Source: Calditrichota bacterium (GTDB taxonomy: Bacteria; Calditrichota; Calditrichia; JAJRVZ01). Taken from it: a DNA stretch of 32,807 bases. Where the stretch lies: positions 1-32,807 of the forward strand of contig JAJRVZ010000064.1 in the NCBI GenBank assembly GCA_024277055.1. Reading direction: 5' to 3'. The translations under genes were made by a program, and so were the position numbers. The number at the start of each line of letters is the position of its first letter. Position 1 is the stretch's first letter. Below the pieces are notes generated by a model. The model ran no database searches. It saw nothing but the letters and a program-made list of their open reading frames with translations, and was not told the DNA's origin. Below, one piece after another: positions 1 to 32,807 of this stretch.

Positions 1-295
1 CTATCAGCACATCTCCCCGTTGCAGCATCGGTTTCAGATCGGTAATAACAGCGTCGACGGCTTTACCCGCAGGTACCATTATCATTATTTTATAAGGTTT
101 TTTCAATAATCCGACAAACTCCCTGATATTTTTAGCGACCGACATTTTTTTTCCTGAAAATATTTCAGCGCCTGCTTTCTGCTTGTTTTCATCCAAATCA
201 AATCCGGCAACCGAAAACCCATTCCGTTCCAGGTTTAATGCCAGATTGCGCCCCATAACTCCCAGGCCTATCATTCCAATATCGAATTTCGACAT
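1..295 (-). CDS. gnd: 6-phosphogluconate dehydrogenase, N-terminal part (cut by window edge)
   Basis: The 98 visible codons encode the N-terminal NAD(P)-binding Rossmann domain of decarboxylating 6-phosphogluconate dehydrogenase, the pentose-phosphate enzyme that converts 6-phosphogluconate to ribulose 5-phosphate and CO2. The nucleotide-binding loop reads IGMIGLGVMGRNLALN near residues 6-21, followed by the family segment LLKKPYKIMIMVPAGKAVD. The gene runs off the left edge, so the catalytic all-helical domain is not visible. Two in-frame ATGs exist, at 301 and 295. The AAAGGA ribosome-binding site is only 2 bases from the first but 8 bases from the second, so 295 is chosen. A related 3-hydroxyisobutyrate-type dehydrogenase is less likely because the match to Gnd is close along the whole stretch. 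Confidence 0.88.
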   Translation of the reverse strand, partial: MSKFDIGMIGLGVMGRNLALNLERNGFSVAGFDLDENKQKAGAEIFSGKKMSVAKNIREFVGLLKKPYKIMIMVPAGKAVDAVITDLKPMLQRGDVLI

Positions 296-711
296 TTTCA
301 TTATCCTTTGTAAATTGACTTTATTTTAAAATAAAAATGGATGCTTTGAAAGTTTTTCCGGACTTTTACACTTCATCCTTAAATCAGGTAACGGAACAAT
401 CACCGTAATCGTATATTTCTCAAAAAGCTAAATTCCATGGGTACTTTAATAAGTTTCCATTTCATTCACATGGAATATTTCTGCTGCCAGGGAAGATGTA
501 TAAAAATGTTTATTTAATGCAAATATATTAAGCTGCAAAGATTCTTTTCGTGAAAGAAGTGAACATCCGTATTCATGTAAGCAGGTTTCCGTATACGGAT
601 ATTGGTGGGAGATCAACAGAAATGTTATTGGCAGGATATCCTTTGGACAACCGTTGATTGCCTGACTTTTTCCGAAAAATCTTCCGGCCCGCAGGTCGGG
701 AGTATAATTAC
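296..711. other. Intergenic region with AT-rich and 12-bp palindromes
   Basis: No convincing gene is present. The stretch lies between the 3' end of the cytochrome locus and gnd, both on the minus strand, so it probably holds the gnd promoter. A perfect 16-bp AT palindrome sits at 320-335, just upstream of the gnd ribosome-binding site. A perfect 12-bp palindrome TCCGTATACGGA is at 588-599, with a further half-site ATCCGTAT at 565-572. These could be operators, but no matching regulator is encoded nearby. Confidence 0.4.
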
Positions 712-1305
712 TTATTTATTGTGACAAGTTAAACACAATTGGCTGCCGTTGTTGTTTTTTACAAGCAAATGTTTCGTATCAGCCTGACCATGCACATCAT
801 GACAGGAAATACACTCAACCCTGTGATCGCGCAATAAATCCTCATCAATAGAATTTCCCAATCCTGATTCGGTTGTAATGGGATTGGCCAGTTGTCCGTC
901 TTTTATAGTGAGACTGGCATCATACACAAAAGATATCGGGTGGTCATTACCGAGATCGTCCCCAAGAGCTTTGCGCACGTTTTTTTCATTGCTCCCCTGA
1001 ATCAGGACGCTTTCAAGCGCCACGGTTCCATCATGGCAGCTTAAACACAGTTTTGATATACCGCTTGGTTCACCAACAAAAGCATCCATTGTTGCTGTTT
1101 TATAAACCCGAAAGCTTTCCCCTCTATCCGGAAAGATATCCGTTCTGACCTCTGTGTACTGTCCACTTTTAAAATGACAGATTACACAATTCTCATTTCC
1201 TGCGTTCCATTGTTGCGAGTCAAATCGGTGGGGTGCTTTGAGTAAAGTTTGTCCATAAACTGCACTCATCAAAGCGAGTACAAAAAGGGCTGAAATCCGT
1301 TTCAT
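712..1305 (-). CDS. Tetraheme c-type cytochrome, divergent paralog
   Basis: This is a secreted 197-residue protein with a Sec signal peptide (cleavage near the AVYGQ at residues 15-19) and four CXXCH heme sites at residues 40-44, 87-91, 165-169 and 191-195. It belongs to the same doubled-CXXCH family as the products of 8094-8714, 7358-8014 and 1535-2197: it shares the SKLCLSCHDGTVAL block, the DHPIS segment, the SGLG..I..DLL segment and the LCLTCH C-terminus. It is the most divergent copy. The first heme site is not followed by the PH and LWNH residues found in its sisters, so one distal heme ligand is apparently missing or replaced. It is the last gene of the locus. It most likely carries electrons outside the inner membrane; whether it is a filament subunit, a cap or a soluble carrier cannot be told from sequence. 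Confidence 0.88.
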   Translation of the reverse strand: MKRISALFVLALMSAVYGQTLLKAPHRFDSQQWNAGNENCVICHFKSGQYTEVRTDIFPDRGESFRVYKTATMDAFVGEPSGISKLCLSCHDGTVALESVLIQGSNEKNVRKALGDDLGNDHPISFVYDASLTIKDGQLANPITTESGLGNSIDEDLLRDHRVECISCHDVHGQADTKHLLVKNNNGSQLCLTCHNK

Positions 1306-1534
1306 TCCTTTCCTCTTACTTTGGCTAACTTGTTAAAAAGATAACAATATATTGCCTAAACATCAAGCAATAATATTGCACAAAAACTTACATTTTCACC
1401 TTTTTTATAAATTGTTTTTGTCCTTTTCTCTATTCCTGATAATCGTCGGTTTTTACTGCTTTTTTAATCAATGAACACAGTTGGTAAATTTTTATTTTTT
1501 TACCATATGCCCCCTTCGTCCCGGCTATAAATTC

Positions 1535-2197
1535 CTATTTTTTATGACAGGTAAAACAGAGGGCGCTGTTTGTGTTATCTACCCGAAGGGACAATGTACG
1601 GGTGGTTCCTCCATGAACAAAATGGCAGCCAAGACACCCATCCGTATTTCGTGACACATGAACATCATGACATGTTGAACACTCGACTTTTCCATCCTGT
1701 AATAAATCCTGCGCAATGGTTCCCCCCAACCCGGACGGCGTTGTTGCCGGATCATACAACTCGCCGTCTGCAGTAGCCAGGGCTGAATTGTAGGTTATCG
1801 AAATCGGATGATCGTCTTTTAATTCCGTCCCGATAAGCCCGACGCTGATATACAAGACTCCACCGGTATTACCACTGTGGTTCTCCAGGGCCACGGTTCC
1901 ATCATGGCAAGACAGACACAATTTCGAATGCCCGCCGGGCTGACCGGGGATCGATTCCATGGTTGAACTCTGATAAACCTGAAACACTGAAGTGGTAAGC
2001 TGATGATTCCATAGGGGAGAATTCGGTACATCCACACTGGCATTGTGCGGAGTGTGGCAGGGTAAACAGATTTCATTGTTTGCCCAGGCTGATCCGCTGA
2101 AATCGTGATGGCTTTGCGTAATATCAGCCAGCGCGACGGTACATAATGATACAAGTAAAAATATCACTAAAAGTTTAATTATAGTTTTTACAGACAT
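1535..2197 (-). CDS. Pentaheme c-type cytochrome of the tetraheme family
   Basis: The 220-residue product has a Sec signal peptide (hydrophobic residues 5-22, cleavage near VALA-D) and five CXXCH motifs at residues 44-48, 94-98, 173-177, 188-192 and 214-218. Four coincide with the sites of its tetraheme sisters; the fourth, CLGCH, is extra and lies in a short insertion after the CHDVH motif. The conserved CHTPH, PLWNH, SKLCLSCHDG and DDHPIS segments are all present. It lies 100 bases downstream of the 14-site cytochrome and 229 bases upstream of the divergent paralog, on the same strand, and is probably co-transcribed with them. Its role is electron transfer in the periplasm or outside the cell; the extra heme may extend the chain at a junction, which is an inference. 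Confidence 0.9.
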   Translation of the reverse strand: MSVKTIIKLLVIFLLVSLCTVALADITQSHHDFSGSAWANNEICLPCHTPHNASVDVPNSPLWNHQLTTSVFQVYQSSTMESIPGQPGGHSKLCLSCHDGTVALENHSGNTGGVLYISVGLIGTELKDDHPISITYNSALATADGELYDPATTPSGLGGTIAQDLLQDGKVECSTCHDVHVSRNTDGCLGCHFVHGGTTRTLSLRVDNTNSALCFTCHKK

Positions 2198-2297
2198 GAT
2201 CCGTCTCCTAAACTATATTTATTGTTAAAATTTTATCATAGTAATAATCGACCGTTTTTACTCTACTTAAACCTCAAATTAACAAATACTTCATTTA

Positions 2298-3608
2298 CTA
2301 CCTGGTCCTTGAGTAAGTCTTTTCTTCATTACACGCAGGAAGACACTTCCCCCCGCTTTCTGTCGCTTCATATTTTATCGGCATTTTCCAGCGACCGAAT
2401 CTTGCTTTTTCAGCTATCAGAAAATCCTGATCGGATGCATGTACATTATGACAATTAATACAGCTTCTGGATTTATCCCGCATTACATGCAGATAGTGTA
2501 AATTTAAAAGACCATTTCTGAATTCAGTTTCCGTCGAAGTATTCTTTTTCTCAATTAAATTACTATCATGGCAACCGAAACACAAGGCAAAATTTTCACT
2601 TTTCCCGGTTGTATAATTTCCTTCGGGAAAGGTAAGCGTCAATATCTTGCTGTTTTGTGATCCATGAGGCAAATGACAAGTTGAACATCCCTCTTCCAGG
2701 GGGGCGTGTAAGGTTTTCTTATTAATATCGATTAACTCCGGCCGCTTTCGCGTTGGTGCCAGACTTCTCTTATTCGCGCTTGAATGGCAATTCAAACATA
2801 CTTTTTGCTCTTCGGATTTTAATAAACTGTAGTTTTCACTGATGTGAGGTGAATGACAATTTAAACAGGTGCCTTTTTGACCTAGAGCCGGATGTGGAAC
2901 TTTCGATTGTTCAGCCGTTTGTTGGATTTCGTCATGACATTCGTAACACAAATTTGGTGGATTCATTATCGTTAGCTTAGCCCTTGGTGAATAATGAGGG
3001 ACATGACAATTCAGACAGTCTTCTTCAAATGGTGCGTGAATCGTTTCCGTTGATTCCGTGGCCTGTAAATCATCATGACATTGTAAACATAATTCCGGTG
3101 ATTCGGCTTTTAAAAGAGCACTATTATCGGATTCATGAGGATCATGGCAATTCATGCACTGTTCGTCTTTCACCGGAGCATGGCCAAAACGGCTGTTTTC
3201 TTCAATCAATTCATGGCAGCTGAGACATATAATATGTTTACCTTCCTTTAACAGAAAATACTCCAGATTCGAACCGTGCGGTGAATGGCAGGTTGTGCAA
3301 TCACCCTCTTCAACAGGGGGGTGTATATTTTGTTTTGTACCTTTTTCATCATGGCAATTATAACATAATGTCGGTACTTCGTCACTTATCGTATATTCCT
3401 GGCCCGGATTCTCCGGGTGCTTTGTTTCCTCCGAGTTAAGTTCGTGACAATTGGTGCAGTCCTCCTCAAACGGGGGATGCAGTTCGGAAAGATTAAAAAG
3501 TGATCCATGACATGCCGCCCCCCCACAGCTCTCTTCCTGAGCTATCAACTCCTTCCCTGCAGGAAGCAATACAAGTATACTCGATAAAATCAACAACGGT
3601 ATTTTCAA
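2298..3608 (-). CDS. Multiheme cytochrome with 13 CXXCH, one CX4CH and a degenerate C-terminal heme site
   Basis: This 436-residue secreted cytochrome starts with a signal peptide (residues 1-23) and then carries a chain of paired CXXCH motifs of the doubled-CXXCH type, with CxxCHxPH and H.P...E..C..CH spacing repeated throughout. There are 13 CXXCH sites plus a CGGAACH (CX4CH) at residues 28-34, so up to 14 hemes. Near the C-terminus the sequence CLPACN at 422-427 sits where the 12-heme neighbour has a CX3CH, so that site seems to have lost its histidine. Its start overlaps the stop of the outer-membrane barrel gene by 4 bases, which implies translational coupling. By analogy with porin-cytochrome conduits it could be the cytochrome held in, or just beside, the barrel. 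Whether it is periplasmic or surface-exposed is not visible in the sequence. Confidence 0.9.
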   Translation of the reverse strand: MKIPLLILSSILVLLPAGKELIAQEESCGGAACHGSLFNLSELHPPFEEDCTNCHELNSEETKHPENPGQEYTISDEVPTLCYNCHDEKGTKQNIHPPVEEGDCTTCHSPHGSNLEYFLLKEGKHIICLSCHELIEENSRFGHAPVKDEQCMNCHDPHESDNSALLKAESPELCLQCHDDLQATESTETIHAPFEEDCLNCHVPHYSPRAKLTIMNPPNLCYECHDEIQQTAEQSKVPHPALGQKGTCLNCHSPHISENYSLLKSEEQKVCLNCHSSANKRSLAPTRKRPELIDINKKTLHAPLEEGCSTCHLPHGSQNSKILTLTFPEGNYTTGKSENFALCFGCHDSNLIEKKNTSTETEFRNGLLNLHYLHVMRDKSRSCINCHNVHASDQDFLIAEKARFGRWKMPIKYEATESGGKCLPACNEEKTYSRTR

Positions 3609-5608
3609 AACTTACGCTCCAGTCGTAAATACCCGCTACTGTAATTCAACTGTTCTTCAAAAAAATCTCTTTTGAAAGTCTCAAAGCCTACGGATATTTT
3701 CAATTCCCGGTAAAAGGTGCTGAACTCCCCGCGAAAAGTAAGAAGATCCAGATCGATGGTTCTTCCACTTTGAAACCGGTATGACCCATCAAATTTTACA
3801 TGTGTTCTGTATGCCAGATTATAAATCAACCTGGCGGAAATATCTCTGAAGGTCTGTTCGTCATTATCATCTACCAGAATATACTGACGATAATTTCCGG
3901 TTACAGATGCGAGTAAATCCGTAAGCAGGTTACCGGCAATGGTTACATAGTATTGCTCGGATTTATAAGGAATAATGTTCGAGCGGAAATTGTCGTTTTC
4001 ATATCCGGCCTGAATCAGTTTGTGCCTTACATTCAAACCAAAAACGTTTTGATTGAACTTTTTCAGAATCAGTGCTTCTGAATTCGAAAAATCATCGAAC
4101 GATGATTCGTTATACCGAAAATAGAATTCCAGCAAATTTCTGAATAAACTTAATGAAGCACTGTAGGTATTATTGTTCGATGTGAATTCGTAAGACCCCT
4201 GTTGTACCGCTGTATAATTTACCAGAACGGTGGCACCGGCTGGTATCTGGCCTCCCGGCAGTCGTTGGATTTCAAGGAAATTTCCACGTTCGATGAGCAC
4301 GAAATCTATGTTTTCCTGGTAGATAATCGTTTGTGTTTCATCTGTAACCGTTACGCTTCCCGCAATGACAAAGGGGAATTTCAGCAATTCGGTTCCGCTG
4401 TCTGTTAATACATGCGTTTCATTAACCAGCTGAATTGTATTCTCACCGGCATTTCGCGTTTCTGTTCTTTGACGTGAACTGTATTTTAATCCCAATCGTC
4501 CGAATGGAATTTTCTTTTTATAATCAAAAGAATATCCATAGCCTTTATAATTTTCTTTGTATTCAGTTTGATTAAAATCGTTGTATTCATAATAGATATC
4601 ACTGGACAAACTTTCGAACAACTGATGGCCGAGGTTTGCGATAATACTTTGATTCTTCACATCCAATTTATCTTGTTCAAATTTAGAAAACTGATAATTC
4701 AGACGGCTTTTAAAATTCCAGGGTAACTCGTATGAGACCGATTCATTCGCCTGAATTCTTTTAAATGGTATGGTTCCGTTTTCAATCTTGTAATTGATAA
4801 ATGAAATATAATTTCCCTTTGTTTTGCCGAAGCGTATTGTGTTGCTTAGTTCAATATTCGCAATTTTATTTTCAACTGTTGTGTCAAACAAATAGTCCCT
4901 TGAAAAATCGTCGTACGATACTTCGAGACGATGGGTATCAAATTCGGAAAAGGATTTTTGAAATTCCAGGCCGTAAAAATTGTCCCTGCTTCTGTATTTC
5001 CGCCCTGTCTGTAATTCTTCCTGATCCCATTTTTGATTGTTATACATTAATCGAAACGGAAGAATATCGTTGCGAAATGCAAAATTTACACCAAAACCCG
5101 TCCGGTACATTTCTACATTAGTAGTAAACTCCCGATTGGTAAAACTGTGATTAAAACTTCCGAACAAACTGAAGTTGATCGGCTTACCGGAGAAGAAAGC
5201 CACCCTGCTGTTTATTTTTTCCGCAGTGTTTATCTCGGATCTGTCCGGTATAACCAGATAGCGGTCCCGCTGCGTAGCGGGATTATACTCGCCACCCAAT
5301 TCGATACTCACCAGGTTGGGATGAAACATGTAACTGCGAGTGTTCAATTCAAGTTTTCCCAGGAAGAGCGAGCTTTCCAGTTCATCCTGCAGACCACCTT
5401 TTAATTGGGTATCCTGTTTTCTGTAATTTCCTTCTAATGAAAAACTGCCGTTTATTCTCTGCAATGAAAATAATCTTAAGGGAACATCACGCTGGGCATA
5501 TAACGTTCCGGATAAGATGGAAACAGCCATAATGACCGTCATCATTAATTTAAAAGTATCTGAATTCCTGTATTTACCGTTTAATCGACTTCTTCTCATA
5601 TTCTTCAT
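3605..5608 (-). CDS. Outer-membrane beta-barrel (porin-like) protein of the cytochrome locus
   Basis: The 667-residue product has a long positively charged N-terminus and a signal sequence (hydrophobic residues about 21-36, cleavage near TLYAQ). The rest is rich in alternating hydrophobic and aromatic strands separated by polar turns, and it ends in ERKF, the terminal aromatic residue typical of barrels inserted by the BAM machinery. Around residues 400-460 there is a soluble-looking insertion with a GSVTVTDE...DFVLIE...G.IPAGATVLVNY pattern seen in various surface proteins. There is no CXXCH. It is embedded without gaps between a 5-heme lipoprotein and a 14-site cytochrome, the context expected for the porin of a porin-cytochrome conduit. 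I do not see clear sequence identity to MtrB or OmbB, so the role rests on fold features and context. Confidence 0.8.
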   Translation of the reverse strand: MKNMRRSRLNGKYRNSDTFKLMMTVIMAVSILSGTLYAQRDVPLRLFSLQRINGSFSLEGNYRKQDTQLKGGLQDELESSLFLGKLELNTRSYMFHPNLVSIELGGEYNPATQRDRYLVIPDRSEINTAEKINSRVAFFSGKPINFSLFGSFNHSFTNREFTTNVEMYRTGFGVNFAFRNDILPFRLMYNNQKWDQEELQTGRKYRSRDNFYGLEFQKSFSEFDTHRLEVSYDDFSRDYLFDTTVENKIANIELSNTIRFGKTKGNYISFINYKIENGTIPFKRIQANESVSYELPWNFKSRLNYQFSKFEQDKLDVKNQSIIANLGHQLFESLSSDIYYEYNDFNQTEYKENYKGYGYSFDYKKKIPFGRLGLKYSSRQRTETRNAGENTIQLVNETHVLTDSGTELLKFPFVIAGSVTVTDETQTIIYQENIDFVLIERGNFLEIQRLPGGQIPAGATVLVNYTAVQQGSYEFTSNNNTYSASLSLFRNLLEFYFRYNESSFDDFSNSEALILKKFNQNVFGLNVRHKLIQAGYENDNFRSNIIPYKSEQYYVTIAGNLLTDLLASVTGNYRQYILVDDNDEQTFRDISARLIYNLAYRTHVKFDGSYRFQSGRTIDLDLLTFRGEFSTFYRELKISVGFETFKRDFFEEQLNYSSGYLRLERKF

Positions 5609-6184
5609 TTAAAAGAAAAAATATTGATCATCCCCGCCATGAGGATTATGACATTCTATACATGTAGCATCATCAATTCCTTCATGCGCTTCGTTTTTGA
5701 AAACATCTTTTTGCTCATGACAATACAGGCAAAGATCCTGGCCCGTACGTTCCAGCAATTTTTTTTCACTGGCCATATGTGGATTATGACAACCGGTACA
5801 ATTCCCCGATACTACCGGGCCGTGCAAATAGGTATAGTTTTCGCTGAAGTCGTCATGGCAGTTAAAACAAAGCGCCGGCGGTTGTTCCAGCAATCTGTTG
5901 CCCTCCTCCAGATTATGGCAATCCGTACAGGCTCTCTCCTGGAAGGGCGGGTGAAAAACAAATTCACTTTCCTTCTTTCCCCGCAGCGACCGCAATTCAT
6001 TTTTATTTGATGCCAGTTTAGTGGAATCCTGCTTTACTTCTTTTTTTGCATTCGGGTCCGGTACACCATCAAAAAAGGTACTGAGGATATCATAAGTGGT
6101 CTGCCGGTTACAGCTCACCAGAATTCCCGAAAAAATTATTGTAAATATCAGTGGCCGAATCAAATTTTTGGTTTTCAGTCTCAA
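5609..6184 (-). CDS. Pentaheme cytochrome lipoprotein
   Basis: This 191-residue protein has a lipoprotein signal with lipobox LVSC, lipidated Cys at residue 25, then a low-complexity charged linker and a C-terminal domain with five CXXCH motifs (CTDCH, CFNCH, CTGCH, CLYCH, CIECH). The motifs occur as doubled-CXXCH repeats with the CHNPH and H.P......C..CH spacing, so each heme can find a histidine partner. The stop codon abuts the ATG of the barrel gene with no gap, and the NHL lipoprotein gene lies only 7 bases upstream. A small lipid-anchored cytochrome next to a barrel suggests an electron relay at the periplasmic face of the outer membrane. Which membrane the lipid anchor sits in is not decided by the sequence. 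Confidence 0.88.
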   Translation of the reverse strand: MRLKTKNLIRPLIFTIIFSGILVSCNRQTTYDILSTFFDGVPDPNAKKEVKQDSTKLASNKNELRSLRGKKESEFVFHPPFQERACTDCHNLEEGNRLLEQPPALCFNCHDDFSENYTYLHGPVVSGNCTGCHNPHMASEKKLLERTGQDLCLYCHEQKDVFKNEAHEGIDDATCIECHNPHGGDDQYFFF

Positions 6185-6191
6185 AGTAAAA

Positions 6192-7271
6192 TCACTGTAT
6201 AGTTATTTTTGGTTCAACAAACCCATACACACTTATTTTATCCGGTCCATACTGATTCGTAACAAAAATCAGATACTTTAGATTAAAGCTGCTATGGACA
6301 TATTTTTGAAAATATTTCAGGTTATTGTAATCGACCATCACTTTCGCCGGGAGCCACATGTCTCCCGGTTGACTGTAACTCCCCCCGAAAAACATCATTA
6401 ATTGTCCCTCTGAATTAAACATCTGTACATTCTCAAACCCCGAATCAACTACATAAAGAATATTATTCTTGTCGACGGCAATACCTTTGGGACGAACAAA
6501 TTGTCCCAATCCCCTTCCGAAGCTGCCAATGGATTTAATGTATTCACCTTTTTTGTTAAATACTTTTATTTTGAAAGCTCCGAAATCGCTGACATATATC
6601 CGGTTTGAACTGACGGTTAAATTAATTGGCTGATTTAAAAACTGCGGATCATCCGTTTCGGCATCCGGAAAAGAAAACAAGTGGCGAAAACCGTTTTTTG
6701 TATAGACATGAATTTTATGCTGACGCATATCGCAAAACCAGATCGTATCATTTTTTACAACTACATCCGTCGGTTTGGATTCCATCGCATCTCCGAATGC
6801 GGCAACATATTTCAAGTTCTGATTGAAGACGATTATCTGTTTTCTATTGGCATCTGCCACGTATAACAAACCCTGCTCATCTACGGAACAATTGATGGGT
6901 TTTTTTATCAGTCCGAGTCCGCTCGGTTTAAAATAGTCGAAAGTTTTCTGATTAAGATCCAGAATTTCCAAACCGCCTATTATCGAGTCACATATATAAA
7001 TTCTGCCCTTATAAATCGCAATACCATACGGCTTTACGATGGGATCACCCTGCTTTTCGCCCAATATATATTTCATCAGGCCGGTACGTTGACCGGTTAT
7101 ATCTATACTTGAACTGAAGCTGGTCAGATATTGAATACGGGTAGTATCCGGGGGAGCAGGAAAAATCCTCAATTCGCTTTCACTGATAAGGCGTGTACCA
7201 CTTGTGGAACAGGATATAAAAAAAACAGCGATTAGAAAAACCGCTAGTTTTGTTAAATTCCATTTTTTCAT
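6192..7271 (-). CDS. NHL-repeat six-bladed beta-propeller lipoprotein
   Basis: The 359-residue product begins with a lipoprotein signal (lipobox FISC, Cys 21) and then the PAPPDTTRIQYL segment typical of the N-terminus of NHL lipoproteins that occur next to multiheme cytochrome genes. The body consists of about six NHL blades with recurring patterns such as KPYGIAI...IYICDS, KPINCSVDEQGLLYVAD and RPKGIAVDKNNILYVVDSG. There are no heme motifs or catalytic residues. NHL propellers usually serve as binding platforms, so it may hold or assemble cytochromes at the envelope. It is separated from the upstream tetraheme gene by a hairpin at 7293-7321 and is followed after 7 bases by the 5-heme lipoprotein. 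A second NHL protein without a lipobox is encoded at 13484-14503. Confidence 0.88.
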   Translation of the reverse strand: MKKWNLTKLAVFLIAVFFISCSTSGTRLISESELRIFPAPPDTTRIQYLTSFSSSIDITGQRTGLMKYILGEKQGDPIVKPYGIAIYKGRIYICDSIIGGLEILDLNQKTFDYFKPSGLGLIKKPINCSVDEQGLLYVADANRKQIIVFNQNLKYVAAFGDAMESKPTDVVVKNDTIWFCDMRQHKIHVYTKNGFRHLFSFPDAETDDPQFLNQPINLTVSSNRIYVSDFGAFKIKVFNKKGEYIKSIGSFGRGLGQFVRPKGIAVDKNNILYVVDSGFENVQMFNSEGQLMMFFGGSYSQPGDMWLPAKVMVDYNNLKYFQKYVHSSFNLKYLIFVTNQYGPDKISVYGFVEPKITIQ

Positions 7272-7292
7272 TTTCCATCCTCATCTTTATAA

Positions 7293-7321
7293 TTTAGGGG
7301 TGATAAACAATCACCCCTAAA
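7293..7321 (-). terminator. Hairpin after tetraheme gene (terminator or attenuator)
   Basis: An 11-bp perfect stem (TTTAGGGGTGA / TCACCCCTAAA, loop of 7) lies between the stop at 7358 and the next gene start at 7271. The 3' side on the minus strand is AT-rich but has only a weak U-run, so partial termination or mRNA 3'-end protection is more likely than a full stop. It would lower expression of the NHL, lipoprotein and barrel genes relative to the tetraheme gene. Confidence 0.65.
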
Positions 7322-7357
7322 ATTACATAATTTTCACGGTTACAACAAGATTTCCTC

Positions 7358-8014
7358 TTATTTCAGATGACAGGTTAAACACAAACCGCTGTTCACGTTT
7401 GAGATAAGCAGCAATTTTGTTCCGGGCACGGATTGTGTATTATGTACATCATGGCAGGATGCACATTGAAGTTTCTGTCCGAAAAGTAAATCCGTATCAA
7501 TTGTGTTGCCCAGCCCGCTGTTCGTGGTTGAAGGATCGGCCAATTCACCATCGGAAGTCGCAAGGGCGGAATTATAAGTAATCGATATCGGATGATCGTC
7601 AGTAAGATCCGTTCCCATGACATCCCTGTGTCCTGAAGACCAGAACACGGTTCCGGTCTGTCCTCCCCAGCTGTCCAGTGCCACCGTGCCATCATGACAA
7701 CTCAAACAAAGTTTGGATACACCGTCCGGCTGTCCTGTGGCAGCATCCATGGTTGTGCTGGTATAGGGTGTGAAATTTGCCGTTGTAACCTCATGGTTCC
7801 ACAAAGGGGCATCAACAACACTTGCATCTGCATTGTGCGGTGTATGACATGGAATACAAATCTCATCCGTTCCACCGTGCATGAAGGTCCAGTTCCACCC
7901 GGAGCTGGAAAAATCATGTTGAGAACCTACAATCGTTTGTGCCTGCATTGTTAATGCCGAAGCATAAAAAAGAACCAAAAGCCCCCGCAAAAAGATTCTT
8001 ATTGTTGCTTGCAT
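7358..8014 (-). CDS. Tetraheme c-type cytochrome, candidate extracellular filament subunit
   Basis: This is a 218-residue secreted protein with a signal peptide ending near MQAQ (residues 23-26) and four CXXCH sites at residues 53-57, 103-107, 184-188 and 212-216. Non-heme histidines that recur in the family (QHDF, CHTPH, DDHP, CHDVH) give four candidates for distal ligands, so bis-His coordination of all four hemes is plausible. It is very similar to the product of 8094-8714 directly upstream, including the DAPLWNHEVTT block, which suggests tandem duplication. Small secreted tetraheme cytochromes next to NHL propellers and multiheme partners resemble loci of extracellular cytochrome filaments (OmcE-like and archaeal types); that resemblance is from gene context and motif layout, not from an alignment. 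A hairpin follows the gene. Confidence 0.92.
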   Translation of the reverse strand: MQATIRIFLRGLLVLFYASALTMQAQTIVGSQHDFSSSGWNWTFMHGGTDEICIPCHTPHNADASVVDAPLWNHEVTTANFTPYTSTTMDAATGQPDGVSKLCLSCHDGTVALDSWGGQTGTVFWSSGHRDVMGTDLTDDHPISITYNSALATSDGELADPSTTNSGLGNTIDTDLLFGQKLQCASCHDVHNTQSVPGTKLLLISNVNSGLCLTCHLK

Positions 8015-8051
8015 GATCTATGTTCATTATTTCACTAATCATTTAATTAAA

Positions 8052-8076
8052 AAGGGCGGAAGGCAATTCCGCCCTT
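8052..8076 (-). terminator. Rho-independent terminator after first tetraheme gene
   Basis: A perfect 9-bp GC-rich stem (AAGGGCGGA / TCCGCCCTT, loop of 7) lies 17 bases after the stop of the 8094-8714 gene. On the minus strand it is followed by TTTTTAATT, the layout of an intrinsic terminator. Read-through would feed the next tetraheme gene, so the first cytochrome is likely the most abundant product. Confidence 0.8.
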
Positions 8077-8093
8077 AAGATCTGATTGTTTTT

Positions 8094-8714
8094 TTACTTG
8101 CTGTGGCAGGTCAGGCAGAGTGCGCTGCCGCTATTGTTGATAACCAGCAATTTCGTACCGTTAACCGCCTGGGTGTTATGTACATCGTGGCAGGAAGAAC
8201 ACTGCATTTTACCGCTGATCAGAAGATCCTGATCGATCGTGCCACCAAGGCCACTATTCTGCGTAGTCGGATTATAAATCTCACCGTCTGCGGATGCCAG
8301 TGCAGCATCATAGGTGAAAGATACCGGATGGTCATTGCTCAGATCGGTACCGAGATTTTTGCCACCACCGATAAACTGTGAACCGTTTGTGGTTCCACCG
8401 AAGTTGTCGAGAGCAACCGTACCATCATGGCAGCTCAAACACAATTTGGATGCACCGTCGGGCTGGCCGATCGTGCCGTCAAATGTGCCGGAACTGTAAA
8501 CCGTGAAATTTGTAGTTGTTACTTCATGGTTCCACAGCGGAGCATCCGTTACGGAAGTGTTTGTATTATGCGGTGCATGGCAGACAACACAGATTTCGCC
8601 GGTGTTGTTCCAGTTTTTGTTAGAAAAATCATGAGCCGAACCCACAATCGTCCCTGCAAATGCTGTAGCTGACAAAACAGCCACAACAACCAAAAGACTT
8701 GCTAACTTTTTCAT
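8094..8714 (-). CDS. Tetraheme c-type cytochrome, candidate main filament subunit
   Basis: The 206-residue product has a classic Sec signal (cleavage near residue 20, TAFA-G) and four CXXCH sites at residues 42-46, 92-96, 172-176 and 200-204. Non-heme histidines at 28, 49, 129 and 179 are conserved in the sisters and in the N-terminal part of the 12-heme protein, so they are the best candidates for distal heme ligands; His63 is not shared by the 12-heme protein. A strong ribosome-binding site (GGAGG, 7 bases before the ATG) and a sigma54-like promoter at 8774-8789 precede it, and a strong terminator follows. First position, strong signals and its own terminator suggest a highly made structural cytochrome. 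Polymerisation is inferred from analogy to tetraheme nanowire proteins and cannot be seen directly. Confidence 0.93.
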   Translation of the reverse strand: MKKLASLLVVVAVLSATAFAGTIVGSAHDFSNKNWNNTGEICVVCHAPHNTNTSVTDAPLWNHEVTTTNFTVYSSGTFDGTIGQPDGASKLCLSCHDGTVALDNFGGTTNGSQFIGGGKNLGTDLSNDHPVSFTYDAALASADGEIYNPTTQNSGLGGTIDQDLLISGKMQCSSCHDVHNTQAVNGTKLLVINNSGSALCLTCHSK

Positions 8715-8773
8715 AAATCCTCCAGTAAGTTTATGTTAATGTTTCCCACGTCTTGTCATGTGCCTTATTAATA

Positions 8774-8789
8774 TACAAACAACGTGCCG
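8774..8789 (-). promoter_or_regulatory. Sigma54-type promoter for the tetraheme/porin unit
   Basis: On the minus strand the sequence CGGCACG-TTGT-TTGTA matches the sigma54 consensus TGGCACG-N4-TTGC(A/T) with two mismatches, one of them at the usually conserved C of the -12 element. The GG to GT spacing is the required 10 bases. Transcription would start near 8762, about 50 bases before the ATG at 8714. The adjacent NtrC-type activator supports it. Confidence 0.6.
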
Positions 8790-8906
8790 GAAATTACAAG
8801 TTTCACAATTTATTATTTCTTCAACCTAATTACCTTTAAAAACAACTACTTATCAACGATCTCCGTTTTAACATTAATAAATTTTAATTTTCATGACCCA
8901 TGCGCC

Positions 8907-8944
8907 GGGGCATTTCACCCAAATTTTTTGGGGCATTTCACCCA
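8907..8944. repeat. Two 15-bp direct repeats, candidate activator-binding site
   Basis: The 15-bp word GGGGCATTTCACCCA occurs exactly at 8907-8921 and 8930-8944, spaced 23 bp start to start (about two helix turns). The second copy overlaps the stop codon of the regulator gene. The pair lies about 145-180 bases upstream of the predicted start of the tetraheme unit, the usual place for a sigma54 enhancer. It is either an upstream activator site or a short duplication. Confidence 0.45.
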
Positions 8945-10326
8945 TCCTGTTGCGAAATCTTGTATTTTTTGATCTTGTAACGCAATGTATCCCGTGTTAC
9001 CCCCATCATTTCCGCCGCTCTCGTTTGGTTATATCCTGATTTTTGAAGAGTCATTTCAATGATCGATTTTTCAATTTCATAAATAGAAAATCCCTCTTCC
9101 GGAATTTCCAGCCATTTTTCCACGTCCGTAATTTTTGTCGGCGGTTTCACACCACTGATTTCAGAAGGCAGATTATCCGTGTCAATCCATTCGTCCGTCT
9201 CAAGTATAATCGCCCTCTCGATCACATTCCTCAGTTCTCTCACGTTTCCCGGCCATGAATAATTCATCAATACCTTTAAAGCATTGTCCGTTACCCCCTT
9301 AATGCTTTTTCTGAACTGCTTGTTAAAGCTTTGAATAAAATATTCTACCAGAAGAGGAATATCTTCCCGCCTTTCACGGATGGGAGGCATGGTTAACTGG
9401 AAAACTTTCAGACGATAATATAGATCATTCCTGAATTTTTTCTGTTCTATTGCAGCATTGAGATCCTGATTGGTTGCTGCAATAATCCTGATATTTACCC
9501 GGATGTCTTCTGTCCCCCCCAACCGACGGAAGACACGGCTTTCAAGAACATTTAAGAGTTTGACCTGCAGAGCTACATTTACTTCACCAATCTCATCCAG
9601 ATACACCGTTCCGCCGTCGGCTACCTCGAACAGACCCTTTTTTTGCGTTTTTGCATCGGTAAATGCACCCCTTTCATGACCGAACAGTTCACTCTCCAAA
9701 AGGGTTTCAGGCAGGGATGCACAATTAATGGTTACAAAGCTTTTATCTTTTCTGTTGCTGTTATTGTGGATTATTCGAGCCAGCAGATCCTTTCCCGTAC
9801 CACTCTCCCCCAGCAATAAAACCGTAGTTGCTTCCGATTGCGAAATCTTTTTTGCCAGATCGATGATTCTATTCATCGATTTTGAAGTTCCAATGATGTG
9901 ATTAAAATTTAGTTTGTCCTGTTGCTCTCGGCGTAATATTTGCAACTCGTTATCGAGATTAATTTTTTTCTCGATGTTCTCAAGAATCAATTCAATTTCA
10001 TCGAAATTAAAGGGTTTGTTTACATATTCGAAGGCACCCATTTTCATGGCCATTACAGCCGTTTCTATCGTACCGTAGGCTGTCATAAAAATTATATAAC
10101 AATCCTCTTTGAGCGCTTTCATTTCCTTTATTAATTCCAGGCCTTGTTTACCAGGTAATTTGTTATCCAGAAAAACCACATCCGGATATTTTTCCTTAAA
10201 GCGCTCCAGTCCCTCTTCTCCGCTTTCGGCCGTTTCGACTGAATAGCCTTCTTTTTTTAATTGCTGTTTGAAAGACCAGCATATCAGTTTTTCGTCATCA
10301 ATAACTAGAATATTCAGGCGAGACAT
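8938..10326 (-). CDS. NtrC-family sigma54-dependent response regulator
   Basis: The 462-residue protein has the full three-domain layout. The receiver domain (1-120) has acidic pair D10/D11, phosphoacceptor D54, T82 and K104. The AAA+ domain (about 142-375) has Walker A GESGTGKD at 173-180, the sigma54-contact loop as GAFTDA at 220-225 instead of the commoner GAFTGA, Walker B GGTVYLDE at 238-245, and the WPGNVREL block. The C-terminal Fis-type helix-turn-helix ends in TRAAEMMGVTRDTLRYKIKKY. It would activate sigma54 RNA polymerase when phosphorylated. Its start lies one base after the end of the open frame of the upstream kinase, so the pair is a two-component system. Likely targets are the promoters at 8774-8789 and 14569-14584, the latter implying autoregulation. 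Confidence 0.95.
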   Translation of the reverse strand: MSRLNILVIDDEKLICWSFKQQLKKEGYSVETAESGEEGLERFKEKYPDVVFLDNKLPGKQGLELIKEMKALKEDCYIIFMTAYGTIETAVMAMKMGAFEYVNKPFNFDEIELILENIEKKINLDNELQILRREQQDKLNFNHIIGTSKSMNRIIDLAKKISQSEATTVLLLGESGTGKDLLARIIHNNSNRKDKSFVTINCASLPETLLESELFGHERGAFTDAKTQKKGLFEVADGGTVYLDEIGEVNVALQVKLLNVLESRVFRRLGGTEDIRVNIRIIAATNQDLNAAIEQKKFRNDLYYRLKVFQLTMPPIRERREDIPLLVEYFIQSFNKQFRKSIKGVTDNALKVLMNYSWPGNVRELRNVIERAIILETDEWIDTDNLPSEISGVKPPTKITDVEKWLEIPEEGFSIYEIEKSIIEMTLQKSGYNQTRAAEMMGVTRDTLRYKIKKYKISQQDG

Positions 10327-10327
10327 A

Positions 10328-10579
10328 TTAAACGATTTCTTCTATTAAAGTCATATCTTTTTTACTGGTCTGATGTACCGGCAAACTTATTATAATAGTC
10401 GTTCCGATATTTTGCTTGCTTTCTATTTTTATTCCGCCTCCATGGCGCTCGATAATGTCTTTTGAAATTGAGAGCCCCAGCCCGGTTCCTTTGTTGCGGG
10501 TGGTAAAAAACGGTTTAAATACCCGTGACCGGTCTTCTTCCGGAATACCCTTGCCATCATCTTCTATCCTGATCAGGAT
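10328..10579 (-). pseudogene. C-terminal ATP-binding remnant of the histidine kinase, beyond an in-frame stop
   Basis: The kinase frame continues past the TAA at 10580-10582 for 83 more codons with no shift and ends in TAA at 10328-10330, one base before the regulator ATG. These codons encode the missing half of the HATPase domain: G1 box IEDDGKGIP, F box VFKPFFTTR and G2 box KGTGLGLSISK, then a typical C-terminus. No ATG with a ribosome-binding site precedes it in frame, so it is unlikely to be made separately. Either one substitution (for example AAA, GAA or CAA to TAA) has split a 496-residue kinase, or the base is a sequence error. Confidence 0.8.
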
Positions 10580-11818
10580 TTATTCCCGCTGACTATTAAA
10601 TTCCGTTGTAAAAGTTACAACACCATGATCAACAATAGACTGGATTGCATTTTGCCCGAGATTAATGATTACATCCTCAATTTGCTTGTGATCGAACTCA
10701 AAAACAGGAATACCGCTGGCTAGTTTCAGATGGAATGCTATCTTTTTTTCAGTAACCTGATTTTCAAGAAAAAAAACGGCTGACCGGATCAGCTGGTTAA
10801 TATTACCCGGCTCACTTTGCAGATCAATCGGCTTTGAAAACTGCAATAGATCATTTATCGTTTTATTTACCCGGTGTACCTGGCGATTAATTTCTTCCAA
10901 AACGGGCTTTTTGTCTTCATCATAGGCATCGCTGACAATTATTTCAATAGCATTTGCGATTCCGGTAAGCGGATTTTTTATCTCATGAGCCAGGCCGGCA
11001 GCCATTTCACCGACGGTCGCCAGCTTCTGAGCATTCAGCAATTCTTTCTGGTGATATTCTGCAAGTTTGTTCTGCATGAGCTGCAATTGATCCAGCATAC
11101 GGTTAAAACTTTCCCCCAGACTGCCCAATTCCTTATAATCGGCAATACTTACTCTGGCGCTTAATTCTCCCTCTTCAACTTTTTGAATCGTTTTTATAAA
11201 GTTTTGCAATGAGCGACGCACTGATTTGTAGTGCATGAAAATAGCGCCAACGATTATTATCAGTAACATTAAAACTGTAAAAACAATTCCAAACTGTCTG
11301 ATTAAAGCTATATTTTCTTTCAGGTTGCGCATGGAATAATCAAGCACGACATAGCCGAGATTTACGGAACCATCGCCATGACAGGAAAAACATTTTCCGC
11401 TGTTTTGGATCTGCATAATAGCTCTCAGGTATCCGTCATCCGCCCGGTCGGATCTATAGTTTACAGTTATATCTTCAGAAACCGCAGAAACGTCAATAAA
11501 ACCCGTCTGACCGGATAGTGTCGTATCCGAAGTTGTGGACATCACGATTTTTCCGGATGCATCCAGTATATAGGTTGCATTGATATTCTCATCTTTCTGT
11601 AATCTGTTCAAAATTGGATACAGTATCTTTCCGCCGTTGTCGGACAAAAAGAAGAGCATATCATTTCGCAGAATGCCAAGTAATCGCCGGACACTTTCTT
11701 CAGAATTCCGTTGAACTCTTTCCGCCACGGAATTCTGATAAAAATTAAAGGCCACATAGCTGGCAATTATTATCATCAGCGAAAGCGATGTCAGTATTTT
11801 AAATCTGAATGTAAACAT
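10580..11818 (-). CDS. Membrane histidine kinase with a c-type heme site in its sensor domain (truncated)
   Basis: The 412 residues read: transmembrane helix 8-27, an extracytoplasmic sensor region (about 28-172) with a CFSCH motif at 143-147 followed by GYVVLDYS, a second transmembrane helix about 176-196, a HAMP domain (about 197-250), a HisKA domain with phosphoacceptor His278 in AGLAHEIKNPL, and the N box of the ATPase domain (IEDVIINLGQNAIQSI). A TAA at 10580-10582 then ends translation before the G1 and G2 boxes. A covalently bound heme in the periplasmic part suggests redox or ligand sensing. It starts 8 bases after the 12-heme cytochrome gene and precedes its regulator. As read it cannot bind ATP properly; the in-frame continuation at 10328-10579 would complete it. 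Confidence 0.9.
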   Translation of the reverse strand: MFTFRFKILTSLSLMIIIASYVAFNFYQNSVAERVQRNSEESVRRLLGILRNDMLFFLSDNGGKILYPILNRLQKDENINATYILDASGKIVMSTTSDTTLSGQTGFIDVSAVSEDITVNYRSDRADDGYLRAIMQIQNSGKCFSCHGDGSVNLGYVVLDYSMRNLKENIALIRQFGIVFTVLMLLIIIVGAIFMHYKSVRRSLQNFIKTIQKVEEGELSARVSIADYKELGSLGESFNRMLDQLQLMQNKLAEYHQKELLNAQKLATVGEMAAGLAHEIKNPLTGIANAIEIIVSDAYDEDKKPVLEEINRQVHRVNKTINDLLQFSKPIDLQSEPGNINQLIRSAVFFLENQVTEKKIAFHLKLASGIPVFEFDHKQIEDVIINLGQNAIQSIVDHGVVTFTTEFNSQRE

Positions 11819-11826
11819 TTTCAGGT

Positions 11827-13494
11827 TTAATACGTCTTCGGACCATGTCTTTTACCATGACATTCCAGATAACATTCACCCTTATAATTACCGGTATCGC
11901 GAAATTCAAGCCGGCCCGAATTCGGGTCTGGATTAACAACGGCCGTATTAAAATTGATAAGAGCCGTATGGCTGCCCTGATCGGAACTGATACCGTGTGG
12001 ATCATGACAATGGTTGCAGGGAAACTTCTCCTTAACAATGTGTTTTTTATGAACATCTTTACCAAACTTGTCGGTAGAATTAATGATCGAGTTCCGGTCG
12101 TGGCACTGATAACATAGCTCATAAGCAAAATAGGATTCGCTCGTATTCTCCTGTGTATTGTAATTAAATTTTAGAATTCGCGGATATATTGAGCCGTGGG
12201 GACCCTTAGGGGAGCCGGGACCGTCACTGGCATGGCAATCCGAACAGTAGATTGTGCTCGATTCCGTCAGGGGTGAAATCAGACTGCGAACATTCGTGTT
12301 CTTTCCAGGACCTTCAACCGGATGATAGGAAGTGTTCCCCAGATCAAACTCCAGACGTACATTGTTTTGCTCCCATTGCCTTGGTGTCGGGCTGGAGGGT
12401 TTATTGGGACTATCCGCATGACACCGGTAGCATATTTCATATTCATATTGGGCATTATTGGTTGGATTGCCGTTAGTGTCTATACCGGGAGCTCCCTGTA
12501 ATGCACCGCTGACATTGGGTGACTGGCTGCTTCCTCCGTTTGCTGCATGAGGATTATGGCAATCGACGCACTCAACGTGCAGCGCCTGTACCGGATCCTG
12601 CTCTTTGTTATCATGTATTTGCTGATAATTATACACGTTATGGGTATAGGTTTTTGACAGCATGGCTTCAATATTTTTACTTGCCACACTTCCGTTGTGA
12701 CAATGCAGACAGTTGTTTTCTTCATTCAGCCAATTCAACAACCGTTCTTTTCCCTGGGCATTGTGCGGATCATGACAGTTCTCACAGGCATTTTGCGAAA
12801 CCGTTGTGTAATCGGTATGAAACCAGGGATCCGTTCCGTTTCCGTTCCAGGTTTTATTCGAGGTCTGATGTGAAGCGGTAGACCAGAAATTTTTGTCGTG
12901 ACAATAAAGACACAAAGCGGAGTTTTCATTTGTTGCCAGCAGGAAATTGCCATACACATTGCTGTGCGGATCATGGCACGATGTACATTCCATTTTATCG
13001 CCTTGTAAATGTACCGGTCCGCTTAAAAGAGAAGGATCGACAAGTTCACCGTCACTGGCTGCCAATGAAGAATTGTAGGTAAAAGAAATCGGGTGATCGT
13101 CATCCAGGTTCGTTGTCAAATCACTCCCGCGTCCGGCAAGAGTTCCCGAACCGGAAAAACTGATTGGAACCGGTCTGCTCAAAACATTTCCCAGTGCAAT
13201 GGTACCATCATGACAGGAAAGACACAAAAGTGATGAACCCGAAGGTTGACCGGGTGCCGCTTCTGTGGAAGAACTGTTATACAACGTATAGTTTGAAACC
13301 GGATCCGTACGGTTCCACAATGCCCCCCTCGCGCTGGCGGCATGCGGCGTATGGCAAAATATACAGATTTCCGTTTCGCTCAGGGCCTTTACAGAACCCG
13401 GCCCGGAAACAGACAAATTATGAACGGTTCCAACAATTGACTGACTGAAACACAGTCCAGGCAAAACAATGAACAAAATCCATTTAATTTTCAT
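11827..13494 (-). CDS. 12-heme cytochrome with N-terminal tetraheme module
   Basis: The 555-residue secreted protein (signal peptide residues 1-18) has 11 CXXCH motifs plus a C-terminal CYLECH (CX3CH) in the context GECYLECHGKRHGPKTY. Residues about 19-205 repeat the layout of the small tetraheme cytochromes, with the CHTPH, LWN, CLSCHDGT, DDHPISFTY and CHDPH blocks in the same order. The remaining 350 residues hold eight further heme sites. This makes it a natural adapter: a filament-subunit-like domain fused to a longer heme chain. It overlaps the upstream NHL gene by 11 bases and is followed 8 bases later by the heme-sensor kinase. Electron transfer outside the inner membrane is near certain; the adapter or cap role is an inference. 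Confidence 0.92.
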   Translation of the reverse strand: MKIKWILFIVLPGLCFSQSIVGTVHNLSVSGPGSVKALSETEICIFCHTPHAASARGALWNRTDPVSNYTLYNSSSTEAAPGQPSGSSLLCLSCHDGTIALGNVLSRPVPISFSGSGTLAGRGSDLTTNLDDDHPISFTYNSSLAASDGELVDPSLLSGPVHLQGDKMECTSCHDPHSNVYGNFLLATNENSALCLYCHDKNFWSTASHQTSNKTWNGNGTDPWFHTDYTTVSQNACENCHDPHNAQGKERLLNWLNEENNCLHCHNGSVASKNIEAMLSKTYTHNVYNYQQIHDNKEQDPVQALHVECVDCHNPHAANGGSSQSPNVSGALQGAPGIDTNGNPTNNAQYEYEICYRCHADSPNKPSSPTPRQWEQNNVRLEFDLGNTSYHPVEGPGKNTNVRSLISPLTESSTIYCSDCHASDGPGSPKGPHGSIYPRILKFNYNTQENTSESYFAYELCYQCHDRNSIINSTDKFGKDVHKKHIVKEKFPCNHCHDPHGISSDQGSHTALINFNTAVVNPDPNSGRLEFRDTGNYKGECYLECHGKRHGPKTY

Positions 13495-14503
13495 CGCTAA
13501 ATCCCTTTACAAATTTAAATTCCTGGATACGTGAGTTATATAAATCCGCTATGAAAATATGATCATTATCATCAATATAGATTCCTGCCGGGAGCCAAAA
13601 CTCCCCCATTTTTCTTCCCTGGCGTCCGATATGCATGAGTAACTGCCCCCTTCTGTCAAACACCTGTACCGTATTGAATATGGCATCCACGATATAGATT
13701 CGTCCCCTCGAGTCGGTTGCCACGCCCCGCGGGCGGGCAAAGTACCCGGCTGAGTCCCCGGCATCACCAAACTCCATCACGAAGTTTCCTTCAATGTCAA
13801 AGACCTGAATTCTAAAATTCATGGAATCTATTACATAAATCATGCCAGTTTTATCTACCCAGACAAACGTCGGATAATTAAACTGACCCGGCCCCGTTCC
13901 ACGTTGCCCCAGTGAGCGTAGCAGATTACCCTGCAGATCAAATTGTGACAACTGATGTTTTTTTGTTTCAACGACCCACAAGGTTTTGTTTTTATTGCAA
14001 AAAGCCAGGCCTGTGGGGCGGTTGAAATTGTGAGAAGCGGCAAATTCCTCAAATTGTTTATCTTCAGAATTGAACCGGTAGACCCGGTTGAGTTCTGAAT
14101 CCGAAATAAACATATTTTTATTATCCCCCAGACAAATCCCCACCGGCGCCTTCAAACGCATATCATTTTCCGGGTAATATTGGGTGATTTCACCCTCTTC
14201 AAAATCCAGACAGAACAAAGAGTGTCGCGCCTGATCCAAAACCCACTGGCGTCTTTCAGCGTCCACAACAAGGTTGAACGGATTCATTAAATTGATCTGT
14301 TTTTTGCCAAAAAGCAGGTCGGCAATCCGGTCTCCAAGACCCGGCTCAAATCCCGTATCAACCCTGTTATTATAAGCCCCGACCCATTCGATTATCCGGT
14401 TTTCTTTATCCGGCCAGTAAACCGAACTGGAATCATCCTGTGCATCGGCCTTTAACGAAAAAATAAAAATTACACCCAGAATCTGCAGATAAGTTTTTAA
14501 CAT
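13484..14503 (-). CDS. NHL-repeat six-bladed beta-propeller protein, exported
   Basis: This 339-residue protein has a Sec signal peptide (residues 1-21, cleavage near ADAQ) and no lipobox, so it should be soluble in the periplasm or outside. Six NHL blades can be traced by repeats such as APVGICLGDNKNMFISDS, RPTGLAFCNKNKTLWVVET, YPTFVWVDKTGMIYVIDS and RPRGVATDSRGRIYIVDA. It is the first gene of the regulatory cytochrome unit, with a sigma54-like promoter 65-80 bases upstream, and it overlaps the 12-heme cytochrome gene by 11 bases. It is the non-lipidated counterpart of the NHL lipoprotein at 6192-7271. A scaffold or chaperone function for cytochrome assembly is suggested by the repeated pairing but not proven by sequence. 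Confidence 0.88.
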   Translation of the reverse strand: MLKTYLQILGVIFIFSLKADAQDDSSSVYWPDKENRIIEWVGAYNNRVDTGFEPGLGDRIADLLFGKKQINLMNPFNLVVDAERRQWVLDQARHSLFCLDFEEGEITQYYPENDMRLKAPVGICLGDNKNMFISDSELNRVYRFNSEDKQFEEFAASHNFNRPTGLAFCNKNKTLWVVETKKHQLSQFDLQGNLLRSLGQRGTGPGQFNYPTFVWVDKTGMIYVIDSMNFRIQVFDIEGNFVMEFGDAGDSAGYFARPRGVATDSRGRIYIVDAIFNTVQVFDRRGQLLMHIGRQGRKMGEFWLPAGIYIDDNDHIFIADLYNSRIQEFKFVKGFSDEN

Positions 14504-14568
14504 AAAGTTTATCCGTTTTCTTGATTAAAATAGTAATCGGTTGAATATTATCATAATTACAATTTATT

Positions 14569-14584
14569 TGCAACTTTCGGGCCG
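14569..14584 (-). promoter_or_regulatory. Sigma54-type promoter for the NHL / 12-heme / two-component unit
   Basis: The minus strand reads CGGCCCG-AAAG-TTGCA, matching TGGCACG-N4-TTGC(A/T) except at two positions of the -24 box, with an exact GG-N10-GC core. The predicted start near 14557 leaves a leader of about 55 bases. On the plus strand it overlaps the ribosome-binding site of dacB. Because this unit encodes the sigma54 activator, the site implies autoregulation. Confidence 0.65.
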
Positions 14585-14593
14585 GAGTGACCA

Positions 14594-16078
14594 ATGATGA
14601 TATTTTTAAAAACGTCATTTTCAATTTTGATGCTCTTTTTTACCGTTTCAGGTCTTTACGCCTCAAACGATCCCATTTCCAAACTTATAATTCGGACGGT
14701 TTCCAGTAGTCCGCTGAAGCATGGTCAATGGAGTTTTACCGTTCTCGATACGGACTCGAAGAAAATTCTTTACAGCCACAACAGCCAAATGAGCCTGGCG
14801 CCCGCATCCGGCCTGAAGCTTCTTACCAGCGCTGCATCTCTGGAATTGCTGGGGCCTGATTTCCGCATGCGAACTTTTCTTGAATATGATGGCGAAGTAT
14901 CGCCCGACGGCTCATTTGAGGGCAATATCTATTTACGGGGTGAAGGTGATCCGACACTCGGTTCAAACGAAATGCCGGGCGTGCTCCCCCTCGATTCACT
15001 TCTCGAATTCTGGTCTCTGAAAATTGTAAATACCGGTATTAAATTGATCAACGGCCGAATTATTGCCGATGACTCGTATCTTGATTCCCGGTGGCTGCCC
15101 GGCGGTTGGAACTGGATTGATATCGGTAACTATTACGGAGCCGGTACCAGCAGTTTGTGTATAAATGAGAATCTGTATTACCTGTATTTCAAACCCGGGA
15201 AATATGTTAATGCTCCCGCAGAGGTATTGCGCACCGAACCCCGAATACCCGGATTGCAGTTTATCAACCGGATGAAAACAGGCGCTGAAGGATCGGGGGA
15301 CAACGGCTATATTTACGGAGGTCCGCTGCAATTCATCCGTGTACTTCGGGGTACTATCCCTGCAGGAGTCAAAGAATTCTCAATTAAGGGGTCCATTCCT
15401 GATCCGCCGCTATTTGCCGCTCAAGCCTTAAATTCGGCTCTTGAAAACAGCGGAATCCGGATCACCGGGAACCCGGTCGTATTGCGAGACAAAAACAAGG
15501 TAGCCATGGCTGCTTCACGAGAGCAGATAGCTGTTATATTTTCGCCTCCGTTGAAGGATATTATTTATCGATTAAACAAACGCAGCGTAAATCTATACGC
15601 AGAGCAACTACTGAAAATCATCGGAAAAAAAGTGAAAAATCTCGGTAGTTCACAGGCAGGAATCAGGGCCATTGTGGAATGGCTGGAAGAAAACGATATT
15701 AACAGCGACGGATTGCTTTTATACGACGGCTCTGGCCTGTCGCGCAGTAATGCCGTCACGACCAGAATGATGGTGAGGTTGCTGGCGTACATGACATCCC
15801 GCCCGACTTTTGAGGCGTATTATAACTCTCTGTCCGTTGCCGGCGATCCGGAAGATATCGGTTATATGAAATCGGTTGGCCGGGGTACGGCAGCCGCAGA
15901 AAATGTGCGGGCTAAAACCGGGCTGATTGACAGGGTGCGCAGTCACAGCGGATACGTACGAACCCGTTCCGGCAGATTGCTGTGCTTTTCGATGATTGCC
16001 AATAACTTTACGGGCTCATACCGTAAGATCGACCGGCTGCACGAGAAGTTGATGATTGCGCTGGCGGAACTGCCGTAA
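14594..16078 (+). CDS. dacB: D-alanyl-D-alanine carboxypeptidase/endopeptidase, PBP4 type
   Basis: The 494-residue protein is a low-molecular-weight class C penicillin-binding protein that trims peptidoglycan peptides in the periplasm. It has a signal peptide (about 1-23), the SxxK motif as SGLK at residues 72-75 in the APASGLKLLTSA context, an SxN motif in GSGLSRSNAVTT, and the KTG triad in VRAKTGLIDRV near residue 440. The large insertion between SxxK and SxN that defines the PBP4 family is present, and length is normal. It is divergent from the NHL gene with only 90 bases between, so its promoter region overlaps the sigma54 site on the other strand. A bidirectional terminator follows. Its presence supports a Gram-negative or at least murein-bearing cell. 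Confidence 0.92.
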   Translation: MMIFLKTSFSILMLFFTVSGLYASNDPISKLIIRTVSSSPLKHGQWSFTVLDTDSKKILYSHNSQMSLAPASGLKLLTSAASLELLGPDFRMRTFLEYDGEVSPDGSFEGNIYLRGEGDPTLGSNEMPGVLPLDSLLEFWSLKIVNTGIKLINGRIIADDSYLDSRWLPGGWNWIDIGNYYGAGTSSLCINENLYYLYFKPGKYVNAPAEVLRTEPRIPGLQFINRMKTGAEGSGDNGYIYGGPLQFIRVLRGTIPAGVKEFSIKGSIPDPPLFAAQALNSALENSGIRITGNPVVLRDKNKVAMAASREQIAVIFSPPLKDIIYRLNKRSVNLYAEQLLKIIGKKVKNLGSSQAGIRAIVEWLEENDINSDGLLLYDGSGLSRSNAVTTRMMVRLLAYMTSRPTFEAYYNSLSVAGDPEDIGYMKSVGRGTAAAENVRAKTGLIDRVRSHSGYVRTRSGRLLCFSMIANNFTGSYRKIDRLHEKLMIALAELP

Positions 16079-16117
16079 AGTTTAAGCTAAGAGCCGGAAC
16101 ATCAGAAAAGAAAATAA

Positions 16118-16148
16118 AAACCCGCGAAGCGTCTTTCTCCGCGGGTTT
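16118..16148. terminator. Bidirectional intrinsic terminator between convergent genes
   Basis: A 9-bp stem AAACCCGCG / CGCGGGTTT with a 13-base loop is flanked by an A-run on the left and a T-run on the right, so it works in both directions. It separates dacB (plus) from the duplicated lipoprotein gene (minus). Confidence 0.85.
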
Positions 16149-16154
16149 ATTTTT

Positions 16155-17567
16155 CTAATTCATCGTCGTTTTTTCAAACATTAAATGTAAAAATCCATGA
16201 CCGGTGCCGGCAACCGGATCCGGATTTCCCTGAGTATCCTGTGGTGGTAAAATAATATGGGTTTCAATCATTTGCGTACTGTGATCGGTGGCATCGTTTG
16301 CCAGGTTGGTTATCAGCTTCAGGTCTGATGTTCGCGCACGGGAAGAAACCATGATGTGTACCAGCCTGTCAGCCGCAAGAACATTTCCGTTGCCGTCTTT
16401 CAGATCAACGATACCCCAAAGTGTAATGTATGACAACATTTTAGGCATCATGTTTGTCCCGACACCGGTATCGCCGTGCATTTCCTTATCATAACCGACG
16501 CCACCGAAAAAGGTATGATCTCCGGTACCTTCCGCTTTGTGAATGATATTTATTCCGTCAATCGAAAAAGCCGTTCCATCCGCCCGTTCGTAAAACAGGG
16601 TAAAATTATCTACGGCATCTTCGGAAGATTCGGAATCGCCGGCGGTTAAGTCGCTGGTCGTAAGCGTGAAACTTCCGCCACCCACTGCGACCCGATCAGA
16701 AAAAGGTGTGGGTGACATTTGCGGATTGACGGCTGCCGGTCCGGGTAAAATTTCGTAGGCCAGTTTCCAATCCCTGGCTTCGCCGGAAAGCGCAACCTGT
16801 TCGAACATCATGTGCAAAAAGCCATGGGCGGTTCCGGGTACCGGGTCAGCGTTGCCGGCCATATCTTGCGGCGGTAAAATGATATGTGTTTCCGCATTCC
16901 AGGTATTGTGATCTGAAGAATCATTTACTGCGGAGGGAATCATTTTCAAATTTGCATCTCTTGCTTTCGTTGCGACCATTATATGAATAACACGGTTGGC
17001 GGCGATTACCGAACCATCTGACGCATTTTTCAGATCTGCCAATCCCCATAGAGTAATATATGCCAGCATCTTCGGCATCAGGCCGATACCGATACCCGTA
17101 TCGCCATGCATCATTTTATTGCGACCGACACCTCCGAAGAATGTATGATCGCCGGTGCCGGCTGCCTTGTGAATAATATTGATCTTATCGATGAGGTATT
17201 CGGTTCCGTCACTGCCGGTAAACAATATGGTCACATCGGATATCGCATCCTGTGAAGAAGGCGAATCATCCTCGTCTGTATCCGAAACGGTAAATGAATA
17301 GGAACCCGTCGTGGTTTGAATATTATCGGAAAAGGGCGTGGGGTTCATGGCGGGATTCATTACTGCCGGTCCCGGTAAAACTTCATAAACGCTTCCCGGT
17401 GAACCGGATTGTGAAGCGGTGAATTCAGCAACACCTGCATAGTTTGCACTGGCGGTCCGTGTAGTTTGTGGTGTGTTAACCGGACCGGTGCTATCGTCAC
17501 TGCTTTCACATGCAGTAAATATGAAAACCGACGATACAAAAATAATACCCAACAAAAAATGTTTCAT
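16155..17567 (-). CDS. Lipoprotein with two copies of a histidine-rich ~196-residue domain, unknown function
   Basis: I do not recognise this family. The 470-residue protein has a lipobox (FTAC, Cys 20) and a Ser/Thr-rich linker, then two tandem copies of one unit, residues about 61-256 and 271-466 (period about 210). Each copy runs from YE(V/I)LPGPA through NIIHKA.GTGDHTFFGGVG, MHGDTG, MPKML.YITLWG, HIMV, ETHIILPPQD and GFLH.MFE. Eight histidines are kept at matching places (133/343, 141/351, 154/364, 195/404, 220/429, 228/437, 248/457, 252/461), which points to metal or ligand binding rather than simple structure. No cysteines occur in the domains. It is a single gene, convergent with dacB, 4 kb from the cytochrome locus. 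Envelope location is clear; metal binding is an inference. Confidence 0.85.
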   Translation of the reverse strand: MKHFLLGIIFVSSVFIFTACESSDDSTGPVNTPQTTRTASANYAGVAEFTASQSGSPGSVYEVLPGPAVMNPAMNPTPFSDNIQTTTGSYSFTVSDTDEDDSPSSQDAISDVTILFTGSDGTEYLIDKINIIHKAAGTGDHTFFGGVGRNKMMHGDTGIGIGLMPKMLAYITLWGLADLKNASDGSVIAANRVIHIMVATKARDANLKMIPSAVNDSSDHNTWNAETHIILPPQDMAGNADPVPGTAHGFLHMMFEQVALSGEARDWKLAYEILPGPAAVNPQMSPTPFSDRVAVGGGSFTLTTSDLTAGDSESSEDAVDNFTLFYERADGTAFSIDGINIIHKAEGTGDHTFFGGVGYDKEMHGDTGVGTNMMPKMLSYITLWGIVDLKDGNGNVLAADRLVHIMVSSRARTSDLKLITNLANDATDHSTQMIETHIILPPQDTQGNPDPVAGTGHGFLHLMFEKTTMN

Positions 17568-17590
17568 TATAACTCCTGAATCCTGGTAAA

Positions 17591-17611
17591 GTTAATTAAT
17601 TGTGAATTAAC
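17591..17611. promoter_or_regulatory. Inverted repeat upstream of the duplicated lipoprotein gene
   Basis: A perfect 7-bp inverted repeat GTTAATT-N7-AATTAAC lies 24-44 bases upstream of the ATG at 17567. Position and symmetry fit a repressor site in or near the promoter, but the sequence is AT-rich and could arise by chance. Confidence 0.3.
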
Positions 17612-17726
17612 CCAACGTAACCATTTGTGAAGACTCAGGGTGTAATGAAACCTACCAATAATTGTTTATCGCATCGTATCTGCTATTTGAATCGCATGTA
17701 CGCCCGACCACCTTTTTCCGCCGGAA

Positions 17727-17870
17727 TTATCCGTGAATCAGGCGCGGCATACAGGCCGTGCAGACAAACACCTGTTTTTCTTCTTTCCAGCCCTGTAAGA
17801 TGACTTTCTGATGACTGTCGTTTCCGCAAAAACTGCAAACCGGTTTGACTTCTTTTTTTTCCTCTGACAT
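17727..17870 (-). CDS. Small zinc-ribbon protein (47 residues)
   Basis: A short gene with a strong GGAGG ribosome-binding site 6 bases before the ATG at 17870 and a TAA at 17727. The product starts MSEEKKEVKPVC and has two CxxC knuckles, CSFC at 12-15 and CTAC at 37-40, separated by 21 residues, the arrangement of a treble-clef or zinc-ribbon fold such as that in ClpX N-terminal domains and small zinc-binding proteins. It ends in MPRLIHG. The gene stands alone between the minus-strand lipoprotein gene and the plus-strand YgjV-like gene. A role in protein or nucleic-acid binding is usual for such ribbons, but no specific function can be assigned. Confidence 0.75.
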   Translation of the reverse strand: MSEEKKEVKPVCSFCGNDSHQKVILQGWKEEKQVFVCTACMPRLIHG

Positions 17871-18033
17871 AATATCCTCCTGTTTGTACGTTATACTGAT
17901 TTGTTTAAATTTGTCACCAGCCCGAAAGTAAACGGTCTGTGCATCGAAAATGAACCGATGAAATCAGCCGGCATTTCGCATGCAATTAAAGACCAATTTA
18001 TCGGAAATCTAAGAAATTAAAGGAAAAGAGTAA

Positions 18034-18657
18034 ATGCCGGTTTTGGAATTTGTCGGATATTTGGGGTCGGTACTGGTTGCCGTTTCTCTGATGATGAGCA
18101 ATATAGTTCGTCTGCGCTGGATTAACCTTTTTGGAGCGGCCGTTTTTTCTACTTATGGTATTTTAATCGGCGCCTTCCCTGTTTTTCTACTTAATGGATT
18201 TATCACTTTGGTCGACATTTATTACCTGATCCAGCTGAAAAAACAACGGGAATCTTTCGAGTTGCTGAAGATAAGCGTCCCGAATTCCAGTTTTCTGAGG
18301 CGGTTTCTGCAATTCCATAAGGAAAGTATTTCTGGGTTTTTTCCGGAATTTGATTTACACAAGCTTATTGATCCCCAGGGTATTTTCATTCTGCGCAATA
18401 TGCTTCCCGTAGGTCTTTTTATCTACGAAGAAAAAGCACCTTATATTCGTATCCATCTGGACTATGTTATTCCGGAATATCGTGATTTGAAAAACGCCCG
18501 GTTTTTATTTCGTCGTACCGGCGAGTTTATTAAGGACGATTACTTCGATGGGTTTATCGTACGCAGTACGGTAAAAGCTCATCGCCGTTACCTAGAAAAA
18601 CTGGGTTTTCGGGAAATGCGTATCGATGGTACCGAATGGTATTTCCGCCGCCTGTAA
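18034..18657 (+). CDS. YgjV-like membrane protein with C-terminal GNAT-like domain
   Basis: The 207-residue protein has three hydrophobic helices in its first about 75 residues (around 4-22, 29-46 and 49-68), with the GYLGSVLVAVSLMMSN and LLNGFITLVDIYYLIQL patterns of YgjV-type inner-membrane proteins. The remaining part is soluble and has the IPEYRDLKNARFLF and KAHRRYLEKLGF patterns of an acetyltransferase (GNAT) fold, so it may modify a small molecule or protein at the membrane. An AAAGGA ribosome-binding site precedes the ATG. It is a single gene between the zinc-ribbon gene and the BlaI-type regulator. The substrate is unknown and the GNAT assignment is moderate. Confidence 0.7.
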   Translation: MPVLEFVGYLGSVLVAVSLMMSNIVRLRWINLFGAAVFSTYGILIGAFPVFLLNGFITLVDIYYLIQLKKQRESFELLKISVPNSSFLRRFLQFHKESISGFFPEFDLHKLIDPQGIFILRNMLPVGLFIYEEKAPYIRIHLDYVIPEYRDLKNARFLFRRTGEFIKDDYFDGFIVRSTVKAHRRYLEKLGFREMRIDGTEWYFRRL

Positions 18658-18692
18658 TTTTTTTCATGACATTTGAAAAATATTTATTATAT

Positions 18693-18712
18693 TCTACTAT
18701 GTTTATAGTAGA
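18693..18712. promoter_or_regulatory. BlaI-type operator
   Basis: A perfect dyad TCTACTAT-N4-ATAGTAGA lies 20-39 bases before the BlaI-family gene. BlaI/MecI/CopY operators are dyads with TACTA/TAGTA-like half-sites placed over the promoter of their own gene, so autorepression is the likely use. Confidence 0.75.
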
Positions 18713-18731
18713 CCAACTAAAGAAATAGTAT

Positions 18732-19124
18732 ATGAAGAGAAAAAATCTGACTTCGCTGGAACTTGAAATTATGAATGTTATCTGGCGGCTGGGTGGTTCG
18801 CCGACGGTGAGAGATGTCCTTCAATCTGCATACCCCGAAGGTGAAAAAGCATATACCACGGTGCAGACCGTAATGAATAATCTTGAAGCCAAAGGGTATC
18901 TGCGCAAGGAAAAAAAGGGTCTGGTTAATTTTTATAAACCAATAAAGCGACGCCGGGATGAATTACGCCGCGCAACTGCCGTCCTGATCGAAAAACTGTT
19001 CAGCGGCTCGGCAATCGAACTGGCCAGTTATCTGATCTCTTCCGGCGATCTCAGTAATCAGGATATCTCCGAATTAAAGGCGCTGATTGACCGGAAAACA
19101 AATGGCAGTAATACCAATGCTTGA
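18732..19124 (+). CDS. BlaI/MecI/CopY-family transcriptional repressor
   Basis: The 130-residue protein has the N-terminal winged-helix domain of the family (LTSLELEIMNVIWRLGG, PTVRDVLQSAY, YTTVQTVMNNLEAKGYL, wing with RKEKKGLVNFYKP) and a C-terminal helical dimerisation part with the site where the protease partner cleaves in classical members. It is normally released from its operator when its cognate membrane metalloprotease (BlaR1-like) senses a signal. The stop overlaps the start of such a gene at 19117, the classical blaI-blaR1 order, and a perfect dyad operator lies upstream. Here the partner is broken, so the repressor may be constitutive. The target may be this operon only; no beta-lactamase is adjacent, though a serine hydrolase is encoded at 22922. 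Confidence 0.92.
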   Translation: MKRKNLTSLELEIMNVIWRLGGSPTVRDVLQSAYPEGEKAYTTVQTVMNNLEAKGYLRKEKKGLVNFYKPIKRRRDELRRATAVLIEKLFSGSAIELASYLISSGDLSNQDISELKALIDRKTNGSNTNA

Positions 19125-20335
19125 ATCGTTTTTTCAACCGATGATTTCCATGGCGTGGCAGAACATCCTGTTTCTGTCGGGCGTGTTCGCGCTGTTGTTT
19201 TTACTGCGAAACCAGGAAGCCGTGTAATTGAAAACAATCTCTGTTCTGGCTTTGCTGAAGTCCGTGATTCCGCCCTTTATCCCAGTTTCAAATTCCGACG
19301 CAGTGCATATGCTGTTGCCGCTTCACTGGCAAATCGGAGATAAACCCGCTATTCATACAACAATTCAGCAATTGTCGTTCAACTGGAATCAGTTGTTGGT
19401 GGTCACCTGGTTTCTGGGCTTTGTCGGCATCATTCCGTACGCAGTTCTTCATTTCCGGCGATTAAATTCGCAGTTTCAAAACACTGAAAAAATTGAAACG
19501 ACGGAATTTTTCCATTCTTCAAGTGAAATCAGGGCCTACCGTTCAAATTTCCATCATTCGCCGTTTCTGCTGGGTCTGCTACGTCCCCGAATTATCCTGC
19601 CGGCCGGCTTGGGATTCATGGACAGTCGCGGAACAGCGATCGGTGCTGTTGCACGAGCTCCAGCACATTCGCCATCGTGACCCATGGCTTAATCTGTTTG
19701 CACTTCTGGCCCTGGCTGTTAATTTTTATAATCCGTTGGTGTGGATGCTTGTGCGACAGCTTAAACTTTATATGGCAATGGATTGCGATGATATAACCCG
19801 CAATCACGAACACATGGAAGGCAAATCGTTCAGCCGACATTTACTCGATTTGGCTTCCCGGTCATCACAATCAACATTGCCCGTTTCCGCCCTTGCATTT
19901 TCGGAATCGCGGCAGTTGCTTAAAAAACGCATCATGTATCAACTAAACAGAAAGGAGCAACTTATGGCAAAATGGCTTCGTGTATTTATTATTACTTTGC
20001 TGGCATTAGCCATTCTCCCCTTTACTTTTTCCCTTGCTGCCCAAAGCAAAGTACATTCGATTAATTCCGTAGATGTAAAACCGGTATTGAAGACCTTTGT
20101 CCAACCGGTCTATCCCGAATCCGCCAGAAAGGCAAATATTCAGGGCAAAGTTGTTCTCCGCCTGATCGTCAATAAACAGGGGAATGTCAGCGAAGCTACG
20201 GTTATCGAATCGATACCGGAACTGGATGATGCAGCATTGGCGGTTGCTAAAAAAACAACTTTCTCTCCTGCCGAGAAAAATGGAAAAAAAGTTAAGGTGG
20301 AATTGAAAATGCCTTTTCAATTTCGTCTGAAATAA
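19117..20335 (+). pseudogene. BlaR1-like M56 metalloprotease with TonB C-terminal domain, disrupted
   Basis: The frame begins with ATG at 19117, overlapping the blaI stop, and encodes a first membrane helix. A TAA at 19225-19227 breaks it after 36 codons, and the same frame then continues with the expected second helix (LLKSVIPPFIP) up to about 19610. A +1 shift between about 19608 and 19624, possibly at the GGG run 19610-19612, moves coding into the next frame, which carries the M56 zinc site VLLHELQHIRHRDPW, more helices, and from about 20060 a TonB C-terminal domain (QPVYPESARKANIQGKVVL). Ungapped, it would be a sensor protease of about 400 residues fused to TonB_C, a known architecture. 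The two lesions make it a probable pseudogene unless they are sequence errors. The piece from 19625 to 20335 is intact. Confidence 0.8.
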
Positions 20336-20450
20336 TCAGGCGATCCGACCGTGATGCCAGAGCCCGGGCGCATTGCGGTCATCAAATCGTACCATTTTAG
20401 CCGGAGTATATTCAAATTACGGCGGTTGTTTTACAACTGATTGTTTTTCG

Positions 20451-20479
20451 TTGACATTCTCAATTTACAGATTTAGTAT
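20451..20479 (+). promoter_or_regulatory. Sigma70-type promoter upstream of polX
   Basis: TTGACA at 20451-20456, a 17-base spacer and TAGTAT at 20474-20479 form a near-consensus housekeeping promoter. It lies about 85 bases before the chosen polX start. Confidence 0.6.
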
Positions 20480-20563
20480 TATCGTATATTTTTGTATTCA
20501 GAAAATTATACTTTTTTCTTTTGTAAATTTTCTTTTATCTTTGCCCAAAAGCAGAGGGTAGCA

Positions 20564-22294
20564 ATGGATAAAAAATCGGTTGCCGGAATTTTAAAGAAGA
20601 TCGGCACCATGCTTGATCTGAAAGGTGAAAACCCCTTTAAAACACGCGCCTATCACAACGGGGCGCGGATAATCGAGACACTTGACCGCGATATTGAAGA
20701 ACTGGTTGCCAGCGGCGAACTTGCCGACCTGAAAGGTATCGGCAAGGCGCTTTCTGAAAAGATTTCAACACTTGTCGCCACCGGCTCGCTGCCCTATTAC
20801 GACAACCTGCTGGCCGAAACACCGCCGGGATTGCTGGAAATGCTGGAGATACCCGGGATGGGTGCCAAAAAGGTGAAAGCCGTTCACGATGAACTGGGAA
20901 TCGCTTCGCTGGGTGAACTGGAATATGCCTGTCGAGAGAACCGGCTGCGGGATTTATCGGGGTTCGGTGAAAAATCGCAGCAGAAAATTTTGCAGGGCAT
21001 CGAGTTGCGCAAAAAATACAGCGAACGCTTTCTTTTCCCGGTTGCTGAAAACGAAGCCACCGCCCTGCTTGCCTATCTGAAAAAAGACGAGCGCATTTTA
21101 CGCATAGAAATTGCCGGCAGTCTGCGCCGTAAAAAAGAAACCATCCGCGATATCGATATTGTCGCCTCTTGCCGGTCTTCCGACCGCGAATCGTTAATGC
21201 AATATTTCGTGAATTATCCGGAAGCCGAAACCATAACCGGTCAGGGTAACACCAAATCCGCCATCGTGCTGAACAGCGGAATCGGCTGCGACCTGCGTCT
21301 GGTGGATGATGCCGAATACCCGTTTTTGTTGCACCATTCGACCGGCAGCAAAGAACATAATACGGCCATGCGCTCCCGCGCCAAATCCCTGGGTTTGAAA
21401 ATGAACGAATACGGTATTTTCAGAGACGATAAACGCATAGAATGTGCTGACGAAGCGGCCGTCTTTGCCGCGCTCGGGTTGGATTACATTCCCCCTGAAC
21501 TGCGCGATGACATGGGGGAACTGGATGCCGCAGAACAACATACGCTGCCCCGATTATATGACGGCGCGAAAATGTACGGCCTGTTTCACGTGCACACCAC
21601 CTGGAGCGACGGCGCGCACAGTCTGGAACAGATGGCACAGGCCTGCCGCGATATGGGTCTGCAATACCTCGGTATCTGCGACCACAGCAAATCAGCGTTT
21701 TACGCCAATGGGCTGAATGAAGAGCGCGTGCTGCGGCAGCACGCGGAGATCGACACGTTGAACGGCCGATGGACGGATTTCAAAATTTTTAAAGGAATCG
21801 AATCGGATATCCTTCCCGACGGCTCACTGGATTATGACGACGGTTTCCTGCAACATTTTGATTTTGTGGTTGCCTCTGTACACAGCAGTTTTAATTTGAG
21901 TCGCGAGGCGCAGACCAGGCGTCTGGTCCGCGCCGTCCGGCATCCGTCGACAACCATGCTTGGTCATCCAACCGGTCGACTTTTACTTGGCCGTGAACCC
22001 TACGATGTAGATATGGAAGCGGTGGTTAAAGCCGCCGGAGCGGCCGGCAAAATCATCGAGATCAATTCCAGTCCCTACAGACTGGACCTCGACTGGCGGT
22101 TGGGCAAACTGGCTAAATCGGTGGGTGTAAAGGTAGCTTTAAATCCAGACGCTCACTCCATCGACGGACTGAAAGATTTTCGATACGGCATCGGTATTGC
22201 CCGCAAAGGCTGGTTTGAAACCGGGGACGTGATTAACGCGATGACAGTCGAACAAGTAGGACAACTGTTCACTCTGTTTTCAGGCGACATCTGA
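20564..22294 (+). CDS. polX: DNA polymerase X family protein with PHP domain
   Basis: The 576-residue protein has the N-terminal helix-hairpin-helix/polymerase beta core (NPFKTRAYHNGARII, LKGIGKALSEKI, IPGMGAKKVKAVH) and the nucleotidyltransferase motif GSLRR...IRDIDIVASC with its aspartates at the metal site. The C-terminal half is a PHP phosphoesterase domain beginning FHVHTTWSDGAHS (HxH metal ligands), with HPTGRLLLGREP and NPDAHS later. Bacterial PolX enzymes fill gaps in repair and use the PHP domain for 3'-end trimming. A longer open frame exists upstream to 20492, but the ATG at 20564 has a good AGAGGGT ribosome-binding site and gives the usual family length. A near-consensus promoter precedes it. 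Confidence 0.95.
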   Translation: MDKKSVAGILKKIGTMLDLKGENPFKTRAYHNGARIIETLDRDIEELVASGELADLKGIGKALSEKISTLVATGSLPYYDNLLAETPPGLLEMLEIPGMGAKKVKAVHDELGIASLGELEYACRENRLRDLSGFGEKSQQKILQGIELRKKYSERFLFPVAENEATALLAYLKKDERILRIEIAGSLRRKKETIRDIDIVASCRSSDRESLMQYFVNYPEAETITGQGNTKSAIVLNSGIGCDLRLVDDAEYPFLLHHSTGSKEHNTAMRSRAKSLGLKMNEYGIFRDDKRIECADEAAVFAALGLDYIPPELRDDMGELDAAEQHTLPRLYDGAKMYGLFHVHTTWSDGAHSLEQMAQACRDMGLQYLGICDHSKSAFYANGLNEERVLRQHAEIDTLNGRWTDFKIFKGIESDILPDGSLDYDDGFLQHFDFVVASVHSSFNLSREAQTRRLVRAVRHPSTTMLGHPTGRLLLGREPYDVDMEAVVKAAGAAGKIIEINSSPYRLDLDWRLGKLAKSVGVKVALNPDAHSIDGLKDFRYGIGIARKGWFETGDVINAMTVEQVGQLFTLFSGDI

Positions 22295-22496
22295 ATTGCT
22301 TAAATGATATTTCTCCGGCAAATGTTAATCGTATGGATCATGCAGCATGAACAATTTTGGATGTTTTAAGAAATTCATTACCCGTTGTGGTGTTTTCCGT
22401 AGCATTCTCATATGTGAAATTACACCATTCTTTAAACTGTTTATATTTCGATTGGATTGCGTCCATAATTTTGTGTAAAAAGGCAAAAGTTTTAAA

Positions 22497-22559
22497 TTTG
22501 CCATATCCTTCCTGACTTTAAGTCCGGTAAACAAAAAAGGAAGGAAAGGATATGGCAAA
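22497..22559. repeat. 14-bp perfect inverted repeat with 35-base spacer
   Basis: TTTGCCATATCCTT at 22497-22510 is the reverse complement of AAGGATATGGCAAA at 22546-22559. Each arm contains an AAGGAT ribosome-binding-like run and an ATG pointing outward. It may be a hairpin, a remnant of mobile-element ends, or a divergent start region. Confidence 0.5.
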
Positions 22560-22920
22560 CGTTGAGACAAAAGATGGTGGAATCGTTTATGAAATCTAAA
22601 AAAGTATTGTTGGATGACGCCGATTTTTTGTCGGAACCACCGCAGATAATTTCCACTCCGGACACGGTGGCTCATGCAGGTATACATATCAGGTACAGGG
22701 TAATTACCAGGCTCCACGGTTTTTGGAGTATTTCATGTTTGGCGCGGATTGGCTCACGGATGACCCGGCAGGCGGGTATGATGTTTGGGTTTGTGCCGGT
22801 AATAATATTTTTCTGAGTAAAGATTGTCAAAATTTCGTTACACGTAGTCAATACGACAAGTGTTATCAGCGACGGCAGCACCTGGAAAAAATTAAATTGA
22901 ATTATAATTTGGTCATTTGA
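22552..22920 (+). pseudogene. Decayed small gene of unknown function
   Basis: One reading frame begins ATG GCA AAC at 22552 after an AGGAAAGGAT ribosome-binding sequence, is cut by TAA after 15 codons and by TGA six codons later, then stays open for about 100 codons to the stop at 22918-22920. The open part has protein-like sequence including TTADNFHSGHGG and DDPAGGYDVWVCAGNN, ending in a basic tail. A second frame (start near 22590, MKSKKVLLDDADF) could join it through a shift at the T-run near 22625. No family was recognised. It lies one base before the serine hydrolase gene. Confidence 0.3.
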
Positions 22921-22921
22921 A

Positions 22922-23998
22922 ATGAAATTTCAACGAACTGCAAGTCCTTCGAAAGTCTCCTTTTTCCTGCCGGTTTTCCTTTTTTTAATTATTTACTGTT
23001 TCCTCCCCGGATGCGCTACCGATCCGGCCCAAAGAGTCGACCAGCTTTTTGAGGATTATGACGGAAACACCCTCCCCGGTGCGGCGGTGATGGTCATCCG
23101 GAACGGTAAACCGGTTATGACAAAAACCTATGGCATGGCCGATCTCGAAAAACAGCATCGGGTAACCCCGAAAACTAATTTCCGTCTGGCGTCGGTTACC
23201 AAGCAGTTCACCGCCATGTGTATCATGATGCTGCAGGAACAAGGCAAGCTGGATTACAACACCCTGCTCACTGATATCTTTCCCGGGTTTCCGGATTACG
23301 GCCGGCGGATCACCATCCGGCACCTGTTGCAGCATACTTCCGGACTGATTGCCTATGAAAATGTAATGTCCGATACCGCCACAACCCAGGTACTGGATCG
23401 TGATGTGTTGCAAATGATGATGCAGCAGGACAGTACCTATTTTCCGCCCGGCTCAAAATTTCGATACAGTAACTCCGGTTATGCGGTGCTGGCCATGGTG
23501 GTTGAAAAACTTTCGGGGCAATCCTTCGCCTCTTTTCTGAAACAAAATATTTTCACTCCACTGAGAATGGACAATACCGTCGCCTATGAAAAAGAAATTT
23601 CTGAAGTGCCCTGTCGTGCAATGGGCTACTCAGTTGAAAACGATTCGGTGCTTTTCTCCGACCAGAGTCCCACCAGCGCCGTACTTGGCGACGGCGGCAT
23701 CTATTCATCCCTGGAAGACCTGTTCAAATGGGATCAGGCATTATACACCGACAATCTGGTATCTGTGAATAATCTGCGGAGGGCATTCACTCCGGGGTTT
23801 AAAAATTATGGTTTCGGTTGGCGCATCGATACGTACAAAGGACACCGGCGTATTCATCATACCGGAAGTACCTGCGGGTTCCGTAACGTCATTCAACGTT
23901 TCCCGGAAGATCGGTTCACAATAATCGTTCTCACAAACCGTCGTGCTCCGGCTGTCGGCCAACTCGCAGAAAAAATCGCGGATCTATTTTTGCTTTGA
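22922..23998 (+). CDS. Serine hydrolase lipoprotein, class C beta-lactamase fold
   Basis: The 358-residue product has a lipoprotein signal (hydrophobic residues 13-28, Cys 31 in LPGC) and the serine beta-lactamase/DD-peptidase fold (Beta-lactamase, PF00144 type). The catalytic SxxK is SVTK at residues 91-94, the YxN motif is YSN at 182-184, and the third motif appears as HTGSTCGF near residue 317. Proteins of this group include esterases, DD-peptidases and D-aminopeptidases, and only a few are true beta-lactamases, so resistance should not be assumed. It follows the decayed region and precedes an HD-domain gene with about 120 bases between. No regulator is adjacent; the BlaI-type repressor lies 4 kb upstream. 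Confidence 0.88.
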   Translation: MKFQRTASPSKVSFFLPVFLFLIIYCFLPGCATDPAQRVDQLFEDYDGNTLPGAAVMVIRNGKPVMTKTYGMADLEKQHRVTPKTNFRLASVTKQFTAMCIMMLQEQGKLDYNTLLTDIFPGFPDYGRRITIRHLLQHTSGLIAYENVMSDTATTQVLDRDVLQMMMQQDSTYFPPGSKFRYSNSGYAVLAMVVEKLSGQSFASFLKQNIFTPLRMDNTVAYEKEISEVPCRAMGYSVENDSVLFSDQSPTSAVLGDGGIYSSLEDLFKWDQALYTDNLVSVNNLRRAFTPGFKNYGFGWRIDTYKGHRRIHHTGSTCGFRNVIQRFPEDRFTIIVLTNRRAPAVGQLAEKIADLFLL

Positions 23999-24116
23999 CT
24001 GTGTTGTCCGCTTCGCCGAACATTAGCGCTTTTCCGAAAAAAATTTCCATTTGAATTTTCAGACCAATATATTTCGCCTGGATCGAAACAGATATAATCA
24101 GAAAAGGGAAATAAAA

Positions 24117-24668
24117 ATGAACCGTGAACAGGCTCTTGAACTTTTGCACGAATTTACTAAAACGGAAAGCTTACGCCGGCATGCCTATGCCGTGGAAGCT
24201 GCCATGCGTGCCTATGCCGGAAAATACGGAGAAGACGAAGAATTGTGGGGGTGCGTCGGCCTGATACACGATTTCGATTACGAAATGTACCCCGACCAGC
24301 ACCCGACGAAAGGCAGCGAAATCCTGGCCGAGCGTGGTATTGCTGAAGATATCCGTACCGCGATTATGGGACATGCCGAATATACCGGTATCCCCCGGGA
24401 AACACTCATGGCCAAAACGCTGTATGCGGTGGATGAATTGTGCGGATTTATTACCGCTGTAACGCTCGTTCGCCCGACAAAATCGGTCGGTGAGGTTAAG
24501 GTAAAATCCGTAAAAAAGAAACTGAAAGATAAACGCTTTGCTGCCAAAGTCAGTCGCGAGGAAATCCGCAGGGGTCCGGAAGAATTGGGTGTCGAATTTG
24601 ACGAACATGTGGCCTTCGTGGTTCAGGCTTTGGTTCCTGTTGCAAAAAATATCGGTCTGAATCCGTGA
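24117..24668 (+). CDS. HD-domain protein, putative hydrolase
   Basis: This 183-residue protein starts at the ATG at 24117 after an AAAGGGAA ribosome-binding site; the longer frame to 24051 lacks one. It has HD-superfamily signatures: RRHAYAVEAAMRAYA for the first histidine, LIHDFDYE for the HD pair, and GHAEYTG for a later metal ligand. The tail VKVKSVKKKLKDKRFAAKVSREEI is characteristic of a common bacterial group often labelled HDIG-domain or hydrolase. Such proteins hydrolyse phosphate esters or nucleotides, but the substrate is unknown. It is on the same strand as the Nif3-like gene 112 bases downstream. Confidence 0.85.
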   Translation: MNREQALELLHEFTKTESLRRHAYAVEAAMRAYAGKYGEDEELWGCVGLIHDFDYEMYPDQHPTKGSEILAERGIAEDIRTAIMGHAEYTGIPRETLMAKTLYAVDELCGFITAVTLVRPTKSVGEVKVKSVKKKLKDKRFAAKVSREEIRRGPEELGVEFDEHVAFVVQALVPVAKNIGLNP

Positions 24669-24780
24669 TTTCCAGAACGCACAAAACCGTTGATATTTTT
24701 TTTGGCGAATCGGGATCGCGGGCAATTTATTACCTTTATGCTTGAAACTCTTAATGGCAAATTCAAAACAAAGGGAAGAA

Positions 24781-25533
24781 ATGCAGCGAAATGAACTTAC
24801 ACACTATCTTCAGACCTACCTGCGCACGGACGAATTTAGCGACCTGTGCCCAAACGGCCTGCAGGTTGAAGGTAAAAAAGAGATTAATAAAATAATTACG
24901 GGAGTCAGCGCGTCGGTAGCTCTGTTCGAAGCGGCCATTGAACAGAACGCCGATGCGATTCTTGTTCATCACGGCATCATCTGGAATTTTGAACGACCGA
25001 CCTATCGCGGCGGATACCGTGAACGGGTTCGGCTGCTGCTGGCAAACAACATCAACCTTTATGCTTATCACCTGCCACTGGACGCTCACCCCGAAGTGGG
25101 CAACAATGCGGAATTGTGCCGCCTGCTGGGCGTGAAGAACATGCAGCCCTTCGGCGATTACAAAGGACAATTTGTAGGTATGCGCGGTGAGATCGAACCG
25201 ATGGCTGCCGATGTCTTTGCCGAAGTGATCGCACAGGTCGTGCATCGCGACCCACTTCTGTTTCCTTTCGGACCTGAAGTGGTTCGGAAGGTGGGAATAA
25301 TCAGCGGCGGGGCACAGAAAGAAATTTCACAGGCGGTTTCCGCCGGACTGGATGCTTTCGTCACCGGAGAGGTCAGCGAACATATTATGCATTACGCACA
25401 GGAAGAAGGCATTCATTTTATCTCTGCCGGGCATTACGCCACGGAGCAATTCGGAGTGCAGGCACTGGGGAGACATCTTGCCGAAAAGTTTGGTGCAAAG
25501 GTTGATTTTATTGATGTACCGAATCCGGTATAA
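24781..25533 (+). CDS. Nif3-like dinuclear metal-centre protein
   Basis: The 250-residue product belongs to the Nif3/YbgI (DUF34) family, toroidal proteins with a dinuclear metal site; some were reported as GTP cyclohydrolase I type 2 but the function is not settled. Metal-site motifs are visible: ILVHHGIIW, YAYHLPLDAH and, near the C-terminus, SAGHYATEQFG. The ATG at 24781 is preceded by AAGGGAAG at the right distance and gives normal family length; an earlier ATG at 24754 lacks a good site. It lies in a plus-strand run with HD-domain, pterin dehydratase and proline dehydrogenase genes. If the GTP-cyclohydrolase activity is real, the pterin dehydratase 115 bases downstream would be a matching neighbour. 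Confidence 0.9.
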   Translation: MQRNELTHYLQTYLRTDEFSDLCPNGLQVEGKKEINKIITGVSASVALFEAAIEQNADAILVHHGIIWNFERPTYRGGYRERVRLLLANNINLYAYHLPLDAHPEVGNNAELCRLLGVKNMQPFGDYKGQFVGMRGEIEPMAADVFAEVIAQVVHRDPLLFPFGPEVVRKVGIISGGAQKEISQAVSAGLDAFVTGEVSEHIMHYAQEEGIHFISAGHYATEQFGVQALGRHLAEKFGAKVDFIDVPNPV

Positions 25534-25647
25534 AAACCAGGACCGGGAGATTTTTTATTGTACTCACTCTTTTCCCCGGGCAATTACCAGGCCGTAATCA
25601 GGAATAAGATCGGTGTTTACTTCCTTTCAAAGTAAAAAGGAATTCAA

Positions 25648-25926
25648 ATGACTAAATTGAATGACAACCAGATTACCGAAAAACTTCAATCCCTGAACGG
25701 CTGGCAGCGTCAGGCTGATTATATCATAAAAGAATGGCAATTCACTGACTTTGTTGCGGCTATGGGATTCATTCAGCAGGTGGCACTGTTGGCGGAAAAG
25801 CACAATCACCATCCCGAAATATTCAATGTGTACAATCGTGTCCGGCTATCTTTTTCCACTCACGATGCCGGCGGACTTACCGAAAATGATTTCAGGCTGG
25901 CAGCATTAATCGACAAATTGAGCTGA
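25648..25926 (+). CDS. Pterin-4a-carbinolamine dehydratase
   Basis: The 92-residue protein is a full-length member of the PCD/DCoH family (PF01329). It has the LNGWQRQADYIIKEWQF start, the active-site KHNHHPE segment with its histidine pair, and the NRVRLSFSTHDAGGLTENDFRLA end. The enzyme dehydrates the 4a-hydroxytetrahydropterin formed by aromatic amino-acid hydroxylases, and in bacteria lacking those it may serve molybdopterin or folate metabolism. A ribosome-binding sequence AAAAAGGA precedes the ATG. No hydroxylase gene is in the window. Confidence 0.93.
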   Translation: MTKLNDNQITEKLQSLNGWQRQADYIIKEWQFTDFVAAMGFIQQVALLAEKHNHHPEIFNVYNRVRLSFSTHDAGGLTENDFRLAALIDKLS

Positions 25927-25984
25927 TCTTCTAATCAGCCGGATTGTGTCGCATGCACATTAAGTTATAAAAGGCCCGGTTCTT

Positions 25985-26036
25985 TCTTTTTCATTTTTCA
26001 TTTTTCTTTTTTCATTTTTCTTTTTTCTTTTTTCTT
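25985..26036 (+). repeat. Low-complexity T-rich tract
   Basis: About 52 bases of imperfect TTTTTCA / TTTTTCT repeats lie between the pterin dehydratase and proline dehydrogenase genes. It may be prone to length change by slippage. No gene or hairpin is visible in it. Confidence 0.7.
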
Positions 26037-26130
26037 CAATCTTTATCTCAATGCTTGCCCCCAATTTGCAGTCCTCGTAAATTTGTTTCTTGTTATCATC
26101 CCAAATGAACTGCCAAAAGTAGGAGACAGG

Positions 26131-27027
26131 ATGTCGTTACTAAATAAACTGGTCGTTCTGACCCTGCCCTTTGTACCGAAACCGATCGTACATTACTTTT
26201 CCAAACGCTATATTGCCGGGCCGCATGTTGAAGACGCCGTACGGGTAATTCGTGAGCTGAACAGCAAAGGCATAATGGCTACGGTGGATATTCTCGGTGA
26301 AGAAATCAAAGACAAGTCCGAAGCGGAAGCCGCCGCCGCCGGATACTGTGATCTGCTGAAAATCATCAATGAACAAAAACTGGATGCCAATGTTTCGCTG
26401 AAACTAACGCACATGGGTTTGAAACTCGATAAAGATTTTTGTTATCAAAACATCCGTGATATAATAGAAACGGCAGCAAAATACAATAACTTTGTGCGCA
26501 TTGACATGGAAGATCACACCACCACGTCGGACACCATCGAAATCTTTCTGCGGCTCAAAAAAGACTATGAAAATGTGGGAACGGTCATTCAGGCTTATAT
26601 GCGCCGCACGCAAAAGGATCTCAATGAACTGATCAAACACAAGGCGAACCTGCGCTACTGCAAGGGGATTTACAACGAACCGCGCGAAGTGGCTTACAAA
26701 GATATGGCCATCATAAATGAAAACTTCAAATACGGCCTGGAAAAACTCCTGCACAACAAATGCTATGTCGGTATCGCCACCCACGATGAAAAACTGGTCT
26801 GGCATGCTTTGAAAGTGATAGATGAACTCGGATTGAAAAGAGAAGAATACGAATTTCAGATGCTGCTGGGCGTAGATGAACAATTACGCGATATTATCGT
26901 CAATGACGGTCACCGGTTGCGCGTGTATGTGCCCTTCGGGGAACAGTGGTATGCCTATTCGGTGCGCCGGTTGAAAGAAAATCCGAATATGGCCGGATAC
27001 GTTTTCAAGGCTGTTTTCGGATTGTAA
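26131..27027 (+). CDS. Proline dehydrogenase (FAD-dependent)
   Basis: The 298-residue protein is a monofunctional proline dehydrogenase, which oxidises proline to 1-pyrroline-5-carboxylate and passes electrons to the quinone pool. It has the (beta/alpha)8-barrel signatures: NVSLKLTHMGLKLD, VRIDMEDHTTT, IQAYMRRTQKDL, LRYCKGIYNEPREVAYKD, GIATHDEKL, FQMLLGV and RVYVPFGEQWYAYSVRRLKENP, the last with the family C-terminal arginines. The ATG at 26131 follows AGGAGACAGG and gives the usual length; the open frame further upstream has no site. No pyrroline-5-carboxylate dehydrogenase is in the window. Confidence 0.93.
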   Translation: MSLLNKLVVLTLPFVPKPIVHYFSKRYIAGPHVEDAVRVIRELNSKGIMATVDILGEEIKDKSEAEAAAAGYCDLLKIINEQKLDANVSLKLTHMGLKLDKDFCYQNIRDIIETAAKYNNFVRIDMEDHTTTSDTIEIFLRLKKDYENVGTVIQAYMRRTQKDLNELIKHKANLRYCKGIYNEPREVAYKDMAIINENFKYGLEKLLHNKCYVGIATHDEKLVWHALKVIDELGLKREEYEFQMLLGVDEQLRDIIVNDGHRLRVYVPFGEQWYAYSVRRLKENPNMAGYVFKAVFGL

Positions 27028-27163
27028 ATTTTACTTTTTGCGTTTTAGTTTTTTCGGTTCCCCTGCGAAATAAATTATTCGCCGGGAAATACAGCTATAA
27101 TGATATCCGTTTTACTTCAGGCGGATTCCACCAGTTGCCACTAACCAGCGAAGACCGGAAATA

Positions 27164-29215
27164 ATGACTGAATTAAATACAATTATTAATTTTCTGATTC
27201 ATTCCCGGCAGTCCGATTTCGAACCTGTTTTGCCCGTTAAACTGAGCAACCTTTCAAAACAACAAAATAACGAAACACGGCATCAGAACTTTAACGCCGC
27301 CTTTCTGATTCTTCTGGCCGGTGAAAACCATCCCGAATATTCAGCCGCCCGAAAATTACTTGAAAAAGCGATTGATTCTCCTGATTGGAAGAATCTTTCC
27401 GGATTTTATCGTCAATCCGTTCAGCTGATTACCGAGGAGCTGAAGCAGGTTTTTCAACAGGACTCCCGGTTGAAAGAGAAGTTTCAAAAAGCAGCCGGCA
27501 TGCTGTCCGAACATCCCGCAGATAATAAAATAATTGCTGAAATCCTGTGGTCCGTTTTTTTTCCGGAAGGTACCGGTATTCGGTGGCATGAAAATGAACG
27601 GGTGACCGAACTGAGGAAAAAGAGAACGGTAACCGTCACACGGCTGAATCCGAATCCCATTCAGGATCCGGCACGACAGATTCTGTTCACTTCCAATGTC
27701 CTGCTGACAACGCCCCTGCCGGGATCGGACCTTTCTGGATTTGACCCTGAGTTTAAATCGCAACTGACAAAAACGTTGGAAGAACCACAGCTGTACTGGT
27801 ATGATCACCCGATTCCCATTGGCATCGAAAATGACAGCAACGAAATTCTTTACGGTTTAAAAAATTTGAATCATGCTGTTGAGGTAGAAAATAAGCGGCA
27901 AAACGGAGAAACAACCAAAGTTAATTGTGTGTTGTCCATATCCGTCACCCACAAACGACTTCAGACTCTCGGAAAAAAATATCTCAGACAGCTTTTTTCA
28001 GCAAGTACGCCACTCAGGTGGCTGAATGTTTTTGCTTTTACGGAAGAAGACGCAAAGGAATTAATCGAAAAAGTTCTTCGGCCGGTAGTTGATCGCTGCT
28101 TGCCCGATGATGATTCCGCGGCTTTGCATTATGTTTTCGGAGTCGACGGCCGCTACGGGCGTCATTACAGTTTTCTGAAAGCGATTGCCGCCTTGTGGCA
28201 GGTACTGATTGAACCGCAAATAAAGGCTACTTTTAAAATTGATCTGGATCAGGTATTTCCGCAAAAGGAATTAATTGAACAGACCGGTGCTTCGGCCTTT
28301 GAACATTTCCGCACCCCCCTGTGGGGTGCGGAAGGTCTGGATGCGGAAGGACATCCCATCGAACTGGGCATGATCGCCGGTGCTCTCGTAAATCAGAAAG
28401 ACATTCACAAAGGCATCTTCACACCTGATGTGACCTTCCCGGAAACCGGGCTGAAACCGGACGAATATATCTTTTTCAGCAGACTGCCGCAGGCGCTCTC
28501 CACTGCAGCGGAAATGATGACCCGCTATCGGAACGGTACGGTTCCCGATGGCCGGAAAACCTGCCTGCAACGAATTCATGTAACGGGTGGAACCAATGGT
28601 ATTCTGATAGAAAGCCTGAGACGCCGCCAACCGTTCACCCCCGGCTTCATTGCCCGCGCGGAAGATCAGGCTTATATATTGTCAACTCTTGGCCGCTCAA
28701 CCAGACTGGGATATGTTCATGCTTCGGGCTTGATCATGCGGCACGACAAAGAAGGATTTGCTCAGGAAGCGATTGTCGCTGCCAAAGCCGGAAAACAGAT
28801 CGGGGATTATCTGCGAATCCTGATTTTCTCTGCCTACGCGGATGTACTTCCACCCGGCAGGGAAAAGATCAAAAATATAACCGATCCTTTCACAGGCTGC
28901 TTTGTTTCCCAGATACCGGTAACGGTTACCCTTTTGCGTTTCGCTTTCAGAGTGGCTGCCCTTTTTAATGAAAACCATACAGAAGAAGCGGTCGAATTCA
29001 TGCGGATCGGTATTCCGCAATTGCGGGAGACCTTTGATTTTATTCAGGCCCGATCCGGTGCGCTTCGTCGGGAGTACGAGCGTGAGCGGCAGGGATGGCG
29101 TCTGTTCTACAATTGTCTGGATAAACTGGAACAGGCTGTGCAGGCAAATGAGAACTGGGCGCTGAAATTACAAAAATCGGCACAGAAAATTGTTTCCGGT
29201 TGTCAGGTAAATTGA
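27164..29215 (+). CDS. Large protein, GT-A glycosyltransferase-like, function unknown
   Basis: The 683-residue soluble protein has no signal peptide. An N-terminal helical part (about 1-150) precedes a central region that looks like a GT-A nucleotide-diphospho-sugar fold: VFGVDGRYGRHYSFLKAIAALWQ is followed by FKIDLDQVFP, where DLD could be the metal-binding DxD, and later by FIARAEDQAYILSTLG, where the ED may be the catalytic acid region. The C-terminal about 150 residues are helical. I do not recognise a specific family, and sugar donor and acceptor are unknown. It stands alone after the proline dehydrogenase gene, 136 bases downstream. The assignment is from motif shape only. Confidence 0.6.
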   Translation: MTELNTIINFLIHSRQSDFEPVLPVKLSNLSKQQNNETRHQNFNAAFLILLAGENHPEYSAARKLLEKAIDSPDWKNLSGFYRQSVQLITEELKQVFQQDSRLKEKFQKAAGMLSEHPADNKIIAEILWSVFFPEGTGIRWHENERVTELRKKRTVTVTRLNPNPIQDPARQILFTSNVLLTTPLPGSDLSGFDPEFKSQLTKTLEEPQLYWYDHPIPIGIENDSNEILYGLKNLNHAVEVENKRQNGETTKVNCVLSISVTHKRLQTLGKKYLRQLFSASTPLRWLNVFAFTEEDAKELIEKVLRPVVDRCLPDDDSAALHYVFGVDGRYGRHYSFLKAIAALWQVLIEPQIKATFKIDLDQVFPQKELIEQTGASAFEHFRTPLWGAEGLDAEGHPIELGMIAGALVNQKDIHKGIFTPDVTFPETGLKPDEYIFFSRLPQALSTAAEMMTRYRNGTVPDGRKTCLQRIHVTGGTNGILIESLRRRQPFTPGFIARAEDQAYILSTLGRSTRLGYVHASGLIMRHDKEGFAQEAIVAAKAGKQIGDYLRILIFSAYADVLPPGREKIKNITDPFTGCFVSQIPVTVTLLRFAFRVAALFNENHTEEAVEFMRIGIPQLRETFDFIQARSGALRREYERERQGWRLFYNCLDKLEQAVQANENWALKLQKSAQKIVSGCQVN

Positions 29216-29345
29216 AAGATCCAACTAAATATCCCCGCTTGATTCACAAACTTCCGGATACACTTTTAATCCATGCCATACAGAACGGCTTACGTCCGGA
29301 ATCGGCCGTGTTTTAATTGCTGAAGCTTTTCAATATTATGTTCGC

Positions 29346-30248
29346 TTAAAGGTTGAATGGCCGGCCGGTAAGTTTACCCGATTCCATCCACAGCCTTTCG
29401 GCAATGAGTCTGTCATGGGATAATTTATTGGATTGAACCTTTACCGGGTAGCCCCGCCATTCCCGCCAGCCGCCGGGACCGAAATAATCGCCGCTGATCG
29501 CGGTTTCATCCGTCGCCGCACGCAGGGTCGGCAGCGCACCCATTTCAATATCCTGGGCAAAAATATTTAAAATCTCGAAAAGTCTGTTATGACGTTGCAG
29601 TTCGGTAGCCGTCCATCCCGGATGTGCCGCCGTTGCTGTTACATCCAGACCTGCAGATCGAATTCTGTCCGCCAGTTCATAGGTAAAATACAAATTAGCG
29701 ATTTTGCTGTCGCAATAGGCTGTCCATGCTTTGTATTTACGTTTTTCCCAGTTAAGATCGTCCAAATTAAGATTGCCGTAGTTGTGCGCCGCACTGGCTA
29801 CGTTAATGATGCGTGACTGCTGTGTTTTTGCAATAACACCGAACAACTCTGCCGTCAGTGCGAAATGTCCCAGATGATTGGTCCCTATTTGCAACTCGAA
29901 TCCGTCCGCCGTTTTTGAATCGGGTGGAACCATCACCCCGGCATTATTGATCAGCAAATCCAGCCGGTCAAATTTAGCGTTGAAATCCACTGCGAACCGT
30001 TTCACAGAATCGAGACTGGCCAGATCGAACAGCATCAACCTTAGATCGGCGTCCGCATCTTGTGCTTTAATTCTTGTAATCGCCGTTTCACCTTTCTGTT
30101 GATTGCGAACGGCAAGGATCACTCTGGCTCCTTTGTTGGCCAGTACCCGAGCTGTTTCGTACCCGATACCACTGCCGGCGCCGGTAACAATCGCAACCCG
30201 ACCGGATTGATCGGGAATCCGGCTGACCTCCCAGTCATTATTATTCAA
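29346..30248 (-). CDS. Short-chain dehydrogenase/reductase
   Basis: The 300-residue protein is a classical SDR with the cofactor motif TGAGSGIG near residues 22-29, the NNAGV motif, the LGHFALTAEL helix and the YCDSK active-site Tyr/Lys. The length and the GTNHLGHFALT and HPGWTATELQRH segments are like retinol-dehydrogenase-type or light-dependent-protochlorophyllide-reductase-like SDRs. Substrate is not predictable; an aldehyde or ketone with NADPH is likely because an Arg follows the Rossmann beta-2 strand (ILAVRNQQKG). It lies 40 bases downstream of mntP on the same strand and may be co-transcribed. Confidence 0.9.
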   Translation of the reverse strand: MNNNDWEVSRIPDQSGRVAIVTGAGSGIGYETARVLANKGARVILAVRNQQKGETAITRIKAQDADADLRLMLFDLASLDSVKRFAVDFNAKFDRLDLLINNAGVMVPPDSKTADGFELQIGTNHLGHFALTAELFGVIAKTQQSRIINVASAAHNYGNLNLDDLNWEKRKYKAWTAYCDSKIANLYFTYELADRIRSAGLDVTATAAHPGWTATELQRHNRLFEILNIFAQDIEMGALPTLRAATDETAISGDYFGPGGWREWRGYPVKVQSNKLSHDRLIAERLWMESGKLTGRPFNL

Positions 30249-30288
30249 AATCTACTCCCTGTTGCACGGTCAACAATTTCACAAGAAA

Positions 30289-30846
30289 TTAATTGAATAA
30301 ATCCATTAACAATATCTTTAATCCGATAAAGACCAGTAAAATTCCGCCAACCAGCTCCATTTTTTTCCCGAATCGGCCGCTTAACCTTTCACCGGCACGA
30401 ATGGCGATAACCGATAATATACCGGTTATGATACCGATAATCAGCGCCGGAAACCAGATGTGTATATGCAACACACCAAGCGTCAATCCGACAGCCAGTG
30501 CATCGATACTGGTGGCAAAAGACAGCACGACCAGCTTCCAGCCTTTGGACGGATCGCGATTGAAAGATGTTTCACCATAAAACGAAGCATGGATCATGTG
30601 ACCGCCTACAAAAACAAGCAGGGCGAATGCCAGCCAGTGATCAATTGCCAGAACATATTTCACCAGATTTGCGCCGAAAAACCAGCCGATTACGGGCATC
30701 AGGAACTGAAATAATCCGAAATGGAAAGCCAGTCGGAATATAGCCCGTTTATCGTCGAGGTGTCCTGCCGTGGCGGCAGTCAGCGACACGGCGAATGCGT
30801 CCATTGCCAGCCCTAAAGCGATTAGTATTATTTCAGTGGTGGCCAT
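30289..30846 (-). CDS. mntP: Manganese efflux pump MntP
   Basis: The 185-residue inner-membrane protein has six hydrophobic helices arranged as two inverted repeats. Each repeat has the family signature around a transport aspartate: LGLAMDAFAVSLTAA near residue 16 and SFATSIDALAVGLTLG near residue 114. Length and charge pattern are typical. MntP exports Mn(II) to prevent toxicity. In many bacteria it is controlled by a yybP-ykoY riboswitch or MntR; neither was recognisable upstream, although the region 30847-31110 is untranslated. Confidence 0.93.
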   Translation of the reverse strand: MATTEIILIALGLAMDAFAVSLTAATAGHLDDKRAIFRLAFHFGLFQFLMPVIGWFFGANLVKYVLAIDHWLAFALLVFVGGHMIHASFYGETSFNRDPSKGWKLVVLSFATSIDALAVGLTLGVLHIHIWFPALIIGIITGILSVIAIRAGERLSGRFGKKMELVGGILLVFIGLKILLMDLFN

Positions 30847-31282
30847 TGAAAAGGAATGTTCCGATATTTTGTTGTCAACAGGTATGCCTGTCGGCGAAAC
30901 AGTCGATTCTGTTTTTACGATTTTAAAATTGCGGGAAGTTTACAAAATGCCATGGTTTTTTACAACCTGCTTTGTAGTTTTACGAATTAAAACCGGCCCC
31001 GATTAATCTCTGTGAATCGGCGCTGTGTATTAATTACGTCAAAAAGCGGTTTTGTTCATCAGGTGAGGACCGTTTCGCCGCGGTTTAATTTTTCATTCTT
31101 CATCGTAGAAAATAAAAAAGCGCCGGTGAATTACCGGCGCGTTACAAATATTAATTGATTATTTCCCGACCCGGCCCATTCACAGAATTTTGCTTCATCT
31201 TTCAAAACGATCACTCCGGACCGGTGCGAAACTCAACCCCGGCTTTAACGGACAGGGGTTATTCGACTTCCATTTTCAGACA
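30847..31282. other. Intergenic region between mntP and the PDZ lipoprotein gene
   Basis: No gene was found in these 436 bases. The left part is the leader and promoter region of mntP on the minus strand; the right part holds the terminator at 31120-31140 and the 3' untranslated end of the PDZ gene. I searched for a manganese riboswitch-like element by eye and did not find one. Confidence 0.5.
31120..31140 (-). terminator. Rho-independent terminator of the PDZ lipoprotein gene
   Basis: An 8-bp GC-rich stem GCGCCGGT / ACCGGCGC with a GAATT loop is followed on the minus strand by TTTTTTATTTT. It lies 143 bases downstream of the PDZ gene stop. Confidence 0.85.
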
Positions 31283-32284
31283 TTAAATCCCGATAATTTC
31301 CACCTCGCGCATATCATTCAACCGCTCCCGCATTTTGTCAGCTTTATCCATCAACTCCTCCTGCTTTTCCCGGATCCGCAACAGAATTTCCCGACCGCCG
31401 TCAAAATAATACAATTCCGGCGGCTCGATTTCTATTTGTGGAATATTGATATCCATTTCAGGTAGTTCCACATCCGGTACGATGATGCGGGGCGCAATAA
31501 TGTGTACTCCGTCATTATCATAATCGTAGCGATAGCTCCAGTATCGTGGGCGGTCGCTTTTTCCAAGTGTCACGGTTACAGTTTGCTCCGATTTCTCACG
31601 CAGGTAAAATACTTTCACTTCATCTTCCGGTTCAAAATCGCTGACAGCGCGGATCAAATCCCGTGATTTTCGTATCTTTTTGTCCCCGATTTTTAACAGC
31701 ACGTCCCCGGCCTGCAAACCGGCCTTTTCGGCGGGACTGTCTTCCACCACTTCTTCAATAAGAATGCCCTGATCTTCCGGTGCACCAAAATACCTTCGCA
31801 ATTGTTCACTCATGTTATCTGTTTTTACGCCTAAAAACGCCCCTCTGTGCCAGGGCCGGTTTCGTACCGTATACGAACGCGATTTCCGCGCACCGATGGT
31901 AACGGTGGTTGACAAGTTATCGCCGAAACGATAATAATCAATTTTCACTTCTTCGTCCGGTTTTGTTCTTTTCACCAGGTTACTCAAATCGCGCGGGTCA
32001 ACAACTTCTTTTCCGTCGAAACGGGTAATAATATCATCCTCTTCCAGCCCTGCTTTCTCCGCCGGACTTCCTTCATAAACCTTTACAATTTCAACACCGT
32101 TTTCCAACCCGCGTTTTTCAAGCGCCCGGTCGGGAAGGTTTTTAACAACGACTCCAAGCCACGGTTTTGATTTGCCCCGTTCTTCATCGTTGCCGTAACG
32201 CCCGCTCCCCGAACAGGATGCAACTGATAGTGCCGGAAGCAGCAATACACCAATCATGAAAAAGGGAAAAATTTTTGCCCTCAT
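31283..32284 (-). CDS. Double-PDZ lipoprotein without protease domain
   Basis: The 333-residue protein has a lipoprotein signal (lipobox VASC, Cys 24) and two PDZ domains, about 42-130 (GVVVKNLP, GSPAEKAGLEEDDIITRFDGKEV) and about 148-240 (LGVKTDNM, DSPAEKAGLQAGDVLLKIGDKKI). These resemble the PDZ pair of DegP/HtrA, but no trypsin-like domain with His-Asp-Ser is present. A C-terminal part (about 255-333) has a proline/Ile-rich strand and ends in a charged helix (LRIREKQEELMDKADKMRERLNDM), likely a coiled coil. It may bind C-termini of unfolded envelope proteins. A terminator lies 143 bases downstream. Divergent from a membrane-protein gene at 32433. Confidence 0.88.
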   Translation of the reverse strand: MRAKIFPFFMIGVLLLPALSVASCSGSGRYGNDEERGKSKPWLGVVVKNLPDRALEKRGLENGVEIVKVYEGSPAEKAGLEEDDIITRFDGKEVVDPRDLSNLVKRTKPDEEVKIDYYRFGDNLSTTVTIGARKSRSYTVRNRPWHRGAFLGVKTDNMSEQLRRYFGAPEDQGILIEEVVEDSPAEKAGLQAGDVLLKIGDKKIRKSRDLIRAVSDFEPEDEVKVFYLREKSEQTVTVTLGKSDRPRYWSYRYDYDNDGVHIIAPRIIVPDVELPEMDINIPQIEIEPPELYYFDGGREILLRIREKQEELMDKADKMRERLNDMREVEIIGI

Positions 32285-32432
32285 GCTGAAGCCCTCCTTT
32301 TTTTGTTGAATCGCTTTTTCTACGAATTAATAATGGGCGCGGTTTCACCGGAAACCTACATTTAACATTCTTTACAACTGCGGTTGCCATAAAATTCAAA
32401 TCTCTGTATTATTGGTAATTCCATTTGACCGG

Positions 32433-32807
32433 ATGATCATGAAACAATTCTTGGAAGACAGCAAAATAATCCGCGCCGCCAGGCACACGTACAATCGTTA
32501 TGAGCGCTTTGTACCGCTTCTCGCTTTTGTCGGCGGCTTTACCTGGGACAGCCTGACGCTGACACGAATTGATCAGTTGCCGGATAATTTGATTTTATTG
32601 CTGTACCTCGCGCTGTTATCCGTTTCAATCGTTTTACTGATGATGCATGAATCCGGTAGTGAATTGCCCGCCCTGGTAAACCGTTATCATCAATGGCTTC
32701 CCAATGCCGTTCAGTTTTTCACGGGCGGTTTGTTCAGCAATTATGTGGTTTTCTATTTCCAGAGCGCGTCTTTCACTAAAACCGCCCTGTTTCTGTTGAT
32801 TCTGATC
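32433..32807 (+). CDS. DUF2914-like membrane protein, N-terminal part (cut by window edge)
   Basis: The visible 125 codons encode an N-terminal soluble stretch then hydrophobic helices, with VPLLAFVGGFTWDSLTLTRIDQLPDN, a helix LILLLYLALLSVSIVLLMM and QFFTGGLFSNYVVFYFQSASFTKTALFLL. The GGFT/D...LTLTRID and FTGGLFS.Y.VFYF patterns match the N-terminal membrane domain of DUF2914 proteins. Two ATGs are in frame at 32433 and 32439; neither has a strong ribosome-binding site, so the first is listed. The protein runs off the right edge. No function is established for the family. Confidence 0.65.
   Translation, partial: MIMKQFLEDSKIIRAARHTYNRYERFVPLLAFVGGFTWDSLTLTRIDQLPDNLILLLYLALLSVSIVLLMMHESGSELPALVNRYHQWLPNAVQFFTGGLFSNYVVFYFQSASFTKTALFLLILI

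Follow-up and report, generated by a model that had tools for sequence, protein, structure and literature searches.

The twelve genes lying between positions 712 and 14,503 of the window, by which we mean the whole 32,807-nt stretch of DNA analysed, probably encode a Uet-like outer-membrane conduit, predicted to feed an OmcE-type cytochrome filament. All twelve open frames (A to L, Table 1) are on the minus strand and are tightly packed, L and K overlapping by 11 bp and C and D by 4 bp. Read 5' to 3' along the genes, their order is L, K, J, I, H, G, F, E, D, C, B, A. Seven multihaem cytochromes, four of them OmcE-like, are accompanied by a large barrel, two NHL propellers, a kinase with one haem motif, and a sigma54 activator. 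The CXXCH motifs number four in A, G and H, five in B and E, and one in the kinase J, while C possesses 13 of them plus one CX4CH (14 sites) and K possesses 11 plus one CX3CH (12 sites). A preliminary description had listed a single 13.8-kb minus-strand block with 12-haem and 14-site cytochromes, a 5-haem lipoprotein, an outer-membrane barrel with a C-terminal Phe, two NHL propellers and a sigma54 activator. This inventory holds, all twelve frames lying where it had placed them and the motif counts being in agreement, as are the domain calls for the propellers, the kinase, the regulator and the paired-CXXCH cytochromes. Its four small tetrahaem-family cytochromes are indeed four OmcE-like proteins, but one of these, B, is a pentahaem member of the family.

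Table 1. Features of the block, with positions counted from the first base of the window.
Feature	Positions	Strand	Description	Basis
A	712..1305	-	OmcE-type tetrahaem paralogue, candidate terminal subunit	first motif without the His of CxxCHxxH
B	1535..2197	-	OmcE-type cytochrome with a fifth CXXCH	~65% identical relative in locus L017
C	2298..3608	-	14-site cytochrome, MtrA/DmsE-like	6r2q_A match
D	3605..5608	-	predicted outer-membrane beta-barrel, ~29-30 strands, small inserted domain near residues 402-458	AlphaFold
E	5609..6184	-	5-haem lipoprotein (putative)	PF09699; lipobox
F	6192..7271	-	NHL propeller lipoprotein (putative)	PF01436, E 5e-16
G	7358..8014	-	second OmcE-type tetrahaem cytochrome, H paralogue	62% identical to H
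H	8094..8714	-	OmcE-type tetrahaem cytochrome, likely main filament subunit (UetA-like)	full-length phmmer matches; four CXXCH; four distal His
sigma54-type -24/-12 element (predicted)	8774..8789	-	CGGCACGTTGTTTGTA	75 bases upstream of H
I	8938..10326	-	NtrC-type sigma54-activating response regulator	PF00072, PF00158, PF02954
J	10328..11818	-	sensor kinase, CFSCH haem motif in sensor part, interrupted frame	HAMP + HisKA
K	11827..13494	-	12-haem cytochrome: N-terminal OmcE domain and eight-haem part with MtrC/MtrF-like domain (UetJ-like)	
L	13484..14503	-	secreted NHL propeller, overlapping the start of K	PF01436, E 2.5e-27

A search of the whole window for Rfam families and tRNAs returned none. 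Just past the block and a DacB-type peptidase lies a 470-residue lipoprotein (16155-17567, minus strand) made of two similar halves, spondin-like by eye and with no Pfam match at 1e-5. On the plus strand, a BlaI-type repressor (18732-19124) directly precedes a BlaR1-like peptidase with a TonB C-terminus (19228-20335), apparently split over two frames, possibly by a frameshift or as a second interrupted gene, and a 683-residue frame (27164-29215) has no Pfam match at 1e-5.

phmmer analysis of H reports full-length hits with the OmcE filament (7TFS, E 6e-24) and with 9YUQ (E 3e-27), the only two solved structures that it matches. The 9YUQ entry, whose protein goes by the name putative multihaem cytochrome c, comprises 16 copies of one chain, and no mention of it was found in the literature searched. 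With a profile built from 17 relatives of H, the scores rise for both entries. In the alignment, the KHDLS, CHTPH, NDHPV and CHKVH segments of OmcE correspond to AHDFS, CHAPH, NDHPV and CHDVH in H, which possesses four distal-histidine candidates for its four haems, all invariant or near-invariant among its relatives. These four histidines are kept in H, G and B, and in 78 of the 92 tetrahaem frames of all loci. Beyond a weak and partial match with OmcS (E 0.002), H shows no homology to OmcS, OmcZ or the archaeal nanowire subunits, and the likeness to archaeal nanowires proposed in the preliminary description gives way to Uet as the nearest published system. Judged by their sequences, H, G, B and A are OmcE-family cytochromes. 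H is likely the main filament subunit, a predicted role, as homology to OmcE is not proof of polymerisation; its full-length alignment with OmcE and 9YUQ lends good support to the earlier proposal of a filament-type conduit with tetrahaem subunits.

According to PMC9473688 and PMC12203936, one haem of OmcE is ligated by a histidine of the neighbouring subunit. The paralogue A belongs to a set of eight small cytochromes that have lost the histidine of CxxCHxxH in their first motif, and nothing else. Seven of the eight, from Calditrichota and Cyclobacteriaceae, form one clade in a 111-row tree (support 95/98), the eighth (locus L031) being a separate loss. Every member of the clade is encoded at the C end of its cluster, in six cases right beside C. 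In OmcS, the border-crossing ligand is the histidine that matches the one lost in A-type proteins (His16 in CHTMH). If we assume that this holds for OmcE as well, bonding on one side of an A-type subunit would be impossible, and we infer that such subunits would end the filament chain.

The fusion protein K combines two kinds of domain. Its residues 15-201 match 7TFS (E 1e-25) and its residues 231-362 match the MtrC/MtrF-like family PF22113 above the cut-off; on these matches, K joins an OmcE domain to an eight-haem portion that includes an MtrC-like domain. The OmcE domains of K type form a single clade among the OmcE-type proteins (111-row tree, support 100/100), with the four distal histidines invariant, and the series of 11 CX2CH and one CX3CH is found in 84 of 90 near-full-length K relatives. 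Since the invariant histidines of the C-terminal part outnumber the need of its eight haems, nothing points to an open catalytic haem in K. The AlphaFold model of K, built from 12 rows, is uninformative (pLDDT 32). No statement that UetJ starts with an OmcE domain was found in our survey, outside which the primary Uet and OmcE papers lie, and this may be known.

The AlphaFold model of D (pLDDT 85.5) is an all-beta barrel, its strands being counted by DSSP, and the C-terminal Phe of D is shared by 57 out of 70 relatives. The best Foldseek matches of the model are all outer-membrane barrels, generic and TonB-receptor-like (TM ~0.3). No match with MtrB was returned by Pfam, by PDB sequences or among the top 50 Foldseek structures, and Foldseek against a viral library gave nothing useful. 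A segment of ~90 residues of C (93-179) hits the MtrAB structure entry 6r2q_A (E 3e-16), and C scores 146 bits with the DmsE family, below the cut-off of 192. E and F look like lipoproteins. Among the relatives of E, 36 of 55 contain a lipobox-like sequence and 46 of 55 possess five haems, and a lipobox-like sequence is present in 45 of 66 relatives of F. Pfam calls NHL repeats in both F and L.

Receiver, sigma54-interaction and Fis-type HTH domains were all found in I. The haem-sensor kinase of the preliminary description stands as regards its single haem motif, but the open frame of J (10580-11818) ends at an in-frame TAA (10580-10582) straight past the N-box and ahead of the ATP-binding boxes. 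The ATPase part (EDDGKGIPEED...GTGLGLSISKDIIERHGG) resumes in the same frame down to 10328, and the relatives of J are uninterrupted kinases of ~480-540 residues. In a draft assembly such as this one, of 386 contigs, the stop could be either a mutation or an assembly error. Upstream of H, the sequence (T/C)GGCA(C/T)-N5-TTGT is common to seven of eight aligned regions, which read GG-N10-GT instead of GC at -12. The GG-N10-G(C/T) spacing of this predicted site fits sigma54, the T at -12 being unusual, and a strict scan in which GC was needed at -12 found no site upstream of the window's H. With a pattern that permits T for the usual C at -12 and was fitted partly on the same loci, a site is present at -55 to -92 of H in 8/8 Calditrichota loci with the regulator upstream, as compared with 6/55 H-type genes without an adjoining regulator and 39 sites overall in 1.46 Mb. 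The exact site is absent in four Bacteroidota loci with the regulator, and no such site lies upstream of H in L018, a copy of the cluster without regulators. The suggestion that the locus has its own two-component system gains support from this conserved site beside a sigma54 activator gene, but the kinase is interrupted in this assembly.

Relatives of K were found in at least 561 stretches, and some of the matches may be confined to its OmcE domain. The best 80 of these stretches, chosen by K alone and fetched with their surroundings, encode proteins 43-64% identical to K over nearly its whole length and represent about a dozen phyla, among them Calditrichota, Bacteroidota, Ignavibacteriota, Planctomycetota, Verrucomicrobiota, Nitrospirota, Pseudomonadota, Desulfobacterota and Myxococcota. 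Because the loci were picked for K alone, the neighbours of K are informative. L lies near K in 75 of the 80. Of these loci, 38 extend for 7 kb or more to both sides of K; here, L and D are each found nearby in 37, a tetrahaem cytochrome in 36, F in 35, E in 33 and C in 25; the tetrahaem protein, F, D and L occur together near K in 35. A search for the same gene order elsewhere, as the preliminary description had advised, recovers it from further genera and phyla, and the genes of the block are therefore not grouped by chance. Within Calditrichota, at least seven genomes show this order with the regulators included. K is present in 12 of 40 genomes of this phylum, scattered over families, which suggests transfer or repeated loss, many of these genomes being incomplete. 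In one Calditrichota genome, the cluster is present twice on the same contig, ~30 kb apart (L017 and L018), the second copy being devoid of kinase and regulator. Next to the core set, three gammaproteobacterial loci (L064, L068, L101) contain a further NHL gene and a second group of multihaem cytochromes, with 3 to 24 CXXCH.

The undecahaem electron transfer pathway (Uet) of Candidatus Tenderia electrophaga and Gallionella comprises an 11/12-motif cytochrome, an extracellular tetrahaem cytochrome, a beta-barrel and an NHL pair (PMC10734462). The block resembles it in that genes for a tetrahaem protein, a barrel and NHL propellers are clustered together, a match of parts lists rather than of sequences, and in K as the counterpart of UetJ, by motif count rather than by alignment with Tel_16545. 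It is set apart from Uet by the MtrA-like C with its 14 sites, by the 5-haem lipoprotein E, by the presence of several paralogues of OmcE type and by its haem kinase and sigma54 activator. The block has no frame with three CXXCH, as expected for the triple-haem cytochromes UetDEG, and none of its proteins shows a PPIase domain as in UetB; these parts may lie elsewhere in the genome. With the OmcE filament of Geobacter sulfurreducens, H shares full-length homology, four CXXCH and the same four distal histidines. Here, by contrast, there is a dedicated cluster with a barrel and the K fusion, and the filament is a predicted one. As in MtrCAB, an MtrA/DmsE-like C adjoins the barrel and K has an MtrC/MtrF-like domain, but D has more strands than MtrB, a 26-strand barrel, and does not match it, C has 14 sites instead of 10, and K starts with an OmcE domain. 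A locus of Geoalkalibacter ferrihydriticus likewise unites an OmcE homologue, an MtoA homologue and two NHL proteins, as compared by gene content rather than by sequence; the passage of PMC12016550 on this locus reports neither a K-like protein nor a barrel. Another candidate for the closest system, the OetABI conduit of syntrophic sulfate reducers, was rejected, its parts list lacking the OmcE/12-haem/NHL set, and PCC3 was set aside likewise.

In the proposed mechanism, electrons would pass between periplasmic carriers, the 14-site C together with the 5-haem E, and via the barrel D onto K, which at the outer surface would hand them to a filament of H grown on the OmcE domain of K. The NHL propellers L and F would probably scaffold or assemble K and H. 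In response to the haem-bearing kinase J (interrupted in this assembly), the regulator I would switch on H, and probably also the rest of the second transcription unit, from the sigma54-type promoter upstream of H. This reading is favoured by the homology of H and of the K N-terminus to OmcE with the distal histidines kept, the MtrC-like part of K, the match of C with the MtrAB entry, the barrel model, the recurrence of the core set, the Uet parts list and the site shared by all Calditrichota loci with the regulator. It is weakened by the missing MtrB match of D, the poor model of K, the absence of UetDEG and the PPIase from the block and the permissive, partly fitted sigma54 pattern; moreover, what cytochrome filaments do physiologically is a matter of dispute (abstract of PMC11077965). 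The same conduit and wire might instead run inward, taking up electrons from Fe(II), a cathode or a partner cell, which changes the direction and not the parts. To this we give somewhat less than even weight: uptake has been proposed for Uet, the nearest system with a name, whose carriers (Tenderiales, Gallionella) are cathode and Fe(II) oxidisers, and the products of two haem-copper oxidase genes in the genome could accept the electrons. However, the block contents do not fix the direction, porin-cytochrome conduits may run both ways, and one carrier in the class, if it is Caldithrix abyssi, would be a nitrate-respiring anaerobe.

It is unlikely, yet conceivable, that the barrel and the NHL proteins form a device for exporting or assembling the filament, in which case electrons would come to the wire some other way. 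The barrel and the two NHL proteins are conserved to the same degree as the wire protein, the MtrA-like C is near K in just 25 of the 38 well-flanked loci, and Foldseek of D finds transport barrels; in many loci, however, C, E or another multihaem protein adjoins the barrel, and a pore of 29-30 strands, larger than that of MtrB, could hold a cytochrome. Far less probable is a soluble or periplasmic redox enzyme system, such as a nitrite- or hydroxylamine-converting one, with no filament. Domains with paired CXXCH do occur in such systems and weak NrfB/NrfH-type matches were obtained, but all these family scores are far below their cut-offs, the ligand pattern is bis-His with one distal candidate for each haem of H, and the best solved relative is a filament. 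The enzyme reading was rejected on these sub-cut-off scores and this pattern, the preliminary description having named catalytic haems in periplasmic enzymes as what would speak against a filament.

If the conduit with its OmcE-type filament is the correct reading, K may serve as the built-in foot of the wire, with its OmcE subunit linked covalently to an MtrC-like portion seated on the barrel; a single polypeptide would then belong to both filament and conduit. A-type subunits, encoded beside the MtrA-like cytochrome, would end the chain at the other side, being unable to lend their histidine to a neighbour. We put this forward quite tentatively, and with more doubt than confidence, as a plan that OmcE-type wires of many phyla may have in common. 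To the question of how nanowires are anchored and fed at the outer membrane, this cluster brings a concrete and testable candidate junction. Uniting an OmcE-type wire protein, a barrel and a protein in which wire-subunit and MtrC-like parts are combined, the set would extend nanowire biology well beyond Geobacter, and it hints at how such wires may be anchored, ended and switched on.

Follow-up and report, generated by a model that had tools for sequence, protein, structure and literature searches.

Related electron-transfer systems

OmcE from Geobacter sulfurreducens, known as a nanowire subunit from cryo-EM (PDB code 7TFS), is a free four-heme protein that homopolymerises. Within the filament, heme 2 of OmcE takes a ligand from the adjacent subunit (review, PMC12203936). 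The attachment of cytochrome nanowires to the cell and their secretion are described as speculative (recent review, PMC12307469).

The undecaheme electron transfer (Uet) pathway of Tenderiales and Gallionella includes, in the passages of PMC10734462 that deal with it, the tetraheme UetA, the barrel UetC and the NHL proteins UetHI. The same passages place UetJ and an “extracellular tetraheme” among the members of a porin-multiheme complex and mention no filament. In Desulfovibrio ferrophilus, the loci DFE_0448-0451 and DFE_0461-0465 hold multiheme cytochromes amid 6-bladed propellers and a pentaheme lipoprotein, a setting which by its description is like the one presented here, and the relevant passages of PMC8322314 report no filament-subunit domain for them.

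The window, a stretch of 32,807 nucleotides from a fragmented MAG of a Calditrichota bacterium, carries at 11827–13494 the gene of a UetJ-like protein, here named D12h, on the reverse strand, as are all other features of the window given below. Sequence, fold and homologues define D12h as a secreted 12-heme cytochrome of 555 amino acids made of an OmcE-type head and an octaheme tail. According to the passages cited, UetJ has 11–12 hemes and lies beside a tetraheme, a barrel and two NHL proteins; D12h matches this description and, by heme count and neighbours, appears to belong to the UetJ family. UetJ is called an undecaheme protein in those passages, whereas the conserved CX3CH site brings the count to 12. 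The triheme UetDEG have no counterpart in the window, which contains no 3-heme ORF, and a Pfam scan of neighbouring genes revealed no PPIase of the UetB type. Unlike the Uet cluster as described there, the one in the window has a 5-heme lipoprotein (L5) and a 13-heme MtrA-like protein (M13h). The literature searched, which did not include Eddie et al. 2022, yielded no link between undecaheme proteins or UetJ and OmcE filaments; the OmcE identity of the UetJ-like head, the two-gene version and the signs of a second OmcE unit may thus be new, although priority is uncertain.

The OmcE-type head of D12h

D12h begins with a Sec-type signal peptide (residues 1–18, 13441–13494) in which no lipobox is seen. 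The 12 heme sites originally predicted for the ORF are present as 11 CXXCH motifs and one terminal CX3CH. The head comprises residues 19–205 (12880–13440) with hemes 1–4, and the expectation that this segment repeats the layout of the small tetraheme cytochromes, including all four distal histidines (H25, H51, H134 and H177), was borne out.

In a phmmer search of 177,635 distinct PDB sequences, residues 15–201 match OmcE with E=1e-25, and the second and last match of D12h is 9yuq, an OmcE-family tetraheme, with E=1e-24. A profile built from 13 D12h sequences finds OmcE at E=2.5e-40, with profile positions 7–206 aligned to OmcE 9–232. Two tetrahemes encoded in the window are also similar, T7361 sharing 50% identity with D12h residues 13–201 (E=8e-40) and T8097 45% identity with residues 6–202. 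The structure was modelled by AlphaFold from 89 sequences without templates (mean pLDDT 88.6, pTM 0.86), an earlier run on 13 sequences having been discarded at pLDDT 31. A Foldseek comparison of the model with the PDB retrieves 7tfs over 201 columns (E=3.1e-9, TM 0.72 on the OmcE side), and OmcE is the sole fold match below E=0.001.

The head thus has the same fold, the four CXXCH motifs and the four distal His of OmcE, and these distal His are all present in 9yuq as well. Their conservation is 0.99–1.00 in fused heads and 0.94–1.00 in tetrahemes, and the four distal and four proximal His are kept in 86 fused heads, in the module tetrahemes and in OmcE. Sequence and fold together confirm that the head is an OmcE-type subunit. 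D12h as a whole is more than an OmcE, which is a free protein ending at heme 4, since a tail of 350 residues and eight hemes follows.

Paired CXXCH motifs are common to multiheme cytochromes (PF09699), and the likeness could in principle reflect generic repetition with no kinship to OmcE. This explanation has a negligible probability, because among all PDB chains the sequence matches are OmcE and 9yuq only and the fold match is OmcE only, so that the likeness of the head exceeds generic CXXCH spacing, the outcome on which the original prediction had been made to depend. Generic repetition is therefore rejected for the head; hemes 5–8 of the tail are in part open to it.

The donor His of OmcS follows the first CXXCH. 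H51 of D12h (CHTPH, 13342–13344) also follows the first CXXCH and, by analogy with OmcS, is taken here to be a candidate inter-subunit donor. The loop bearing it, residues 49–58, is the sole stretch of the model with pLDDT below 50, which might weakly suggest that H51 needs a partner.

The octaheme tail

The remainder of D12h had been described as eight other heme sites. The eight sites exist, but the first four are less foreign to the head than this wording implies, as they repeat the OmcE ligand order. The segment of hemes 5–8 (residues 206–365, 12400–12879) contains in succession H209, CxxCHxPH, CLxCHNGxVA, a His, CxDCHNPH and CxxCH (CYRCH in D12h), and the His that separates CLxCHNGxVA from CxDCHNPH occurs as HPV in most of the split octahemes described below. 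H209 (12868–12870) stands at the start of the tail, 10 residues past His199 of heme 4, where a following OmcE unit would have its N-terminus, and is invariant in 81/81 sequences.

Of the 89 heads, 87 carry the signature CxxCH[DN]Gx[VIA][AG], 85 of them at heme 2, and it recurs in 64 of 89 tails at heme 6, the second heme of the tail, with one extra site at tail heme 3. The other multihemes of the same loci have it in one of 175 proteins (1 of 1599 sites), with a Fisher p=3e-39, a value uncorrected for the relatedness of the sequences. With the OmcE ligand order and the heme-2 signature of the heads both recurring in the tail, hemes 5–8 are read, with moderate confidence, as a degenerate second OmcE unit. 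The motif count with its control set replaced hhalign as support for this assignment: the tail aligns with the tetraheme at E=3e-14, but the MtrA-like control does better at E=4e-25, and hhalign was dropped as proof.

Other searches give the tail no convincing PDB relative. The tetraheme HMM does not span it, the tail alone has no match in the PDB sequence search, and in the PDB fold search the model shows no fold match of the tail's own. The tail profile gives only weak PDB matches, to MtrF (E=0.22) and OmcE (E=1.3, tail 24–47), and the MtrC/MtrF domain II/IV model scores over part of it. The C-terminal part with hemes 9–12 (residues 366–555, 11830–12399) has no PDB relative by sequence or fold; it ends in the CX3CH site (CYLECH, residues 541–546, 11857–11874), which is kept in 81/81 sequences.

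With 12 conserved non-proximal His in the 81 aligned sequences to serve the eight tail hemes, neither H209 nor H244 need be the only spare ligand, and H209 was rejected as the sole spare distal one. The upstream His of the split octahemes could align with either H209 or H226.

Distribution and the two-gene version

D12h or a fragment of it is present in 13 of 40 genomes of the class, the window's own included, and the others show 55–65% identity. A single-sequence query of genomes found nothing, while an alignment query run against GTDB genomes brought up 80 loci in about 16 named lineages. By their record labels these are Calditrichota, Bacteroidota/Ignavibacteria, KSB1, Nitrospirota, Nitrospinota, Planctomycetota, Verrucomicrobiota, Kiritimatiellota, Myxococcota, Gemmatimonadota, Zixibacteria, Hydrogenedentes, BRC1, Neomarinimicrobiota, Desulfobacterota and Proteobacteria. 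Two strain-named records, Aestuariivivens sediminis and Desulforhopalus sp. IMCC35007, have a homologue. Among the 81 aligned D12h sequences, 77 have 11 CXXCH motifs and all end in CX3CH. The fusion of a subunit-like domain with a longer heme wire, as originally proposed, is thus real, OmcE-like and widely conserved; the proposed role in seating or capping a filament fits these data and is argued below by inference.

In Desulfobacterota, the phylum of Desulforhopalus, a tail profile detects either D12h or a protein consisting of the tail only in 42 of 395 genomes. At 12 loci, 11 of them from Desulfobacterota and one (L034) from another phylum, head and tail are encoded by separate genes in the order NHL1-tetraheme-octaheme. 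The split octaheme has seven CXXCH and a CX3CH, its own leader and at least one His before the first heme. In L034 the split pair takes the position that D12h normally has within the module, and the tetraheme of this pair groups with the fused heads. Head and tail thus act as partners whether fused or separate. A headless protein at L190 with nine CXXCH has a different layout and was not counted as a split form.

In a tree of the tetraheme domains, 74 rows of module tetrahemes cluster separately from the heads (SH-aLRT 99), as expected if the head is a specialised subunit; phylogeny of this domain had been proposed as a check. OmcE and 9yuq are placed with the heads, but their branches are long and the surrounding support is weak, and OmcE-orthologue profile scores favour the tetraheme side, so that neither is assigned to one side here.

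The split octahemes, as separate secreted proteins, are also what would be expected if D12h were a stand-alone extracellular terminal cytochrome, analogous to MtrC/OmcB and acting in the UetJ role, with the head an inherited scaffold and the tetrahemes soluble extracellular shuttles. The score of the tail with the MtrC/MtrF domain II/IV model and the placement of UetJ and an extracellular tetraheme in a porin-multiheme complex, with no filament named in those passages (PMC10734462), point the same way. A mere scaffold would be expected to have lost the inter-subunit ligand somewhere in more than 80 homologues, yet all OmcE ligands are kept, including whichever goes to the neighbouring subunit. 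The stand-alone cytochrome is on this evidence unlikely, though it deserves serious attention.

The conserved module

D12h stands in a conserved module together with an OmcE-like tetraheme, NHL2, a 5-heme lipoprotein, a predicted barrel and NHL1, often joined by an MtrA-like 13-heme protein. Among the 39 loci whose flanks extend 7.5 kb or more to each side of D12h, the tetraheme is found in 36, NHL1 and NHL2 in 37 each, the barrel in 38, the 5-heme lipoprotein in 29 and the MtrA-like protein in 18.

In the window, the module-conserved tetraheme and candidate filament subunit is T8097 (8094–8714), next to a second OmcE-like tetraheme, T7361 (7358–8014). The NHL1 beta-propeller (13484–14503) lies directly upstream of D12h, as in 67 of 76 loci, and the NHL2 beta-propeller (6192–7271) has a lipoprotein-like leader. 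L5 (5609–6184) is a 5-heme lipoprotein with an invariant Cys25. BAR (3605–5608), of 667 amino acids, is a predicted outer-membrane beta-barrel by its sequence character and position, and M13h (2298–3608) is a 13-heme MtrA-like conduit cytochrome that matches MtrA (6r2q_A) at E=3e-16.

The MtrA-like protein, the lipoprotein cytochrome and the large predicted barrel resemble the MtrCAB and related porin-cytochrome conduits, as does the score of the D12h tail with MtrC/MtrF domain II/IV. Unlike MtrCAB, the module has a barrel with no match to MtrB, no decaheme MtrC, and NHL propellers in addition. The BAR family contains no recurring Pfam family, and its 23-sequence profile has no PDB match at E<=1, MtrB included, so that assignment of BAR to the MtrB-family barrels is unsupported.

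OmcE orthologues (61% identity) have a different neighbourhood, with NHL, 8-heme and 10-heme genes and no D12h. It follows that OmcE filaments need no adjacent D12h, and that NHL propellers recur beside OmcE-type genes in both settings.

The window has a single D12h gene and four tetraheme-type genes. This ratio bears on the idea that D12h, alone or mixed with tetrahemes, is itself a repeating 12-heme filament subunit, for which the intact head ligands and the repeated OmcE-like quartet in the tail could be cited. A single copy beside several tetrahemes, together with the lack of an OmcE layout in hemes 9–12, makes such a filament quite improbable.

A possible end-piece of OmcE-type filaments

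The features described above can be combined in a tentative model, to which slightly less than an even chance is given, where D12h is the terminal adaptor of an OmcE-type filament, probably seated on an outer-membrane conduit. The head would be a filament subunit with every ligand intact. One of its faces would join the polymer that the tetrahemes are presumed to form, through an OmcE-like exchange of His to heme, while the other face would be sealed permanently by the protein's own tail, in which the degenerate quartet of hemes 5–8 would take the place, in cis, of a following filament subunit. Hemes 9–12 would then be a tetraheme end part which is no filament subunit. With one head face sealed by the tail, the filament could not grow past D12h. 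The single D12h gene against four tetraheme genes and the separate grouping of the heads fit a minor, terminal part.

The filament would be seated most likely on the barrel, the 5-heme lipoprotein and the MtrA-like conduit, so as to provide one continuous heme path. A tail that matches the MtrC/MtrF domain II/IV model would be suited to dock on the outer side, and given the linkage of D12h to the barrel and the MtrA-like gene, the cell-side end is likelier than the tip. MtrC is a terminal reductase, and an MtrC-like tail could equally cap the distal tip of the filament and expose its hemes to minerals, electrodes or partner cells, with the same anatomy as in the adaptor model. Nothing in the gene linkage favours the tip, and the presence of the barrel in 38 of 39 loci slightly favours the cell end; the tip position is accordingly considered improbable.

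The adaptor model leads to a broader and more doubtful proposal, somewhat less probable than the adaptor role itself, in which D12h represents a segment of OmcE-type nanowire locked into a single polypeptide, consisting of unit 1, a degenerate unit 2 and a cap. It would be an encoded terminator or anchor that sets nanowire polarity and links the wires to the outer-membrane conduit across many phyla, with a two-gene version in Desulfobacterota. A protein with a subunit at one end, a non-filament heme chain at the other and conduit genes alongside makes the question of attachment directly testable. D12h could also serve as a genomic marker predicting OmcE-type filaments in phyla where they have perhaps not been looked for.

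Other features of the locus and its relatives

The window encodes two further OmcE-like proteins. T1538 (1535–2197) has a fifth CXXCH near its C-terminus, the inserted motif being CLGCH, and five-motif homologues are found in L035 and L030. T715 (712–1305) is a tetraheme without the His after the first CXXCH, having CHFKSG in place of CHTPH. Lacking this His, T715 may not function like the others at one of its interfaces and is possibly an opposite-end or chain-stopping subunit.

Between D12h and T8097 lie genes for a sigma-54 activator response regulator and a histidine kinase with a c-heme motif (8938–11818). Kinase and regulator often occur between D12h and the tetraheme in Calditrichota and are absent from some modules. 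The predicted periplasmic sensor region of the kinase (10580–11818) contains a single CXXCH (CFSCH), which is kept in relatives such as L021, L028 and L030, and the kinase is a candidate c-heme redox sensor that would control the module with the sigma-54 activator.

The BAR family has a well-conserved internal stretch, VTDxxGTxxY...PGGxIxxGxTVLVDY, which looks like an inserted domain. M13h ends in CLPACNEEKTYSR, and its 9- to 23-heme relatives near OmcE orthologues end in GGTCVVGCHKPKSYDR with CX3CH; the terminal heme site of M13h has apparently been lost. Several of the OmcE-orthologue loci (L208-L214) share an NHL propeller, an 8-heme cytochrome whose N-terminal stretch is without heme, and a 9- to 10-heme MtrA-like cytochrome (23-heme in L214).

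In the Gammaproteobacteria (L083, L078, L088, L115), cytochromes with 18 to 24 hemes and a further NHL gene occur close to the module, mostly downstream of further 7- and 8-heme genes. The genome of L039 (G000) has on contig C25, at 3372–8125 on the reverse strand, a separate pair of 19-heme and 11-heme cytochromes, and a gene similar to its 19-heme one adjoins the module in L030.
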